Below are positions 1 to 64,000 of a stretch of 64,000 nt of DNA, in pieces. Both the position numbers and the translations under genes were made by a program. Source of the stretch: Bacteroidales bacterium (GTDB lineage Bacteria > Bacteroidota > Bacteroidia > Bacteroidales > ML635J-15); assembly GCA_031275085.1 (NCBI GenBank), contig JAISPG010000044.1, positions 1 through 64,000 on the forward strand. The letters are read 5' to 3'. Each line of letters begins with the position of its first letter. The first letter of the stretch is position 1. Below the pieces are notes generated by a model that did no database searches, had not been told where the DNA came from, and saw nothing but the letters and a program-made list of their open reading frames with translations.

Positions 1-783
1 ATCTTCTGGAGGACACTGGAATGGATGGTAAAAGACCCAAATACAAAACCTCATTTTGAAGCAAACTCAGACCTTAGCTTCTACGAAGGTACAATAACAA
101 ATATTTACAATCATTACCACAGTAAACTTGAAAGGGACAAGAATAAACTAAGGAGGCTTCAATATTTCTGGCCATTCATTATTTCCGGCGGTCTCAGTTC
201 CGCTGCAGCTTTAGCTGTTTTACAAATAGAATTCGGGGTCCTGTCAATTTCTGCTTATCATAGTGCACTTCAGGATGCCATCGAGGCAGTTGACAGCGGC
301 GAAAAGGCACTGAACTGGTTTACCGAGGTCAATAATGAATGGGAAGTTATAATAGGAGCAAAATCCTACAGGGCAGAAACAGTATCAGGATATAACTGTA
401 CCAGCTGCAGGTATTACCCTGGCGAACAGTCTGATCCCATAAAAGTTCCTACAACCCCCTATGTAAAGTTCAATGTTGGCTTTACCCAGGATTACAGGAC
501 ATGCCTGGATTTTGAATGCCAGAATATAGAACCTGCGGTTTCTGTAATATACCATCCCGAACTTTTGGAAAATGACGGGGTAGTTACAAGACCTTCGGCA
601 AGCGAGTTGCCGTATGCTACTGAAAGGCCAATAAGGGTATATCCCCGTGAGTTTGAAGATGTGATCGACAAAGGATCATCTCATATGCAGATAAGAAATG
701 ATGAGGGAATTAAAGAACATTTGAATAAGGCGTTAAATGGTGATTATGGACATTTTTTTTATACAAAACGATTTGATGAGTAA
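1..783 (+). CDS. C-terminal part of an unrecognised protein (gene enters from left edge)
   Basis: The reading frame is open from base 1, so this is the 3' part of a longer gene. The internal ATG at 25 is in frame and is probably not the true start. At least 260 residues are visible, including a hydrophobic stretch (FWPFIISGG onward) and a CxxC pair (NCTSCRYY). Near the end a GSSHMQ motif, followed by a conserved-looking tail rich in G, D and Y, is reminiscent of the catalytic-His region of secreted alpha/beta-hydrolase-like proteins; that is a weak impression, not an assignment. The stop is 4 bases before the start of the next lipoprotein gene, so the two probably share an operon. Confidence 0.6.
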   Translation: MFWRTLEWMVKDPNTKPHFEANSDLSFYEGTITNIYNHYHSKLERDKNKLRRLQYFWPFIISGGLSSAAALAVLQIEFGVLSISAYHSALQDAIEAVDSGEKALNWFTEVNNEWEVIIGAKSYRAETVSGYNCTSCRYYPGEQSDPIKVPTTPYVKFNVGFTQDYRTCLDFECQNIEPAVSVIYHPELLENDGVVTRPSASELPYATERPIRVYPREFEDVIDKGSSHMQIRNDEGIKEHLNKALNGDYGHFFYTKRFDE

Positions 784-787
784 GATC

Positions 788-2074
788 ATGAAAACAAGTA
801 CCTTTATTATATTCTTAATTTTATTTTGCAGCATAACTAATACCGCCTGCGATAAAAAATCTGTTCCACCGGAAGAACCTATTGCAACATATAAAACCAA
901 ACTTGAAGTAGTATGGACACGATATTTCCATTCAGATAAAATTGGAGGTGAACTATTTCTGGATCCCATATTCTGGAATGATCATGTTGTAATATCAAGC
1001 AGTCATGGCAGCCATTACACAAAACAACAAGGAATAAGAGTTCTAAATAAACTTACCGGCGAAGACCATCCAGTATGGGCGCATGAACCCGGAGGAATTG
1101 TGGATCAGGGAAATTATATGGAATGTATTCATATTGGAGGTCCCGATAATAATATCTTGTTTACAGGAGATGCCCTGTGCTTATATGCAATAGATCTTAA
1201 TACCGGACAAAGGTTATGGAAACATAAGCATTATCCCAATGCTGGCATTCATAAATTTTCAATGCTGGGAAATATTCCTTTACAGGTATATAGCGCACCT
1301 TCAGGAGGCCTGTCCACCTCCTGGTGCCGTATAGCAAAATGTGATCCTGAGACAGGAGAAAAAACAGACCTTGTAGAAACATGGATAGAAGATAATTATG
1401 AATTCCTGCTTACCCCTCCGGCATGGACGATTAATAATGTTGGAGATACCCTGATAATGTTCCTTTCTGGTAGCTGGAATTTTAGGCTGGTACATGGAAA
1501 GATGAAAACATATTGTTATAATATTACACAAAAAAGAATGGAATGGGAAAAAAGGGATTTTACAAATGGAGGTGATACAGGATTTCTGACGCCTACTATT
1601 GTAAGTAACAATAGAGTCGTTTTTCAGGCATTAAGATCTCTTCATTGTTTTGATATAGATACCGGTGAATTGATATGGCAATATGTTCCGGCACCAATTG
1701 AGAACTATTCATCGGCTCAATTATTATATAATAATGAAAAAATTTATATCAGATGTATAAGTGGAATAACAACCTGCCTTAATGCACAAACCGGAGCCGT
1801 AATATGGAAAACCGGTGAAGATTACATTCCTGCTCCTGACGGAAGAATGGATATTTATGACGAAAAATTATATCTGGCTGCATGGGGTGATAATGTGGAA
1901 TTTTACCTGTATTGCCTCTCTGCTGAGAACGGTGATTTTATTTGGCAGGATAAAGGGCCTTTTAATAAAATTTCAGGAGGTGTTACTATTGACCAAAATA
2001 CGGGATATCTATATTGTACAAACAACAGGGAAATCATGTGTATAGACCTTAATAAATCTCCGAAAGAAGAGTAA
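788..2074 (+). CDS. PQQ-type beta-propeller lipoprotein
   Basis: A predicted 428-residue outer-membrane or periplasmic lipoprotein. I chose ATG 788 over upstream in-frame Met codons because it gives a clean signal peptide (MKTSTFIIFLILF) and lipobox ending in Cys (NTAC|DKK), and it sits 4 bases after the preceding stop. The mature part contains repeated blade signatures such as LNTGQRLWKH, DTGELIWQY, QTGAVIWKT and ENGDFIWQD at regular spacing, the hallmark of the BamB/quinoprotein-alcohol-dehydrogenase-like eight-bladed propeller. Whether it binds PQQ is doubtful: such propellers in Bacteroidetes are usually structural or adhesive. It appears co-transcribed with the partial gene upstream; the pgi gene downstream has its own -7 box. 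Confidence 0.8.
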   Translation: MKTSTFIIFLILFCSITNTACDKKSVPPEEPIATYKTKLEVVWTRYFHSDKIGGELFLDPIFWNDHVVISSSHGSHYTKQQGIRVLNKLTGEDHPVWAHEPGGIVDQGNYMECIHIGGPDNNILFTGDALCLYAIDLNTGQRLWKHKHYPNAGIHKFSMLGNIPLQVYSAPSGGLSTSWCRIAKCDPETGEKTDLVETWIEDNYEFLLTPPAWTINNVGDTLIMFLSGSWNFRLVHGKMKTYCYNITQKRMEWEKRDFTNGGDTGFLTPTIVSNNRVVFQALRSLHCFDIDTGELIWQYVPAPIENYSSAQLLYNNEKIYIRCISGITTCLNAQTGAVIWKTGEDYIPAPDGRMDIYDEKLYLAAWGDNVEFYLYCLSAENGDFIWQDKGPFNKISGGVTIDQNTGYLYCTNNREIMCIDLNKSPKEE

Positions 2075-2215
2075 ATAATGTAAGGCAGAATAATATATAT
2101 AATTTTTTCATTACGGGCTGAGTCATATTCTCCTTTATTGTAAAATATTTCATGGAAAACTCAAATTATACTTGCCAAAAATTGTTAATATATCATTATG
2201 ACTGAATAGTTTTTA

Positions 2216-2223
2216 TATTTTTG
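2216..2223 (+). promoter_or_regulatory. Putative -7 box (TAnnTTTG) for pgi
   Basis: TATTTTTG matches the Bacteroidetes sigma-ABfr -7 element, 12 bases before the pgi ATG. No TTG at the expected -33 spacing is visible, so confidence is modest. Confidence 0.35.
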
Positions 2224-2235
2224 TAAAAAAAGATT

Positions 2236-3516
2236 ATGAAAATAGATTTTTTCCAGATAACAGGAAATTCCGGTAAGGGAACTTTTTCCGACTATTGCGA
2301 AAAAGCTTTGGAAAGACTTGAAATATTAAATTCCGGTAAAGGAAGCGGTAATGATTTTCTAGGATGGATAAATTTACCACAGTCATACGATGATGATGAA
2401 ATAAAAGATATTATAGAAACTGCCGGTAATTTACGTGAATTAGACATTATTGTTATAATAGGCATAGGAGGTTCATATCTTGGTGCTAAAGCCATCATTG
2501 AAGCTTTGAAGCCTCAGTTTGAAAAAACTTCTCCTGAAATTATTTTTGCAGGACATAATTTATGTGGTAATTATCATTCTGAACTTATCGATTACCTAAC
2601 AGGTAAAAAATACGGACTTATTGTTATTTCAAAATCAGGAACAACAACAGAACCGGCAATAGCGTTTCGGTTATTGTTACACGAAATGAAAAACAATTTT
2701 TCAGCCGAAGAAATAAGGAAAAGGGTTATAGCTATTACCGATGCCGAAAAAGGAGCACTAAAAGAACTTGCAGACAAAGAAGGCTTTAAAACTTTTATTA
2801 TCCCTGATAATGTAGGCGGCAGATATTCCGTTCTAACTCCGGTAGGATTACTTCCTGTTGCAGTTGCCGGTTTTGATATTGAATCTTTACTTCATGGCTC
2901 ATCAATAGCACAAAATATTTGTCTTGAATATTCAACTGAAAATCCTGCTGTGAAATATGCAGCTTTCAGAAATCTGATGTATGATTCAGGGAAAAAAACA
3001 GAATTACTTGTTAATTATAATCTACGCCTGAATTTCTTTACCGAATGGTGGAAACAGCTTTTTGGCGAAAGTGAAGGAAAAGAGAATAAAGGCATATTCC
3101 CCGCTTCTGCATCTTTTACTACAGACTTACATTCTCTCGGACAATATATACAACAAGGCGAAAGAACTATTTTTGAAACAGTTATTTTTGTGAACAATCA
3201 GGAAAATGACACTACATTTATTCCTGTAAATGCCGACGACAATGATAATCTTAATTACCTTGCAGGTAAAAACATGGAATATGTCAATACAAAAGCTGCG
3301 GAAGGAACTTTAATAGCCCATCTTGAAGGCGGAGTTCCAAATATACGTATTGAAATAGATAATTTAGATGAATATAATCTTGGATTTTTATTATACTTTT
3401 TTGAAATATCCTGCGGGATAAGTGGTTATATGTTAAACATTAATCCTTTTGACCAGCCCGGAGTAGAAGATTATAAGCGTAATATGTTCAAGCTTTTAAG
3501 AAAAAATAACAGATAA
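2236..3516 (+). CDS. pgi: Glucose-6-phosphate isomerase
   Basis: Interconverts glucose 6-phosphate and fructose 6-phosphate in glycolysis and gluconeogenesis, in the cytoplasm. The 426-residue length fits the short bacterial/archaeal-type PGI rather than the ~550-residue E. coli form. Visible family signatures are IGIGGSYLGAKA near residue 75 (sugar-phosphate binding), SKSGTTTEPA near 132 (phosphate-binding SIS loop), GGRYSVLTPVGLLP near 195 (PGI signature) and the C-terminal NPFDQPGVEDYKR segment holding the signature Lys. It is monocistronic, with its own -7 box just upstream and an Omp28-type gene 212 bases downstream. Confidence 0.95.
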   Translation: MKIDFFQITGNSGKGTFSDYCEKALERLEILNSGKGSGNDFLGWINLPQSYDDDEIKDIIETAGNLRELDIIVIIGIGGSYLGAKAIIEALKPQFEKTSPEIIFAGHNLCGNYHSELIDYLTGKKYGLIVISKSGTTTEPAIAFRLLLHEMKNNFSAEEIRKRVIAITDAEKGALKELADKEGFKTFIIPDNVGGRYSVLTPVGLLPVAVAGFDIESLLHGSSIAQNICLEYSTENPAVKYAAFRNLMYDSGKKTELLVNYNLRLNFFTEWWKQLFGESEGKENKGIFPASASFTTDLHSLGQYIQQGERTIFETVIFVNNQENDTTFIPVNADDNDNLNYLAGKNMEYVNTKAAEGTLIAHLEGGVPNIRIEIDNLDEYNLGFLLYFFEISCGISGYMLNINPFDQPGVEDYKRNMFKLLRKNNR

Positions 3517-3683
3517 TTCAATTATCTATATAACTTTAATAAACGAAAATAATAAAATAACCGGCTTTAATGAATAAAATAAAACTCATGAAGCAGGTGG
3601 GTTGTTTAAAATTTTCAACATTGGTTTTCAATAAAAAATAATAATTTTTTACCAATTCTATTCCTTCCAACAGAAAAAAATAG

Positions 3684-3691
3684 TATCTTTG
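3684..3691 (+). promoter_or_regulatory. Putative -7 box for the Omp28-type gene
   Basis: TATCTTTG fits the TAnnTTTG consensus, 37 bases before the ATG at 3729. A clear -33 TTG at the proper distance is not seen. Confidence 0.45.
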
Positions 3692-3728
3692 GTATATACT
3701 GTTATTTTTTTAATTAAAAACCACAATA

Positions 3729-5438
3729 ATGAAAAGTATTTTTACCGTATTTATTTTTGTATTGTTTGTAAATATAACATTTGCCCAAGCTCCGACTTTT
3801 GTATCTACAATACCTGCTAACAAAAATGTAATCCTTGAAGAGTTTACTGGAACAGGCTGTAGTTATTGTCCTGATGGTCATATATATTCAAATATTATTG
3901 CAAACAGTAATCCTGGTCGTTTTTGGGAAATAAACATACATGCAGGAAGTAATGCCTTGACCAATCCTGCAAATTATCGTACAACCGACGGAGAAATTAT
4001 TCATGACCATTTTATTTCAACAGAAGGCTATCCTTCCGGAATGATTAATCGCGGAGGAATTCTTAGCAGAAGTTTTTGGTTTTATAATACAAATACAGCT
4101 TTAAATCAATTATCTTATGCAAATATAGCTGCAGAAGGGATACTTGATTTTGAAACACGGACATTAACTTTAACTGTCGAGTTATATTACACATCAGAAA
4201 GTTCCGTACCTTCAAATTTTGTTACGGTTGCTATGGTGCAAAATAATATCATTGGACCTCAGGCGAATGCGTCTTCAAATCAGAACCAATATGTAGAAGA
4301 TGCCGTAAATAGTTATAATTATAAGCATATGCATATGTTAAGGGATATTATTTCTCCTACCTGGGGCGATACTGTAACATCTACCACTACAGAATCTTTC
4401 TATACCAAAACATATACCTACGTGATCCCGGATAACATAAAGAATATCCCTGTCGTTCTGGAAGATCTTGAGTTCTTAGTATGGGTTGCCGAAGATAAAA
4501 GTAATATTATTACAGCCAATAAGGCTGAAATCGAATATGTTAATATACATAATTATCCTACCAGAATAACAACAGTCAGGGAAAAGAATATTTTGGCTTG
4601 TAACTCCGAAACAGAGATTTATTTTGAGTTAAAAGCAGGTGGAGATACAATAAGATCAATTGAAGCTAATTATTCTATTAACGGTGAAACCCCGGTTACT
4701 TTTTTATGGGACGCCAGAGAAATACCGGCTTTAAAATCAGATAGTATTCATATATATCCTATAACTGTAGCTATTAATGAAGAACAGGTCATAGATATTC
4801 AAATTACAAAAATTAATGGAAACGATGTATCTTCAATTTCCAATAATATTACAGTAAAGAAAAATATTGTTACCGGAGTAGATAATATGACATTTAAAAT
4901 AACTACAGACTATTTGGGTAGTGAAATTACCTGGAAATTCCTCGATCCTGACGGAGAAATAATTAATCAGGGCGGACCTTTTGCTTTTGGTATTAATTCA
5001 TATGAATACTCATTAGAAGCATCATTTTCAGGATGTTATGCATTAATTGTTTATGATTCCGGATCGAACGGTATCAATGGACTCTATGGTTCCGGAAATT
5101 TTAGTGTAGTCGACCAGAGTGGAAATACAATCCTGTATGATAATGGACAATTTGACTCAAAAGCTGTTTATATGATGAATATAACAGCACACTCAAATAT
5201 TGCTGAAAAAAAACCGGATACATTTTTTATATATCCAAATCCCGTTTCAGAACAACTATTTATTCAATGTCCGGAAACAATTGACCAGATCAAAATTTTT
5301 AATACACAAGGACAACTTCTAAAGCTAATACAAGATAACGTATCGGAAATTTCAATTATCGGTCTACCTGATGGGTTTTACATACTACATGTTATTACCG
5401 GAAAAGGAACTTTTATTCAACAATTTGTTAAACAATGA
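3729..5438 (+). CDS. Omp28-related protein with T9SS type A sorting domain
   Basis: A 569-residue secreted surface protein. The signal peptide ends at FAQ|AP. An Omp28-like thioredoxin-fold domain follows, with EEFTGTGCSYCPDGH (a CxxC in the thioredoxin position, residues ~41-52). The middle part is beta-rich. The last ~75 residues form a T9SS type A sorting domain (FIYPNPVSEQLFI ... GFYILHVITG ... QQFVKQ), which directs export through the Por secretion system and surface anchoring. The family was first described as the P. gingivalis 28-kDa outer membrane protein; its physiological role is not established, and redox or adhesive function is inference. Monocistronic with a -7 box at 3684. Confidence 0.9.
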   Translation: MKSIFTVFIFVLFVNITFAQAPTFVSTIPANKNVILEEFTGTGCSYCPDGHIYSNIIANSNPGRFWEINIHAGSNALTNPANYRTTDGEIIHDHFISTEGYPSGMINRGGILSRSFWFYNTNTALNQLSYANIAAEGILDFETRTLTLTVELYYTSESSVPSNFVTVAMVQNNIIGPQANASSNQNQYVEDAVNSYNYKHMHMLRDIISPTWGDTVTSTTTESFYTKTYTYVIPDNIKNIPVVLEDLEFLVWVAEDKSNIITANKAEIEYVNIHNYPTRITTVREKNILACNSETEIYFELKAGGDTIRSIEANYSINGETPVTFLWDAREIPALKSDSIHIYPITVAINEEQVIDIQITKINGNDVSSISNNITVKKNIVTGVDNMTFKITTDYLGSEITWKFLDPDGEIINQGGPFAFGINSYEYSLEASFSGCYALIVYDSGSNGINGLYGSGNFSVVDQSGNTILYDNGQFDSKAVYMMNITAHSNIAEKKPDTFFIYPNPVSEQLFIQCPETIDQIKIFNTQGQLLKLIQDNVSEISIIGLPDGFYILHVITGKGTFIQQFVKQ

Positions 5439-5517
5439 TTATTAAATGACGGATATAAAACTATAAAAGGACAATTTACATAATAGCTCTTTAGAAAACT
5501 GAATGAAGTAAATTCTT

Positions 5518-5559
5518 TGAAAAAAGAAATGAAAAATAAAATCATAATTTCTTTTTTCA
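5518..5559. terminator. AT-rich hairpin between convergent genes
   Basis: Perfect 13-base arms (5518-5530 and 5547-5559) with a 16-base loop lie between the stop of the Omp28-type gene (+) and the stop of the SAA-like gene (-). The U-rich right arm suits a terminator, perhaps bidirectional; the stem has few G/C pairs. Confidence 0.4.
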
Positions 5560-5689
5560 TCATTTTCTTCAAACTTCACGCTGCTACAACCATTAAACAT
5601 TAATCTGTATTTTTTTAGGTATTGTTCCCCAAAATGCGTTTTTTCTACAGATATTTTCTTAATCGATCAAGCCTAAATATTCTTTATAT

Positions 5690-6763
5690 CTAATATTTTT
5701 CATTCAACCCTCTTGGTCTTTTTTTGCTACATCCATCTCTGGAAGTACGAATTGATTTATCTAAAGCCTGCTGGCGGCCAAATACATTTGCTTCGTGATC
5801 TTCAGCCGAATCATTAAGATTATTCCTTAATTTATTAAATATTTTATCAGACTCTTCTCTGATATGACTAAATAATGTAGCCCAATACCTTCCGAATAAT
5901 CCCGATCGTGAAGTTTCAAAATTTGCTTTACAATGAAAATATTTATCAGCATTTATAGTATTTGCTTCTTTCATATCATAATAGTTTTTATAGAAATAAT
6001 ATGCTCCTCGGTAAACCCCTGTTGAATCTAATATTTCCATCGTAAAATCATAAATATTGTAATTATTTGATTCAAAAACATTAGATTCCTGTACAATTTC
6101 TTGTCCAAACCATGAATTTGAATCATAAAATTTATTCTTATTATTGTCGATACTTTGTTCTTTATTAAATCTTCCGGAATAATATTTTATATTTCCGCTT
6201 TCAATATCTTTTGAACTGACAAAGAACCTTATAGGAATGCTTTTTGTATTTCCGTCAAATAAATATTCTGTTCCTCCACCTATGCCTGTAAGATTTGGGT
6301 ATCTTTCTTTTTCGATATTCAAACCTGTCTTTTCATCTTTTTCTGTATATGTTTGTTTAAATTTTAAATTTTGAAGATTCCCTGTCACATTACGTTTAAT
6401 ATCATAACACAATCCTTCATTCAGCATAGCACGGTAATCCAGTTTAATAACACATGTCGGGTACGCGTTAGAAGGTAAGGCATTACTAATTCTTGAACCT
6501 TCTGTTGACAAATCTCCGTTATCGGTTAAATAAATTTCTCTCAGCGCTCCCTTTAAAACTTCCTGATCTTTGGCACTTCTACCGGTTAAATCTACATACG
6601 CAGTACTTTTTATTGCTTTAGACTTTTCTATTTTTCCCAATGCTTCCATGGAACAATACTGATACAAATATCTAAGCTCTGTTACAGTTCCTATATTTTG
6701 CGGTAAAAGTCTTTTAGAATCATAAAACTTTCGTCTGGGATCATCTATCGAATAATTTATCAT
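5690..6763 (-). CDS. T6SS-locus protein with C-terminal serum amyloid A-like domain
   Basis: Last gene of the T6SS locus, 14 bases after the M23 peptidase gene and evidently co-transcribed with it. It has 357 residues, no signal peptide and no membrane helix. Residues ~1-250 match nothing I recognise. Residues ~258-357 reproduce the order of the vertebrate serum amyloid A fold: YYDMKEANTI (SAA: YSDMREANYI), ADKYFHCKANFE (SAA: SDKYFHARGNYD), HIREESDK (SAA: DARE), a DS.ED.EAN.FGR helix (SAA: DS.ADQAANEWGR) and the end RPRGLNEKY (SAA: RPAGLPEKY). Similar tails occur, from memory, at the ends of Bacteroidetes RHS/polymorphic-toxin-like proteins. Position at the end of a T6SS operon and lack of a Sec signal suggest a secreted effector or effector tail; this is inference. 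No immunity gene is visible downstream. Confidence 0.75.
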   Translation of the reverse strand: MINYSIDDPRRKFYDSKRLLPQNIGTVTELRYLYQYCSMEALGKIEKSKAIKSTAYVDLTGRSAKDQEVLKGALREIYLTDNGDLSTEGSRISNALPSNAYPTCVIKLDYRAMLNEGLCYDIKRNVTGNLQNLKFKQTYTEKDEKTGLNIEKERYPNLTGIGGGTEYLFDGNTKSIPIRFFVSSKDIESGNIKYYSGRFNKEQSIDNNKNKFYDSNSWFGQEIVQESNVFESNNYNIYDFTMEILDSTGVYRGAYYFYKNYYDMKEANTINADKYFHCKANFETSRSGLFGRYWATLFSHIREESDKIFNKLRNNLNDSAEDHEANVFGRQQALDKSIRTSRDGCSKKRPRGLNEKY

Positions 6764-6777
6764 AATATAATATTTTA

Positions 6778-7461
6778 TTACTTTACACTTAATTTACCTA
6801 AAAATAATCCGTTTTCAAAAATAGGATTTACCAGGCAAATTTTATAACCCTCATTCCTGTCATAATAGCGAAGTTCAAAATGAAGATGATCTCCGAAAGA
6901 TCTTCCGGTATTCCCACCCAAACCTATTGGCATTCCAACCTCAATAATTTCACCTTCTTCCACTAATTTTTTACTTAAATGAGCATATATTGTTTCTGTC
7001 ATATTATAATTTTTTATTATAACATATTCACCATAACCAGTTTTATCAAAACCAGTTTTGAATACTTTACCGCAAAAAACGCTATATACCGTATCTCCTT
7101 CCCTAAGATCGAAATCCACTCCACAATGCATCTCTGCTTTTCTCTTTATTTTTCTTAGTCCAAACACAGAATTAACAACTAAAGCCTGCTGTAACGGAGA
7201 ACATAAACTATCCGTGAATTTTGAAAAAATACATTCTTCCAGTATAGTTCCGGCTTTAATAAATTTCTGATCAAAAAATATCTTAAAATCAACAGGTTCA
7301 GGAATACAGGCAGGTATAAAGATATCCTCTTTTTTATCATAACTCAATTCATAATATAGGTTGTAACTTTCAATAGTTAAATCTACAATATCCGTTTTAT
7401 TCTGGGAATAGGCAGATAAAATTAAAAACAAACAAATATGTACAATAGTTAATCTTTTCAT
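6778..7461 (-). CDS. M23 (LytM-type) peptidoglycan endopeptidase
   Basis: A predicted periplasmic zinc metallopeptidase of the lysostaphin/LytM fold. I chose the ATG at 7461 (227 residues) over an in-frame ATG at 7497: it gives a proper signal peptide (MKRLTIVHICLFLILSAYSQ), has AGGA seven bases upstream, and follows the tssF stop by 10 bases instead of overlapping it. The catalytic signatures are intact: HCGVDFD (HxxxD, zinc ligands), a TIYAHLSK strand and HLHFELR (HxH), with the usual G-rich GLGGNTGRSFGDH loop. Its place between tssF and the SAA-like gene suggests it opens peptidoglycan for the secretion apparatus, or is an effector; the Sec signal favours a housekeeping role in the apparatus. 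Confidence 0.9.
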   Translation of the reverse strand: MKRLTIVHICLFLILSAYSQNKTDIVDLTIESYNLYYELSYDKKEDIFIPACIPEPVDFKIFFDQKFIKAGTILEECIFSKFTDSLCSPLQQALVVNSVFGLRKIKRKAEMHCGVDFDLREGDTVYSVFCGKVFKTGFDKTGYGEYVIIKNYNMTETIYAHLSKKLVEEGEIIEVGMPIGLGGNTGRSFGDHLHFELRYYDRNEGYKICLVNPIFENGLFLGKLSVK

Positions 7462-7471
7462 TATTAAATCC

Positions 7472-9136
7472 TTATATCCTTTCTTTCTGTATTTCAATTT
7501 TTATGGGAATAATATTTGATGACCGCAATTCAATTTTTTTTCTTAAAATACAGGCCTGTAATTTCAGTTCATTTTCATCATCTTTTATTCTGCAGGATTT
7601 ATCTAATAATATACTTATCAATAATTGATTGTTTTCTCTTTTTAAATCAATATTTTTAATATTATTTCCTAGTTCTTTATAACAATAGTTTTTTAGATCG
7701 GATAATGTAACAAGCCTATCTTTAGTTAAAAAATAATATTTTGCAATGTCGTTTTTTTCTTCGTCGGTTTTAACAGCAGATTTCCCCCCGCTGGTTTTTA
7801 ACAATAGTCTGGTATTGGCTTTATCCAGATTTGCAGGCACAAAATATATCTCTTTTTTTGTTTGTGTGTTTTCAATATCGTTTGCCAATTCACCCGATGT
7901 ACATAAATATTCTAAATTCAGTGCTGTATTCTTTATTGATATATCTTCGTTAAGTTTTAATATAACATATGGTTTTTTATAATCGGACTCGTTTGAATCA
8001 TTTATTATTCCGGATATTTCTTCAAAATTTTCTCTTAGTTCGTCAAGTCTGTCGCTGTTTTTCAATCCGGGGATATCCTTAAATGCATAATAATCGTGCC
8101 GATACCTGTTAAGCAAATCTCTCAACTGAGTCAATAGTTTGCTTTGATTATAACGTTCAACATCGTGATGCCTTATTACAAAAGAATTTATAAATTCTTC
8201 CGGATCTTCAATATTTTTATTGCATAATAAATGTAAAAAATATTCGGATTCCGAAACCAGTGGCATTACCGGATTATTATGACTTAGTTTTATTTCTTTC
8301 TTTTCCACGTTTACAACCGGAATGCAATTTATGTATATATCACAGTTTTCAGGTTCAAAAAAATTATCTTCAGAATAAAATGTAATCTCAAGCTCTATCT
8401 GAGTTTCATTTTCAATTCTTATTTCATTTGCATCATATCTGTCAATATAAAACATTTGTACATTATTAATAGCAAAAATTTCCTGCCAGTAATTATAATT
8501 CCCGAACAGATGCTGATTATTTTTTAATAAAAGATGGTCATTATTAAACCATTGTGAAAACGGGAAATCATGGTATTGATCAGGTTTTATTATTTTTAAC
8601 TCTTGTCCCATATATTTTACTGATATATCAACAGGAACTGCACTGTCAACATAAAAAGACACTCCGGACAAGTCGCTAATCCCAGTATCAGAAGTCAATT
8701 CAATTAAAATATTATCATAAGAATTTATTTGCTTATTAGATATATGTGCGTTGATTATTTTAGTTTTAAACAATGGAAAGAATTTATATTTTTTCTTGGA
8801 TTTTGCCAATTCAAAAAAGCTGTTTTCATCAATAATAATACTACTTTCTTCATACTCTTTTTTTAGTTTTGTTTCTATTATCGAAAAAGAAGGAGTTGCC
8901 TTTATTAAATGATACGGTATCAATCTATCGCGAAGTTCGGTGATAATATTTTCCTTATATTCCTTAATATTGTTTTCTATACTGTAGGATTGATAAGCCA
9001 GAGCCTGTAATAAAAGTTTTATTACAGGATCATCCTCTATGCCGTTAAATACTTCGTTTTTTTCAGTTTCCCACTGTTTTACAGCTTCTTCTTTTATTAT
9101 TTCGTAATGATTTATATATTCTTTGTTTGTATCCAT
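7472..9136 (-). CDS. tssF: T6SS baseplate protein TssF
   Basis: 554 residues. TssF is the wedge component of the T6SS baseplate (VasA/ImpG family), joining TssE, TssG and TssK around the VgrG hub. The N-terminus carries the family pattern: WETEKNEVFNGIEDDPVIKLLLQALAY (acidic residues followed by a conserved helix) and LIPYHLIKATPSFSI (family: hxPHxxxPxPS). The C-terminus, with FLTKDRLVTLSDLKNYC and a late catenin-like strand pair, resembles gp6-like baseplate proteins. It starts 4 bases after tssE ends, as in many T6SS operons. Divergent from Proteobacterial TssF in sequence but similar in length and gene neighbourhood. Confidence 0.85.
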   Translation of the reverse strand: MDTNKEYINHYEIIKEEAVKQWETEKNEVFNGIEDDPVIKLLLQALAYQSYSIENNIKEYKENIITELRDRLIPYHLIKATPSFSIIETKLKKEYEESSIIIDENSFFELAKSKKKYKFFPLFKTKIINAHISNKQINSYDNILIELTSDTGISDLSGVSFYVDSAVPVDISVKYMGQELKIIKPDQYHDFPFSQWFNNDHLLLKNNQHLFGNYNYWQEIFAINNVQMFYIDRYDANEIRIENETQIELEITFYSEDNFFEPENCDIYINCIPVVNVEKKEIKLSHNNPVMPLVSESEYFLHLLCNKNIEDPEEFINSFVIRHHDVERYNQSKLLTQLRDLLNRYRHDYYAFKDIPGLKNSDRLDELRENFEEISGIINDSNESDYKKPYVILKLNEDISIKNTALNLEYLCTSGELANDIENTQTKKEIYFVPANLDKANTRLLLKTSGGKSAVKTDEEKNDIAKYYFLTKDRLVTLSDLKNYCYKELGNNIKNIDLKRENNQLLISILLDKSCRIKDDENELKLQACILRKKIELRSSNIIPIKIEIQKERI

Positions 9137-9140
9137 ATTT

Positions 9141-9563
9141 TTACCAGATATGAAATTTAAATTCTTGTTTATACGGGTTTTTGTTTTGTGTTTTTGTTTT
9201 GAAATTACCAGATATAATTATTGATACTTCTTGATTTTCATTATTAAATACCATTTCCACAACAGGATTTTTCAGACGCGACTCATATTTTTCCAGAGCA
9301 TCTTTTAAGTCACGGGCAAAACAATTATCATTAAAACTTTTTTCGTTAAGTTTTTTATTACTGATTTTTGAATTTTTATCACTATTTTCGAAACGGCAGT
9401 TTTTTAATGAAAACCCAAATCCACGGTCAGGCTTAAATGATTTATTTGAAGAACTTATAAGTAATTTTATAAAATCGGTTATTGCCTGCTCTACATCATT
9501 GCTCAGGCTCCCCTGATAAATATTATCAGTTGAAATTTTTAAAGGTATTTTAAATCCACTCAT
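9141..9563 (-). CDS. tssE: T6SS baseplate protein TssE (gp25-like)
   Basis: 140 residues, the length of the phage T4 gp25/TssE family, which seeds the contractile sheath on the baseplate. The N-terminal SDVEQAITDFIKLLISSS-type helix, the DRGFGF segment and especially DLKDALEKYESRLKNPVVEM correspond to the family's ALRRYEPRL core: the conserved ExR is present as ESR, with Ser in place of Pro. The end is a beta-strand pair (VSIIISGNFK ... KFHIW) typical of gp25. It lies between tssK and tssF. Confidence 0.85.
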   Translation of the reverse strand: MSGFKIPLKISTDNIYQGSLSNDVEQAITDFIKLLISSSNKSFKPDRGFGFSLKNCRFENSDKNSKISNKKLNEKSFNDNCFARDLKDALEKYESRLKNPVVEMVFNNENQEVSIIISGNFKTKTQNKNPYKQEFKFHIW

Positions 9564-9623
9564 AAATTATATATGAAGTATTTTAATAGTATATATATAT
9601 CATTTAATTAATTGAATATTTAA

Positions 9624-10520
9624 CTATATTGAATCAGTATCATCTTCTTCTACTTTTACTGGTTTTTCTTCTGCTTTTTTGATTTCGAAATTCTGGATTA
9701 TTTCATCAAGACATTCGACACCTAAATTCAACATTTTGTCGATTTGCAGGTGGTCGTATCTGCAATCTGCTAATTCTTTGCATTTAATCAAATCATTTTC
9801 TGAATATTTAGTAAAAACTTCACATATTTTTTTTAATAATAATATTAAATCAAAAGGATATTCCGATAAAGAATAGTTTTTAAGTTCGGTTTGAAACAAG
9901 TATAGTTGCATTAACAAATTATCATTTTTAATTTCAAGGCTTGTTATTTGTTCGATTTTTTCTAATATCAACTTGAATTTGGCATATATTTTCGGATCGC
10001 TTGATAATGATACTGAAGGTAAAATATAGTCTTCGTCTATTTCCCAGTGATAATGTCCGATATTTTTTATTTTTAATACCGGAATTTCATAATCTGTTAA
10101 CCTGTTTATTTGTTTCAGGCTTAGCTCATATTCCGGAATTGAATAATCAGAATCGGTAAGTTTTATATATTTGTATGGATTTATTTTTAAGATTACATGT
10201 ATATCACTGTAATTATTAAATTCATCCAGATTCAGTATATATGGAAATTCCATATCATTATTGAAATTAATGATATGTCCATTTTTAGTTATGGCAACAC
10301 AAGACAATTGTGTTATAATTATTTTACTGTTTTCGATTTTAGATTCTGCATGATAATTATATCTGCCGCTTTCAGAAGGAAAAACACCATAAGATTTTAG
10401 AATATTTAAATGTCCCAGAACATTTAAATAATGCAGAAAAAAATTATCATTTGCATTCAAAATTTCGGATGTTATGAATAATCCTGATTCCCAGTTTATT
10501 TTATTATGTCTGTTATTCAT
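9624..10520 (-). CDS. tssK: T6SS baseplate protein TssK (short form)
   Basis: 298 residues. TssK trimers link the baseplate to the inner-membrane complex. The N-terminus INWESGLFITSEILNANDNFFLHYLN matches the TssK opening (W-x-E-G-M-F-L-x-P-Q-H-F-Q plus a helix). The protein is much shorter than Proteobacterial TssK (~440 residues), mainly by loss of C-terminal sequence; in those systems the C-terminal domain contacts TssL/TssM, which this locus lacks, so truncation fits the absence of a canonical membrane complex. It ends with an acidic, Lys-rich tail (EKPVKVEEDDTDS). One base separates it from tssG. Confidence 0.75.
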   Translation of the reverse strand: MNNRHNKINWESGLFITSEILNANDNFFLHYLNVLGHLNILKSYGVFPSESGRYNYHAESKIENSKIIITQLSCVAITKNGHIINFNNDMEFPYILNLDEFNNYSDIHVILKINPYKYIKLTDSDYSIPEYELSLKQINRLTDYEIPVLKIKNIGHYHWEIDEDYILPSVSLSSDPKIYAKFKLILEKIEQITSLEIKNDNLLMQLYLFQTELKNYSLSEYPFDLILLLKKICEVFTKYSENDLIKCKELADCRYDHLQIDKMLNLGVECLDEIIQNFEIKKAEEKPVKVEEDDTDSI

Positions 10521-10521
10521 T

Positions 10522-11307
10522 TTATAGTTTTGTGTTATAGTCTAAAGTAAGCTGTTCGCCTAAAATAAAGTTTTGGTTGTAATCTCTCAGTTTGAATTGA
10601 TATTCTGTTTCGAAGGGAAGGAAATACTGATGAAAAAACTCAAAAAATTCACCGGCTTCATTATTTGCAATTTTATATTCGTCGGAAGACAAGCCTTGTA
10701 TGTGAATTATGAAAATCATAATAATACAATCACTGTCATCATTATATTGTTCTTTTTTGTTGATGATATTTATATCAACTTTAGCCTCAAATATGCTTTC
10801 AAGTATGTCTTTTATAAGTCTTTTGTTTCCTCTTATTTCACTTACAGCAGGAAGTAGTGGATCTAGTCTTTTCAAATATCTGTTACCAGAATTCGTTATA
10901 GCAGATTTGTCAAATAAAAATCCTGTTAAAATATCAGTTTCGGTTTCTGCAATTTCATTTAGTTTTTTTTCAAGGCTGAGACTGAGATTAAAATATTTGG
11001 TATCAAAAGGCTGGAATAATGATCTTATTTTTTCTTTTTCTTCTTTAAATTTTTTATAATCAATTTTTTTACTTGAAATTGTATCTTCTTCAAAAAACAA
11101 ACTTTCAGGAAGGATTTCAAACAAACTGTCTCTGGCTAATTTCAGGTAAACATAATTATCCGAATTACTTACACTTACAAGGTCACCTGAATAATTCCGG
11201 TAAAAAATACCCGCCATATCCACAATAAAATTAAAGTGTCCTAATAATGAAATTATTGTTTCAGCTTTAATTTCTTCGGCATTTATATATTCATCAAAAA
11301 AATCCAT
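10522..11307 (-). CDS. tssG: T6SS baseplate protein TssG-like
   Basis: 261 residues. Assigned mainly by position (immediately before tssK and tssE) with supporting features: an N-terminal DFFDEYINAEEIKAETIISLL helix, a central PLLPAVSEIRGNKRLIKDILESIF segment resembling the TssG GR.GL..LL...F pattern, and an ending with NFILGEQLTL, like the family's C-terminal LG motif. TssG pairs with two TssF copies to form the baseplate wedge. The E1-like gene ends only 5 bases upstream, so the two are almost certainly co-translated from one message. Sequence alone would give only a moderate call. Confidence 0.7.
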   Translation of the reverse strand: MDFFDEYINAEEIKAETIISLLGHFNFIVDMAGIFYRNYSGDLVSVSNSDNYVYLKLARDSLFEILPESLFFEEDTISSKKIDYKKFKEEKEKIRSLFQPFDTKYFNLSLSLEKKLNEIAETETDILTGFLFDKSAITNSGNRYLKRLDPLLPAVSEIRGNKRLIKDILESIFEAKVDINIINKKEQYNDDSDCIIMIFIIHIQGLSSDEYKIANNEAGEFFEFFHQYFLPFETEYQFKLRDYNQNFILGEQLTLDYNTKL

Positions 11308-11312
11308 GCTTA

Positions 11313-12530
11313 TTAAAACAAAAATTCATAGTATTTCTTATCTGCGGTTAATTCCACGTAAGCATATCCTTTCTCTGTGGTAATTTGAATCACATCAAGA
11401 TAAGGAATCCCTATCTGTTTTAATGTTAAATCCATAAATGGAAATTCCTGGTCAATATTTTCATATTCGTTTATATATAATCCTCCTTCCAGAAATGAAA
11501 TATCTCTTAATTCCTTTGATGATTTTATATGATCGGATATCTTTGATTTAGGAAACATTGTTTTAAATTTTCTATTATCCGATTTAACAACAAGGCTTTC
11601 TGTGAATATATCATTTCTCAAATTTATTTCTACATTTTCAACTCCCATAGTTTTTTTAATAATATCTAACGCTTCAGAAATTTTTGTATCTGCGCTTAAT
11701 TGAGGTATTTCTACAATATCTTCCCAGTATTCATGTGACACACAATCTTTTCTGTACGATTTAAAATCAAAAATTCCGGCATCAGGATGCATCCCTTCAT
11801 AATTAAACATTGTTCCGATAAGAGTAGTAAATACTCCCTTGTCAAGATCTTCTTTATGAATGATTTTCATTGCTTCCTGTACCTGTATTGCAGCAATAAT
11901 GGAAGTAATTACCGGAGTGGTAGGTACTCTGCCGGCTTCTTCGTTTTCCTGTCCGATTGCAGGGCAGGACATTATCCTGTTTTCCATATCAGCAACTTCT
12001 TCTTCCATGAGGCTGCACTCGTAACAACTTTCATTCATTTCGTAGCCGCTTACCTGACCTTCGAGATTACCGATACCTCCGTCTATCCATACTTTTCCGG
12101 CACGGAAACTAAGCCTGTTTAAATATGTTCTGGCAGTAAGGCTGTCAAGACAACCCAAAACCACATCCACCCTGCGATATACGCCAAGTCCTACATCTGT
12201 TGCAAGATTTCCGCAAACAGGAATAACATTAATCGTAGGGTTTATTTCCATGAGTCTTTTTGCTGCAATATCTGCTTTGTATAAACCTTTGTCGGCATCT
12301 TCGGGGCGAAACAATACTGAACGGGTAAGATTACTATATTCTATTTTATCGAAATCGACAACAATAATATTACCGACACCGAACAAAGCAAGATTCTTTA
12401 ATGCTTCGTTTCCTAACGCACCTGCACCAGCTACAAGAACTTTGGCATTCTTAACTTTATCCATTTTAAACCACGAAAGCAAAGAAAAGACATCTTCGCC
12501 CCATTTTTTTCTGTTTTCTGTATTTTCCAT
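11313..12530 (-). CDS. E1-like ubiquitin-activating enzyme (ThiF/HesA/MoeB superfamily)
   Basis: 405 residues; expected to adenylate the C-terminus of the Ubl encoded at 22158-22508 and pass it to Cys. The Rossmann adenylation domain is intact: GAGALG (35-40), VVDFD (57-61) for ATP ribose, NLTR (67-70, the Arg contacting ATP) and LGCLDS (125-130). A CYEC pair (169-172) suggests a zinc knuckle, possibly completed by later Cys/His (DCVSH), since a second CxxC is not obvious. Cys189 in RIMSCPA, before a GRVPTTPVITSIIAAIQVQEA helix, occupies the position of the catalytic Cys in eukaryote-like E1s. Residues ~290-405 form an extra C-terminal region with a TLKQIGIPYLDVI segment that might fold as a ubiquitin-fold domain for E2 docking; this is inference. 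It sits between an outer-membrane barrel gene (10 bases) and tssG (5 bases). Confidence 0.9.
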   Translation of the reverse strand: MENTENRKKWGEDVFSLLSWFKMDKVKNAKVLVAGAGALGNEALKNLALFGVGNIIVVDFDKIEYSNLTRSVLFRPEDADKGLYKADIAAKRLMEINPTINVIPVCGNLATDVGLGVYRRVDVVLGCLDSLTARTYLNRLSFRAGKVWIDGGIGNLEGQVSGYEMNESCYECSLMEEEVADMENRIMSCPAIGQENEEAGRVPTTPVITSIIAAIQVQEAMKIIHKEDLDKGVFTTLIGTMFNYEGMHPDAGIFDFKSYRKDCVSHEYWEDIVEIPQLSADTKISEALDIIKKTMGVENVEINLRNDIFTESLVVKSDNRKFKTMFPKSKISDHIKSSKELRDISFLEGGLYINEYENIDQEFPFMDLTLKQIGIPYLDVIQITTEKGYAYVELTADKKYYEFLF

Positions 12531-12540
12531 AGCTATTTTG

Positions 12541-13443
12541 TTATAAAGAATAAATTAATCCTATTTCAAGTTTAAGTGACAGAATTCTGCTGCCGTTACC
12601 GCCCAAAATGTTACTTTGGTTTATCCGGTATGATGCACCGTTGAAAAAAGGATCTGAAGTGCTTTTTGATATTTTAGTCAATGAATAATCCAGTCCCGCA
12701 CCAATACGCAACATTGTATGTCTTATAAAATTATCAACCCAGTTGGAAAATGGAAAAATAATTCCTCCGGAAGCTGTTCCCCATAAAACAACAGTCGATA
12801 ATTTGTATTCGGGTTCTGTATAACTATCTCCGCCAGTATAAAATCCTAATTCCGGAATATTATATAATTCGATATCCCAATCCGGATAATATCCTTTTGA
12901 AGTATAGAATCCTGAACCGGAGATTTTTTTTGTCAACAGTATTGATGTTTTTAATCCTATTTGAAACCATCCACTGATTTTTTTCTTGTTGGGTCTGCCA
13001 AATTCCAGATATAACGGAATATCCAGATATGTTAAGAAAACAGATTCTTCAATATTATTATACAATAAATTTGCAGTAAAAAGCTTATTATCAGCATCGT
13101 AAATATCTGTAATAGTTTCGGAATAATTGTCGAAAAAAACTGTTTTTTTTAAAAAGCTTATGCCTAAACCTCCGCCTATTGCTAATATTGATGGTGTTGC
13201 TTCATTATTTGCATAATAATCAACTTTACTTAATTGTTTTCGAAAACTTACATTAGGCTGAATTGTAAAATTATTTTTCTTATTCCAGAAGTCAGATTTT
13301 AACAGGTTGTTCTGAAAAAATGGGATTCCGTATCCAAAATCGAATACAAGTGATTTTTCCGGAACTTCAAAAAATGTTGAATTTTTTTGCGCATAAGCTG
13401 ATACTGTGTATAAGCAAATTAAAATCAGAATTATTTTTTTCAT
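12541..13443 (-). CDS. Predicted outer-membrane beta-barrel protein
   Basis: 300 residues with signal peptide MKKIILILICLYTVSAYAQ. The rest is alternating amphipathic strands with aromatic girdles (for example SLVFDFGYGIPFF, YLDIPLYLEFGRP, LRIGAGLDYSLTK) and the final strand SLKLEIGLIYSL typical of PorT/OmpW-type small barrels of Bacteroidetes. A basic KKKISGWFQIGLK strand and a YTSKGYYPDWDIELYN loop follow. In a T6SS lacking the TssJ lipoprotein, an outer-membrane barrel next to the VWA/RING lipoprotein may supply the outer-membrane docking point; that is inference from context. It may be a known T6SS-iii accessory barrel, which I cannot check here. Confidence 0.75.
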   Translation of the reverse strand: MKKIILILICLYTVSAYAQKNSTFFEVPEKSLVFDFGYGIPFFQNNLLKSDFWNKKNNFTIQPNVSFRKQLSKVDYYANNEATPSILAIGGGLGISFLKKTVFFDNYSETITDIYDADNKLFTANLLYNNIEESVFLTYLDIPLYLEFGRPNKKKISGWFQIGLKTSILLTKKISGSGFYTSKGYYPDWDIELYNIPELGFYTGGDSYTEPEYKLSTVVLWGTASGGIIFPFSNWVDNFIRHTMLRIGAGLDYSLTKISKSTSDPFFNGASYRINQSNILGGNGSRILSLKLEIGLIYSL

Positions 13444-13468
13444 TTTTTATTATTTTGATGGTTTATTA

Positions 13469-15826
13469 TTACATTTTTTCTACATATTGAAATTCGGTAC
13501 TTCCAATCTGGAATTTTACACCGTCTTTCAATAAATATTCGTTGTCTTTTTTGGTTTCCCTGTTGTCAAAGAACATTCCGTTTTCCAGAACTTTCAGAAC
13601 AGGAATATTTCTTTTTTTATCAATATAGAGTTTAGCCTGTTTGTCGCTTATGTTTTCATTTTTATCCCAGTTCATCTGTATAATGCAATCATTTGCCTTT
13701 CCTATAGTAACCGGATTGCTTCCACCCACAACACTCATCCATTTGTGTATAGCTATTTCTCCTTCTTTTTTTCCGTCCTTGTACCTCAGGAAATATTTTT
13801 GTGCCGAATGATGTACAGTTATGATAGATAAACCAATTATTGCACTGCAAAGCATATAACTCATCATTACTCCGAAACTTCCAAGATTGCCGGTAGTCAA
13901 CAGTAAAACAAGAAAACTTAATATTCCGGCAATAAGTCCTCCGCTAAGAGCATGCATCCATTTTATAGTGGTTTTTACCGATATACATAATCCTATTCCT
14001 GCCCCGAATAGTAACCATGGGATCCAGTCAACATACGGATTGTTATACGGCGCATCAAGGTAAATACATATTACTGATCCCAGCAGGAATGTTATGAAAC
14101 CTATTATTGCACCTATTATTGTACGTAAAAATATGAACAGTAAAACTTCGCTTGTTTTCTGTCTGAATTCGTTGACCCATGTGAACAAAAATGTAAGTAT
14201 AAATCCTAAAGTTATTCCTGTTACAAGAAAGCCTCTTATTTTATTTGTAAAATCAACAATTATCTCGTTGGTCGCCTTATCTTTAGTGTAAAAAGTTTCA
14301 ACCAGCGACATGGTAAGTGATTCAAAAGTTAAAATACCTGCAGCATCGAAGATCCGGTATAATACCCATGCCAAAAGTCCACCAAATAAACCTGTCAAAA
14401 CCCATTTTAAATAATAAGGACTTTTTTTAGTATCGAAAGGTTTGGTTTTATCAAAAAAATGTTGAATCCCTTTATCGCAATTCTGTCCGTACTCAAGGCA
14501 TTTGTGGCCATTCTCCTGCCAGCACGGCAACCAATGTGTTTTATGATGGCATTTTACAACTACCCTGTCGCCCGGCATAAACCGCTCCTGACACATATAA
14601 CATTCTTCGGATGAATCATCGGAAGGGGTGTACGATATTACATGTTTTTTCTCAAAATTATCGTATTTATAAATGAAATATGGAACAACAACCTGTAGTA
14701 TGAAGAATACTATAAATATCAGGACAAGTCCGAATATTACATACAACAGGGTATTGTCGGCTCCTGTTTCTATAGGATTATTCGGGCTTCCTATTTTGTA
14801 ATTATACGAGCCTATTGCTTTTTCTTTTTCGTCTTTTTCAATTTTGACGGTTAATGTCAGTGGTTGTCCTGTATATTTTTTTTCGGAAGGATTTCTTAAT
14901 ACCAATTCATAATCTGCTTTTAACGGGTCAACTATCGTATTAATGAACTCCGGTAATATTTTCGGGGCTTCGGTAAGTCTGAAAAATCCTCCTTTAAAAT
15001 CGTCCTGACGTATTCCAACACATAGCTGTTCCAGATCTTTATCATTCTTTAGGTCGCTTCCGTAGCTAAATGTATATATCTTTGCATTTTGATTGAAAGA
15101 CCGGTCTGTCTGCGACACTTTTTCAAAAAAACTGTTGTATTCGTCGTATACGGTATTCAGATCTTTTACTTTTCCATCGGTAAAAACTATTAAAAATCTT
15201 TGTATGGAATCGTTTAAAGGATCCGAATTTATAAGGTCCGAAAAATTATTTTCAATGGCTTTGTAGAATATTTTATTTTTTGCTTTGCTTACATAAAATT
15301 CATTTTCAAACTGATCAAAAGTTTTACCTGTAATAATACCTTTACTGCTTGATTCATTATCAAAAAAGGAAATATTAACAACACTATCGGGCAAAGTGTT
15401 TACAAGGTCTTCTATTGTATTTTTCATTGTCAGCATATCTGCGTCCTGAATAGTGCTGCTTCTGTCGATAAGAAATGAAAATATTATATTACCTGTTATT
15501 CTTCTTTCTCCTCTTATGTCTTTTATTTCAATAAATTCAGGGAATTTGCTATCTTTAAAAGGAAACTCCTGAATTTTAATATCAGTTCTTTTTAAGTTAA
15601 GAAAATCTTCTACAAATATTTTTTTGTCGTTTTCTGTATAAATACTGAATGGAAAAATAAGAGTATCTGCTTTATTGGAAGGACGGTAATCTCTGTCCAT
15701 TATTTTTATTTTATACTTAAAATTTTCCCCTGAATAAATATCACCGCTGTGTGTTTTTTCCTGATTACATGCGGAAAAACTGATTATAAGTGTAGCTGCA
15801 AGAAATAATCTGATTATAATATTCAT
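13469..15826 (-). CDS. Lipoprotein with VWA domain, RING-type zinc finger, multiple membrane helices and FHA domain
   Basis: 785 residues from ATG 15826, preferred over 15865 because it begins a lipoprotein signal (MNIIIRLFLAATLIISFSAC|NQ). Order: periplasmic VWA domain with DRSST at 121-125 (MIDAS DxSxS, last position Thr) and FTDGK; a strand-rich segment; membrane helix ~350-375 (LLYVIFGLVLIFIVFFILQVVV); cytoplasmic zinc finger with C409, C412, C426, H428, H431, C435, C443, C450, i.e. CxxC...CxHxxH...C...C...C in the pattern of prokaryotic RING fingers, including the characteristic CW.ENGH; about six to seven further helices; and a C-terminal FHA-like domain (VTIGKANDC ... ISDKQAKLY ... GVKFQIGSTEFQY), a phosphothreonine-binding fold. 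RING families of this kind are known from bacterial Ub-like operons and act as predicted E3s. VWA recalls TssR and the helices may replace TssN of T6SS-iii. Confidence 0.85.
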   Translation of the reverse strand: MNIIIRLFLAATLIISFSACNQEKTHSGDIYSGENFKYKIKIMDRDYRPSNKADTLIFPFSIYTENDKKIFVEDFLNLKRTDIKIQEFPFKDSKFPEFIEIKDIRGERRITGNIIFSFLIDRSSTIQDADMLTMKNTIEDLVNTLPDSVVNISFFDNESSSKGIITGKTFDQFENEFYVSKAKNKIFYKAIENNFSDLINSDPLNDSIQRFLIVFTDGKVKDLNTVYDEYNSFFEKVSQTDRSFNQNAKIYTFSYGSDLKNDKDLEQLCVGIRQDDFKGGFFRLTEAPKILPEFINTIVDPLKADYELVLRNPSEKKYTGQPLTLTVKIEKDEKEKAIGSYNYKIGSPNNPIETGADNTLLYVIFGLVLIFIVFFILQVVVPYFIYKYDNFEKKHVISYTPSDDSSEECYMCQERFMPGDRVVVKCHHKTHWLPCWQENGHKCLEYGQNCDKGIQHFFDKTKPFDTKKSPYYLKWVLTGLFGGLLAWVLYRIFDAAGILTFESLTMSLVETFYTKDKATNEIIVDFTNKIRGFLVTGITLGFILTFLFTWVNEFRQKTSEVLLFIFLRTIIGAIIGFITFLLGSVICIYLDAPYNNPYVDWIPWLLFGAGIGLCISVKTTIKWMHALSGGLIAGILSFLVLLLTTGNLGSFGVMMSYMLCSAIIGLSIITVHHSAQKYFLRYKDGKKEGEIAIHKWMSVVGGSNPVTIGKANDCIIQMNWDKNENISDKQAKLYIDKKRNIPVLKVLENGMFFDNRETKKDNEYLLKDGVKFQIGSTEFQYVEKM

Positions 15827-15857
15827 ATTTTTTAGTTTAATGTATTTTTTATTATTG

Positions 15858-18548
15858 TTATTCATATTTTCTTGTTCTCAACCATGTTACCATATCTTTA
15901 AAATATGTTGAATGCCGGTTCTCTTCTGTAAAATCAAATATGTTATCTGCATTTTTCGGCACAATATCCATTTTATCACTGTCAGGCTGGTATAATGCAC
16001 AAAAATCAATTTTGCCGGCATCCGGAATGTATTCATTAAGTATTTTGTTATCAATAACATCATAAGCTATAAGCAAACAACCAATGGGAGAAGGATTTCC
16101 ATAGTTACCGGGATTTTCAGTATCAGAAAATTCTTCTATTATTATATTTTTCCGGTACGTCTGACTTCCATACGGGATGTCGCCGTAAAAATATCCGTTA
16201 AGCCCGGCTTTGTGGTTGACAATAGCTTTACTTATGCTTATTATTGAAGACGGGCTGAATAAATAGTTTATACCTTTTGCCGGTAGATTTACAGGGTAAT
16301 AATTCGGTATTTCTTCCTTAATATCTGCAGGTTTTGTCGCCCATGCCTGAAGTTCATCAAAAGATATGAATTTTTTAGGATTATTTTTATTGTATTTATC
16401 ACCCATATCATTATTGTTCATGGAACCGTCGAGTTTAGGCGAGAAAAATGCCGTCCTGAAATCAGATGTCCGGGGATCAATAACAATAGCAAGCATTCTG
16501 TTCGGATGCTCGTAATAAACTAATTGCGACTGGGCTCCTATGTCAAAGTTCGACAGAAATAATCCTAATTCGGGATGAGAGTGCATCCATGCAGTACAGA
16601 GGTATTCTCTTCCGGTTTTTTTCCTCAGGTTTTCAATCTCTGCATATAATTTCAATTGTATCTCGTCTCCAAAACTAACTCTGTATTCTCCAAATTCGGC
16701 ATCATCGCCAGGTTCTATGACAAATTCTATACTAATATTATATGTTTTCTTCGTAATATCGTTGTATTCCCAGTTTCCTACTAAAAAGCATCCTGTTTCA
16801 GGGATTTTTTTCTCCGAAGCCAGAAAATCCGAAAAGAACTGGTGTATCTTTATAATTGCCTGCCTGCTGAAATATACGTAACGGATTGCAGTATCGTCAA
16901 ATATGGTACGCATGTCTATTTCATAATACTCACTTCCTGTTTTGTTTTTAAGATAATCCAGGCCTACCATATATTCCGGCATTTTGTCGATTTCGGAAAG
17001 CATGTCATTTTCATCATCATCGTCGTCAAAATCTACAATACCTGTATTTTCATCTTCGATTCGTTTGTTGTTTTTTCTTCTGATAATTTGTTTGATGTAA
17101 AACACAATGCCAATTATAACTAATAATAATACAACTCCGGTTATTATAAGCATTAACCATGGGATTTCAATTTCTTCAAGCTTGCTCTCATAATAATCCA
17201 GGTCATCATAAAATTTAGGAATCTCTCTTTTTAGGTTTTGTACAAAATATCTATCAGCTTCAGCAGTATAATTATCAACTTCTATTTTGATAAAATCAGT
17301 GCTTCTTTTTTCTATTATGGAAAAATTATTTTTTAATGTATCTAAATCCAGAATAATAATATTTTTGCCGATCCATTTTGTAAAACTTGATTCTTCGGTT
17401 TTATTTTTTATTTTCTCAAATAGTTTTTTATCTTTAACTGTGTCTATATTAAATAAGACCTCGTTACGATATCTGGTTTCAATATCTGACATTTCCTGTT
17501 TGTTTAATGTCACCGACATTTTAATTATTCCAAATATCAGATTATTCAGCCTATCTTTAAATTTATCTATTTCCTGTTTTTGTTTATCATTCAATTTTTG
17601 ATTTTTTACCTCATTATCTATTTCATTAAGCAAAATTTCACATTCTTTTAATAATGACTTTAGAAGTAATGAATCTTTTCCACTTAATCCTCCAAAATTC
17701 TTTTCACATTTAGAGATTTTTTTATCATATTCTGAAAGGTTTAAAGATTTAGGTTTACTTTCTTGTGGCTTATTATCTGTATTTGTTTTTTTCCCTTTAC
17801 CAGTATTTTGTATATCCGTCGTATTTATTTTTGTATTATCATTAGCTTGTTCTTCTTTTAAAGATTTTATTTTTTCATTTGAACGATCTTTTAATCCTTC
17901 TAAAGATTTTTTATATTCTAAAAGCTGTTTTTTTTGTTCATCAACATTTTCATTTTTGTAATCATTCTCCAACTGACTTATGAAGGTTTCAATTTTCCCT
18001 ATACTATTCTGTAATGTAGTAACTTCACGAGATTTTTCTATAACAATGGTTAAACTGTCAATGGAGATTTTATAATGATTATAGTCTTTTGTTTCTACTT
18101 TTTTTTCTTCTTTTACCCTTTCTCCAATTGTTATATCATTCTTTTGTGATAATGAAACAAATTGTGATTTTTCTGTAATTTTGTAAAATGGTAATATATT
18201 AGCATCGCACTTAACATCTTCTATTATCAAACTATTTTTTGAACGAATAATTATATCATCAATATTTTCGCAATATCCAATTACATCCAAATTCTTTTTT
18301 TCAAAAGGTTTTTCATAATTATCTTTAAATATTTGTGTATTGGTAAAGATCTTTTTAGTTTTTTTACTAAATATAATTATATCATTTCCGCTATCATTAG
18401 TTATGATTAGTGTTTTATTTTCTCCTTTATAGTCATAAACCGCCGTCACTCCCTGTGTATAAACTTTATTATTTGTACACACAAAAGCAAAACATATTAT
18501 GCAATAAATAAGTAGTCTGTTAAAATTTTTGTATCTGCAGTTATTCAT
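15858..18548 (-). CDS. Membrane-anchored JAMM/JAB-domain protease (deubiquitinase-like)
   Basis: 896 residues. A signal peptide (about 1-32) is followed by a long periplasmic part that is Lys/Glu-rich and largely coiled coil (~160-460), one membrane helix at ~463-487 (IPWLMLIITGVVLLLVIIGI), an acidic linker (DFDDDDDEND) and a cytoplasmic JAB/MPN+ domain (~540-715). The catalytic set is complete: Glu584 in PETGCFLVG, His656 and His658 in HSHPELGLFLS, Ser666 and Asp669 (HxH-P-x7-S-x2-D). About 180 further residues follow. Prokaryotic JABs paired with E1/E2/Ubl remove or mature Ubl; because this Ubl already ends in Gly, removal from targets seems likelier. The long periplasmic coiled coil suggests it is also a structural part of the T6SS envelope complex. 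Confidence 0.9.
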   Translation of the reverse strand: MNNCRYKNFNRLLIYCIICFAFVCTNNKVYTQGVTAVYDYKGENKTLIITNDSGNDIIIFSKKTKKIFTNTQIFKDNYEKPFEKKNLDVIGYCENIDDIIIRSKNSLIIEDVKCDANILPFYKITEKSQFVSLSQKNDITIGERVKEEKKVETKDYNHYKISIDSLTIVIEKSREVTTLQNSIGKIETFISQLENDYKNENVDEQKKQLLEYKKSLEGLKDRSNEKIKSLKEEQANDNTKINTTDIQNTGKGKKTNTDNKPQESKPKSLNLSEYDKKISKCEKNFGGLSGKDSLLLKSLLKECEILLNEIDNEVKNQKLNDKQKQEIDKFKDRLNNLIFGIIKMSVTLNKQEMSDIETRYRNEVLFNIDTVKDKKLFEKIKNKTEESSFTKWIGKNIIILDLDTLKNNFSIIEKRSTDFIKIEVDNYTAEADRYFVQNLKREIPKFYDDLDYYESKLEEIEIPWLMLIITGVVLLLVIIGIVFYIKQIIRRKNNKRIEDENTGIVDFDDDDDENDMLSEIDKMPEYMVGLDYLKNKTGSEYYEIDMRTIFDDTAIRYVYFSRQAIIKIHQFFSDFLASEKKIPETGCFLVGNWEYNDITKKTYNISIEFVIEPGDDAEFGEYRVSFGDEIQLKLYAEIENLRKKTGREYLCTAWMHSHPELGLFLSNFDIGAQSQLVYYEHPNRMLAIVIDPRTSDFRTAFFSPKLDGSMNNNDMGDKYNKNNPKKFISFDELQAWATKPADIKEEIPNYYPVNLPAKGINYLFSPSSIISISKAIVNHKAGLNGYFYGDIPYGSQTYRKNIIIEEFSDTENPGNYGNPSPIGCLLIAYDVIDNKILNEYIPDAGKIDFCALYQPDSDKMDIVPKNADNIFDFTEENRHSTYFKDMVTWLRTRKYE

Positions 18549-18564
18549 AACTTATGGTTTTTTA

Positions 18565-19257
18565 TTAGTATTTGTTACCTATTTCGTCAATATCCGTATT
18601 TTCTAATGCATCATTTAATTGTTGTTGCTTTTGCTGGAGTTCCTGTTCTTTTCGTAATGTTTCCTGTTGTCTTTTTACCATGATTTTTGCTCTTATCTGC
18701 ATTATTATCGGAAATATTGCCATTAAAGCAAGGAAAGCTATTCCAAGTATTTTAAACCACTCTATTGGTGGTTTTGGTTCATCTGTATGTTTACTTTTTT
18801 CCAGTTCGTTAAGTTTAGTAATAACCTGATCGTAATTTGTTTTATATTCGTCAAGTTTTTCCTCCAGATCTGAGTTGGTAATTATGATTTTGTTAAAATC
18901 TGCATCTTTTTCCCTTCTTATGATCTTTTCATTATATTGTTCAGCTATTTTTTTGTATTTATTGATCTTTTCTTCCGTTATTTCATCAGGATTTTCTTTT
19001 TTTATTCCTTCAAGTAGTTTTAAAATTTCATAATTACGGTCCGTAATAAATCTGCTATGGTTATCTATTATATGTTGCAAAGAGTCTTCTTCCGATATGT
19101 ATTCATCGCTGTAGGGCCTGATAATTTCCTTTTTTGTTATTGTTATTTCCTCATCGGATCCTGTTCCGTAAGTTGTCAGCTCATGAGCAATGCCGTTTGC
19201 TGCAGTGCCGGACATTATAAACATAAATGACATAAGGTAAAATATGTGTTTTATCAT
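18565..19257 (-). CDS. Secreted/membrane coiled-coil protein of the T6SS envelope module
   Basis: 230 residues, family not recognised. A signal peptide (MIKHIFYLMSFMFIMSGTAANG) precedes a charged, helical periplasmic part (~40-160, Glu/Lys-rich coiled coil), a membrane helix at ~168-188 (FKILGIAFLALMAIFPIIMQI) and a short cytoplasmic coiled coil rich in Gln (RKEQELQQKQQQ). The topology matches the JAB protein encoded 16 bases downstream: periplasmic coiled coil, single helix, cytoplasmic tail. The two could pair through their coiled coils. TssO-like proteins of Bacteroidetes T6SS have a comparable layout, but I see no sequence basis to name it so. Confidence 0.7.
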   Translation of the reverse strand: MIKHIFYLMSFMFIMSGTAANGIAHELTTYGTGSDEEITITKKEIIRPYSDEYISEEDSLQHIIDNHSRFITDRNYEILKLLEGIKKENPDEITEEKINKYKKIAEQYNEKIIRREKDADFNKIIITNSDLEEKLDEYKTNYDQVITKLNELEKSKHTDEPKPPIEWFKILGIAFLALMAIFPIIMQIRAKIMVKRQQETLRKEQELQQKQQQLNDALENTDIDEIGNKY

Positions 19258-19265
19258 AATTATTA

Positions 19266-20432
19266 TTATTTTATCAGATTATTTATATCATTGTATCTTT
19301 TTTTGTATTCTTTGTATTCCTGTGGAAATTTATTCCTGCAACTTTCAGTGCTGTTGTTATCCAGTTTTTTTGTTATTTCAATAAGACGTGTTTTAAATTT
19401 ACCCAGATCTTCTTCTTTTACTCTTGCAACATCTACTTCTTTTCTAAGGCTGAATAATTGTTCGCTGGCATCTGTCAATATTTTTTTTGTGTTGGAACAT
19501 TGTGTAGTTGTTACTACAATACAATTAATATCTATATCCTGAATTTTTTTGTATGCCATTTCATTTGTTTTAATTGCTTCAACTAATTTTGTACAATTTT
19601 TAAAATCAGTATTTGTTTCATAAGGGTTAGTCTGCCTCTTTTTTTGCATAGCTTCATCTTTTTTTGATTTTGCTTCTTTACAGGTATTCGGCTTATTTAA
19701 ACTTATGATTTCGCTGTAATAACTATCAAGGACACTCGTATTTTGTCGTATTTCTGTTATAGTATTATTTAACTTTGGATCTTCGCATGGTTTATATGGT
19801 TCAAGTGTTATTTTAAAGATAACCGGTTCTGCTAAGAACAGGAAATTGTGGTTTCTTCTTTTGAGAGAAAAAGACTTTACTTTGTCGATGGCATAATAAA
19901 GGTGCAGTTTTATTTCGCAATAGTTTTCATTTTTATCTTCAATATTATAAGTTAACCTGGATTCCGAACCGGCTGCTCTCAATTCCAGATAACTACATGA
20001 TCCATCTTCATTTCCAGTCACTAGTTTCAGGTTTTTATTGACCCCATCAGATTTTATTATTTTGCTGTAATCCGGATTATCTTTGTTCTTTCTTTTCAGG
20101 CGTTTCATTTTGCGGTTATACCATACTTTTGTTTCTTCTTTTTTAAATTCCGGGAAATTATGCGTTCCGCTAATAAAGCAGACAAAACCTACATTTTCGG
20201 TATTTGCTCCGTCCATGGTAAGAATTATATTATTTTCTTCCTGATCCCAGTTTAATTGTACCGGAAATGAGATTTTTGTTTCAGAGTTATATTTTGCAAG
20301 AGGTTTCAGGGTGACTGACAGATCTTTTGCCTGTGGATTATCATATGTTAGCGTTATATCATATTTTTGTTCCTGAGATATGGAAAACAGGGTGATAAAA
20401 ATTAAACTAATTGTTATTATCGTTTTTTTCAT
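19266..20432 (-). CDS. Secreted protein of the T6SS/Ubl cassette, paralogue of its neighbour
   Basis: 388 residues with signal peptide (MKKTIITISLIFITLFSIS|Q). Residues ~25-220 are beta-rich and parallel the whole of the 188-residue protein encoded just upstream: both have a strand pair ending in LTMDGANTENVGF / IMILGDGNTFTGK, a basic kkkYkKfr-like segment and a terminal strand pair with FLFLAEPVIFKI / PKPVFFQLAEN. The remaining ~170 residues are helical and Cys-containing (PCEDPK, PNTCKEA, FKNCTK, TTTQCSN, TESCRN), suggesting disulfides in the periplasm. No known domain is recognised. By position it belongs to the envelope part of the secretion machine. Confidence 0.7.
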   Translation of the reverse strand: MKKTIITISLIFITLFSISQEQKYDITLTYDNPQAKDLSVTLKPLAKYNSETKISFPVQLNWDQEENNIILTMDGANTENVGFVCFISGTHNFPEFKKEETKVWYNRKMKRLKRKNKDNPDYSKIIKSDGVNKNLKLVTGNEDGSCSYLELRAAGSESRLTYNIEDKNENYCEIKLHLYYAIDKVKSFSLKRRNHNFLFLAEPVIFKITLEPYKPCEDPKLNNTITEIRQNTSVLDSYYSEIISLNKPNTCKEAKSKKDEAMQKKRQTNPYETNTDFKNCTKLVEAIKTNEMAYKKIQDIDINCIVVTTTQCSNTKKILTDASEQLFSLRKEVDVARVKEEDLGKFKTRLIEITKKLDNNSTESCRNKFPQEYKEYKKRYNDINNLIK

Positions 20433-20445
20433 AAAATATCAGTTT

Positions 20446-21012
20446 TTAGTTAATATTTATTTTTATTGTAACCTGGCGTGATTTTGCTATGAACCAGTGA
20501 GGGTATTTTTTGCCGGGTTGCGATATATAGAATTCCATGTTTAATTCTATTGATTTTGAGTTTTCGGCTAATTGAAAGAACACGGGTTTAGGGTTTGCCG
20601 TTATTATTTCATAGTCATTGTCAAATTTTTTGTATAGCTTTATTTTTTCGCTTGAATTGAAGAATGTTCTGAATTTTTTATATTTATTTTTGTAGTGTTT
20701 GTCTGCATTCACATTAAGATTGTTTTTTTGTAATGTTTCAAATGGCATTTCCGATGAAAATAACCAGACGGATCTTTTACCTGTAAATGTGTTGCCATCC
20801 CCGAGTATCATTATTAAGATATTTTTATCGGTGATTTGAAATGTTATTGGTAATTTTAGCAATAGTTTATTATCCTCACTGCCCGACAGGTCAACCGTGA
20901 TTCTCTGCTGTTTCTGCCCGCCTGCCGACAAGGTAACTTTTTCCTGTGCAGTAATGGTTTTTAGGGCAAACAGCAAAAATGTAATTAATATTATATTTAT
21001 TTTGACTTTCAT
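20446..21012 (-). CDS. Small secreted beta-rich protein of the T6SS/Ubl cassette
   Basis: 188 residues with signal peptide ending TAQ|EK. The mature part is beta-rich: TVDLSGSEDNKLLLKLPITF, ILIMILGDGNTF and a final KSRQVTIKININ strand, with a basic YKNKYKKFRTFF segment. It resembles the first ~200 residues of the downstream 388-residue protein and so arose by gene duplication or by loss of the helical C-terminus. No recognised domain. It starts directly at the E2 stop (overlapping by one base), so it is translationally coupled to a cytoplasmic E2 although it is itself exported, which argues that both act in one machine. Confidence 0.7.
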   Translation of the reverse strand: MKVKINIILITFLLFALKTITAQEKVTLSAGGQKQQRITVDLSGSEDNKLLLKLPITFQITDKNILIMILGDGNTFTGKRSVWLFSSEMPFETLQKNNLNVNADKHYKNKYKKFRTFFNSSEKIKLYKKFDNDYEIITANPKPVFFQLAENSKSIELNMEFYISQPGKKYPHWFIAKSRQVTIKININ

Positions 21013-21560
21013 TATTGATCTTGTTTAAATTTAAGCCAGTTGTTAGGTTCTGCCTGTTTTATTACCCATTCGGCAACTTCAAGGTCTTCGGGGTAGGGAT
21101 ATTCGTTTATTGCAAAATAATCTTCGTATTTCAGGTATTCAATAACACGGTCGATGTAATCGGCAAGGCTTACAAATGTGCCATGGTCTGTAATATTAAG
21201 ACATACGTTTCCTTTAAAATCTCCAAAATATCTTATATTTGGATGCCACACATCTGTTTTAAACTTAAACTCGGGTCTTCCGGCAGGAAAACTGTTCGGC
21301 AGTTTGATACGCATTACATGTTCATTGCCGAATATGGGTTCCTGTAATCCATTTGCATTTTTTTCCCTGACACCGGTAATTGATTTTATATGAAAAAATA
21401 TGTCATACTCTACAGGAAGATTGTCCCCATTAGGTTTACGTATGATATATTCAACTTTGTCGTCATTTTTAAACCTTTTATCTATTGCCTTCCATTCTTT
21501 AAATAGCCTGTAACTTCTTCCCGAAAGATTTTTTTCATCATAACTATCTATTCCACTCAT
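21012..21560 (-). CDS. E2-like ubiquitin-conjugating enzyme, copy A
   Basis: 182 residues from ATG 21560; an in-frame ATG at 21593 exists, but alignment with copy B (both begin M...Y.EK..SGR..RLFKEWK) supports the downstream one. The UBC fold signature is nearly eukaryotic: PEFKFKTDVWHPNIRYFG with the HPN tripeptide at 106-108 and catalytic Cys120 in GNVCLN, i.e. the usual HPN-x(10-12)-Cys spacing. The C-terminal helices (LADYIDRVIEYLKY, DLEVAEWVI) follow. It should receive activated Ubl from the E1 at 11313-12530 and pass it to targets, alone or with the RING protein. It is preceded by copy B and followed, with a one-base overlap, by the 188-residue secreted protein. Confidence 0.93.
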   Translation of the reverse strand: MSGIDSYDEKNLSGRSYRLFKEWKAIDKRFKNDDKVEYIIRKPNGDNLPVEYDIFFHIKSITGVREKNANGLQEPIFGNEHVMRIKLPNSFPAGRPEFKFKTDVWHPNIRYFGDFKGNVCLNITDHGTFVSLADYIDRVIEYLKYEDYFAINEYPYPEDLEVAEWVIKQAEPNNWLKFKQDQ

Positions 21561-21594
21561 AAATTTTATTTTATTAAATGTTTTCGTTTTCAAA

Positions 21595-22140
21595 TTAAAA
21601 TTCCAGCCAGTTATTAGGTTCTGCCTGTGTTATTACCCATTCGGCAACTCTAAGGTCTTCGGGATAGGGATATTCGTTTGATGCATAATAATCATCGTAC
21701 TGCAGATAATCCACAATACGATCAAGATAATCTGCAAGAGGGGTATATACGCCATGGTCTGTAAGGTTCAGGCAGACTCTTCCCTGAAAATCCCCGAAGT
21801 ACCTGATATTAGGATGCCAGATTTTTGTTTTAAACATAAATTCGGGAAATCCGCTAACAGCAGGAAATCCGTTCGGAAGATTGATATGAAGGATATGTTT
21901 GTCGCCGAAAATCGGTTTTTGCAATCCTTGTTCGTCTTTTTCCCCTACTCCTGTAATAGATTTTATATTAAAAATTATTTCATAAGCAACAGGCAGGTTT
22001 ACATTATTTCGTTTAAGTACGGAATAACCGATCCTTTTATCATCCTGACATCTTTGATCGATTTGCTTCCATTCTTTGAATAACCTTAGATTTCTGCCTG
22101 AGAAGTCCTTTTCATTATATTGTTCTATTTCTCTTTGCAT
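21595..22140 (-). CDS. E2-like ubiquitin-conjugating enzyme, copy B
   Basis: 181 residues, tandem paralogue of copy A with most of the core conserved: SGRNLRLFKEWKQID, KSITGV, WHPNIRYFGDF with HPN at 109-111, catalytic Cys123 in GRVCLN, and the same PYPEDL.VAEWVI.QAEPNNWL end. It differs by a three-residue insertion (AVSGF) before the PEF strand and in surface residues. Both copies keep the catalytic residues, so neither is an inactive variant. Two active E2s beside one E1 and one Ubl suggest either different targets or an obligate pair. It follows the Ubl gene by 17 bases. Confidence 0.93.
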   Translation of the reverse strand: MQREIEQYNEKDFSGRNLRLFKEWKQIDQRCQDDKRIGYSVLKRNNVNLPVAYEIIFNIKSITGVGEKDEQGLQKPIFGDKHILHINLPNGFPAVSGFPEFMFKTKIWHPNIRYFGDFQGRVCLNLTDHGVYTPLADYLDRIVDYLQYDDYYASNEYPYPEDLRVAEWVITQAEPNNWLEF

Positions 22141-22157
22141 TTTATTACCGGTATTTT

Positions 22158-22508
22158 TTAACCTGCTATTACTTTATTTATAAGGATAAGATTATCTCCA
22201 GGTTTTACTCCGTAATCAAAAAGTGTTTGTATTTCGCCATCGGTATTTTTTTCGTGAAATACTTCTTTTTTCCCGTTTTCAAGGTTTATACGACCCAAAA
22301 GGTATGTTATTCTTTGCCCGCCACTGTTCATTTCGGAGAGAGGCCAGTATTTGTCGGGTTTATCCTGTGCCAGCTTTTTAATATTCCTTACAGTTTCCTT
22401 AATGTCGTGTTTAGGGTTCACAACTTTTACTGCTACGGATTTACTTTGATAGGTTACTGTAATTTTAAATTCCTGATTCCCCTGTTGGTTTTCTTGTTGA
22501 TTTTCCAT
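22158..22508 (-). CDS. Ubiquitin-like beta-grasp protein
   Basis: 116 residues. After a Gln/Asn-rich N-terminal tail (MENQQENQQGNQ) comes a beta-grasp pattern: strand FKITVTYQSKSVAVKV, helix IKETVRNIKKLAQ, strand region TYLLGRINLENG, a 3-10 helix TLFDYGVKPGD and last strand LILINKVIAG. The FDYGVKPGD.L.L segment and C-terminal position correspond to the ubiquitin D-Y-N-I-x-K/P-x-x-x-L-x-L-V end. It terminates in Ala-Gly without an extension, so it could be adenylated directly by the E1 without prior cleavage. Identification rests on fold pattern plus adjacency to two E2s, not on high similarity to ubiquitin. It is the first gene of the Ubl cassette. Confidence 0.85.
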   Translation of the reverse strand: MENQQENQQGNQEFKITVTYQSKSVAVKVVNPKHDIKETVRNIKKLAQDKPDKYWPLSEMNSGGQRITYLLGRINLENGKKEVFHEKNTDGEIQTLFDYGVKPGDNLILINKVIAG

Positions 22509-22570
22509 ATCTGTTATTTTTTATTAAAATGTTATAGGTTATTTTATTTTGCTTTATCCTGTTTTGTCTG

Positions 22571-22625
22571 ACCTTGCCTGCCTCGCCTGCCGGATTTAAA
22601 ATCCGGCAGGCGAGGCAGGCAAGGT
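22571..22625. repeat. Perfect 27-bp GC-rich palindrome
   Basis: Arms 22571-22597 and 22599-22625 are exact reverse complements around a single A. They are built from repeated CCTGCC/GGCAGG units and are far more G/C-rich than the surroundings. It lies between the T9SS Ig-like gene and the Ubl gene. It could act as a terminator or attenuator, but its length and base composition resemble a mobile REP-type palindrome. Confidence 0.85.
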
Positions 22626-22636
22626 TGGCGAAGTAT

Positions 22637-25426
22637 TTATTTAACTATAAGTTTTTCCGTTATTATTACGTAATTTCCGGTTTTTATGCTGATGATATAA
22701 ACTCCCGGGTTTAATTTTGAGTTATGTATATAGTTATTTTCAGTATTTATTTCGGATTGAAATATTAAAGTTCCTGTAACCGAATATATTTTTAATTCTG
22801 CTGTTTTTACATCGCTGCCGGCAATAAGGTCGTTGAAATAAATTGTGAAGTCTCCGACAGACGGGTTAGGGAATATTTTTACATTTTTGGTCTGTGCCGG
22901 CGAATGTTCATAGGTATTGGTAAAGTTTCCGCATAAAGAATCGTGTATTTCCGAAACATATACTTTGTATACGGCATCTTTTTCAAGGGTTTCACCAAAA
23001 TCAGGCGGATAAAAGAATTGTTTTGTTGCACCTTTTACAGGTAATTCGTTTTTATACCACTGATACATGTATTCACCCGAAGGATTTGGATATAAAAGTA
23101 TATAAGGATCACCGTTTTTACCGGTTTTAAAGGCTATATCATTTAAATCGGGAGCGCTGCCTGAAGACATTGATACATTATATTCCGCATTGTATTCGCA
23201 ACCATCGTTATCTGTTACGTTTACAAATAGTTTTCCTGTACTGCCGGCGATATCCTTGTTCCAGTTCACAATAACCGAATTTCCGGTATTATCTGAAATT
23301 ATTTGTCCTTGTTCTATCTGCCAATTATATGTTACATTGGTAAGGTGTCCGACAGAATAAATAAGTTCTTTGGAATTGCTGCATACAGGATTTGAGACTT
23401 GTGTAAACTGTACTTCCGGTGTTTCTTTTACTCTGATAGGTAGAGGTTGACTGTAAGAGCTTTCGCTGCAGGCGTTTATTCCTTTTACTTTTAAATTTGC
23501 AGTTCCTGAGAATTCGGGATTCCAATAAACAGATATTTTACTGCCGTTTCCTGCAACAGTTCCGGCATAAGCGGGAGATAGATCCCAATCATAATTGTCG
23601 GTATCGGAGTTTCCCTGAATTTCATAATTATTTTTTTCGGTCAGCTGGCAAACAAAGTTACTTCCTGTTGGTGCCTGCGGAGTTCCGGGTAACGGGTCAA
23701 CCACCAGCATCCAGTTGCCTGATGAGGCTGTCCAGTTATTACAGGTTGCATCCTTAACTTCGCGGGTATAGTTATAAATTCCTGCTTCAGTCCGAACAGG
23801 CGGAGTATAAGCAGATAAATCCGAATTACTAATCACTTCATCATTTACTTTCCAGCGATAGGCTACGGGGGCATTTCCTCCGGAAGCCTCAACAGCGCTG
23901 CTTATTTGAACAGGCTGACCTCCGTTACATATTGTTTCACCCGTTGTTGATATGGAACCGGCATTAAATTCATCGCGTATGGTTAATGTCCATGAGCCTG
24001 TTGATTGTGCGAAATCTGCCGTACATTTACTGTCTTTTACCCAGCGTGTATATAGTCCTGCCTCAGTTGGGGTAAAATTGGGAGAGTTACTGCCTGAGAC
24101 AATTGTTCCGTTCTTTCTCCATTCGTAGATAATATTTCCACTTCCGCCTTCTGCGTTCTGAATGCTTGTTATTGTAGTTGCAGGAGTATTATGGCATATA
24201 GTTTCACCTGTTGTTGCAATACTTCCAACCGTAAAGCCAGGAAGAACTGTTAATGTAAATATTCCTCCGGACTGAATATAATTTCCGTTTGTACAGATAT
24301 TATCCTTAGCTTCTCGGGTATAATTATAAATTCCTGCAACCGTCTGTACCGGTGGCGTATAGCCTGCATTGTCAGTTCCGGTTATATCATTTCCATTTAC
24401 TTTCCACCGGTAAGTTATGTCATTGTCTCCGCCTGAAGCATTGGCTGAGTTTAATATTTGATCCGGCTGAGTATTTAAACATATTGTATCTCTGCCTGAT
24501 GTTATGGAACCTGCATTAAATCCATCACGTACAGTTAATGTCCATGAACCGGATGAAGGAGCCAAAGTTGTTGAACACCTTCCGTCTTTTGCCAAACGTG
24601 TATATGTACCCGCTTCGGTTGGAGTGAAAGTTGAAAAATCAGGGGAACTATAATCAGGAATAGTCATTCCGTTTCTCAACCACTTATAGGTTATATTACC
24701 ATCTCCGCCTGATGCATTCTGAGTGCTTATTATTGTGGTTGCAGGAGTGTTGTAGCAAATTGTTTCACCTTCACCTGCAATAGTACCTGTGCTAAAATCC
24801 GGAAGTACATTAACTGCTATATTACCGCTTATTGCAGTTCCGCAGCTATTGCCTGATGTAACACGACAGCGGTAATATGTTGTGGCAATTAAAGTAGCAG
24901 GTCTATAAGTAACTCCTGTTCCGTTGCTTACATTTGTCCAGCCGGAGGTTCCTGTAGAACTTTGCTGCCATTGGTATGTCAAACTTGCCCCTCCTGTTGC
25001 TGTAATTGACAATGCTTCTTCAGGAGCAGTACTATAACAAATTGTCTGCTGAACGGATTGTGATGTTATCTGTAACTGCGGGTAAACAGAAATTAAAGCT
25101 GCATTACCGGTATTAACAGTTCCATCGCAACCACTGGTAACTTTTCTTCTGTAATACATATTGGAAGTTAAGTTCGGAGTTCTGTAATTTTGCGTGTTAT
25201 TTATACCTGATGCATTAGTCCATCCGGAACTACCGCTTGTACTTTGTTCCCATAAATATGTGTTACCGGAGTCTCCTCCTGTAGCTGCTGCTAAATTTAT
25301 TGTTGCAGAGCTGTTATAACAAACCGATTGTGTCGGAGGAGTACCCTGTGAAAGTGCATTGCATTGTGCCATGACTGTAATAATACCTGCAACAAGGAAT
25401 AGGGTTGTAAAAAGTATTTTTTTCAT
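22637..25426 (-). CDS. Large repetitive surface protein with T9SS type A sorting domain
   Basis: 929 residues with signal peptide MKKILFTTLFLVAGIITVMAQ. Two opening modules (VCYNSSATINLAA..., TICYSTAPEEALSITATGG...) are followed by at least four ~90-residue Ig/SprB-like repeats starting GETICxNTPATTI or DTICLNTQPDQI and containing GGxxNIxYxWxxNG and EAGxYTRxxKD, then two PKD-like modules and a C-terminal T9SS sorting domain (KIFPNPSVGDFTIYF ... NPGVYIISIKTGN). It is probably a surface adhesin exported by the Por system. Such a protein in the middle of a T6SS locus is unexpected; it may have been inserted, since it is bounded by a mobile-looking palindrome on one side and by a repeat tract and unrelated gene on the other. 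Confidence 0.9.
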   Translation of the reverse strand: MKKILFTTLFLVAGIITVMAQCNALSQGTPPTQSVCYNSSATINLAAATGGDSGNTYLWEQSTSGSSGWTNASGINNTQNYRTPNLTSNMYYRRKVTSGCDGTVNTGNAALISVYPQLQITSQSVQQTICYSTAPEEALSITATGGASLTYQWQQSSTGTSGWTNVSNGTGVTYRPATLIATTYYRCRVTSGNSCGTAISGNIAVNVLPDFSTGTIAGEGETICYNTPATTIISTQNASGGDGNITYKWLRNGMTIPDYSSPDFSTFTPTEAGTYTRLAKDGRCSTTLAPSSGSWTLTVRDGFNAGSITSGRDTICLNTQPDQILNSANASGGDNDITYRWKVNGNDITGTDNAGYTPPVQTVAGIYNYTREAKDNICTNGNYIQSGGIFTLTVLPGFTVGSIATTGETICHNTPATTITSIQNAEGGSGNIIYEWRKNGTIVSGSNSPNFTPTEAGLYTRWVKDSKCTADFAQSTGSWTLTIRDEFNAGSISTTGETICNGGQPVQISSAVEASGGNAPVAYRWKVNDEVISNSDLSAYTPPVRTEAGIYNYTREVKDATCNNWTASSGNWMLVVDPLPGTPQAPTGSNFVCQLTEKNNYEIQGNSDTDNYDWDLSPAYAGTVAGNGSKISVYWNPEFSGTANLKVKGINACSESSYSQPLPIRVKETPEVQFTQVSNPVCSNSKELIYSVGHLTNVTYNWQIEQGQIISDNTGNSVIVNWNKDIAGSTGKLFVNVTDNDGCEYNAEYNVSMSSGSAPDLNDIAFKTGKNGDPYILLYPNPSGEYMYQWYKNELPVKGATKQFFYPPDFGETLEKDAVYKVYVSEIHDSLCGNFTNTYEHSPAQTKNVKIFPNPSVGDFTIYFNDLIAGSDVKTAELKIYSVTGTLIFQSEINTENNYIHNSKLNPGVYIISIKTGNYVIITEKLIVK

Positions 25427-25503
25427 AATTGTTATTTTAATATTCTTATTAAATTTTATGGTTTTATTAAAACTATATGATATGTTTTATTATAGCGTAA
25501 TGT

Positions 25504-26160
25504 TTAACGTTTTACGACTATTCCCAGTTTTTCAAGCAGTTGCGGATTACCGGATAATGCTACCCGTGCCGTAGCACGAAAATCGCTATACCAGTCATAC
25601 AAGGCATCAAATATTTTATCGCGTTCCAATGTACTGTTTTGTGCTTCTCCTTTTTCTTTGAAAAACATAAGATAGGATGTTTCAAGTTCTTCTATCTGTG
25701 TTAATCCGTTTTGTAATTTCTCTGAAGTAATACCGAAAGTTTCCACTGTATGCAGCATTTCCGGCTGTGATAATAAGTTACTATACAACATACGTGCATT
25801 ATCAATAAATCCTGTAAGCGAGCGTTTTCGGGTACCTGTTGCTCCTATACTGTGTAATGCTCCGGTTTTATTTTTCAGGGCAATACGGCTTAGCCTAAGT
25901 ATTGATATATATACTTCGTAGGCTTCCTGCCATAGTTCATTTACCTGTTTACTGGCGGTATATTGTTCTCCGTATTCTTTTTTCTGGTTTAATATTAGTT
26001 GCTGTGTTTCGTTATACATGGCTAATCCTTCATTGCGTATACGTTCTTCGGCATATCCGTATCCGGCCATTACTTCCAATATTTCGGAATTACTTAATAC
26101 TCCGTTTATAGCTTTTGATATTGCAGCCATTGAGTCGGTCAGTGATTTTTTTGTTTGCAT
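25504..26160 (-). CDS. Helical protein with internal duplication, function unknown
   Basis: 218 residues, all-helical by composition, no signal peptide. The two halves look related: EILEVMAGYGYAEERIRNEG...YNETQQLILNQKKEYG...LWQEAYEVYISILRLSRIAL pairs with EMLHTVETFGITSEKLQNGL...IEELETSYLMFFKEKG...ALYDWYSDFRATARVAL, so the protein is a tandem duplication of a ~100-residue helical unit. From memory, relatives are widespread hypothetical proteins in Bacteroidetes, often next to short-repeat tracts such as that at 26188-26454. Ends in LEKLGIVVKR. No function can be proposed. Confidence 0.75.
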   Translation of the reverse strand: MQTKKSLTDSMAAISKAINGVLSNSEILEVMAGYGYAEERIRNEGLAMYNETQQLILNQKKEYGEQYTASKQVNELWQEAYEVYISILRLSRIALKNKTGALHSIGATGTRKRSLTGFIDNARMLYSNLLSQPEMLHTVETFGITSEKLQNGLTQIEELETSYLMFFKEKGEAQNSTLERDKIFDALYDWYSDFRATARVALSGNPQLLEKLGIVVKR

Positions 26161-26187
26161 AGTATTATTTTTTAATTGGGTTATTTT

Positions 26188-26454
26188 TTAATTATACCTG
26201 TCCGCATAAAGAGTGCGACACTCTGCATATTTATTGCGACATTCCGCAGGTTCGTTGCGATATGTAACATCTTGAGCCCGACACGTAACATATTCAGTGC
26301 GACAGGTTACATATTGAGTGCGATGTGCTGCATATTCAGTGCGACAGGTTTCATGTTCAGTGCGATGCATTACGTACCTATTGCGACAAGCTGCAAAAGC
26401 ACTGCGATATATTAATTCTTTATTGCGATATGTTTTGGGTTTGTTGCGGGTCAT
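26188..26454 (-). CDS. Possible 88-residue heptad-repeat peptide (RTEY/CRNE type)
   Basis: Start set at ATG 26454 (MTRNKPK); an upstream ATG at 26553 would overlap the DUF2931 gene. The product is almost wholly a degenerate 7-residue repeat such as YVTCRTE, YAAHRTQ, AECRNKY, encoded by the 21-bp DNA repeat. It is rich in Arg, Cys, Tyr and Thr and has no recognised domain. The plus strand across the same DNA is also open (26176-26415), so either or neither may be translated; a non-coding minisatellite is a real alternative. Confidence 0.35.
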   Translation of the reverse strand: MTRNKPKTYRNKELIYRSAFAACRNRYVMHRTEHETCRTEYAAHRTQYVTCRTEYVTCRAQDVTYRNEPAECRNKYAECRTLYADRYN

Positions 26455-26455
26455 T
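26206..26455. repeat. 21-bp degenerate tandem repeat, about 11-12 units
   Basis: Unit roughly GTGCGACAGGTTACATATTCA, clearest from about 26281 to 26385 (for example units beginning GTGCGACAGG and GTGCGATGTG), and decaying outward while TTGCGA/GTGCGA anchors stay 21 bases apart. Units differ at several sites, so the tract is old or under selection for its heptad product. Confidence 0.85.
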
Positions 26456-26497
26456 GTTTTACTTAATATATTTATTGAATATTGGAATAATCGTATT

Positions 26498-27583
26498 TTA
26501 ATTTCTCCAACCTCCTTGAGGTTTATCATAATTTGGACTACGATAGAATTCAAATTTGTTTTTAAAAATTATAAATTGTATTTCTCCAATAGGAATTTCT
26601 GTAATTACTGTATCATTTTGCATTGAGAATTTGAAATTTTTATTGGATTCTTCTATTTCTATTACAAAACTTCCTTCTTTTTGCATGTTATTTTCATAAA
26701 AATCTGAAAATGTTTTTATTATTTTATTTTCATCAGTCCAGAAATATCCACTGTATTTCGTTTTCCCAATATTCCAGTGAATTACTATTTTAGATGGTTT
26801 TGCACGCATGGTTAATAATTCGTGTTCTCCTGAATTTGTCGTGTTAAGTTCACCATTATAATAAAATAGTTCTATTGCTTCAAAATTTGCATTTTCTTCT
26901 TCAAACTTAGTCGTGATATTATAATTGAATTTTTGCATATACCGTTCGAAAAGCATTCTATCAGGTAAGCCGTTTTTTTGGAAGTTTTCGTATGCTTTAT
27001 CACATTCTTTCAAAAGAAATTCTACATATTCATTTTGGGATAGTCTACTATCTGGGGAAAAATCTTTCATTACTACATCTGTTGCTTCAGCTTGTAGCCA
27101 TACGACTTCTGTTGTAATTCCAATTCCTGAAAGCCATACAGCTAAACCTCCGTATGGAGCCATTCCAACCACAATACCATCATATTTTGGATCATTAGTA
27201 TTTTCATCTATCTCTGCTAACAAATTGTCTATTAATTTTTTAGGCAATGTGGCTTCAAGCGAATAAAATTGGTTTTCTGCTAATGAAAGCCAAATAATAT
27301 CAATTGAGTTTGGTGCTGGGAATATATTATTATTGTTTAAAAGATGTGTTTTGCCTTCACTACCCCATGTACTGGCAAAAGGAATTGATTCAGGAATATA
27401 CAGCCTTTCTCCATTGGTAAAAATGAAATCTCCGAAAAATAATTCGGTAGGATATAATGATGGCGCATTACCACTTGCATACCATTCATATTTTTGGTCT
27501 TCTTGTTTGTTTTCTATATTCATTTTACATCCTACTAATATGATTAAAAAAAAGAACACTATTTTTTTGATGTTTTTATCCAT
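26498..27583 (-). CDS. DUF2931 lipoprotein, putative immunity to the Tle1-type phospholipase
   Basis: 361 residues from ATG 27583, preferred over 27613 because it gives a lipoprotein signal (MDKNIKKIVFFFLIILVGC|K). The body carries DUF2931 features: YASGNAPSLYPTELFFGDF, LYIPESIPFASTWG, WLSLAENQFYSLEATLP and IVVGMAPYGGLAVWLSG. DUF2931 lipoproteins typically sit next to T6SS lipase effectors and are thought to protect the producer in the periplasm, as Tli immunity proteins do. The start overlaps the end of the phospholipase gene by 8 bases, the tight coupling expected for an effector-immunity pair. It also differs from other DUF2931 proteins by a longer C-terminal strand-rich extension. Confidence 0.8.
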   Translation of the reverse strand: MDKNIKKIVFFFLIILVGCKMNIENKQEDQKYEWYASGNAPSLYPTELFFGDFIFTNGERLYIPESIPFASTWGSEGKTHLLNNNNIFPAPNSIDIIWLSLAENQFYSLEATLPKKLIDNLLAEIDENTNDPKYDGIVVGMAPYGGLAVWLSGIGITTEVVWLQAEATDVVMKDFSPDSRLSQNEYVEFLLKECDKAYENFQKNGLPDRMLFERYMQKFNYNITTKFEEENANFEAIELFYYNGELNTTNSGEHELLTMRAKPSKIVIHWNIGKTKYSGYFWTDENKIIKTFSDFYENNMQKEGSFVIEIEESNKNFKFSMQNDTVITEIPIGEIQFIIFKNKFEFYRSPNYDKPQGGWRN

Positions 27584-28667
27584 TATGAATGGTTCTCGTT
27601 CCAGACTTTTCACAATTCGACCATTTTTTTATATCGTCGTAATGGTCACTAAATAAAATTTGACAAGTTTCCAGTGAAACACTTAATGCAGATTTACTAT
27701 TGATATCCGCATAAACATTTTTTAACTCGTCAGGTATAGAATGTTCAGTTTTAAGAGATATAAACATTTTGTTTCTTTCAGAATTTGCATTTTTGTGCAT
27801 TAATCCCATGCTAATAAATGAGTACTTCCCTCCTGCATGCCCACCGCCAATATCTGAATGGTTACCAGGTATAAAAATCTCTTCACCATGCCCAGCATTT
27901 GTTGCAGATATAATATTTGTAAGTGGCATTATAAATCTAAATTCATTCCCGGCGCAAATGTGAAACACTTTGTTAACATTAGGGTGTTTAATAGCATCTA
28001 AATTCAATTTTTCATCCGATGCTCCAAGAATCCCATACTGAGAAACTGTATCAAATAATCCTACATAATTGAATTTAATTGGAGGCATTAGATTGAAATT
28101 GTTTTTCTTTAATTTTTCCTTTAAAGCATTTTCTCCTTTTTGTACTTTCCATACAAAATTTCTGGCAGCTGCTGAACCTCTACTAAATCCGAAAATTTCA
28201 AAAAACAAATTTAAATTAGCACCCGAACATTTAGCTAATGACTTTTTAATACGTTGTGGTAGTCTTTTTATTGCTTTCTCAACCTTTGCTTCTACCCCTA
28301 AATCACCTGTTCCGATTAACTCTCCCCGAATAGAAGAATCTCCATCGTCACCAGTTCCAATGCCTTCTATATATATGGGTTTACATATATATTCTTTGCT
28401 TACTTCATCAATATATGGAAATAGCAATGCCACATTTGATTTATCTTTTTTCTGCATTCTATTGCCGGTATAGCCTATTTCTTTCGCCTTTTCTTTTAAC
28501 TCTTTTTTATTCAATTGCAAAGAATACTCTCTATATGTTTCCCCAATACTAGCTTGATCTTTATTGTTCGAAGTACCATCGAAAAAAACACCAAAATATA
28601 CATCAACAGTGATTTGCTGATTTTCCGGCAAAGGAGGTTTATCTAATTTGTTTGATCTTTTACCCAT
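27576..28667 (-). CDS. T6SS phospholipase effector, Tle1-type (DUF2235)
   Basis: 363 residues. DUF2235 alpha/beta-hydrolases include the Tle1 antibacterial phospholipases delivered by T6SS. Visible signatures are VFFDGTSNNK near the start (family FFDGTxN), the nucleophile elbow FGFSRGSAAARNF with Ser162 (GFSRG), GLFDTVSQYG, the catalytic Asp region IPGNHSDIGGGHAGG and a C-terminal His-bearing segment. There is no signal peptide, as expected for T6SS cargo. It lies directly downstream of a DUF4280 PAAR-like tip protein and overlaps the DUF2931 lipoprotein gene, giving a complete tip-effector-immunity set. Confidence 0.9.
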   Translation of the reverse strand: MGKRSNKLDKPPLPENQQITVDVYFGVFFDGTSNNKDQASIGETYREYSLQLNKKELKEKAKEIGYTGNRMQKKDKSNVALLFPYIDEVSKEYICKPIYIEGIGTGDDGDSSIRGELIGTGDLGVEAKVEKAIKRLPQRIKKSLAKCSGANLNLFFEIFGFSRGSAAARNFVWKVQKGENALKEKLKKNNFNLMPPIKFNYVGLFDTVSQYGILGASDEKLNLDAIKHPNVNKVFHICAGNEFRFIMPLTNIISATNAGHGEEIFIPGNHSDIGGGHAGGKYSFISMGLMHKNANSERNKMFISLKTEHSIPDELKNVYADINSKSALSVSLETCQILFSDHYDDIKKWSNCEKSGTRTIHNG

Positions 28668-28760
28668 AATTAACTCTTCTTTATATATTTATCCGATGTC
28701 TTTATATCAATAGTATTATTCTTACCGTCTCCGTTTTTTATACTCCCATATCTAACAATT

Positions 28761-29141
28761 TTAACATTCCTGTCCTTCATCAGTTATTTCAATCACTCCT
28801 GACCACATACAAGTTAATTTGCATGTATTTAATAAAGCAGGCTGTTCTTTTACCAATACATCCGTTTTTCCGTTCATCCATGGAGTAACTGTATTGGGAA
28901 TACATGGCATTGGTTGTAAACGTCCCATATTGGCTGCTGTTGCAGCTGCAACAGTCGGATTTGCCAGAGATTTACATTGCCCGAAAGGTTTTATATTTAC
29001 CATAGGTTTATGATCCATGATATTTGCCATATTTTCTCCATGCAAATAATCCGGTTTTACAGGATGTACAACACCCAAGTCCGATTGGGCAGAACCCATA
29101 GAGCATTTTAACTTTGCTCCTTTACAAACATAATAAGGCAT
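28761..29141 (-). CDS. PAAR-like spike tip protein (DUF4280)
   Basis: 126 residues. DUF4280 is the PAAR-like fold that caps VgrG and carries effectors. The Cys-rich pattern is visible: YYVCKGAKLKCSMG at the start, a FGQCKS...NP stretch, MPCIPNTVTPWMNGK, and LLNTCKLTCMWSGVIEI at the end, with repeated KxxC strand motifs as in PAAR repeats. It is encoded just before the Tle1-type phospholipase, so it probably delivers that enzyme. A 93-base gap separates them with no obvious gene in it. Confidence 0.85.
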   Translation of the reverse strand: MPYYVCKGAKLKCSMGSAQSDLGVVHPVKPDYLHGENMANIMDHKPMVNIKPFGQCKSLANPTVAAATAANMGRLQPMPCIPNTVTPWMNGKTDVLVKEQPALLNTCKLTCMWSGVIEITDEGQEC

Positions 29142-29159
29142 AGTTTTAATAATTTAATT

Positions 29160-30041
29160 TTACTGAGAATTCGTTGTTTCGTCAAACCAATGTATCCATC
29201 GATTAGCGGCTTCCTTATAAGTACAGATTACTATATGATTATCCTCAATGTAATAGTCAAACCCAAGTTCAGAAATATAAGTTTCTAAAATATCACTCAA
29301 CGATTTTTCAAAATTTATGAATTTTCCTTCATCAGATCTTCTATAATTGTTTACATTGATAAATTCTTTTACTCCTTGAGAAAGAATAATAACACCATTA
29401 GACATTTTAGCATATAATTCCATTTCTTCTCTTAGATTAGAGAATTTGAATGACAATTCTTTAGATGATAAAAGAGATTTAATATTTTCTCCTCGCAACG
29501 GAGCATTCTCCAATTGTAAATTATCTAAGGTAATTACTGCATTTTCAGAAATAGTGTTATTACTGCTTTTCAACAATTCAAATACATCAGTATATGTTTT
29601 TTTGTCATTTATAGATTTAATGATTTTTGAAGCTACTTCTAATTCATTTGGTTCGGATAGAAACCGATTGGCATGAGTGATACTCAATATAATCCGATGA
29701 TTTTGAGTGTCATCTCCCAATATATTCAAAGTTTTCACAATATATAAATCAACAACTCTTTCTGCTGCTGTTGGATCCCAATCTATCAATATTTCATTTG
29801 TTGTTGGTCGGTTTCTTTCCAATAATTTATTAAGATTGAGAATAATACTATTTTTTTCTTCATTAGCTAAATCCAAATCTTGTATGGCTTTAATTCGCAC
29901 AGATAATTCTTCTTTGGTATTGCCAATTATCAGATACAAATTGTCGTTATTTATTGTTTGCATATTTATAAGTTTTTTATTACATGAAAAACATGACGTT
30001 AAATTTAAAAAGACAAAAATTAAAATTATTAAATTTTTCAT
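29160..30041 (-). CDS. Lipoprotein with helical repeats and C-terminal STN-like domain
   Basis: 293 residues with lipoprotein signal (MKNLIILIFVFLNLTSCFSC|N, two candidate Cys). Residues ~30-190 are helical, HEAT-like (EELSVRIKAIQDLDLANEEK, ISENAVITLDNLQLEN). The last ~70 residues (LSDILETYISELGFDYYIEDNHIVICTY) resemble the STN/secretin N-terminal domain pattern of a helix followed by two strands, best known from TonB-dependent receptors and secretins. It is encoded between the PAAR-like protein and the unknown spike-associated protein, so it could be an immunity protein for the latter or an envelope component. No firm assignment. Confidence 0.6.
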   Translation of the reverse strand: MKNLIILIFVFLNLTSCFSCNKKLINMQTINNDNLYLIIGNTKEELSVRIKAIQDLDLANEEKNSIILNLNKLLERNRPTTNEILIDWDPTAAERVVDLYIVKTLNILGDDTQNHRIILSITHANRFLSEPNELEVASKIIKSINDKKTYTDVFELLKSSNNTISENAVITLDNLQLENAPLRGENIKSLLSSKELSFKFSNLREEMELYAKMSNGVIILSQGVKEFINVNNYRRSDEGKFINFEKSLSDILETYISELGFDYYIEDNHIVICTYKEAANRWIHWFDETTNSQ

Positions 30042-30053
30042 ATTAATTTAAAA

Positions 30054-31463
30054 TTACGGACCTGTAAAAGTTAGAGGATGAGTTATTGTTATTGCTCCTG
30101 TTGTTGTATTTCTAATTTGGAGTATTCTACTGTTCCAAGTGTCATTATCTAATATTAAAGGTTCTGGCGGAGGTATAATACCAATTACAATTCCATATAC
30201 AGGAGGAGAACCGTCTTGTCTTGTAATTGTAACAACCATAGGGACATCGGCATTTAGATGTACTCTTGTCTCAAAATCTATGAAAGTGAAAGTATGTGTT
30301 AGTGGGATGTTAGGAGTTACAGAACTTGGTTTATCAGTTGCTGTTGCTTTTTTTGCATCTGCCGAAATTTGATAATTACCATCCCAATATCTTGGATTTG
30401 TACCTACTCTGTCTATTGTCCATTGAGGATAATCCGAAATATGTCTAATTCCATAATCTTGAACATTAGGTCGAGTAAGATTTTTTGCATTATCCCAATT
30501 CTGCCGACCACCCATTTTCCATTGCACAAATGTGTACATTTCTGTTGTTCCTGCTTCTTTAACAGTAAATTCCATACTCATTGATTTTACTGTTCCCCCA
30601 CTAATATAACCAAAATCATTAATTTTAAAATCAACTAAATTATTATGGATTTCGGTATTGCTTTTCGAGCTTGATTCGGATGGTGTAATATCAGTAGATG
30701 ATGGAAATGCCAAAACTTTGAAATATAATGTCATTAATGAGAAATCACTTTTGGGCTGTCGAGCTAAGTCTCTCCACCAATCCAAAGGCATTGTATATGT
30801 TACTTTTCCTACTCCATCCACTTGCAAATTAGTATCTCCATTTGTCCAACTACTAAAGGTTTTTACAGAAACTCTATCTTTTGGTAATTTTGTCTTATCC
30901 CAACTGTTTACTATACCTTTATTGTCTATCAATAAAGCATCATCTTTCTTTACAACTTGTATATCAATAAAATCTCCTGGATTCCCATCTGTAATCTCAA
31001 ATTCTAAATTTGGATAACCTGAAAATAAATTTCCATTTTTATCAAGTACAACTGTGTAACTATTTTGTTTTGCTTTTATTTTTATTTTTTCTTTGAGTAT
31101 TTCTAATTTAGCACCAGTAAATACTTCTTTAAATGTGTTATTATCTTTTACTTTTATTTGTATTTTTTTCTTATCCCATTCTTTTTTTACTTGTATATTT
31201 TCAGATATAGCTTCTTTGTTGTTTACTTTTGCACTAATTTCTATTAATTCTTTTTTATTTTCATCCGTATCATCAAAAATAGTAATAGTTACTCTATCTC
31301 CATCATTTAAATCTAAAACTTTTAAACTAATTTTCACAGAACTATTAGGCATTATTTTTTTTATTTCCATGCCTTTATCATCTATCCATTTTGAGGATAT
31401 AACTTTAGGCATTTTTACTTTTACAACTTCTGTTGCCCCCGTTCCTGTTATTTCTACCGGCAT
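30054..31463 (-). CDS. VgrG-linked protein of unknown function (candidate cargo or adaptor)
   Basis: 469 residues starting 5 bases after vgrG ends, with no signal peptide. The first ~200 residues look like two Ig-like beta-sandwich modules (KVISSKWIDDKGMEIKKIMPNSSVKISLKV; EKIKIKAKQNSYTVVLDKNGNLFSG). Residues ~220-470 begin with MPLDWWRDLARQPKSDF and contain QWKMGGRQNWDNAKNL, DYGIRHISDYPQWTIDRVG and a final GAITITHPLTFTGP; I recognise no catalytic motif. Position suggests a spike-loaded effector or chaperone, and the adjacent lipoprotein could be its immunity partner. Both statements are inference. Confidence 0.6.
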   Translation of the reverse strand: MPVEITGTGATEVVKVKMPKVISSKWIDDKGMEIKKIMPNSSVKISLKVLDLNDGDRVTITIFDDTDENKKELIEISAKVNNKEAISENIQVKKEWDKKKIQIKVKDNNTFKEVFTGAKLEILKEKIKIKAKQNSYTVVLDKNGNLFSGYPNLEFEITDGNPGDFIDIQVVKKDDALLIDNKGIVNSWDKTKLPKDRVSVKTFSSWTNGDTNLQVDGVGKVTYTMPLDWWRDLARQPKSDFSLMTLYFKVLAFPSSTDITPSESSSKSNTEIHNNLVDFKINDFGYISGGTVKSMSMEFTVKEAGTTEMYTFVQWKMGGRQNWDNAKNLTRPNVQDYGIRHISDYPQWTIDRVGTNPRYWDGNYQISADAKKATATDKPSSVTPNIPLTHTFTFIDFETRVHLNADVPMVVTITRQDGSPPVYGIVIGIIPPPEPLILDNDTWNSRILQIRNTTTGAITITHPLTFTGP

Positions 31464-31468
31464 AATTA

Positions 31469-33463
31469 CTAATTAATTTTCACTTTCTTTCCATACAGAT
31501 CCAAATCCCCACCACCATCAAGTTTCATTTCTTTATCTGCTTTTTGTTCATGTGTTTGGGAGTAGATCTGAATTTTCTGATTTGCTTCTTCACGTATATT
31601 TTCAGCTGTCAATTGATATTTTTCCGATATAGTTTCGTCTTTATTGCTTCCAATCTCAATGGTCTGGTTACTACCTACATATAGAGAATCATTGTTTCCG
31701 ATACTTGTATCCATATCATTACCTGCATCAACCGAAATATTTTCTCCGGCACTTACAGAAATGTTATTTCCTGCTGTTTCAGCTATATTTTCTCCTGCTT
31801 CCCTGTTCATATCCACACCTGCTTTCATATTGATATTATTCTTTGCTTCCATAATAATATCATTTTCGGCATAAAGCTCAATATTACCTTTTGATTCAAG
31901 TTTTATCAGTTTTTCATCCGTCGAATATGTTAGTATATAATTCTCTTTTTCGTTATCATAAATTTTTATATATCCGCCTTCTCCTTCATCGTATATTTCT
32001 ATGGTATGTCCGTTGCGGGTGCGGATAGCTTTTATGTCATTGGTATCGTTGTACCAGTTATCTCCGGGACGTTGTTTGCCGTGGTAGAGGGTTCCGACAA
32101 CATAAGGTTTTTCTGCATTTCCGTTCTCAAATCCAACCATTACTTCTTCGTCTATTTCGGGAATAAAATAAAAACCTTTGTTATCACCACCGTGAGGTTG
32201 TACAATTCTTATCCATGGAGTCAATAAAGTGTCGTCTTCGACCAGTTCCTGCCATAAAAATTGTACTCTGATACGGCCCAGTCCTTCAGGGTCTTTATTG
32301 TCTTTAACTATAGCCCTTTGAGCTTCTGCCAGCGGATGAAGGTCACAGAACGAATATGGCGGATATTCACATGTTGCAGGAATTGCTGTAAATTTATTTT
32401 CATAGTTACCGTTTATATCTACGGAATGAGTGATCTTACAGATCAATAGTTCATCATGTAAACAAAAGCCGCTTTCAAAGTTCTCTTTTTCATAGAACTC
32501 TTTGATCTTTATGACACTACCGATACGTAGATCGGCTCTGTTTGTTATTCCGTGGCATAACATCATCCGGGCTTTTTTCCCAAGCCCTTCGACTTTTGCA
32601 GAATGTTCGGTTTCGTCAACATAGTTATCTTCCGAAACACTGCTATGCAGATTTTGTGATGTTTTTATATTATATATTTCTTTTGACCTTTCGTATGCAA
32701 TGTCGGTCATATTGTGCATTTTAACTTTCTCAGTATAAGAAATTGCATCATTTGTTACATTTTCATATTCCAGATAATCGTGACGGCTATGTGAAAAGTC
32801 CAGATGTTCCATGTCGAGATTATACTGGTAATGTAAAATATCAATATCCGGATATAGTTCAAGGCAATCTTCTTTTTTTATTTTTCCGAATACTATTTCT
32901 TTGCCGTCATAATAGAGCCATTCGCCAAAGCGTTGAGCCAAACGTTTGATAAATTGATAATTAGTTTCGTTGTATTGTACTATGTATGGAATTTCGTCAG
33001 TAAGTAAGGGTTTATTTGACATCGGTATTTTATACTGCGATGTGACATGTGAAACAATACTTTCAAGATTTTGATTTTCATAGGAATAACAGTGCGGACT
33101 ATCATAAAGCAAATAATCAGGGCTATAAGCAGTGATTTCTATTATTAATCCCGCTTTCATATAATTTCTTAAAGCATTCACATTAAAAATTATTCCGGTA
33201 AATTCCAATGCTTCATTTTTTATTTGTCCGTCCCTGTCTCTACGTATTGTTACAAATGTGCATTCTATTTTTGCTCCAAGCAGGCTATTTGATAAAGAAA
33301 AACTAATATCTTTCTCATTTTCCAACAATGTGTTTTTATGCATTTTAAAACGTAATTCGTTAGGTTTTTGATTTTCCTGAGTCAGCGTCAGATCAGAAAA
33401 AATATATTCGTCATACGAATTCCCGTTTATTGTAATTTTAGATATTTCTGTCAGAATAGCCAT
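31469..33463 (-). CDS. vgrG: T6SS spike protein VgrG (TssI)
   Basis: 664 residues, forming the trimeric spike (gp27-gp5-like) at the tip of the Hcp tube. The gp27-like part (~1-370) includes FTGIIFNVNAL, YNETNYQFIKRLAQRFGEWLYY (the conserved late-control/gpD motif) and a CKITHSVD strand. The OB-fold follows with AIVKDNKDPEGLGRIRVQFLWQ and TPWIRIVQPHGGDNKGFYFIPEIDEEVMVGFENG, diagnostic of VgrG. The C-terminal needle is a beta-helix of short repeats (AGENI/AGNNI/IGSN). There is no enzymatic extension, so it is a structural VgrG that relies on separate tip and cargo proteins encoded downstream. Confidence 0.95.
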   Translation of the reverse strand: MAILTEISKITINGNSYDEYIFSDLTLTQENQKPNELRFKMHKNTLLENEKDISFSLSNSLLGAKIECTFVTIRRDRDGQIKNEALEFTGIIFNVNALRNYMKAGLIIEITAYSPDYLLYDSPHCYSYENQNLESIVSHVTSQYKIPMSNKPLLTDEIPYIVQYNETNYQFIKRLAQRFGEWLYYDGKEIVFGKIKKEDCLELYPDIDILHYQYNLDMEHLDFSHSRHDYLEYENVTNDAISYTEKVKMHNMTDIAYERSKEIYNIKTSQNLHSSVSEDNYVDETEHSAKVEGLGKKARMMLCHGITNRADLRIGSVIKIKEFYEKENFESGFCLHDELLICKITHSVDINGNYENKFTAIPATCEYPPYSFCDLHPLAEAQRAIVKDNKDPEGLGRIRVQFLWQELVEDDTLLTPWIRIVQPHGGDNKGFYFIPEIDEEVMVGFENGNAEKPYVVGTLYHGKQRPGDNWYNDTNDIKAIRTRNGHTIEIYDEGEGGYIKIYDNEKENYILTYSTDEKLIKLESKGNIELYAENDIIMEAKNNINMKAGVDMNREAGENIAETAGNNISVSAGENISVDAGNDMDTSIGNNDSLYVGSNQTIEIGSNKDETISEKYQLTAENIREEANQKIQIYSQTHEQKADKEMKLDGGGDLDLYGKKVKIN

Positions 33464-33511
33464 ACTTTTTAATTATAGTTTTACAAAATATTCTTACCGG
33501 TAATTGGTCTT

Positions 33512-33928
33512 TTATAAAAAACTGTTATATGTTGTATTTTCTCTTTCTTCTTCTCCAAAAAATATTTTATTTGCACTGATAGTTATTTTCATATACATTT
33601 CCGTATCATTATGCTTGTTAAAATATTCGTATAATCTGACACAATAAGCATTTTCAAAACTTACGGTTTTCTTTGAAATACTACCGTTTTTCTTTGTCGA
33701 GTGAAATATTAATTTCCCGTTCTTGCAATCGGTTTTGTGTATCATCCATTCATGAAACAATAGATCGTTATCATCATTATGGATAATGATAAAATGAATA
33801 AGTCCTCCGCTGGGTCTGCCTGCCGGAAGCCCATTGTTGTTCATGGGCTGAATAAATTCATATTCACATTCCAATATGTCGTATTCAGTCCCTTTTCCGT
33901 CTATTTTTAATTTAGCTTCTAGTGCCAT
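33512..33928 (-). CDS. Hcp-like tube protein, second copy (TssD)
   Basis: 138 residues, paralogue of the Hcp encoded just upstream. Shared features are the opening strand (LKIDGKGTEYDILECEYEF), a central PAGRPSGGLIHF (copy 1: GIPRGGRITI), WMIHK (copy 1: WMTSK), VSFENAYCVRLYEYF (copy 1: VDFEGAYCVDFVEHW) and a final MKITISANKIFFG strand. It is more diverged than copy 1 and lies directly before vgrG, so it may be a specialised tube cap or effector-carrying Hcp instead of the bulk tube subunit. Confidence 0.85.
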   Translation of the reverse strand: MALEAKLKIDGKGTEYDILECEYEFIQPMNNNGLPAGRPSGGLIHFIIIHNDDNDLLFHEWMIHKTDCKNGKLIFHSTKKNGSISKKTVSFENAYCVRLYEYFNKHNDTEMYMKITISANKIFFGEEERENTTYNSFL

Positions 33929-33994
33929 AATTATTTTCTTTTAAAATTTAAAAATACCGGTTACTATAAAATATAGTAACCGATATTATCATGC

Positions 33995-34411
33995 TTATTT
34001 CCATTCATTTTCATAAGTTACCGGCCCATTAGTGATCTTCTTGCATGAAAGAGTGATCTCTTCCCAATGTGCTAATGTATTTTCTCCACTAGCCTGTGTA
34101 TCCATCCAATGTTCTACGAAATCAACACAATATGCACCTTCGAAATCCACAGATTTCATTTTTTTGTCGGTGTCTGAAGAATTCATAAATTCAATAGACC
34201 CTTTTTTTGCAAGCGACTTACTTGTCATCCATTTAAGCAGTTCTACATTACCATCATTTAAAGCTTTTACCTTAATAGTAATTCTACCACCGCGTGGAAT
34301 TCCTGTTGTCTGACCTTCTACATCTGTTGCCTGATTAAATGAATAAGTAACTTCTGCTACTTCTCTGTCGGAAAAACCATCGACTTTTAATGTTACTGGA
34401 GTTTTTGCCAT
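33995..34411 (-). CDS. tssD: Hcp tube protein, main copy (TssD)
   Basis: 138 residues. TssD hexamers stack into the tube expelled by the contracting sheath. The sequence follows the Bacteroidetes TssD pattern: VTLKVDGFSDREVAEVTYSFNQATD, GIPRGGRITIKVKA, LKWMTSKSLAKKGSIEF, FEGAYCVDFVEHW and HWEEITLSCKKI. It has no signal peptide. It is encoded immediately after tssC, as is usual, and is followed by the second copy 66 bases further on. Confidence 0.92.
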   Translation of the reverse strand: MAKTPVTLKVDGFSDREVAEVTYSFNQATDVEGQTTGIPRGGRITIKVKALNDGNVELLKWMTSKSLAKKGSIEFMNSSDTDKKMKSVDFEGAYCVDFVEHWMDTQASGENTLAHWEEITLSCKKITNGPVTYENEWK

Positions 34412-34455
34412 AATTCTATGATTTTAAAATTGATAAATAATAATTAATATTTAAT

Positions 34456-35820
34456 TTAATTGACTTGATCTGTTTTCTTGTTTTTTGATGATAGTTGAAT
34501 AGTAAAGTTTTTTGCAGCAAAAAACGGCTTGAGATTAATATCTATTTTTATTTCTTTTGTCTTTTCATCCTGGATAGGATCTCCTATTGTGTAATCCTCG
34601 AATAATTTTCCATAACCTTTATAATCATTTAAAAAACTTTGTATGGTTTCTTTAAGTTTATCCGGAGAATTATATGGGTCCCAGTTTTCCATAGCAATTT
34701 TGTGAACATAATGAACCAGATTCTTTTTAACCCAGTCGAAAACCCTTACAATAGGATAATCCCTCATTGCAGTAAGATCTCCGTTGTATAAATTAGTGTT
34801 GTTAAATGCCATAACCCTACCTTCTGAAAAAACCATAGGGATTATTTTATTGTCCCATAAAGATGTTATTTCTGTTTTCAACATATCAACATGAACACCT
34901 TTTATTTCACTTAAAGTGCCATATTTTTCACCTGCTGCTCCTTGTGAAATAGGGATATTCGGATTATATAATTTTCCTGCTAAGGCTCCTGACGGCGGAA
35001 TATACAATGGATTCCTTTCTTCTGCCAGAGCTTCTGCATTTCTTCCAACCAGCCAATTTGCCGTAACTATAACATTTTGTAATTTCATGTCAGTATCTTT
35101 GTAATTTTCTGTTTGTTCGAACATATCTTCATATTTATTACAGTCTGCATGATCGGTTACTAATAATATTCTGTGTTCAAATGCTATTTCAGCCCAAAGA
35201 TCACGGATTTGCTTGTCCTTAAATATAAATCCGGGCATAACCAGAATACTGTAGTTCTCTTTAAGGCTAAGCCTGTCAAAAGCTCTGTGTATTATATCTT
35301 TTATTTCTTTCACACTATCCGAATCCGAACTGGCTAATTCTTTGGAGTCTTTATTCTCTTCATCAAATTTTTCTGCATTAAAAAATCTGATATTGGTAAT
35401 TTTATCAATCCCTGCATTTTTAAAGAAAGCATCAAGGTTACGGTAAGAGATTTCCAGTCTTTTTATTTTTTCGGTTGCAGTTTTTATATTTTCTTTCAAT
35501 AATTCCTGATATTCATCTTTCTTTTGATCGCACAGATCTGCATATTCGGTAACAGAATTTTTTTCTTCTTTCAGGATATTTAGCCATCCTGCAAGTTCAT
35601 TGGCAAGGCGTTTCCTTTTGTTTTTATATTGCTCTTCTGTTAAGAATATAGTTTTTGCAGCTTTGTCTCTGGGATTCATATCCGCTGCATCGGGAATAAT
35701 TCCCATTACTGCATTAAATCCGCCATATTCTTTTAATAGGTCAGAAGATTGTTTTTTCTGCTGTTTGTCTTCTGATTCTGTTTGCAATTGTTTATTTTGT
35801 TGTAATTTATTGTCGGTCAT
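34456..35820 (-). CDS. tssC: T6SS contractile sheath large subunit TssC
   Basis: 454 residues. With TssB it forms the contractile sheath. Visible features are a Gln/Lys-rich N-terminal tail, LLKEYGGFNAVMGIIPDAADMNPRDKAAKTIFL, a middle part with SYRNLDAFFKNAGIDK and ILVMPGFIFKDKQIRDLWAEIAF, a GRNAEALAEERNPLYIPPSGALAGKLYN loop, and the end KKNLVHYVHKIAMENWDPYNSP...INLKPFFAAKNFTIQL, which is the sheath C-terminal handle characteristic of TssC. Bacteroidetes TssC proteins share this length. It starts 24 bases after tssB. Confidence 0.9.
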   Translation of the reverse strand: MTDNKLQQNKQLQTESEDKQQKKQSSDLLKEYGGFNAVMGIIPDAADMNPRDKAAKTIFLTEEQYKNKRKRLANELAGWLNILKEEKNSVTEYADLCDQKKDEYQELLKENIKTATEKIKRLEISYRNLDAFFKNAGIDKITNIRFFNAEKFDEENKDSKELASSDSDSVKEIKDIIHRAFDRLSLKENYSILVMPGFIFKDKQIRDLWAEIAFEHRILLVTDHADCNKYEDMFEQTENYKDTDMKLQNVIVTANWLVGRNAEALAEERNPLYIPPSGALAGKLYNPNIPISQGAAGEKYGTLSEIKGVHVDMLKTEITSLWDNKIIPMVFSEGRVMAFNNTNLYNGDLTAMRDYPIVRVFDWVKKNLVHYVHKIAMENWDPYNSPDKLKETIQSFLNDYKGYGKLFEDYTIGDPIQDEKTKEIKIDINLKPFFAAKNFTIQLSSKNKKTDQVN

Positions 35821-35844
35821 AACTATTTTGTATTATTTTCTTAA

Positions 35845-36342
35845 TTATTTTGCATTATTTAATTCTTCGAGCATTGACTCAAGAAGCTCTTTGAGTTCAT
35901 TTTTAGTATCAGGGTTCTTCAAAATTTCCCTTAACTTTGCGTTTTTTTCTATACTTTTCTTTACCTTTTCACAACCTTCTTTTTTATTTTTTAAATCAAC
36001 TAAGAAAGAACTGTTTGTAACTAAATTTCCATTTCCGTTATCAATATCAAAATCTTTAATTTCTTTGAATTTTAGAGTTTCTGATATGGTTTCCTTATTT
36101 TCATCTGAAAATTCTACTTTAACTTCGGGTTTAAAATAATCGAAGACTTCTTTTAAGTTACGGGGATATTTTCCAACTATATTACCGTTCTCTTCTACTT
36201 CTTCCATAGCCAGTCCCATATTATCACAACTAACTGATGATGTGAACTGGTCGACATAAAGAGTTTTATTTTGGGATAATCCTTCTATTCTTGCAGATGA
36301 CTCTTCATCTATTACTCTTGATAAAAAATTTTCTTTACTCAT
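35845..36342 (-). CDS. tssB: T6SS contractile sheath small subunit TssB
   Basis: 165 residues from ATG 36342 (MSKENFLSRV); an in-frame ATG at 36408 would add a basic 22-residue segment that is unusual for the family, so the shorter form is preferred. Typical TssB elements are EVFDYFKPEVKVEFSDENKETISETLKFKEIKDFD, the strand that knits into TssC, and a C-terminal helix LREILKNPDTKNELKELLESMLEEL. It lies between clpV and tssC, the common order reversed only by clpV coming first. Confidence 0.88.
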   Translation of the reverse strand: MSKENFLSRVIDEESSARIEGLSQNKTLYVDQFTSSVSCDNMGLAMEEVEENGNIVGKYPRNLKEVFDYFKPEVKVEFSDENKETISETLKFKEIKDFDIDNGNGNLVTNSSFLVDLKNKKEGCEKVKKSIEKNAKLREILKNPDTKNELKELLESMLEELNNAK

Positions 36343-36500
36343 ATATTCTGTTTTTAATTTATTTTTGTTTATTTTTCTTTTTATTATGCTTATTATTTTA
36401 TTAAACATTTGATTTTCATCGTTTTATTATTGTTATTTAAGTTCAATGTATTAATAATAATTTTCAACATATATAACTCTATTATTCACAATTTGCACTT

Positions 36501-38978
36501 TTAATACTTCCATTCCAGTTTTCCTTTTTTTACATCTAAAATTACACTGGAACCTGGTTTTACTTCTCCCGAAATGATCATCTTCGACAATGGTCTTCTT
36601 ATTTCATTTCTGATAACTCCGATTATCGGCCTTGCTCCAAGTTCAGGTGAAAATTCAGATAGTGCCAGATGTTCTTTTGCTTTATCAGATATTTTCAGGT
36701 TAATATCCATATCTTTAAGTGTTTTGTACAAATTCTTAAGATGGATATCAAATATCATAAGTACTATTTCTTTTGTAATAGGTGAGAATGGTATTATTTC
36801 CGTGATACGTCCCAGAAATTCAGGTTTGAACTTTCGTTCTATCATTATTTGTTTCAGATCATTTGATGAAGGAATATTTCCTTCTTTGAACGACTTGAAA
36901 ACATAATCGCTTCCTACATTGGAAGTAAATACTACCAGAGCATTAGAAAAATCACCTGTCCTGTTAAGTTTGTCATGGATTCTTCCTTCATCCATTATTT
37001 GAAGGAAAATATTGAAAACATCGGGATGGGCTTTTTCTATTTCATCAAATAATACTATTGAATATGGTTTTTGCCTTATTTTATTTACGAGTAAACCGCC
37101 TTCTTCGTAACCGACATAACCGGCAGGAGCTCCTGTCATGGTTGCAACCGAATGTGATTCCATAAATTCTGACATATCAAACCTTATAATGGAAGATTCA
37201 TCCTGGAATAAAAATTCTGCAAGAGCTTTTGTAAGTTCGGTCTTACCTGTACCTGTAGGACCTAAAAAGAATACGGATGCAATTGGCTGGCCTTTTTTAT
37301 TAAGCCCGGAACGTGATTCATAAATTGCTTCAAGAACGGTTTTTATAGCATGATCCTGTCCAACAACACGTTCTTTCAGAATAGATTCAGCATTAAGGAG
37401 TTTTTCCTTTTCTTTTGTCTGTACTTTACCGATCGGAATTCCTGTTTGTTGTGCGATTATCAATGACAAGTCAGGAACATCAATACTTTCACGTTTATTT
37501 TCCGAATATTTTTGCAGTTCGGTTAACAGAGAATTTAAATATTCTATTTTCTTTTCATTGTTTTCTAAGCTTGAAATATCTATCTTTTCATCTGCCTGCG
37601 AAGTCAGGATCGTACTTAAGCGGTTCAATATTTCGTGGTATAACCATTTTAATTCGAAATCTATTTCGTATATGTCTTTTTCTGCTGAAGATTCTTTTAT
37701 TGAATTTAACCTATTAATTAATAGTATTATTTCTCTTTCGGAAATATTATTCATTGTATGGATGTGGGATGATGCTCTGTCGATAAGATCCAATGCTGAA
37801 TCCGGCAAACTTCGATCACCCATGTAACGTTTTGCCAGCCGTATTGATTCTTTTACGGTTTCTTCCGAGATCTTCAGGTTATAATGAGTTTCAAAATTGT
37901 CCTTAATCCCTTTTATAATACGGACCGACATTTCAAAATCAGGTTCTTCGATAGTTAATTTTTCAACTTTTCCTGTAAATTCCTTATCAATTTCCAGGTT
38001 TTTTGTAAAACCTTCGACTGATGATGTCGCAATAAGTTTTAATGTATTATTGTTTAATTCTCTTTTTAATAATGTAGATATTCCGTAAAGAATGCTGTGT
38101 TTTTCAAAAACTTTATCTATTCCTTCTATTACCAGTATAGAATTATTTATTCCTGATATCTCTGACAATACTTTCTTCACCCTGTCTTCTATTTCCCCTT
38201 TATAATTTGCTTCGGAAGATACCAGAGATATGTCAAGTTCGTAAACAGTAGCTTCTTTCAGGCAATCAGGAACTTCATCTTTATTGATGCGTTGTACAAA
38301 TGCATTAATCAAGGCTGTTTTTCCAATACCGGATTCTCCTATAAGCAGTATACTTGACTTGCTTTTTCTCCCGAGTGTATCAAATATTGTCTGTAGCTCC
38401 TTTTCAAATCCGATAATAACAGAGGATCGACCGGATTGAAGTTCCGTATTTTTATTTATTGTATATTTCGACAGGTTTTTTAATGGCTGGTTACCGGAAA
38501 TTTGTTTTTGCGATTCTAATGGTTTTACAGGAGTTGATTTAACTTTTGATAAGATTTCGTTTGGAGACAACGGTAAAGACTTTAACTGCTCGAAAGTAAA
38601 TCCTACTCCTGGTGTAACTGCAGCAGCAAGTAAATAAACAGGTTCTATTTCGGGTATTCCATATTCAATACTGTAATTTTCCGCTTCTTTTAATACATTA
38701 TTAACTTCATTTGACAGCGATAAGGAATTATTTTTTTTCGATGATTTTGGGAGTAATTTAATTCTTGTATCTGCCCAGTCCAATAAATAGTAATAATCTT
38801 TATCCAGGTCTTTTTCAATAAAATCCACCAAGCCTGTATCTTTATGCAGGAGAGCTTTTAACAGATGAGCCGGTTCAATAAAATTACCGAACGATTCTTT
38901 TGCATATGCTTCTGCTATATGAATAGCATTATTGGAACTATCAGACAAGTTTTTATTATGTAACTCTGCCATTCGCAT
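36501..38978 (-). CDS. clpV: T6SS sheath-recycling ATPase ClpV (TssH)
   Basis: 825 residues. ClpV is the Hsp100 AAA+ unfoldase that disassembles the contracted sheath. Domains: Clp-N double repeat (~1-145); AAA+ module 1 with Walker A GESGIGKT near 212; a short M-domain; AAA+ module 2 with Walker A GPTGTGKT near 572, Walker [15 protein letters not shown] and sensor residues; and the C-terminal D2-small domain (ELGARPIIGVIRNEIRRPLS). It is distinct from the housekeeping ClpB at 62975-64000, whose M-domain and N-domain differ. NBD1 Walker B reads ILVIEGIDKV, with Gly in place of the usual acidic residue after E, an unusual variant. It follows the HTH gene by 24 bases. Confidence 0.93.
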   Translation of the reverse strand: MRMAELHNKNLSDSSNNAIHIAEAYAKESFGNFIEPAHLLKALLHKDTGLVDFIEKDLDKDYYYLLDWADTRIKLLPKSSKKNNSLSLSNEVNNVLKEAENYSIEYGIPEIEPVYLLAAAVTPGVGFTFEQLKSLPLSPNEILSKVKSTPVKPLESQKQISGNQPLKNLSKYTINKNTELQSGRSSVIIGFEKELQTIFDTLGRKSKSSILLIGESGIGKTALINAFVQRINKDEVPDCLKEATVYELDISLVSSEANYKGEIEDRVKKVLSEISGINNSILVIEGIDKVFEKHSILYGISTLLKRELNNNTLKLIATSSVEGFTKNLEIDKEFTGKVEKLTIEEPDFEMSVRIIKGIKDNFETHYNLKISEETVKESIRLAKRYMGDRSLPDSALDLIDRASSHIHTMNNISEREIILLINRLNSIKESSAEKDIYEIDFELKWLYHEILNRLSTILTSQADEKIDISSLENNEKKIEYLNSLLTELQKYSENKRESIDVPDLSLIIAQQTGIPIGKVQTKEKEKLLNAESILKERVVGQDHAIKTVLEAIYESRSGLNKKGQPIASVFFLGPTGTGKTELTKALAEFLFQDESSIIRFDMSEFMESHSVATMTGAPAGYVGYEEGGLLVNKIRQKPYSIVLFDEIEKAHPDVFNIFLQIMDEGRIHDKLNRTGDFSNALVVFTSNVGSDYVFKSFKEGNIPSSNDLKQIMIERKFKPEFLGRITEIIPFSPITKEIVLMIFDIHLKNLYKTLKDMDINLKISDKAKEHLALSEFSPELGARPIIGVIRNEIRRPLSKMIISGEVKPGSSVILDVKKGKLEWKY

Positions 38979-39002
38979 TATTGGATTAAGATTATATGAA
39001 TA

Positions 39003-39320
39003 TTATAGCTTTATTTCAAAAAGAATTCTTTTTTTGTCCTCTTCTATTATATTTATCTTTTCCTGGGACAGATCTATTGTTTTTATAATTTCAATCTTTC
39101 CTCTTGATGCACAACTGTTGCATAAACAATTACCTATAAAATCATATTTTAATATGTCACTTATATCCAAAAGTCTGTACATATCTATTGAAGGTTGATT
39201 AAAAATATGATTTATTATAGTCCGGTCCCTGTTTAATTGTCTTGCAAACTCAGTATGTGTGATGCGTAAACGTTTTGCTTCTTTTTCTATAAGTTTTCCG
39301 ATATGTGGTCTTGTTTCCAT
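39003..39320 (-). CDS. Small XRE/Cro-like HTH regulator at the head of the T6SS operon
   Basis: 105 residues. An N-terminal HTH of the XRE type is visible in KEAKRLRITHTEFARQLNRDRTIINHIFNQPSIDMYRLLDISDIL. The C-terminal 50 residues contain a CLCNSCASRG pair that could bind metal or sense redox state, and a KIEIIKTIDLSQEKINII strand-helix segment. It is the first gene after the promoter at 39358-39389 and precedes clpV by 24 bases, so it probably autoregulates the T6SS locus. Similar small HTH proteins are common in Bacteroidetes. Confidence 0.75.
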   Translation of the reverse strand: METRPHIGKLIEKEAKRLRITHTEFARQLNRDRTIINHIFNQPSIDMYRLLDISDILKYDFIGNCLCNSCASRGKIEIIKTIDLSQEKINIIEEDKKRILFEIKL

Positions 39321-39357
39321 GTGATCAGTTTTTTTAGTTACAATAGGAATAACTATA

Positions 39358-39389
39358 CAAAAATATATTTTATATATGATATATTCAAA
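39358..39389 (-). promoter_or_regulatory. Consensus Bacteroidetes promoter for the T6SS operon
   Basis: On the minus strand TTTG (39389-39386), 20 bases, then TATTTTTG (39365-39358), matching TTTG-N19-21-TAnnTTTG. It lies 37 bases before the HTH gene start. It is the best promoter match in the window and no comparable signal was seen inside the locus. Confidence 0.75.
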
Positions 39390-40065
39390 GTTTTATTGTG
39401 AATAATATTAGAGTATTTGCGAAAATAATTCACATTTTATATATTTCAAAAATGTATTAAATATTAAAAAAATAGTATATTAAAGATAATATAAAAATTT
39501 ATAAATTACTATTAATATAAATTGTAATTATAATTAATGGTAGAATAACAATAATAAAATAATAATTTTATTATTTTATATATAATTAATATAAGATTTA
39601 ATCCTGATATAATTTAAATTCAGGATATAAACATTTTCAATATTAAATATTAATTACTGGTGAATTTACAAAAACGATATATTTTGTAATCAATGAATGT
39701 ATGGAACGAATTCTTTAGGACCGGAAAAGTTAAAAATATGTTTTTATCAGGTTTTTATTTTTAATTGTCCTTTAAATTTAATTTATCTAAAATATTTTTT
39801 ATTGATTCTAAAAAAAGACTGTCTTAAAAGTTGTTTTGCTACAGAAGATATAGTGAAATAAGTTGAACTAAAGTATGATGGCGATTGTTTTTAATACCAA
39901 AGCAGATTAGTTGAACGATTGATGATGAAATGTATAATTTTTTCACGAGCAATTACTTGTAAGATTTGTGAAAAGCTTTTTATGTTCTGTAGTTGTAACA
40001 TTTTATACTTTTAAGACAGTCTGAGTTTTTAATTTAATTTGAATTTTATTGAGAGAATTAGTTTT
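39390..40065. other. Very AT-rich intergenic region with one small inverted-repeat element
   Basis: 676 bases separating the T6SS promoter from a lipoprotein gene. Bases 39390-39810 are almost pure A/T with no credible reading frame. The element at 39816-40022 is the only structure seen. Confidence 0.6.
39816..40022. mobile_element. MITE-like element, 207 bp with 15-bp perfect terminal inverted repeats
   Basis: Left end AGACTGTCTTAAAAG (39816-39830) and right end CTTTTAAGACAGTCT (40008-40022) are exact reverse complements. The interior encodes no complete protein and may be an IS remnant. No clear target-site duplication was found. Confidence 0.65.
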
Positions 40066-40587
40066 TTAATCATTATTATAAACCTGGTAAGTTGAGAAGA
40101 ATACATCATCGAATGTGAATTGCATTGTTGAAGTATCTCTAATAGATAATTGTTCGGGAATATTAAGCCAAAGTTGCTTACTCTCCTTTTCCTGAACGAA
40201 AAAAGAACGATCAGGCATATAGAAAATATCTCCATCTGTCAGGTCATATTTAGTAGTAGTAGCAGCTTTGTAAGAAGAAGCACCGCTTGAATATACCATT
40301 ACAGCAACAACTTTTGTACATACTCCACCCGGTCCCATACAATCAATATGTATAGGTTTTCCCTCAAATGTAATACAACCGCTACAGCCTGATGCAGAAT
40401 GTCCGAAATAACTTGTCAGTGAATAACCACCACTGGCATAAGTAGTAAAATTTTTAAGGTTGTTTTCAACTTCAATAGGAACCGCTCGATGTTTATAATC
40501 ATCGAAAGAATTATTTTCTGTTTTCGTACAAGAAAAAAGAACAAATAACATTAATAATAAAAAAACAAATTTACCTTTCATAACCAT
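40066..40587 (-). CDS. Lipoprotein of unknown function
   Basis: 173 residues. A signal peptide with lipobox ending LFSC|TKTEN predicts a lipoprotein. The mature part has a Cys cluster (SASGCSGCITFEGKPIHIDCMGPGGVCTK) that might form disulfides or bind metal, and a C-terminal QFTFDDVFFSTYQVYNND. No domain is recognised. It is transcribed divergently from the LytTR regulator gene, with 172 bases between them, so the regulator may control it. Confidence 0.7.
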   Translation of the reverse strand: MVMKGKFVFLLLMLFVLFSCTKTENNSFDDYKHRAVPIEVENNLKNFTTYASGGYSLTSYFGHSASGCSGCITFEGKPIHIDCMGPGGVCTKVVAVMVYSSGASSYKAATTTKYDLTDGDIFYMPDRSFFVQEKESKQLWLNIPEQLSIRDTSTMQFTFDDVFFSTYQVYNND

Positions 40588-40715
40588 TATACATTATAAA
40601 ATTATTTAATAATTAATAGCCTTCATATTGCTTTTACTAAGGTACAACAAATTCCATAAAAAAAAGAGATTAGTGAAAAAAAATTAAAATATGATGAACT
40701 TATGACGAAATTCTA

Positions 40716-40745
40716 TTGTTGTGTAAGAAAAAAAAGTTACTTTAG
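40716..40745 (+). promoter_or_regulatory. Putative promoter of the LytTR regulator gene
   Basis: TTG (40716-40718), 19 bases, then TACTTTAG (40738-40745), one mismatch from TAnnTTTG, 14 bases before the ATG at 40760. Confidence 0.5.
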
Positions 40746-40759
40746 AAAAAAATTAAAAT

Positions 40760-41878
40760 ATGAAATTTAAAACTAATATTATAGGAATCGGATTACATAT
40801 CCTTTTTTGGATAGTTATTTTGTATTTTTTTGTGAATTATTCATATTTAAGACCTTCTTCCCAAGAATTGGTATATAAAGAATATCTTTGTGTAGGACTG
40901 ATTATCGTTATGGTCTACCTTAATTATCTGTTTCTTATTCCAAAGTTCTTACAAAAAGGCAGGTTGGTAATATATTGGGGATTAGCCATTCTATCAATTT
41001 TTGCTGTGACTGTCGGCGAATATTTTTTGTTTAAATCGGTAGTTACTAAATGTTATTCCGGTAATCTTTCCGGAGAACAGTTTAATAGGTTTATGGGAGT
41101 ACAGTTCTTTCTCTATTTAACAAGAATAACCGGTTTTTTCCTTTTCTTTTTTGTAGTTAAGTTATACCAGGACCTTTCTTCAAAATATATTGCCGAAAGT
41201 CAGGCAATTGCCAACACTACCCAAACTATGGCTGTGATGGAATCAGATAAGGAAATTAAAATTATAAATATATCTGATATCGTATATTTGTCTCACCACA
41301 AAAATTATACTTATTTTCATATGATTACGGGTAAGAAATACTTTCAATATATTTCCTTAAAAAGAGTTGAAGAACTTTTTCCCCAAAAAACATGCCTGCG
41401 GATAAATAAGAGTAATATAATTATGTTTTCTCAAGTTATTGACTATAATAGTACTTTAGTAACATTAAACCTTATTGAAAATGAAAAACAAGTGAGTTTA
41501 CAAATTTCTACAAAATACAAAGAAGATGTTTTGTCCAAATTGAAAAAGCACAAAAACAGTCATAATACCAGTGGCGGCTCAAAAAGAAAGAATGGCGGAA
41601 AAAAAATCAGAAACGGCGAAGGAAAAATGGCGTATTCTGTCGATTTGGCGGAAGAAAAAGAGGAAAAAAAGAGGAAATCGGAACCAACTCTTCTTGAAAA
41701 TGAAATTTTAGCATATATATCAGAACATCCAAATTGTAAATTTTCAGAAATATTCATGGCAATAAATAAGCCTAAAAGAACAATTGAAAGAAGTATAAAA
41801 AACATGAAAGAAATAGGTCTTATTGAATACAGAGGAGCAAATAAAAACGGCGGGTATCATGCAACAGAAAAAATATAA
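40760..41878 (+). CDS. Membrane LytTR-family regulator with C-terminal winged-helix domain
   Basis: 372 residues. Four predicted membrane helices (about residues 5-140) are followed by a LytTR DNA-binding domain (~160-262: IINISDIVYLSHHKNYTYFH, KRVEELFPQKTCLRINKSNII), a basic Gly/Lys/Asn-rich linker (~263-305) and a winged-helix domain (~310-372: LLENEILAYISEHPNCKFSEIF, KRTIERSIKNMKEIGLIEYRG). LytTR proteins with N-terminal membrane helices are typical Bacteroidetes one-component regulators, but a second DNA-binding domain is unusual. It probably regulates the divergent lipoprotein gene and others. Confidence 0.85.
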   Translation: MKFKTNIIGIGLHILFWIVILYFFVNYSYLRPSSQELVYKEYLCVGLIIVMVYLNYLFLIPKFLQKGRLVIYWGLAILSIFAVTVGEYFLFKSVVTKCYSGNLSGEQFNRFMGVQFFLYLTRITGFFLFFFVVKLYQDLSSKYIAESQAIANTTQTMAVMESDKEIKIINISDIVYLSHHKNYTYFHMITGKKYFQYISLKRVEELFPQKTCLRINKSNIIMFSQVIDYNSTLVTLNLIENEKQVSLQISTKYKEDVLSKLKKHKNSHNTSGGSKRKNGGKKIRNGEGKMAYSVDLAEEKEEKKRKSEPTLLENEILAYISEHPNCKFSEIFMAINKPKRTIERSIKNMKEIGLIEYRGANKNGGYHATEKI

Positions 41879-42124
41879 CCCGGTAATGAAATTTAAATAA
41901 AGCTGAAATATTACAAGATACCTGTTATTTTTAAGTCCGAATTTTAATGGTTAAAAATTTTATGCAATATTCTATTACTAAACATACTTTATAATTAATG
42001 TAAATTATGGATTATTTCTCAACAAAAGTTATCAATCTGAAATGAGAAGAGTGAATAATTTAAATAATACATAAAATTAATTTACACCAGCTTACCATAT
42101 AAATAAATGAAACAAATAAATTTA

Positions 42125-42132
42125 TACCTTTG
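42125..42132 (+). promoter_or_regulatory. Putative -7 box for the DUF2461 gene
   Basis: TACCTTTG matches TAnnTTTG, 20 bases before the ATG at 42153; no convincing -33 element. Confidence 0.45.
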
Positions 42133-42152
42133 TATTTTAATAAGAAATAAAA

Positions 42153-42830
42153 ATGAAAAATGTAATAGAATTCTTATCAGATTTAAGGTATAATAATAAC
42201 CGTAATTGGTTTGAAGCAAACAAAAACAGATATAAACAAGTACAGGAGGAATTTAATTATTTTACGGCACAACTAATAAGAGGTATTGAAAATTTTGACC
42301 CTTTAGTATGTGGACTAACGGTAAAAGACTGTACATATCGTATTTATCGTGACGTCCGCTTCAGTAAGAATAAAGATCCATATAAAACCCATATGGGAGC
42401 TTACATTTGTCCGAAAGGTAAGAAATCTGGTTATGCAGGATATTATTTTCATGTAGAACCGGAACAGGACGGTTTTATCGGAGGAAATCTTATTTCAACA
42501 GGTATATATATGCCGGACCCAAAAATATTAAAAAGCATAAGAGAAGATATAAGTTACAACGGAGAAAAATATGAAAATGCATTAAAAAAAGCAACTGATT
42601 TTAAGCTTGAAGAAAGCAATAAATTAAAACGGATACCATTAGGATATTCAGAAGATGAAAAATATGCAGAATATCTGAAATTAAAGGATTTCCATGTTGT
42701 AAAATACTTTACCAACCAATACTTATTAAGTAAAGATTTATCAGAAACAATTGTAAATGACTTTGCTAAAACCTATGAACTTTCCAGATTACTTAACATG
42801 GCAGTTCAATATGCATATGAAGAAATGTAA
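42153..42830 (+). CDS. DUF2461 (TIGR02453) family protein
   Basis: 225 residues, full length for this family. Diagnostic segments are FLSDLRYNNNRNWFEANKNRY at the start, DCTYRIYRDVRFSKNKDPYKTHMGAYI in the middle and GYYFHVEPEQDGFIGGNLISTGIYMP. The biochemical role of DUF2461 is not established; it is widespread and cytoplasmic. Monocistronic with a -7 box at 42125. Confidence 0.9.
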   Translation: MKNVIEFLSDLRYNNNRNWFEANKNRYKQVQEEFNYFTAQLIRGIENFDPLVCGLTVKDCTYRIYRDVRFSKNKDPYKTHMGAYICPKGKKSGYAGYYFHVEPEQDGFIGGNLISTGIYMPDPKILKSIREDISYNGEKYENALKKATDFKLEESNKLKRIPLGYSEDEKYAEYLKLKDFHVVKYFTNQYLLSKDLSETIVNDFAKTYELSRLLNMAVQYAYEEM

Positions 42831-43013
42831 TGCTTTAGATTTTTTGACTTATAATTATTTCAACTGTCCAAAATGCAATTGATACATGGTTAAAAATATT
42901 CTTCTCTACATATAGATTTATATACCTTTTTTATTTTTAAATTCTATTATTTAATGAGGGGCTATATATATGAAATATCTGTAATTAAGAAAAATATCAA
43001 TTAATATTCCCTG

Positions 43014-43046
43014 TTTGATATTCATCAAATAATATTTATATCTTTG
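43014..43046 (+). promoter_or_regulatory. Consensus promoter of the tgt-lptG operon
   Basis: TTTG (43014-43017), 21 bases, TATCTTTG (43039-43046); a full match to the Bacteroidetes consensus, 13 bases before the tgt ATG, implying a very short leader. Confidence 0.7.
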
Positions 43047-43059
43047 CAAGTTATTTGTT

Positions 43060-44190
43060 ATGAAATTTAGGATAACACATAAAGATAATAGTACATTTGC
43101 GCGTACTGGTATTATAAGTACCGGACACGGGGAAATAGAAACACCTGTTTTTATGCCCGTAGGAACAGCCGGTACTGTAAAAGGTGTACATATTCCTGAG
43201 TTAAGAAAAGATATAAATGCCCAGATAATTTTAGGTAATACTTATCATTTGTATTTACGTCCGGGTATTGATATAATACATAAAGCCGGAGGATTACATA
43301 AATTTAACGGTTGGGACGGACCTATTTTAACAGATAGCGGAGGGTTCCAGGTGTTTTCGCTTGCGGAAAATCGTAAACTTACGGAAGACGGAGCAATGTT
43401 CCGTAGTCATATTGATGGTTCCAAACATATATTCACACCAGAGAATGTAGTAGAAATACAAAGAAATATCGGTGCAGATATAATAATGGCTTTTGACGAG
43501 TGTACTCCATATCCGTGTGATTATAAATATGCTTCAAAATCGCTGGATCTTACACAAAAATGGTTATTAAGAGGATGGAAAAAGTTCAATCAAACAGAAC
43601 CTTTATATAATTATCCTCAGACCTTTTTCCCGATCGTTCAGGGATCTGTATACAAAGACTTACGTAAAGATGCTGCGAGATTTATTTCAGATCTGGGAGC
43701 TGATGGTAACGCAATCGGAGGACTATCGGTAGGAGAACCCGCAGAACAAATGTATGAAATGATTGATGTAGTGAATGAAGTCCTGCCGCAGGATAAACCG
43801 CGTTATCTTATGGGAGTAGGAACACCTGTAAACCTTTTGGAAGGAATAGAGAGAGGAATAGATATGTTCGATTGCGTTATGCCTACACGAAATGCGAGAA
43901 ACGGAATGCTCTTCACTTCCAAAGGGACAATAAATATGAAAAATAAAAAATGGGAGGACGATTTTTCTCCTGTAGATGAAGCAGGAACTACTTTTGTTGA
44001 TAAATTTTACACAAAAGCATATTTAAGGCATCTTATAATTTCAGGAGAAATTTTGGGAGCACAAATTGCCAGTATTCATAATCTTGGCTTTTATACCGAA
44101 CTTATGAGACAAGCCAGAGAGCATATAAAAGCAGGAACATTTCCCGGCTGGAAAAAAGAAATGGTTGAGAAACTAAATCAAAGGTTATAA
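43060..44190 (+). CDS. tgt: Queuine/preQ1 tRNA-guanine transglycosylase
   Basis: 376 residues. Exchanges guanine 34 for preQ1 in tRNAs with GUN anticodons. Signatures present: GNTYHLYLRPG, LTDSGGFQVFSLA with the catalytic Asp, DECTPYP, QGSVYKDLRKDAA, GGLSVGEP, and the nucleophile Asp region FDCVMPTRNARNG. The usual zinc-binding CxCxxC motif at the C-terminus is replaced here: the region after MKNKKWEDDFSPVDE lacks Cys, as also occurs in other Bacteroidetes Tgt proteins (from memory). It is directly followed, at 0 bases, by the permease gene. Confidence 0.95.
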   Translation: MKFRITHKDNSTFARTGIISTGHGEIETPVFMPVGTAGTVKGVHIPELRKDINAQIILGNTYHLYLRPGIDIIHKAGGLHKFNGWDGPILTDSGGFQVFSLAENRKLTEDGAMFRSHIDGSKHIFTPENVVEIQRNIGADIIMAFDECTPYPCDYKYASKSLDLTQKWLLRGWKKFNQTEPLYNYPQTFFPIVQGSVYKDLRKDAARFISDLGADGNAIGGLSVGEPAEQMYEMIDVVNEVLPQDKPRYLMGVGTPVNLLEGIERGIDMFDCVMPTRNARNGMLFTSKGTINMKNKKWEDDFSPVDEAGTTFVDKFYTKAYLRHLIISGEILGAQIASIHNLGFYTELMRQAREHIKAGTFPGWKKEMVEKLNQRL

Positions 44191-45273
44191 TTGAAAAAGC
44201 TGGATATATATATTATAAAGAAATTTCTTGGCACATTCTTCTTTGCTATAGCTCTGATAATTAGTGTTGCTATAGTGTTTGACCTTTCCGAAAAAATGGA
44301 TAATTTTCTGGATAGAGGAGCGCCTTTAAGAGCTATTGTTTTTGACTACTATTTTAATTTTATCCCCTACTTTGCCAATATGTTCAGTTATTTATTTGTA
44401 TTCATTGCTGTAATATTCTTTACATCCAGAATGGCTTCAAAATCTGAATTTATTGCTATGTTCAGTAGTGGTATAAGTTTGAACAGATTATTAATCCCTT
44501 ATTTTATATCTGCTTTTATTATTGCTGTGTTTTCATTTGTTCTTGGTAATTATGTAATACCTAATTCAAATAAAAAACGACTTGATTTTGAAGATACATA
44601 TGTACGTCGTACCGGGACAACAGTAGGATCATCAGGACTTCACAGGCAGGTTTATCCGGGCATATATTTTTATGTATATAATTATACTTCACATAATAAC
44701 ATAGGTGTACGCCCTACTCTGGAAAAATTTGAAGGAGAAGAACTTAAATCCAAACTTTCTGCAGAAATCATGATCTGGGATTCCGTGGTTCAGAAATGGA
44801 AATTTCAGAACTATCTTATAAGGAACATTGATGGTGATAAAGAAGAAATAATAATGGGATCATCAATTGATACCAGTTTTAATGTATTACCATCCGATTT
44901 TACAAAAAGAGTGAGAATAGTTGAATCAATGACAAGGCAAGAGTTAAATGCTTATATAGCCGAACAACGATTATCAGGGACATCAGAAGTAATTGCAAGT
45001 GAAATTGAAAAATATAACAGGATAGCTGCTCCTTTTTCTACATTTATTTTAACAGTAATAGGTTTTTCGCTGTCAATAAAAAAGGTCAGAAGCGGAGGGC
45101 TTGGTTTGAATATAGGTATAGGGTTACTTTTAAGTTTTACATATATCCTATTCATGAAATTTTCCAGTGTATTTGCTCTTAACGGAGTATTTTCCGCGGA
45201 ATTTTCGGTTTGGGTACCTAATATAATTTATGGAATAATAGCAACTGTTGTATTCTTTACAACACCAGATTAA
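44191..45273 (+). CDS. lptG: LptF/LptG-family permease
   Basis: 360 residues. Permease subunit of the lipopolysaccharide-exporting ABC transporter LptB2FG in the inner membrane. The start codon is TTG at 44191, immediately after the tgt stop; the next ATG would remove the first membrane helix (KKLDIYIIKKFLGTFFFAIAL), so the TTG is well supported. Three N-terminal helices, a periplasmic beta-jellyroll (~130-255) and three C-terminal helices (APFSTFILTVIGFSLSIKK, LLLSFTYILFMKF, WVPNIIYGIIATVVFF) are visible. Whether it is LptF or LptG cannot be told from this window. Confidence 0.9.
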   Translation: MKKLDIYIIKKFLGTFFFAIALIISVAIVFDLSEKMDNFLDRGAPLRAIVFDYYFNFIPYFANMFSYLFVFIAVIFFTSRMASKSEFIAMFSSGISLNRLLIPYFISAFIIAVFSFVLGNYVIPNSNKKRLDFEDTYVRRTGTTVGSSGLHRQVYPGIYFYVYNYTSHNNIGVRPTLEKFEGEELKSKLSAEIMIWDSVVQKWKFQNYLIRNIDGDKEEIIMGSSIDTSFNVLPSDFTKRVRIVESMTRQELNAYIAEQRLSGTSEVIASEIEKYNRIAAPFSTFILTVIGFSLSIKKVRSGGLGLNIGIGLLLSFTYILFMKFSSVFALNGVFSAEFSVWVPNIIYGIIATVVFFTTPD

Positions 45274-45362
45274 AAAAATTAAGGAATTAATGAAAGATAA
45301 AATATATAATCAAAATTTTAATCTTTCATAAAATAAAATAAGTATAACCAAATTTTAATAAT

Positions 45363-46907
45363 ATGGGTAACATTAAAAAGATCGAAACTTTAAACCAAAA
45401 GCGAAAAGAAACAATGCTTGGTGGTGGAGAAAAAGCGATTCAAAAACAAAAAGAGTCAGGTAAACTTACCGCTCGTGAACGTATAGATCTATTATTAGAT
45501 AAAGGTTCATTTAATGAATATGATCTCTTTGCCCAACATGAAGGCAGAGATTTCGGAATGAGCGACAAGGTACTTAATGGCGATGGAGTTATTATTGGCA
45601 CAGGTACAGTTAACGGAAGTCCCGTATGTGTATTTGCTCAGGATTTTACAGTATCCGGAGGTTCATTAGGACTCATGCATGCAAAGAAAATCACTAAAAT
45701 AATGGATGTTGCATTGAATATGCGCATTCCATTAATTGGAATAAACGATTCGGGAGGAGCCAGAATACAAGAAGGAGTAAGTGCACTTGCCGGTTATGGT
45801 GAAATATTTTACAGAAATACACAAGCCAGCGGAGTGATTCCTCAAATTTCAGTAATACTCGGTCCTTGTGCCGGCGGAGCAGTATATTCTCCGGCTCTAA
45901 CAGATTATGTTTTTGTGGTTGATAAAGTTTCCAAGATGTTTATTACAGGTCCGGAAGTAATAAAAACCGTACTGGGAGAAGAAATTTCCATGGAAGATCT
46001 TGGAGGTGCAAGAGTGCATAGTGAGATAACAGGTAATGCCCATTTTTTTGCAGAAAATGAGGATGATTGTTTTAAACAGATCAGAAAACTTCTGTCTTTT
46101 ATACCTCACAACAATAAGAAAGCAGCTGAAGAAAAGGAAACTAAAATGCCTGCTTTAAAGCTGGATATAAATAAGATTGTACCTGAAGATCCGACAAAAC
46201 CATACGATGTACGTGATGTAATTAAATCTGTAATAGATGATTCCGACTTTGTTGAAGTTCAGGAAAAGTTTGCACAGAACATAGTTGTAGGATATGGAAG
46301 AATTAATGGAAAAACTGTAGGGTTCATTGCAAACCAACCTTTATATCTTGCCGGAGTATTGGATGTAGATTCTTCAGATAAAGCAGCCAGATTTATTCGT
46401 TATTGTGATGCTTTCAATATACCGGTAGTAACATTTGTGGATTTACCGGGCTATCTTCCCGGAGTAGACCAGGAACATGCCGGTGTTATACGTCACGGGG
46501 CAAAAATATTATATGCATACAGCGAAGCTACTGTACCTAAAATTACCGTTATTTTACGTAAAGCTTATGGAGGAGGATATATAGCAATGAGTTCCCGCCA
46601 TTTAAATGCTGATTTTGTATATGCATGGCCTACAGCAGAAATTGCAGTAATGGGACCTCAAGGAGCAGCAAATATTATTTTCAGGAAAGAAATAATGGAA
46701 GCTGAGAATCCTGAAGAAATGAGAAAACAAAAAGTTGAAGAATATAAGGAACGTTTTGCAAATCCTTATGTTGCTGCAGCCAGAGGATATGTAGATTCTG
46801 TTATCGAACCTTCCGAAACCAGAAACATGCTGATTCATTCTTTGAAAATATGTGAAAACAAAGCAGAGGTAAAAACAGAAAAGAAACATGGAATTCCACC
46901 ATTTTAA
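45363..46907 (+). CDS. Acyl-CoA carboxylase beta subunit (carboxyltransferase; propionyl/methylmalonyl-CoA type)
   Basis: 514 residues, the size of MmdA/PccB. Transfers carboxyl groups between carboxybiotin and acyl-CoA. The two crotonase-like halves are recognisable: AQDFTVSGGSLGLMHAKKI, NDSGGARIQEGVSAL, GPCAGGAVYSPAL in the first, and FIANQPLYLAGVLDVDSSDKAARFIRYCDAF, FVDLPGYLPGVDQEHAGVIRHGAK and LRKAYGGGYIAMSSR in the second. A biotinyl-domain protein follows 11 bases downstream. In Bacteroidales these take part in methylmalonyl-CoA decarboxylation and the succinate-propionate pathway; exact substrate is inferred. Confidence 0.93.
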   Translation: MGNIKKIETLNQKRKETMLGGGEKAIQKQKESGKLTARERIDLLLDKGSFNEYDLFAQHEGRDFGMSDKVLNGDGVIIGTGTVNGSPVCVFAQDFTVSGGSLGLMHAKKITKIMDVALNMRIPLIGINDSGGARIQEGVSALAGYGEIFYRNTQASGVIPQISVILGPCAGGAVYSPALTDYVFVVDKVSKMFITGPEVIKTVLGEEISMEDLGGARVHSEITGNAHFFAENEDDCFKQIRKLLSFIPHNNKKAAEEKETKMPALKLDINKIVPEDPTKPYDVRDVIKSVIDDSDFVEVQEKFAQNIVVGYGRINGKTVGFIANQPLYLAGVLDVDSSDKAARFIRYCDAFNIPVVTFVDLPGYLPGVDQEHAGVIRHGAKILYAYSEATVPKITVILRKAYGGGYIAMSSRHLNADFVYAWPTAEIAVMGPQGAANIIFRKEIMEAENPEEMRKQKVEEYKERFANPYVAAARGYVDSVIEPSETRNMLIHSLKICENKAEVKTEKKHGIPPF

Positions 46908-46918
46908 TATTATAAGTT

Positions 46919-47233
46919 ATGGATGAAAATAAAAAGATCATTATTAAAATAGATGATAGTGAATACACAACCTTTTCTACTCCGTCTTATGAAAAAAAGG
47001 AAAAATGGAAAAAGCCTGATTCAAGAAATATTCTTGCGATTATCCCGGGAACTGTTGTTGATATTTTTGTAAAAGAAGGCGATAAAGTAAAAGCCGGAGA
47101 CAATATGCTGGTTATTGAAGCTATGAAAATGAATAATCAGATACTTTTTGAAAAGGATGGAATTGTTGATAAAATATTTGTTTCTAAAGGAGATGTGATT
47201 TCTAAAGGACAGATATTATCGGTATTAAAGTAG
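46919..47233 (+). CDS. Biotin carboxyl carrier protein
   Basis: 104 residues. A biotinyl-lipoyl attachment domain occupies the last ~70: IPGTVVDIFVKEGDKVKAGDNMLVIEAMKMNNQI with the biotinylated Lys in EAMKM, and the DKIFVSKGDVISKGQIL second half. Carrier for the carboxylase encoded upstream. A small OadG-like subunit is not seen next to it. Confidence 0.93.
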   Translation: MDENKKIIIKIDDSEYTTFSTPSYEKKEKWKKPDSRNILAIIPGTVVDIFVKEGDKVKAGDNMLVIEAMKMNNQILFEKDGIVDKIFVSKGDVISKGQILSVLK

Positions 47234-47250
47234 AAAATCTAATAAATTTT

Positions 47251-47294
47251 ATAACAAAAAAATACGATCTTTTCAGATCGTATTTTTTTGTTAT
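47251..47294. terminator. Strong hairpin terminator after the carboxylase operon
   Basis: Perfect 20-base arms (47251-47270 and 47275-47294) with a TTTC loop; the right arm contains a run of seven T. It lies 17 bases after the biotinyl protein stop and could work in both directions. Confidence 0.85.
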
Positions 47295-47463
47295 AAAATT
47301 ATGACCATATTATATATTTTCAGAAGTATAAGAAAAACTTTATAATAACTGAATTATCCTAATCTTAAATATTTTAAGTTTTTTTACAAAAATCTTTATA
47401 AAAAACATAAATCTCAGGCAACTTTTTTTGATTAATTCAGTCTTATTAATAAATACTAATGCT

Positions 47464-47802
47464 ATGGAAACACAAAATACATATCCTTTATTAAAGGAAA
47501 GCCTTGATTTCACGGCAAGAGTTATAAATTACTCCGAAATACTTGAGCAGGAAAAGAAAAAAACCATTGCATTAAAACTTATGCATTCCGGTATAAAGAT
47601 AAATTCTTATTTGTTTGAAGCAAAAACTGCAATAAGGATTGATGATATTAACTTAAAACTCCAGAAAGCAAAAATTAGTACGGAAGAAGCCTTATATTGG
47701 TTGAAACAATGTGTCAAAAGTAATTATCTACCAAATGATTCAAACGTTTTTGATATGGGAATTAAACTTTCAGAAAATATATCAAAATCTATAAAACCCT
47801 AA
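47464..47802 (+). CDS. Four-helix-bundle protein (S23/IVP-like)
   Basis: 112 residues from ATG 47464 (METQNTY); an upstream ATG at 47428 is less likely. The pattern KESLDFTARVINYSEILEQEKKKTIALKLMHSGIKINSYLFEAK...ALYWLKQC is that of the four-helix-bundle proteins related to those encoded in 23S rRNA intervening sequences and common as free genes in Bacteroidetes. Function unknown; relatives may bind RNA or act as small scaffolds. A hairpin follows 24 bases after the stop. Confidence 0.8.
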   Translation: METQNTYPLLKESLDFTARVINYSEILEQEKKKTIALKLMHSGIKINSYLFEAKTAIRIDDINLKLQKAKISTEEALYWLKQCVKSNYLPNDSNVFDMGIKLSENISKSIKP

Positions 47803-47826
47803 ATAAAGCTCAAATAATCTGATTAA

Positions 47827-47856
47827 TGAGGCTGTCCAAAAGTAAGGATAGCCTCA
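47827..47856 (+). terminator. Hairpin after the four-helix-bundle gene
   Basis: Arms TGAGGCTGTCC and GGATAGCCTCA pair over 11 bases with one mismatch (G:T), loop of 8, followed by ATTTTATTA. Fits a weak rho-independent terminator. Confidence 0.55.
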
Positions 47857-48091
47857 ATTTTATTATATGGTTATCATTATCTTTAATAAATAATTCAAAA
47901 ATTAGAGTTTATCATTGTAAAATCAACTAAATATAATCTTTCTTATTAATAAAGTACTATATACGTCGTACTGAAAAATTCATATATCGTTAATATACGA
48001 ATAAGAATTTAAATAAGAGGTATATTTTTAAACATTTACCATAACTATAATATTAAAAATATATAAACGATATCAGTAAAATATTTTAAAA

Positions 48092-48122
48092 TTGTTAATT
48101 AAGAAAAATACTTATAACTTTA
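48092..48122 (+). promoter_or_regulatory. Promoter of the nucleotide-sugar operon
   Basis: TTG (48092-48094), 20 bases, TAACTTTA (48115-48122), one mismatch from TAnnTTTG, 32 bases before the first ATG. Confidence 0.55.
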
Positions 48123-48154
48123 CACTCTGATAGTGTGAAATTTATTCTTAACAT

Positions 48155-49090
48155 ATGAAGAAGATACTGGTAACAGGAGGTGCCGGATTTATCGGATCCC
48201 ACTTGTGCGAAAGGTTATTAAATGAAGGAAATGAAGTTATTTGTCTTGATAATTACTTCACGGGAACCAAAAGGAATGTTGTACATCTTTTGAATAATCC
48301 TTATTTTGAACTTATAAGACACGATGTTACCACACCTTTTTTTATTGAAGCAGATGAAATATATAATCTTGCTTGTCCTGCATCCCCGATTCATTATCAG
48401 TATAATCCGATTAAAACGATAAAGACTTCGGTAATGGGGGCAATTAATGTGTTGGGGCTGGCTAAAAGAACCAAGGCAAAAATTTTACAGGCATCTACAA
48501 GCGAAATTTATGGAGATCCTATTGTTCATCCGCAGGTTGAAGATTATTGGGGAAATGTAAATCCTATTGGTTTGCGCTCCTGTTATGATGAAGGAAAACG
48601 CTGTGCAGAATCTTTATTTATGAATTATCACAAACAAAATAATGTCAGAATAAAGATTATCAGGATTTTTAATACATATGGACCAAATATGCACCCAAAT
48701 GACGGGCGTGTTATATCAAATTTTATTGTTCAGGCTCTTAATAACAAACCGTTAACTATTTATGGTAATGGTTTGCAGACCCGAAGTTTTCAATATATCG
48801 ACGATCTTGTTGAGGGAATGATAAGGATGATGTCTACGGCTGACGATATTATCGGACCTGTAAATATTGGAAATCCCAATGAATTTACAATGCTGGAACT
48901 TGCAACAAAAATAATAGATGTCACCGGTTCCGGAAGTAAAATAGAATATTTTAAATTACCTGATGATGATCCGGTACAACGTCAACCCGATATAAGCCTG
49001 GCAAAAAAAATATTGCACAACTGGGAACCAAAAATACAACTGGAAGAAGGATTAATTAAGACTATAGAATATTTTAAAAAAATATTATAA
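48155..49090 (+). CDS. UDP-glucuronate decarboxylase (UDP-xylose synthase-type SDR)
   Basis: 311 residues, extended short-chain dehydrogenase. NAD-binding GGAGFIGSH at 8-16, [19 protein letters not shown], the serine-tyrosine-lysine triad with YDEGKRCAE (YxxxK), and [15 protein letters not shown] are all as in UDP-xylose synthase/UXS. The product would be UDP-xylose, an envelope-polysaccharide donor. The ATG of rfbA overlaps its TAA stop region, so translation is coupled. It occupies the position normally held by rfbB (dTDP-glucose 4,6-dehydratase), which has close fold but different motifs (YAASKA instead of YDEGKR). Confidence 0.92.
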
Positions 49091-49974
49091 TGAAAGGAAT
49101 AATTTTAGCAGGAGGAGCAGGAACCAGACTTCATCCTATGACTATCAGCATATCAAAGCAAATAATCCCTGTTTATGATAAACCTATGATATATTATCCT
49201 TTATCAACTCTGATGCTTGCCGGAATTAAAGAAGTTCTGGTAATATCAACACAACAAGATATCGGATTGTACGAGAGGTTGCTTGGAGACGGTTCCCAGT
49301 TGGGAATGAAAATCAGCTACAAGATACAACCTTCACCTGATGGTCTGGCACAGGCATTTATTCTTGGAGAAGAATTTATCGGAAATGATAATGTATGTTT
49401 AGTACTGGGAGATAATATTTTTTATGGTCAGGGTTTTGGACATATTTTACTTGAAGCGTCAAAACTTGAAGACGGAGCGATTATTTTCGGATATTATGTA
49501 AATGATCCTCAAAGATATGGAGTTGCAGAATTTGATAAACATGGTAAAGTGATTTCAATAGAAGAAAAACCATTTACTCCTAAATCAAATTATGCTGTTA
49601 CCGGTCTTTATTTTTACAGCAATGATGTTGTAAAAAAAGCTAAAAATTTAAAACCATCAAAACGTGGAGAACTTGAAATAACAGACCTGAATAATTTATT
49701 CCTTGAAGAAAACCGGTTGCAGATAAAATTGTTAGGCAGAGGTTTCGCCTGGTTGGATACAGGAACTCCTGAAAGTCTGTTGCAAGCGGCTAACTTCATT
49801 GAAACAATAGAGACCCGCCAGGGATTAAAGGCTTCATGTATAGAAGAAATAGCATACAGAAGAGGATTTATCAACAAAGACCAGTTCGGGAAATTGATAA
49901 AACCTTTAGAAAAAAGTAATTATGGTCAATATCTTAAGAAAATATTGAATGAAAATATTCCTTTACCTTTATGA
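49090..49974 (+). CDS. rfbA: Glucose-1-phosphate thymidylyltransferase
   Basis: 294 residues. Makes dTDP-glucose from dTTP and glucose 1-phosphate, first step of dTDP-rhamnose synthesis. Nucleotidyltransferase motif [11 protein letters not shown] at 8-18, [28 protein letters not shown] and VEEKP-type [28 protein letters not shown] are all present and the length is canonical. It overlaps the next gene (rfbC) by 4 bases and the preceding gene by one. Confidence 0.95.
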
Positions 49975-50519
49975 AAATTATAGAAACAGGTATAAAAGAT
50001 CTTTTTGTAATAGAATCACAGGTTTTTGGAGATAGTCGCGGATATTTTTCAGAATCCTGGAATAAAGAAATATTTCGTAAGAATGGGATTGATTTCACTC
50101 CTGTTCAGCAAAATGAATCGAGTTCATGTTATGGAGTCATTCGCGGGCTTCATTACCAGTTAAATCCTTTTTCCCAGGCAAAATTAGTTAAAGTAGTACT
50201 GGGCGAAGTGTTGGATGTTGCAGTTGATTTAAGAAAAGACTCCCCGACTTTCGGTAAACATTATTCAATTATTCTATCGTCAAAAAATAAAAAACAATTT
50301 TTTATCCCTAAAGGTTTTGCTCACGGATTTTCGGTGTTATCAGAAAATGCAATATTTTCTTATTTATGTGATAATTTTTATAATCCTGATCTGGAAAGAG
50401 GTATAAAGTATAATGATGAGTTCCTTGATATAAACTGGCAAATTCCTGAAAACGAAGAAATAGTATCGGATAAGGATAAAAATAATGCTATTTTTTTGGA
50501 TGCTGAAAAAAATTTTTAA
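49971..50519 (+). CDS. rfbC: dTDP-4-dehydrorhamnose 3,5-epimerase
   Basis: 182 residues, cupin-fold RmlC. Typical motifs: [35 protein letters not shown] (HxxxxxxxRGLHxQ-like catalytic region), [21 protein letters not shown], and [16 protein letters not shown]. The operon order rfbA-rfbC-rfbD is standard. It overlaps rfbA by 4 bases. Confidence 0.95.
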
Positions 50520-50521
50520 TA

Positions 50522-51397
50522 ATGAAATATATTTTAGTGACCGGAGCCAACGGACAACTTGGAAAGAAAATAAGAGACCTTACGATTGATAACAAGGAAC
50601 TTAAATTTATATTTTGCGATATAGAAGAATTTGATATTACAAAGGTCGAAGAAGTTAACAAGTTTTTTGAAGGAACTAGTATTGATCTGGTTATCAACTG
50701 TGCGGCATTCACTGCTGTCGACCTTGCAGAGTCCGAACAGGAAGCCGCATACTCAGTAAATTCTTATGCTCCCGGATTATTAGCTAAGGCAACAAACATA
50801 CAAAAGGCAAAAATCATACATATATCAACTGATTATGTATTTGACGGTACAAAAAATACGCCTTACTCCGAAAAAGATAAAACAAATCCGACATCCGTAT
50901 ACGGAAAAACAAAACTGGAAGGAGAACAAAATACTATAAAAGAAAATCCGGATGCTATAATTATAAGAACTTCATGGCTTTATAGCGAATATGGAAAAAA
51001 CTTTACCAAAACAATTATAGAATTGGGAAAGAAAAAAGATTTTCTTAAAGTCGTATACGATCAGGTCGGAACACCAACTTATGCAGGTGATTTAGCTGAA
51101 GCCGTTTTAAGTATTGTATATAAATATTTTAATGAAAATTTCTGGATCCCGGGTATTTATCATTTTTCAAATCAGGGAGTATGTTCGTGGTATGATTTTG
51201 CTGTAAAAATATTGAATTCCTGTAATATAAATATAGATATCTTTCCTGTTTTAAGTAATGAATTTCCGACAGTAGCAATCCGCCCTAAATATAGTGTACT
51301 TAATAAAGAAAAGATTATTAAAAACTATGGAATAAATATTCCTCATTGGGTTAAGTCATGTGAAAAAATGCTACTGACTTATAAAGATTTTGCCTGA
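50522..51397 (+). CDS. rfbD: dTDP-4-dehydrorhamnose reductase
   Basis: 291 residues. SDR that reduces dTDP-4-dehydrorhamnose to dTDP-L-rhamnose. VTGANGQLGKK near the start, HISTDYVFDGTKNTPYSEKDKTNPTSVYGKTKLEGE (YGKTK active site) and RTSWLYSEYGKNF are diagnostic. Last gene of the operon, followed by a terminator hairpin at 51417. It sits 2 bases after rfbC. Confidence 0.95.
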   Translation: MKYILVTGANGQLGKKIRDLTIDNKELKFIFCDIEEFDITKVEEVNKFFEGTSIDLVINCAAFTAVDLAESEQEAAYSVNSYAPGLLAKATNIQKAKIIHISTDYVFDGTKNTPYSEKDKTNPTSVYGKTKLEGEQNTIKENPDAIIIRTSWLYSEYGKNFTKTIIELGKKKDFLKVVYDQVGTPTYAGDLAEAVLSIVYKYFNENFWIPGIYHFSNQGVCSWYDFAVKILNSCNINIDIFPVLSNEFPTVAIRPKYSVLNKEKIIKNYGINIPHWVKSCEKMLLTYKDFA

Positions 51398-51416
51398 TTT
51401 TACACTATAACTAAAA

Positions 51417-51449
51417 AAGACCGGTCTCTTTATGCCGGCCTTTAAAATT
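51417..51449. terminator. Hairpin between convergent rfbD and ssb genes
   Basis: AAAGACCGG and CCGGCCTTT pair over 9 bases with one mismatch around a ~15-base loop; runs of A and T at both sides fit a bidirectional terminator for the two convergent operons. Confidence 0.6.
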
Positions 51450-51465
51450 TCGATAACTAATTAAA

Positions 51466-51792
51466 TTATAGTTTTTTTGGTCTGCAAATAATTTCATTAA
51501 CCACAACTTCAGTAATATATTTTTTTATTCCTGTTTTATCTTCATAGCTTCTGTTAACCAATTTGCCGTTTATCACAACTTCTGAGCCTTTCTCACATTT
51601 CTCGCTTATGATTTCGGCTGTTTTACCCCATGCTACAATATTGTGCCAGTAAGTTTTAGTTTCATTATTATTTTTTGAGTATTCAGTTGTTGCAACTGAA
51701 AATCTTGCCATTTTTTTACCGCTTTGCAGTGTTGATATTGCCGGTGAATTACCCAGATTCCCGATCAATTGTACGTGATTCTTAAGATTCAT
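51466..51792 (-). CDS. Single-stranded DNA-binding protein, copy 1
   Basis: 108 residues, OB-fold SSB. MNLKNHVQLIGNLGNSPAISTLQSGKKMARFSVATTEYSKN, TYWHNIVAWGKTAEII and KGSEVVINGKLVNRSYEDKTGIKKYITEVVVNEI are canonical. It lacks the acidic C-terminal tail (DDDIPF-like) of the replicative SSB, so it is probably an accessory paralogue. Third in a minus-strand run of three ssb genes, 30 bases apart. Confidence 0.92.
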   Translation of the reverse strand: MNLKNHVQLIGNLGNSPAISTLQSGKKMARFSVATTEYSKNNNETKTYWHNIVAWGKTAEIISEKCEKGSEVVINGKLVNRSYEDKTGIKKYITEVVVNEIICRPKKL

Positions 51793-51822
51793 AATTTTAT
51801 CTTTTATTAATTTAAACTTCTT

Positions 51823-52194
51823 TTAAGCTCTGTTTTCTATGCTGTTCATTGTTCTCTCAGTTATATATGAGTTCCCCCTGCATAATATAGTGTTTGCCAC
51901 TACCTCTGTAATATACTGTTTCGTTCCGTTTTTGTCAGTATATGAGCGTTGAGTCAAACGACCGTCAATTACTACTTCACTACCCGTTGTCAGATTCTTT
52001 TCTGCAATTTCTGCTATTTTACCCCATGCTACTATAATATGCCATTGTGTATCTTTAACATATTTGTTGTCTTTTTTGTAAACATCTGACGTTGCTAATG
52101 TGAAACGAGTCAGCTTATTTCCACTCTCAAAATTTTTAATTACCGGCACACTTCCCAGATTACCGATTAATTGTACACGATTTCTTAAATTCAT
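51823..52194 (-). CDS. Single-stranded DNA-binding protein, copy 2
   Basis: 123 residues, close to copy 1 through the OB-fold (RVQLIGNLGSVPVIKNFESGNKLTRFTLATSD, TQWHIIVAWGKIAEIAEKN, EVVIDGRLTQRSYTDKNGTKQYITEVVANTI) with a distinct 18-residue tail. It too lacks the acidic tip for protein interaction. It starts 31 bases after copy 3 ends. Confidence 0.92.
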   Translation of the reverse strand: MNLRNRVQLIGNLGSVPVIKNFESGNKLTRFTLATSDVYKKDNKYVKDTQWHIIVAWGKIAEIAEKNLTTGSEVVIDGRLTQRSYTDKNGTKQYITEVVANTILCRGNSYITERTMNSIENRA

Positions 52195-52225
52195 AATATT
52201 ATTTTTTAGGTTTTACATTATATGT

Positions 52226-52597
52226 TTAGTTTTTGATATTCTGTTTACTGTTACGTTTTATTGAATGTTTTATATTTCTGTACGATATACTTTCAATTAA
52301 TATTTCTGATATCTTTTTTACATTATCCGTTGTGTTAGTAGTTTCATTTGCTGTCCAATAACCATTTAATATTATTTCAGTATCTTTTAAAATATTTTCT
52401 TCTATTTTTTCTGCTGTTTTATCCCATGCTACAGCTATTAAACGCTTGTTTTTACTTATCAGCCTGCCTTTTTCTTTTATTATTAAGGGTGCAATTATTT
52501 GTATGCGTATTAGTTTATGCCCGTTTTTAAAGTTTTTAATTTCCGATTTTTCCTTTAATTGCCCTGTAACTTGTATGTGATCTATAAAATTTTTCAT
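52226..52597 (-). CDS. Divergent single-stranded DNA-binding protein, copy 3
   Basis: 123 residues, first of the trio. The fold pattern is retained (FIDHIQVTGQLKEKSEIKNFKNGHKLIRIQI, LIAVAWDKTAEKIEE, TEIILNGYWTANE, SEILIESISYRN), but it is much diverged and ends in a basic tail (KHSIKRNSKQNIKN) instead of an acidic one, which would suit nonspecific nucleic-acid contact. It may be evolving a new role. Confidence 0.8.
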   Translation of the reverse strand: MKNFIDHIQVTGQLKEKSEIKNFKNGHKLIRIQIIAPLIIKEKGRLISKNKRLIAVAWDKTAEKIEENILKDTEIILNGYWTANETTNTTDNVKKISEILIESISYRNIKHSIKRNSKQNIKN

Positions 52598-53052
52598 ATG
52601 TTTTTATTTTTCTGAAAACTATTGGTGAATCTGAATGCAAAGATTATATGCGTAGAATAGCAAAGCCGGTTTTTAAATAATTAGTTTCGTTTGTTATTCG
52701 TTTACTGTCGTTTATAAATGATTTTATCACTAATTATCAACACCTTACCAAAATACGATATATGTATTATTAATTTAAAATATATTAGGTAATTTTATTA
52801 TATGTTGTGGAGATTACTTTATTAAGATCCTGAATGTTATAAGCTACGAATGCTATCTCTACAATATTAAACCAAATAAATAATCTAAAATTAGATTATT
52901 TTATCTATTTTTCAATATTCAAATTATTTATTTTTAATAAGAAAGATTTTATAATTAAATAAAAACGGCTTTTGAGAAAAGCCGTTTTTTTATTCTAAAT
53001 AGTAGTTACGGGAGCAGCTCATTATGTGCCGTTTCCATTGTTATTATTTTTT
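52598..53052. other. Intergenic region upstream of the ssb genes
   Basis: 455 bases, A/T-rich, with the terminator at 52961-52989 as the only clear element. No reading frame of note. Confidence 0.6.
52961..52989 (-). terminator. Hairpin terminator of the acetyltransferase gene
   Basis: Perfect 13-base arms around GAG with a T run (read on either strand), 63 bases after the acetyltransferase stop at 53053 on the minus strand. Confidence 0.75.
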
Positions 53053-53520
53053 TTAGTTCAACTTTTTCCAGAATATAACCTTATCTTCTCCTTTCTGATA
53101 AAATTCACGAATTATAGCTTCTTGTTGGTAATTCAACTTCTTATAGAATTTTCGTGTTTGTTCAAAATCGGGTAACCCAGAAGTTTCAGCTATTAGAATT
53201 CTGTTATTGCTTTTTTGAAGAAGTTCTTCCAAGTACGTCATAATTTGTGCACCAAAACCTCTCCCTTGAAAATTCTTATGAATAGCAATTAAATACAAAT
53301 TAAATGTTCCAACTGTCATGCGTTCAGGAACACAATATATCACCGCTATTATTTCTTTTTCGATTTCCATTGTCAACCAAATGTCTGTTGTGTTTTCATT
53401 TGTAAAAAAATCAGAAATCATTTCATCTAATAGTTCGGACGGGAACAAATTGTTAGAGTCAATTACAGCTTTTAGTGATTCGAAATCTTCTTTTTTTACT
53501 TTTCTTATTATTGGAGACAT
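53053..53520 (-). CDS. GNAT-family N-acetyltransferase
   Basis: 155 residues. The acetyl-CoA-binding motif A is visible as FNLYLIAIHKNFQGRGFGAQIMTYLEELLQ (Q-x-x-G-x-G/A), preceded by an IWLTMEIEKEIIAVIYC strand pair and followed by RILIAETSGLPDFEQTRKFYKKLNYQQEAIIREFYQKGEDKVIFWK, the usual C-terminal beta-strands. Substrate unknown. Single gene with a terminator downstream. Confidence 0.9.
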   Translation of the reverse strand: MSPIIRKVKKEDFESLKAVIDSNNLFPSELLDEMISDFFTNENTTDIWLTMEIEKEIIAVIYCVPERMTVGTFNLYLIAIHKNFQGRGFGAQIMTYLEELLQKSNNRILIAETSGLPDFEQTRKFYKKLNYQQEAIIREFYQKGEDKVIFWKKLN

Positions 53521-53598
53521 TAATTTGTGTTTATCTTTTCTCTATTTTACTTTCAATATTTAGTCTGTATTTTTGTCTTTGCCCTCAATGCACATAAC

Positions 53599-54630
53599 TT
53601 ACTGATTGACTATATCGTAAAGAGTATTTAATTTGGGGGTCAATATAATTTCTGTTCTTCTGTTTTTAGCCCTTGCTTCGGTAGTGTTGGCACTATCAAT
53701 TGGTATATATTGTCCTCTGCCGGCAGCAGTTAATCTTGAAGGCTCAATATTTGAATTTGATAATAATATTTTTACAATTGCAGTAGCTCTTTTAACGCTT
53801 AAATCCCAATTATCCTGTATATTTCCGCTACCGCCATAAGGAACATTATCAGTGTGCCCTTCAATTAAAATATTTATATCAGGATTGTTTTCCAGAACAT
53901 TTGCCAAATTCTTTAAAGCCTGCACCCCTTTAGGGTCAACATCCCATTTTCCTGATTGGAATAAAAGTTTTTCATCAAGAGAAACATATACATTTCCATC
54001 TTTCATGTAAACGGTTAATCCTTCACCTTCAAATCCTACCAATGCGTCGGAAATTTTTTGCCTAAGTGCCTTCATTATAGAATCCTGAGCATTCAAAATT
54101 GCTTGTAATTCTGCGACTTTTGCATTTTTTTCTGCAATTTCTTTTTCTTTCAACCCAATTTGAATTCGCATATCTTCAAGATTGGCTCTTTCTTTGTTTA
54201 GACTGGATTCTAAAGCTCTTAGTTCATCTTCTTTACGTTGAAGCTCCGTACGGGTTTGCTGCAATAAGGATAATGCTTCTTCAGCATCAGCATCTGCTCC
54301 TTTGCGAAGTTTTTCCTGATTTGCAAGCAGCTGTTCATATAGCTCGTTTATTTTTTCATATTGAAGATTCAAAGCCTGGTAAGATTTTCCCTTCATTGTT
54401 GTATCTGCGATTAATGCATCCAGGGCTGCTCTAAGTTTTTTAATATTTGAATTAAGCTCGTTATTTTCACTGCTTAATGTTTCATTTTCTCTTTTCAGAT
54501 TGTTACGTTCATTCAAATATCTGTCATTTTCAGCCTTTACATCTTCCATCCGCCGGGAAGGTACACAAGAAAAGAATGTTGACAAAAGTATTGCCATTAT
54601 CATTAATTTGATAAAAATTTGTTTTTTCAT
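53599..54630 (-). CDS. OmpA-family lipoprotein with coiled coil
   Basis: 343 residues. Lipoprotein signal with LSTFFSC|VPS, then a long Glu/Lys/Asn-rich coiled coil (~25-200), and a C-terminal OmpA peptidoglycan-binding domain (~225-340: NPDINILIEGHTDNVPYG, WDLSVKRATAIVKILL, TAAGRGQYIPIDSANTTEARAKNRRTEIIL) with the Asp and Arg residues that grip diaminopimelate. Likely tethers outer membrane to cell wall. Confidence 0.9.
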   Translation of the reverse strand: MKKQIFIKLMIMAILLSTFFSCVPSRRMEDVKAENDRYLNERNNLKRENETLSSENNELNSNIKKLRAALDALIADTTMKGKSYQALNLQYEKINELYEQLLANQEKLRKGADADAEEALSLLQQTRTELQRKEDELRALESSLNKERANLEDMRIQIGLKEKEIAEKNAKVAELQAILNAQDSIMKALRQKISDALVGFEGEGLTVYMKDGNVYVSLDEKLLFQSGKWDVDPKGVQALKNLANVLENNPDINILIEGHTDNVPYGGSGNIQDNWDLSVKRATAIVKILLSNSNIEPSRLTAAGRGQYIPIDSANTTEARAKNRRTEIILTPKLNTLYDIVNQ

Positions 54631-54748
54631 ATTATATTTTTTTACAATATCAGCAAATATAAAACAAGATGGTTTATAAAATCCTGTAGGGTCATTAGTT
54701 TTATTTACATTTAAATGTTAATTATTTTTAGATGAATAATTAATAATG

Positions 54749-54756
54749 TACTTTTG
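54749..54756 (+). promoter_or_regulatory. Putative -7 box for dxs
   Basis: TACTTTTG matches TAnnTTTG, 9 bases before the dxs ATG, which would make the transcript nearly leaderless. A -33 element is not clear. Confidence 0.4.
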
Positions 54757-54765
54757 TAGCCTGAA

Positions 54766-56685
54766 ATGCAGAATGAAGATAAATATCATTTTTTAAGCAA
54801 AATCAACAGTCCTGCAGATTTAAAAGAAATTAATCTAAAAGATTTGCCGCAGGTTGCTGAAGAATTGCGTAATTTTATTATTGAGGCATCTTCTGTGAAT
54901 CCGGCTCATTTTGGTGCCAGTCTGGGAGTTGTCGAATTAACTGTAGCATTACACTATGTATTTAATACTCCTTATGATCTTCTGGTATGGGATGTCGGAC
55001 ATCAGGCATACGGGCACAAAATACTGACAGGAAGACGCGATGTGTTTCATACTAACAGGAATCTTAATGGAATAAGTGGTTTTCCGTCTCCGTTTGAAAG
55101 TGAATACGACAGTTTCGGTGTAGGACATTCTTCAACCAGTATTTCTGCAGCTCTGGGAATGGCAGTCGCAGCAAAACTAAACAATGAAAAAAGGCAAACA
55201 ATAGCTGTAATAGGAGATGGCTCCCTTACGGGAGGAATGGCTTTTGAAGGATTGAACAATACTGCTGCAACCAGAAGTAATGTTCTTATAGTTTTAAATG
55301 ATAATAAAATTGCAATTGATGAAAATGCAGGAGCATTAAAAGAATATCTGACAGATATCGCTACATCTAAAACTTATAACAGAGTAAAAGATGATGTCTG
55401 GAATTTTCTGGGCAGGCTTAGCAAATTAGGTGTTGATGTACAAGGGTTTACTCAAAAAATTGATAATGCAATTAAATCAATAATAATGAGGAACAGTAAT
55501 TTGTTCGAATCTTTGGACATAAGATATTTTGGTCCTGTTGACGGTCATGATGTAATCCTATTGACAAGGCTTTTTGAAGATATAAAAGATATTCCCGGAC
55601 CTAAGTTATTGCATATTATTACGAAAAAGGGAAAAGGATTTAAACAGGCTGAACAAAATCAGACATTGTGGCATGCTGCACCAGGAAAGTTTGATATTGA
55701 AACAGGCAGGATTATTTGTTCAGAAAATAATGAAAATGAACAGCCTCAAAAATTTCAGGATATTTTTGGAGATGCAATAGTTGAATTAGCTGAAAAAAAC
55801 AATAAAATCATAGCAATAACTCCTGCTATGCTTACCGGCAGTTCTTTAGTAAAAATGTCAAAAGAATTTCCCGACAGGTGTTTTGATGTGGGGATTGCAG
55901 AACAACATGCTGTTACTTTTTCTGCAGGTCTGGCAAAACAGGGGATGATACCGTTTTGTAATATTTACAGTTCTTTTGCACAAAGGGCATATGATCAGAT
56001 AATACATGATGTAGCATTGCAGAAATTACATGTTGTTTTTTGTTTTGACCGTGCCGGATTGGTAGGGAATGACGGAGCTACACATCACGGTGCATTTGAC
56101 CTTTCATTTATGAGATGCATCCCTAATATGGTTATTTCTGCTCCGAGAGATGAATTTCAGCTTAGAGATTTAATGTATACTGCTCAACTTGAAAAAAATA
56201 ATTTTCCATTTGCTATTCGTTATCCCAGAGGCAATTCTTTATATCCAAAATCAGAAATAGAGTTTCATGAACTGAAAATAGGAAAAGGAAAATGTTTACA
56301 TAAAGGTGAAAATATAGCAATAATAACAATAGGAACAGCAGGAAATATTGCTTTAAATGCTATAAAGATTTTAAAAGAAGAAAATTTGAACATTTCTGTT
56401 TATGATATGTTATTCTTAAAACCTTTAGATTTTGATTTGTTGCATGAGGTATTTTCGTCACATGATTACATTATCACTATTGAAGATAATACTATTATTG
56501 GAGGATTGGGAAGTGCAATTATGGAATTTGCGGTTGAAAATGATTATAAAATAAAAGTAGACAGGATGGGAATTCCGGACAGATTTATTGAACATGCCAA
56601 ACAGGATGAACTTATTGCTCTTTGTAACTATGATACGGAAAGTATAATTAAAAAAGTAAAAAAGGTTGCAGAAAAATTTTGTTGA
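54766..56685 (+). CDS. dxs: 1-deoxy-D-xylulose-5-phosphate synthase
   Basis: 639 residues, full length. Thiamine-diphosphate enzyme that starts the MEP isoprenoid pathway from pyruvate and glyceraldehyde 3-phosphate. VWDVGHQAYGHKILTGRRD, FGVGHSSTSISAALGMA, the ThDP-binding GDGSLTGGMAFEGLNN (GDG-x-N), YFGPVDGHD, HIITKKGKGFKQAEQ, DVGIAEQHAVTFSAGLAKQG and FDRAGLVGNDGATHHGAFDLSFMR are all present, and the C-terminal transketolase domain is complete. Monocistronic. Confidence 0.97.
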   Translation: MQNEDKYHFLSKINSPADLKEINLKDLPQVAEELRNFIIEASSVNPAHFGASLGVVELTVALHYVFNTPYDLLVWDVGHQAYGHKILTGRRDVFHTNRNLNGISGFPSPFESEYDSFGVGHSSTSISAALGMAVAAKLNNEKRQTIAVIGDGSLTGGMAFEGLNNTAATRSNVLIVLNDNKIAIDENAGALKEYLTDIATSKTYNRVKDDVWNFLGRLSKLGVDVQGFTQKIDNAIKSIIMRNSNLFESLDIRYFGPVDGHDVILLTRLFEDIKDIPGPKLLHIITKKGKGFKQAEQNQTLWHAAPGKFDIETGRIICSENNENEQPQKFQDIFGDAIVELAEKNNKIIAITPAMLTGSSLVKMSKEFPDRCFDVGIAEQHAVTFSAGLAKQGMIPFCNIYSSFAQRAYDQIIHDVALQKLHVVFCFDRAGLVGNDGATHHGAFDLSFMRCIPNMVISAPRDEFQLRDLMYTAQLEKNNFPFAIRYPRGNSLYPKSEIEFHELKIGKGKCLHKGENIAIITIGTAGNIALNAIKILKEENLNISVYDMLFLKPLDFDLLHEVFSSHDYIITIEDNTIIGGLGSAIMEFAVENDYKIKVDRMGIPDRFIEHAKQDELIALCNYDTESIIKKVKKVAEKFC

Positions 56686-56760
56686 GATTAAAACAAATTA
56701 TATATTTACTGGGTTTTTAAATACTAAACATATTAAACAAAATCTTTTAAAATCTGAAAA

Positions 56761-59136
56761 ATGAGAACTATTTATTTTTTATTAATTGGGTTATTTATAT
56801 GTAATTTTTCTTTCGCTCAAACAGAAAAAACTAAAAAAAAGTCAGGAACAAATATGCAGAAAGCATTATTTTTCATGGAGGCAGGTGCTTATGACGAAGC
56901 CGCTGAAGTGTGGGAAAGGCTTAGAAATAAAAGACAGAATGATCCTGAAATATATTATTATTCCGGTGTTACTTTTTTAAATATAAGGAAGTCTAAATCC
57001 GAAGCAAAAACATATCTGGAATTAGCAGTAGAAGATATAAGAAAATTTACTAAAGATTCTAAAGTACCTTTAGATGCATTTGTTTACCTGGGAATATCTC
57101 ACAGAATTACATATAATGAAGCTAAAGGCGGATATGAATTTGAAGAAAGTCTGAAAGCATTCAATGAGCTTAAAAATATAATTGAAACCAATAATATTAA
57201 AGATGATAAACTAAAGGATTTTCTGGCCAGAGAAGAAAAAATCACCAGAAATGCTATTCATAACATGGATAAACCTGCTAATTTTGAAGTACGGAATATG
57301 GGTTCTTCAATAAATACTGAATATTCAGAACATTCAGCTGTATTTAATAAAGAAGAGACCATACTTTATTTTACTTCAAAAAGGCCAAAAAATCCAGACA
57401 ACAATAAAGATATTACTAATGAAGATATTTTCGTTACAGAATTAAAAAATTATCAATGGCAATCACCTGAACGTTTAGGCAATCCTGTTAATTCAGATAA
57501 ATCACACGATGCAACCGTTAGCTTATCATCAGATGGTAACCGTTTGTATTTTTTCAGGGACGGATCATCAGACAAGAAAAATAAATACGGTGCTATTTAT
57601 ATGACAGAGCGATCAAATGACAAAAAAAACTGGTCGGAACCCGAAATTTTCACCAACAAATTATCTAAAAAAACAAGAGAAACCCATTTGTCGGTTTCAA
57701 GCGACGGAAATCTTGTTTTCTTTACCAGCAACGAAGGAAAAGGTTTTGGAGGTAGTGATATTTATGTTATGAAAAAATTATCTAATGGTTCATGGGGTGA
57801 TCCTGTTATTCTTCCAGAAAACATTAATACTATGTTTGATGAAGAAACTCCATTCCTTCACCCTGACGGAGAAACACTTTATTTTAGTTCCAAAGGCCAC
57901 AACTCCATGGGCGGATTTGACATATTTATGACAAAAATTATTGGAGATAATAAATATTCTGATCCTGTAAATCTGGGATATCCTATTAATACTCCTGATG
58001 ACGATGTATCATTTATTCTGAACTATGAAGGAACTCATGGGTATTTATCTTCCATAAGAAATGAAGGTTATGGAGATCTGGATCTTTATGAATTTTTTCC
58101 GCAAGGCATATATGAAAATAATTCTTTAGTATACGCAGGTACAGTATTAGTTGACGGCGACAAATATCCCAAAGCAAGTATAACTATAAAGGATAATAAA
58201 AATGGAGAGTTACAAGGTATTTATAATGCTGATGAAAACATGGACTATATTTTCCCGTTGCAGCCAGGTAAAGAATATCTGTTATTATATAAAGCAGCAG
58301 GTTTTAATGATGTAGAAATCAGATATACTCCTAGTGATAATGAACTTATTGCTTTCAAAAACAATAATGCTCCATTAGAATTTGAAGCTGTTGTGCTTGA
58401 ACGCATTGCACGTATTACTCCTGATACCAGAAACGCTGTTTTCTATAAAAACACAGCTGAAATTGCCAATGAGCCGGAGCTCAAACAAGACGTTAAAAAG
58501 GCACTTTCAGAGAATAATAATGTTATTTTTTACATAAATGATAATAATGACAAATCTGAAATTACCCAAAACAGAGCAAATGCTTTAACTAATACGTTAT
58601 TGGCAAATGGTGTGCCTGCCGGAAACATCTTCAGAGGACTTCCCGAATCTGAAAATGCGGGACAAAAGATAGTTATTCTAAATATAAAAGAATCAGAAGA
58701 AGAAATTGCTCCGATCCAGGAATCACATAAAGAAGTTATTGTAGAAAACATTTTATTTGATTTTGATGATTATTCTATAAAATCTGTTTATAAAACAAAT
58801 CTTGATAAAATTACAGAATATATGAAAAACAATCCGAGTGCAAAAATTAAACTTATCGGATATACAGATGATCACGGAACTAACGCATATAATCTGGAAT
58901 TATCAGAAAAACGGGCACAGTCAGTTAAAAACTATTTGGTGAATAATGGAGTTAATCCAAAGAGTATAGAAGTGGATAATTTAGGAGCAAAAAATCCTGT
59001 AGCTCAAAATAAAACTACTGATGGTGAAGATAACCCTGAAGGCAGGACATACAATAGAAGAGTTGATATAAAAGTTCTTCAACAAGGAGAAAATGAACTC
59101 TTACAACCTGTGCAAATAACACCGGATAATAATTAA
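56761..59136 (+). CDS. PorE-like OmpA-family protein (TPR, PD40 propeller, CRD, OmpA)
   Basis: 791 residues with signal peptide ending FAQ|TEK. Order: TPR-like helices (~20-170), a WD40/PD40 beta-propeller (~180-440: YSEHSAVFNKEETILYFTSKRP, ATVSLSSDGNRLYFFRD, HLSVSSDGNLVFFTSNEGKGFGGSDIYVM, PFLHPDGETLYFSSKGHNSMGGFDIFM), a carboxypeptidase regulatory-like domain (~455-560) and an OmpA-like peptidoglycan-binding domain (~660-785: ILFDFDDYSIKS ... KLIGYTDDHGTNAYNLELSEKRAQSVKNYL). The order is that described for the T9SS component PorE of P. gingivalis; function here is inferred from that and from three T9SS substrates in the window. Confidence 0.88.
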   Translation: MRTIYFLLIGLFICNFSFAQTEKTKKKSGTNMQKALFFMEAGAYDEAAEVWERLRNKRQNDPEIYYYSGVTFLNIRKSKSEAKTYLELAVEDIRKFTKDSKVPLDAFVYLGISHRITYNEAKGGYEFEESLKAFNELKNIIETNNIKDDKLKDFLAREEKITRNAIHNMDKPANFEVRNMGSSINTEYSEHSAVFNKEETILYFTSKRPKNPDNNKDITNEDIFVTELKNYQWQSPERLGNPVNSDKSHDATVSLSSDGNRLYFFRDGSSDKKNKYGAIYMTERSNDKKNWSEPEIFTNKLSKKTRETHLSVSSDGNLVFFTSNEGKGFGGSDIYVMKKLSNGSWGDPVILPENINTMFDEETPFLHPDGETLYFSSKGHNSMGGFDIFMTKIIGDNKYSDPVNLGYPINTPDDDVSFILNYEGTHGYLSSIRNEGYGDLDLYEFFPQGIYENNSLVYAGTVLVDGDKYPKASITIKDNKNGELQGIYNADENMDYIFPLQPGKEYLLLYKAAGFNDVEIRYTPSDNELIAFKNNNAPLEFEAVVLERIARITPDTRNAVFYKNTAEIANEPELKQDVKKALSENNNVIFYINDNNDKSEITQNRANALTNTLLANGVPAGNIFRGLPESENAGQKIVILNIKESEEEIAPIQESHKEVIVENILFDFDDYSIKSVYKTNLDKITEYMKNNPSAKIKLIGYTDDHGTNAYNLELSEKRAQSVKNYLVNNGVNPKSIEVDNLGAKNPVAQNKTTDGEDNPEGRTYNRRVDIKVLQQGENELLQPVQITPDNN

Positions 59137-59197
59137 CCAGCAATAAATAAAGAGGTTGTCTCAAAAATATATGGCAACTTCAAGATTTGAAAAGATT

Positions 59198-59253
59198 AAC
59201 ACAAAGAACCCAAAGGTTAATTGTTCATAATTATTCTTTGGGTTCTTTGTGTT
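59198..59253 (+). terminator. 18-bp perfect inverted repeat with T-tract
   Basis: Arms 59198-59215 and 59236-59253 (AACACAAAGAACCCAAAG and its complement) with a 20-base loop, followed by TTTTT. It lies 61 bases after the OmpA gene and may serve as its terminator; the repeat core resembles an interspersed genomic repeat. Confidence 0.55.
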
Positions 59254-59314
59254 TTTTTAATTTTTGGGATAATGTCACGATTCCTGTGCAAAATTGGGGG
59301 ATGATTTTTAATCA

Positions 59315-59429
59315 ATTTTTGAATAGTTTTTATATTCTTAAACTGAAATTTTCAAATCGTTTTCTTTTACATCGACATTTATTACAGAATCTTCATGAAC
59401 AATTTCTCTGATAATTAATTTAGCAATTT
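59315..59429 (-). pseudogene. Duplicated fragment of the clpB 3' end
   Basis: About 113 bases nearly identical to 62956-63066, the last ~35 codons of clpB. One substitution and one-base indels separate them, so the duplication is recent. There is no start and the coding sequence is lost on the 5' side (59430 on), so it cannot be expressed. Confidence 0.8.
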
Positions 59430-59732
59430 TATTTCTTTCCGATTATAATCCAACAGAATTAATAACCTTTTCAATAAGTCCTTTTTCGGTATTTTACCGG
59501 TTTGTTGAAAAGAAGTTCTTTGCTCCAAATGTTCCCATTCACTGCCACAAAGATATAAAATAATTGTTATCAAAGTGAAATTTTATACAGTTACGAGGAA
59601 AAAGGAATAAAAATTAAGGATAATTTCGGATAAAATAATTTTCACAAAAAAAATATAGTATATCTTTCCGTATCTTGAAAAAAAATAGTATTATTGCACC
59701 TCGAAAAATATAAACATTAAAATTATTTTATC

Positions 59733-61268
59733 ATGAAAAAACTTTTTACGATTTTAGCAATTTGCTTTGCAATTGTTGCTGCAAATGCGCAAAACGCTAT
59801 GGTGACCTTGGAAGCAAATAATGTTTGGGGAGATGGGACTGGTTATCAAATGTTGCTGGACAACACACATGCTCTCTACGGAACGACTATTCCTGCAACA
59901 GGGAATCTTACTTCTACAACAAACTACAGTTTATTTTCAAATAAAATTCCTGTAAATGCTGATAATAGTTTATCTACGTCTAATGTAGTAGTTACGGGTA
60001 GTGTAACTATTGTCATTCCTGCAGGAACGTATGATTTTTGCATTGTAAACCCTTCTCCTGATTATGGTGTGATGTTTATTGCCGGAGGAGATAATGGCCG
60101 ACGGGATGACTTTGTTTTTGAGGCAGATAAACATTATACATTTACCATGAGTTATGATGCTTCTGAAGACCATGATCTGGCAACTATAACGGAAGAAACA
60201 ATTCCTGCAGTTGACTTGGCTGCTAAGCAAACCATACTCCCTGCAATTTCTTGTGGATTGACTAATGCCGAAACGGTAAAAATGAAAGTTCAAAATACAG
60301 GAGCTTCTGCAATTACTGCTTTTACAGCTAAATATAAAATCGGGATAGCAGGAACGCCTGTTTCAGAAAATGTTACCGGTATTAATCTTGCTTCAGGAGA
60401 TGAATATACGTATACCTTCACAACACCTGCTGATTTAACCATTCCATTTCCTGATTCTGTTCAAACATGGATTGAACTAACCGGAGATGCCAATACTGCT
60501 AATGATACAACTCCTTGGGCCTATACAGGATTGGTTGCCCCTTCAACTATTCCATATACTAATAATTTTGATACCTATAATATTATTGGCTGGAATATCT
60601 TAGATGCCAACAATGATGGAGCTACGTGGAGTTTTACCTATTATGATCAGGCTCAAACGAATATGGTGGCATACTATGAGTATAGTGAGACCAATGCAGC
60701 GAATGACTGGTTATTCTCTACATGCCTTAATTTTGCTACACCGGGAGTTTATACGTTGAAATTTAATTATGCATGTTATAATGAGGGATATCCGGAAGCA
60801 ATGGCGGCCTATCTTGGAACTGCTCAAACGGCAGCAGCTATGACAACACCGATTGCTACTATAGATAATATTATAAATGAAGATTTTCAGGAAAACAGCA
60901 GCACGTTTACCATTTCTTCTCCCGGTGTTTATTATATCGGATTTAAAGCAACGAGCGCTGCTGATCAATATTTTTTACTCCTGGATAATGTCCGGATCAC
61001 AATGAACGAAACTAATAATATCGAATCAAACAACCTGGCTGAATTAGCTGTTTATCCTAACCCGGCCAATACTGTTTTGAACGTTTCTTCGTCTTCCGGT
61101 ATCAGCCAAATTGAAATATATAATAATTTTGGACAATTAGTATATGAAGGTCAAGAAGATACTAATATAACTATTATCAATTTAAGTGATTTCGGTGCAG
61201 GGATGTACACACTCCGCGCTGTTACCCAAGACGGTGTGATCACTAAAAAATTCAATGTTGTGAAATAA
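59733..61268 (+). CDS. Secreted adhesin with gingipain-type DUF2436 and cleaved-adhesin domains, T9SS-sorted
   Basis: 511 residues with signal peptide MKKLFTILAICFAIVAANAQ. Domain order: DUF2436 (~22-155: VTLEANNVWGDGTGYQMLLDNTHALYG, KIPVNADNS, IPAGTYDFCIVNPSPDYG, DDFVFEADKHYTFTM), the family found in the hemagglutinin/adhesin parts of P. gingivalis gingipains; an Ig-like linker (~160-265); a cleaved-adhesin/jellyroll domain (~275-420: NNFDTYNIIGWNILDANNDGATWSF); and a T9SS type A sorting domain (LAVYPNPANTVLNV ... GAGMYTLRAVTQDGVITKKFNVVK). No protease is attached, unlike gingipains. G/C and codon use look higher than in neighbours, suggesting lateral origin. Followed by a strong terminator. 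Confidence 0.9.
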   Translation: MKKLFTILAICFAIVAANAQNAMVTLEANNVWGDGTGYQMLLDNTHALYGTTIPATGNLTSTTNYSLFSNKIPVNADNSLSTSNVVVTGSVTIVIPAGTYDFCIVNPSPDYGVMFIAGGDNGRRDDFVFEADKHYTFTMSYDASEDHDLATITEETIPAVDLAAKQTILPAISCGLTNAETVKMKVQNTGASAITAFTAKYKIGIAGTPVSENVTGINLASGDEYTYTFTTPADLTIPFPDSVQTWIELTGDANTANDTTPWAYTGLVAPSTIPYTNNFDTYNIIGWNILDANNDGATWSFTYYDQAQTNMVAYYEYSETNAANDWLFSTCLNFATPGVYTLKFNYACYNEGYPEAMAAYLGTAQTAAAMTTPIATIDNIINEDFQENSSTFTISSPGVYYIGFKATSAADQYFLLLDNVRITMNETNNIESNNLAELAVYPNPANTVLNVSSSSGISQIEIYNNFGQLVYEGQEDTNITIINLSDFGAGMYTLRAVTQDGVITKKFNVVK

Positions 61269-61282
61269 TAATATAAGATTAC

Positions 61283-61318
61283 AATAAAAAAGCTGCCTGA
61301 TAGGCAGCTTTTTTTATT
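61283..61318 (+). terminator. Terminator of the adhesin gene
   Basis: Stem AATAAAAAAGCTGCCT paired with AGGCAGC plus a run of seven T and ATT, loop of about 3-4 bases, 15 bases after the stop. The A/T flanks make it potentially bidirectional, so it may also serve the pseudogene on the other strand. Confidence 0.85.
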
Positions 61319-61748
61319 GCATAAACTCAACCGTCAAACCCGGAATTTTTCGCAGGGTATTAGTAAGCCGGTCGGCGTCGCGGCGTCTTATCGTAAACGT
61401 GATGCTATTTCGTTCCTCATAAAATTGACCGTTGATCGAAACGGCATCGTCTTTCAAGATTTGCATTACACGGTTCATATCGAGATAATCAAAGGCAATC
61501 CTATAAGTTTCGTCAACAGTCTGAGAATTTACCTTACTCCCTTTTCTTAATTACTGAATTGCTTTCTTAAGTTCGTCTATTTTCATTCCTGTATCACGCA
61601 TCATTTTTCCGACTGTATCTTTGGAATTTGCAAGTGCAAGGATTAAATGTTCTATTGAAACGAATTTATCTCCGAATTCTGTTTTAAACTTTTGAGCACT
61701 TAATAAAATATCATTCGATGCCGATGATTTTTGCAAAGAATTTAACAT
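61314..61748 (-). pseudogene. Chimeric pseudogene: ClpB N-domain fragment fused to a YigZ/IMPACT C-terminus
   Basis: On the minus strand 61748-61551 reads as part of a ClpB N-terminal domain (KFKTEFGDKFVSIEHLILAL; GMKIDELKKAIQ), then a TAA stop at 61551-61553 where ClpB would have Glu. The same frame continues as LRKGSKVNSQT, also ClpB-like, and passes without a break into YRIAFDYLDMNRVMQIL...KIPGLTVEFMQ, which fits the C-terminal DUF1949 domain of YigZ/IMPACT proteins, ending with a stop at 61314. So it is an in-frame junction between two genes plus a nonsense mutation. The 5' end is cut by the IS982 sequence. Not expected to be functional. Confidence 0.75.
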
Positions 61749-62596
61749 AGAAATAAAAAAATATCAAATTTCTTCAGAAGACAACAAAAAAACGCCGCAA
61801 CCGAGAATGCACAATGTCAGATAGTGAAATAATGACAATTTTAATATACTTTCATTTTAGCAGTTTTCGTAACTTTAAACATTATTACTTACATTATGTT
61901 GGTGAACATTTGAAAGGAGAATTTCCAGAACAGCTCTCTTACAATCGTTTTATTCAGATAGAACACAAAGTAATAGTTTCTTTTATGCTATTTCTTCAAT
62001 TGGTATGTTTAGGTGAGTGTACAGGTATAACGTTTGTAGACTCGACCAAAATAGCCGTTTGTCACAATAAACGCATCAGTCGAAATAAAGTGTTTAGGGA
62101 TTTTGCAGAAATAGGAAAAAGCAGTATGGGATGGTTCTATGGATTTAAGTTACATTTAGTCTGTAATGACAAAGGCGAACTTTTAAATTTTTGTTTGACA
62201 AGAGCCAATGTTGATGATCGAAATCCAGATGTATTCAAAGTATTAAGCAAAAACTTATCTGGCAAGCTTTATGGCGATAAAGGATATATTTCTTCAACTT
62301 TATCCGAAAGTCTTTTTAACGACAGAATTCATTTAGTAACAGGAATAAAAAGTAATATGAAAAACCGCTTAATGAGTTTTAGAGATAGAATTTTATTGAG
62401 AAAACGGTCTGTGATTGAAACTATAAACGATGAGCTAAAAAACATTTGTCAGATTGAACATTCCAGACGTAGAGGTACTGCTAATTTTTTAATGAACTTG
62501 TTGGCGGCACTAACGGCATATTGTTTTTTCGATAAAAAACCCTCTATAAAATTTGAAAGACAACTTTCTGACGGACAATTATCTCTGTTTTATTAA
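61715..62596 (+). pseudogene. IS982-family transposase, 5'-truncated
   Basis: The annotated reading frame with an ATG runs from 61814 (260 residues, MSDSEIMT...), but the same frame is open further upstream and reads DADDFCKEFNIEIKK...RRNREC before the Met; this is the typical IS982 N-terminus (ADDFCKEF). The frame is closed by a TGA near 61694 and no start is available, so the first ~15 codons have been lost at the junction with the ClpB fragment. Downstream, the DDE catalytic core is well kept: GITFVDSTKIAVCHNKRI, GFKLHLVCNDKGE, RANVDDRNPD, YGDKGYIS and RSVIETINDELKN. Terminal repeats are not identified. Confidence 0.8.
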
Positions 62597-62974
62597 CTGA
62601 GATTTTATTAAATTTATTTACTGTGCTTTCATGAAAGACTGAGAGCAGAATATGTGTGTGCATAAGAAGATATTGTGAAATGCGGGAGCTTATCCAAAAC
62701 TCAGGTTTGAAGGTTTCGCCGTTCTTAATTTTTCACTCCACTTATTTTTACTGACTTCGACAATGCGTCACCAAAAAAAAACTTGAAAATAAAAAAACAG
62801 AAAAGTCCGTACCCCATATATGAGTTTTTGAAATATTGCCAAATTTGAAAAATTAGTTACGCTACTACATTACTGAAAAGCATTTTACATTTAACTGTAT
62901 TACAGCACATTCTGATTTTAGTTAAAAAATTTTATCGAAGTCAGGAGCCTTATTTTTTGAATAGTTTTTATATC
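62597..62974. other. Intergenic region between IS982 and the clpB stop
   Basis: 378 bases without a credible gene. A 10-base inverted pair, CTGACTTCGA at 62751-62760 and TCGAAGTCAG at 62935-62944, brackets 174 bases and could mark remains of another element. Confidence 0.5.
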
Positions 62975-64000
62975 TTAAACTGAAATTTTCAAATCGTTTT
63001 CTTTTACATCGACATTTATTACAGAATCTTCATGAACAATTTCTCCGATAATTAATTTAGCAATTTCGTTCTCCAGTTCTTTCTGGATGAATCTTTTGAT
63101 AGGACGAGCACCATATTGCGGATCATAAGCTATATTGCCTATAAAATCAATTGCCTTATCACTTATATTTAAATTATATCCTGCCTGGGTAATTTTCTTG
63201 CTTAAACTATCTATTTGTAATTTTACAATTTCAGTTATCTGTGTTTTAGTTAAAGGCTTGAAAATAATAATTTCATCAATTCTGTTCAAAAATTCAGGAC
63301 GTACATATGCCTTCAATGCATTCATAACTTGTTGTGTAGTTTCTTCATCATCAAATTTATTACTTTCAATCTGCTCCTGAATAAATTGTGAACCAATATT
63401 AGAAGTCATTATAATTATAGTATTTTTAAAATTAACTGTCCTTCCTTTATTATCCGTTAATCTTCCGTCATCAAGAACCTGTAGCAGAACATTAAATACA
63501 TCAGGATGTGCTTTTTCTATTTCATCAAGTAAAACTACAGAATATGGTTTTCGCCTTACTGCTTCGGTCAGCTGACCACCTTCGTCGTAGCCGACATATC
63601 CGGGAGGAGCTCCTACCAAACGTGAAACTGTATGTTTTTCCTGATATTCGCTCATATCTATACGGGTCATCATATTTTCATCGTCGAATAAAAACTCTGC
63701 TAAAGCTTTTGCTAATTCTGTTTTACCGACTCCCGTAGATCCCAGGAAAATAAATGATCCTATTGGTTTTCCTTCATCCTGCAAACCTGCACGAGAACGA
63801 CGAACAGCATCAGCAACAGCATTTATTGCATCATCCTGTCCTATCACTCTCTTATGAAGTTCTTTTTCAAGATTAAGCAGTTTTTCTCTTTCGCTCATGA
63901 CCATTTTACTAACAGGAATTCCTGTCCATTTACTTACAATTTCGGCAATATCCTCAGCAGAGACTACCTCATTTACAAGTGGATGTTCTCCCTGAATATC
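62975..64000 (-). CDS. clpB: Chaperone ClpB, C-terminal part (gene runs off the right edge)
   Basis: About 342 residues visible; the frame is open to base 64000, where it reads [29 protein letters not shown] before the ATG at 63904, so that ATG is not the start. Cytoplasmic Hsp100 disaggregase. NBD2 has Walker [82 protein letters not shown]-type sequence, and [22 protein letters not shown] in the D2-small domain. Ends with [11 protein letters not shown]. The last ~113 bases are duplicated at 59315-59429. Confidence 0.95.

What the first reader, a model, noticed from the sequence alone, without database searches (positions are those of the whole stretch)
11313..22508. A complete ubiquitin-like conjugation pathway embedded in a type VI secretion locus
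In one direction and with mostly short gaps the window encodes Ubl, E2, E2, two secreted paralogues, a coiled-coil membrane protein, JAMM protease, RING-bearing membrane protein, outer-membrane barrel and E1, followed by tssG, tssK, tssE and tssF and preceded by vgrG, hcp, tssBC and clpV. Bacterial E1-E2-JAB-Ubl-RING operons and T6SS loci are each known; I do not know of the two combined. The cassette lies where envelope-complex genes would be expected, and its JAB and RING proteins are themselves membrane proteins with large periplasmic parts, so the Ubl machinery could be built into the T6SS trans-envelope complex to control assembly, recycling or effector loading.
Basis: partly seen in the sequence, partly recalled or inferred. 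Interest (0 to 1): 0.97.

Follow-up and report, generated by a model that had tools for sequence, protein, structure and literature searches.

The report
Secretion weapon with built-in ubiquitin-like pathway
Many Bacteroidales bacteria appear to carry a variant of the type VI secretion "harpoon" in which a usual membrane-anchor gene was not found and a ubiquitin-like tagging pathway (modifier, E1, E2, RING protein and often a JAMM protease) sits among the harpoon's own genes, which suggests that bacteria may use ubiquitin-style tagging to run a contractile weapon.

Summary
Window 11313-22508 (- strand) encodes a Ubl, two E2s, periplasmic and membrane proteins, a JAMM protein, a vWA-RING-FHA membrane protein, a barrel-like protein and an E1, between clpV-tssBC-hcp-vgrG and tssG-K-E-F. 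Sixty-five loci carry E1, E2, Ubl, RING protein and TssG/K/E/F on one strand; E1 lies just before TssG in 70 of 70 loci with both. Ubl-pathway trees follow the baseplate trees nearly as well as those follow each other. Of 50 cassette genomes, 48 have TssC and none has TssN over cut-off; cassette membrane proteins matched no TssNQOPR protein. Catalytic residues are conserved. In a TssC tree all cassette systems lie outside the TssN clade. Against: one related T6SS lacks the cassette (G286), three related cassettes lie away from T6SS genes, and architecture B lacks the JAMM in its locus. Best reading: a distinct T6SS type whose membrane platform carries RING and JAMM, Ubl conjugation at its cytosolic face governing baseplate docking or recycling. 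Conjugation and substrate are not shown. The searches made found no report of the combination.

The parts
22158..22508 (-). Ubl, 116 aa, ends ...VIAG-COOH, so the terminal Gly is free
21595..22140 (-). E2a, HPN motif, catalytic Cys123
21012..21593 (-). E2b (TTG start in the ORF list), catalytic Cys131; 65% identical to E2a
20446..21012 (-). SecB: small protein with N-terminal hydrophobic stretch 3-21, periplasmic (inferred)
19266..20432 (-). SecA: signal peptide by eye, no other TM, periplasmic (inferred)
18565..19257 (-). CC: single-pass protein, TM 170-188, basic tail behind it (cytosolic by charge); family profile matches the x290 protein of architecture B
15858..18548 (-). JAMM protein: large N-part, TM 465-483, C-terminal JAMM (E584, H656, H658, S666, D669 invariant in 21 rows)
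13469..15865 (-). vWA (131-281), TM 376-394, RING (C422, C425, C439, H441, H444, C448, C456, C463), further TM stretches 546-679, FHA (719-788)
12541..13443 (-). barrel-like protein (Pfam OMP_b-brl_2 under cut-off)
11313..12530 (-). E1: adenylation domain, invariant Cys189, Zn ligands by inference C169/C172/C263/H266, C-terminal part aligned with the UFD end of eukaryotic E1s
10522..11307 (-). TssG
9624..10520 (-). TssK, short (298 aa)
9141..9563 (-). TssE
7472..9136 (-). TssF
22637..25426 (-). PKD-domain protein with T9SS sorting domain; PKD protein at this place in some relatives too
31469..33463 (-). VgrG
33512..33928 (-). Hcp (TssD)
33995..34411 (-). Hcp (TssD)
34456..35820 (-). TssC
35845..36408 (-). 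TssB (by position and similarity)
36501..38978 (-). ClpV

Best explanation
This is a distinct Bacteroidales T6SS type in which an inner-membrane platform made of the vWA-RING-FHA protein, the coiled-coil protein, the JAMM protein (where present) and periplasmic partners stands where TssNQOPR stands in T6SSiii, and in which a Ubl cascade works on its cytosolic face. Proposed steps: E1 adenylates the Ubl at its C-terminal Gly and takes it on Cys189; it passes to E2 (Cys123/Cys131); the membrane RING brings E2~Ubl to the arriving baseplate; the Ubl is joined to a baseplate or platform protein (TssK, TssG or a platform tail are my first candidates) and stabilises or licenses docking; the JAMM removes it for recycling. 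Shown by sequence: components, motifs, topology pattern, linkage, co-inheritance. Inferred: conjugation, substrate, and effect on assembly.
For: E2 HPN+Cys in 73 of 73 ORFs, Ubl last residue Gly in 71 of 73 loci, RING ligand pattern 77 of 79, JAMM pattern 24 of 24, E1 nucleotide motif 69 of 71 and a loose pattern around the catalytic Cys 67 of 71; E1 Cys189 invariant in 28 of 28 aligned. E1 model aligns with SAE2 and UBA1 to about residue 397, that is through the UFD, at 4.3-7 A rmsd, while MoeB and ThiF stop at 267. E1 and TssG on one strand within 500 bases in 70 of 70, median overlap 4 bases; all eight genes on one strand in 65 of 65 loci that have them. Patristic distances of E1/E2/Ubl/RING against TssG/K/F/E: Spearman 0.83-0.94, against 0.92-0.98 among baseplate genes; largest of 300 permutations per pair 0.34; shared splits 26-39 of 60-62 against 31-39 of 62. 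TssC over cut-off in 48 of 50 cassette genomes, TssN over cut-off in 0 of 50; the same TssN profile is over cut-off in 8 of 393 order genomes, none of them among the 6 with the cassette. TssN/O/P/Q/R gave no profile match to cassette families, TssG/K/E did. TssK has 325 aa or less in 17 of 24 architecture A loci, against 377-405 in 8 T6SSiii sequences.
Against: No biochemical or genetic data. G286, inside the cassette side of the TssC tree, has no RING protein, JAMM or E2 (its E1 and Ubl were looked for only in the locus), so a T6SS of this lineage can persist, working or not, without it. Architecture B has no JAMM in the locus; of 17 such genomes searched, 14 had no match, G456 a weak one (18 bits), G454 a C-terminal piece at a contig end, and G468, which has two TssC genes, a full JAMM elsewhere: reversal is not universal. 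TssK is not shortened in architecture B (median 397 aa in 49 loci) and in 6 of 24 A loci. Two of 50 cassette genomes had TssN matches under cut-off (19 bits). TssR, TssP and TssQ were compared from one sequence each. Six TssC-positive order genomes have neither TssN nor cassette, so a missing TssN match alone proves little. In G270 the contig breaks off the order after the barrel gene, with no E1 or Tss gene on it.
Confidence: 0.5

Rival explanations
1. The membrane proteins form the T6SS envelope complex, but the Ubl is a structural subunit that acts without covalent conjugation, as YukD and the EccD/TssN beta-grasp domains are thought to do.
Against: E1 and E2 catalytic Cys and the terminal Gly of the Ubl are kept in nearly all loci counted; a purely structural Ubl would need none of these.
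Confidence: 0.13
2. The Ubl tags cargo (Hcp, VgrG, effectors) for loading or release rather than the baseplate or platform.
For: In architecture A the cassette lies between vgrG/effector genes and the baseplate genes; five architecture B loci (L051, L052, L069, L082, L086) have hcp/vgrG in the stretch and some have DUF4280 genes.
Against: In architecture B (TssF just before Ubl in 50 of 71 loci with both) the cassette is built into the baseplate gene run E1-tssG-K-E-F-Ubl-E2; most of these stretches show no vgrG, though they reach only 10 kb.
Confidence: 0.15
3. The cassette is an accessory regulatory or quality-control module on top of an envelope complex that was not recognised.
For: G286 keeps the T6SS genes without RING protein, JAMM and E2; related cassettes exist without T6SS genes nearby (G046, G532, G626); six TssC genomes have neither TssN nor cassette.
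Against: TssN over cut-off in 0 of 50 cassette genomes, and cassette proteins have the membrane anatomy expected of an envelope complex. TssO/P/Q/R were not searched genome-wide.
Confidence: 0.15
4. An anti-phage Ubl island (Bil/Bub/CBASS-like) that happens to sit in the T6SS locus.
For: PADLOC E1-E2 models match the adenylation part of E1 (best 2.5e-15).
Against: No PADLOC match at E<=0.01 for E2s, Ubl, JAMM or RING protein; E1-tssG neighbourhood in 70 of 70 and co-inheritance.
Confidence: 0.04

Closest known systems
T6SSiii of Bacteroidota with TssNQOPR membrane complex (Bongiovanni 2024, PMC10781749; outline, sections 6, 11, 16 and passages seen)
   Same: TssC family PF17541, TssE/F/G/K, Hcp, VgrG, ClpV homologous; a vWA protein and a beta-grasp domain occur in both
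   Different: TssN not found over cut-off; membrane cassette without profile match to TssNQOPR; free Ubl with E1, E2, RING, JAMM; TssC outside the T6SSiii clade. The paper's 'ubiquitin' mentions concern only the fold of EccD/TssN
Prokaryotic E1-E2-RING-JAB-Ubl systems (Burroughs 2011, not held, recalled; archaeal C. subterraneum cascade, search listing and a review passage only)
   Same: Same set of enzymes; RING stretches match Pfam Prok-RING_1 in 36 of 37 at E<=1. I recall that Prok-RING_1 stems from that work and that its bacterial members have TM helices, so this RING family may already be listed there
   Different: I know of no statement there of a link with T6SS; could not be checked
Bil / Bub / CBASS Cap2 conjugation systems
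   Same: E1-E2-JAB-Ubl logic
   Different: E1 profile is nearest to UBA7/UBA6/UBA1, MoeB and SAE2 in the PDB and matches Citrobacter BubCD much more weakly (1e-11); here linked to T6SS genes
EccD / YukD of type VII secretion
   Same: Ubl fold in a secretion machine
   Different: YukD is reported not to be conjugated (PMC1779556, passages seen); here E1 and E2 are present

Membership tests
Type VI secretion system | TssB/C sheath, Hcp, VgrG, ClpV and baseplate TssE/F/G/K in one locus | tested here: met
   TssB by position and similarity only
T6SSiii (TssNQOPR type) | TssN present | tested here: not met
   PF17555: none in own genome (89% complete), 0 of 50 cassette genomes over cut-off; 8 of 393 order genomes over cut-off as positive control. 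A very divergent TssN is not excluded
T6SSiii (TssNQOPR type) | TssO/P/Q/R homologues | tested here: inconclusive
   no hhalign match to cassette families, but TssP/Q/R from one sequence each and no genome-wide search
Ubiquitin-like conjugation cascade | beta-grasp Ubl with free C-terminal Gly | tested here: met
Ubiquitin-like conjugation cascade | E1 with adenylation domain, catalytic Cys and UFD-like part | tested here: met
   (UFD by structural alignment range, rmsd 4-7 A)
Ubiquitin-like conjugation cascade | E2 with HPN and catalytic Cys | tested here: met
Ubiquitin-like conjugation cascade | RING E3 activity | not testable with these tools
   zinc ligands conserved; activity unknown
Ubiquitin-like conjugation cascade | covalent Ubl-substrate adducts | not testable with these tools
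   needs biochemistry
Bil/Bub/CBASS defence conjugation | PADLOC models for the conjugation parts | tested here: inconclusive
   only the E1 adenylation part matched E1-E2 models; library of 2023

The most novel reading that the evidence does not exclude
A T6SS type whose membrane docking is itself driven by ubiquitin-like conjugation: the free Ubl is attached by the platform's own RING protein and takes the place of the fused beta-grasp baseplate dock of TssN, so that assembly of a contractile weapon is switched by Ubl attachment and JAMM removal across the envelope. In the TssC tree the cassette is spread over all branches outside the T6SSiii clade except G286, so this could even be the older Bacteroidota arrangement (root unknown).
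Probability: 0.25. Interest if true: 0.97.

Novelty: new variant of a known kind. Interest (0 to 1): 0.92.

Why it matters
It would give a bacterial E1-E2-RING-JAMM cascade a concrete machine to act on, which makes the function of such operons directly testable (Hcp secretion, killing, sheath imaging). It would also supply a candidate envelope complex for T6SSs in which TssN was not found, and show ubiquitin-style control used in a contractile injection system.

Tried and rejected
Homology of the cassette proteins with TssN, O, P, Q, R: hhalign gave no match (best E-values about 0.02-0.06, short ends), while TssG, TssK, TssE gave 2e-28, 9e-25, 2e-16 (my script cut off the leading digits of the probability column, E-values are as printed). 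Ubl against TssN: E 0.84. A mobile element: no match of the RING protein in plasmids or phages, none of E1 in viral contigs. Promoter and terminator scan of 5600-25500: not clearly more sites than in shuffles (111 against 97.6, sd 11; 6 against 10.5). A first TssC tree was wrong because I took ORFs from one strand; redone. The 'secreted paralogues' were not supported. The C-terminal motif of TssK and CC is kept as a side note only, since the window's own proteins lack it.

Literature: nine searches ran; in four of them only 20 of 81-457 papers were listed. None of the listed titles or abstracts joins T6SS with an E1-E2-Ubl pathway. The library holds open-licence papers only; Burroughs 2011 is not held. 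PMC4714493, PMC8102008 and PMC12694586 do not contain 'ubiquitin' or 'ThiF' (term searches); PMC3482391 and PMC11354881: passages only.
Full report
What is there. On the - strand the window encodes, in order of transcription, ClpV, TssB, TssC, two Hcp, VgrG, an effector region (with a Tle1-like lipase and a DUF4280 gene), a PKD/T9SS protein, Ubl, E2a, E2b, SecB, SecA, a coiled-coil single-pass protein, a JAMM protein, a vWA-RING-TM-FHA protein, a barrel-like protein, E1, TssG, TssK, TssE, TssF and an M23 peptidase. The catalytic motifs are intact. Hydropathy and charge place the JAMM and RING domains on the cytosolic side of inner-membrane proteins with large periplasmic parts.

Is it conserved with the T6SS? 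A search of 100 relatives, own genome included, found the JAMM protein in 2, the window's and G076, whose locus has the same order from ClpV to TssF. A RING-protein profile found 6 of 393 order genomes: G414 and G207 have the same locus; G270 has JAMM-RING-barrel on a 7.6-kb contig, followed by an unrelated ORF and no Tss gene; G046 has the cassette beside SrfB and another virulence-factor family, without T6SS genes in the stretch. A scan of the 84,980-species collection with one pattern gave 97 relatives; the best 80 were kept, the other 17 not seen; by record title they are Bacteroidales or Bacteroidota except one titled Lachnoclostridium (L022). Annotation of 84 loci shows two architectures: A, Ubl-E2-...-JAMM-RING-(barrel)-E1-TssG-K-E-F; B (Prevotella, Parabacteroides, Alistipes and others), E1-TssG-K-E-F-Ubl-E2-x390-x290-RING. 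Rows dropped: five as duplicates, six; two of these (L023 = G270, L099 = G046) had no twin left in the set, and neither holds a Tss gene, so RING-protein loci with a Tss gene in the stretch are 75 of 78 as counted, 75 of 80 with them. E1 and TssG lie on one strand within 500 bases in 70 of 70 loci that have both (median overlap 4 bases), and all eight core genes are on one strand in 65 of 65.

Co-inheritance. Over the 65 complete loci, FastTree patristic distances of E1, E2, Ubl and RING protein correlate with those of TssG/K/F/E at 0.83-0.94, those of baseplate genes with each other at 0.92-0.98; the largest of 300 label permutations per pair was 0.34 (the script's heading says 500). Shared splits are 26-39 of 60-62 and 31-39 of 62.

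TssN. PF17555 is over cut-off in 8 of 393 order genomes, none with the cassette (14 of 393 at E<=0.001), and in 0 of 50 cassette genomes (2 of 50 under cut-off). PF17541 (TssC) is over cut-off in 18 of 393 and in 48 of 50. The 50 were taken from 74 non-duplicate handles because of a limit. Of the 18 TssC genomes 7 have TssN, 5 the cassette, 6 neither, none both. On those 18 alone the exclusion is not significant (Fisher p 0.10); with the 48 it is 4e-6, though related genomes are not independent. The TssC tree has 48 rows (18, the 30 that came as loci): the 8 TssN rows and four of the 'neither' form one clade (SH-aLRT 100); the 34 cassette rows, one ambiguous row of a cassette genome, and G286 lie outside; two label changes suffice; quick tree, midpoint root.

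Counter-evidence. G286 has a T6SS locus of the cassette side, with kinase- and FHA-looking genes by eye, but no RING protein, JAMM or E2 in the genome; E1 and Ubl were checked in the locus only. In G532 and G626, of another order of the class (2 of 395 phylum genomes besides the window's), the E1-E2-JAMM-RING core stands without T6SS genes in the stretch and without PF17541 in the genome, though near a PAAR-looking gene (my reading; no Ubl was recognised there). G046 also lacks PF17541. So the core may be older than, or independent of, the T6SS link. Architecture B has no JAMM in the locus; of 17 such genomes 14 had none, G456 and G454 weak or partial matches, G468 a full one elsewhere.

Mechanism. 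T6SSiii are reported to dock the baseplate on TssN, whose cytosolic part is beta-grasp-like, with a vWA lipoprotein TssR in the periplasm (PMC10781749). The cassette offers the same themes in other proteins: a periplasmic vWA, a multi-pass platform, a beta-grasp protein, but now free and with enzymes to attach and remove it. TssK is 325 aa or shorter in 17 of 24 architecture A loci, against 377-405 in 8 T6SSiii sequences, but not in architecture B (median 397 in 49). I therefore favour conjugation at the platform-baseplate interface; the substrate is a guess.

Verdict. A real, recurrent T6SS variant with an integrated Ubl pathway; the mechanism is open.

Noticed in passing
TssK and coiled-coil protein C-termini in cassette loci: TssK has Pro at -3 in 54 of 73 loci and Ile last in 62 of 73 (acidic-F/Y-x-P-x-I); the coiled-coil membrane protein ends -YP[TS]I-like (Pro -3 in 52, Ile last in 53 of 57 sequences). 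Two different proteins may share a cytosolic receptor. The window's own TssK (..DTDSI) and CC (..GNKY) lack the full motif.
   Followed up: partly
L173 (G286): T6SS locus of the cassette side without the cassette, with an M23 peptidase and a 107-aa gene at its place: a natural loss or replacement.
   Followed up: partly
L019, L194 (G046); L192 (G532); L193 (G626): Related E1-E2-JAMM-RING cassettes away from T6SS genes: beside SrfB and a second virulence-factor family in G046 (which has another JAMM gene further on), beside a PAAR-looking gene and membrane genes in G532/G626.
   Followed up: partly
L038/L043 (one contig): Two RING-protein loci with baseplate genes side by side on one contig.
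   Followed up: no
L015:2300-3625: Protein kinase gene (Pfam Pkinase 2e-43) downstream of TssF in the G414 locus, which could pair with the FHA domain of the RING protein.
   Followed up: no
window 5690-6763: Protein with a C-terminal serum amyloid A domain (PF00277, 1e-20) beside the M23 peptidase at the end of the T6SS locus.
   Followed up: no
window 26188-26553: ORF rich in a repeated CRTEYVT-like unit (by eye); may be non-coding repeat DNA.
   Followed up: no
window 22637-25426 and relatives: PKD-domain protein with a T9SS sorting tail before the Ubl in the window and G076, PKD proteins there in further loci; TssP of T6SSiii is reported to have PKD-like domains.
   Followed up: no
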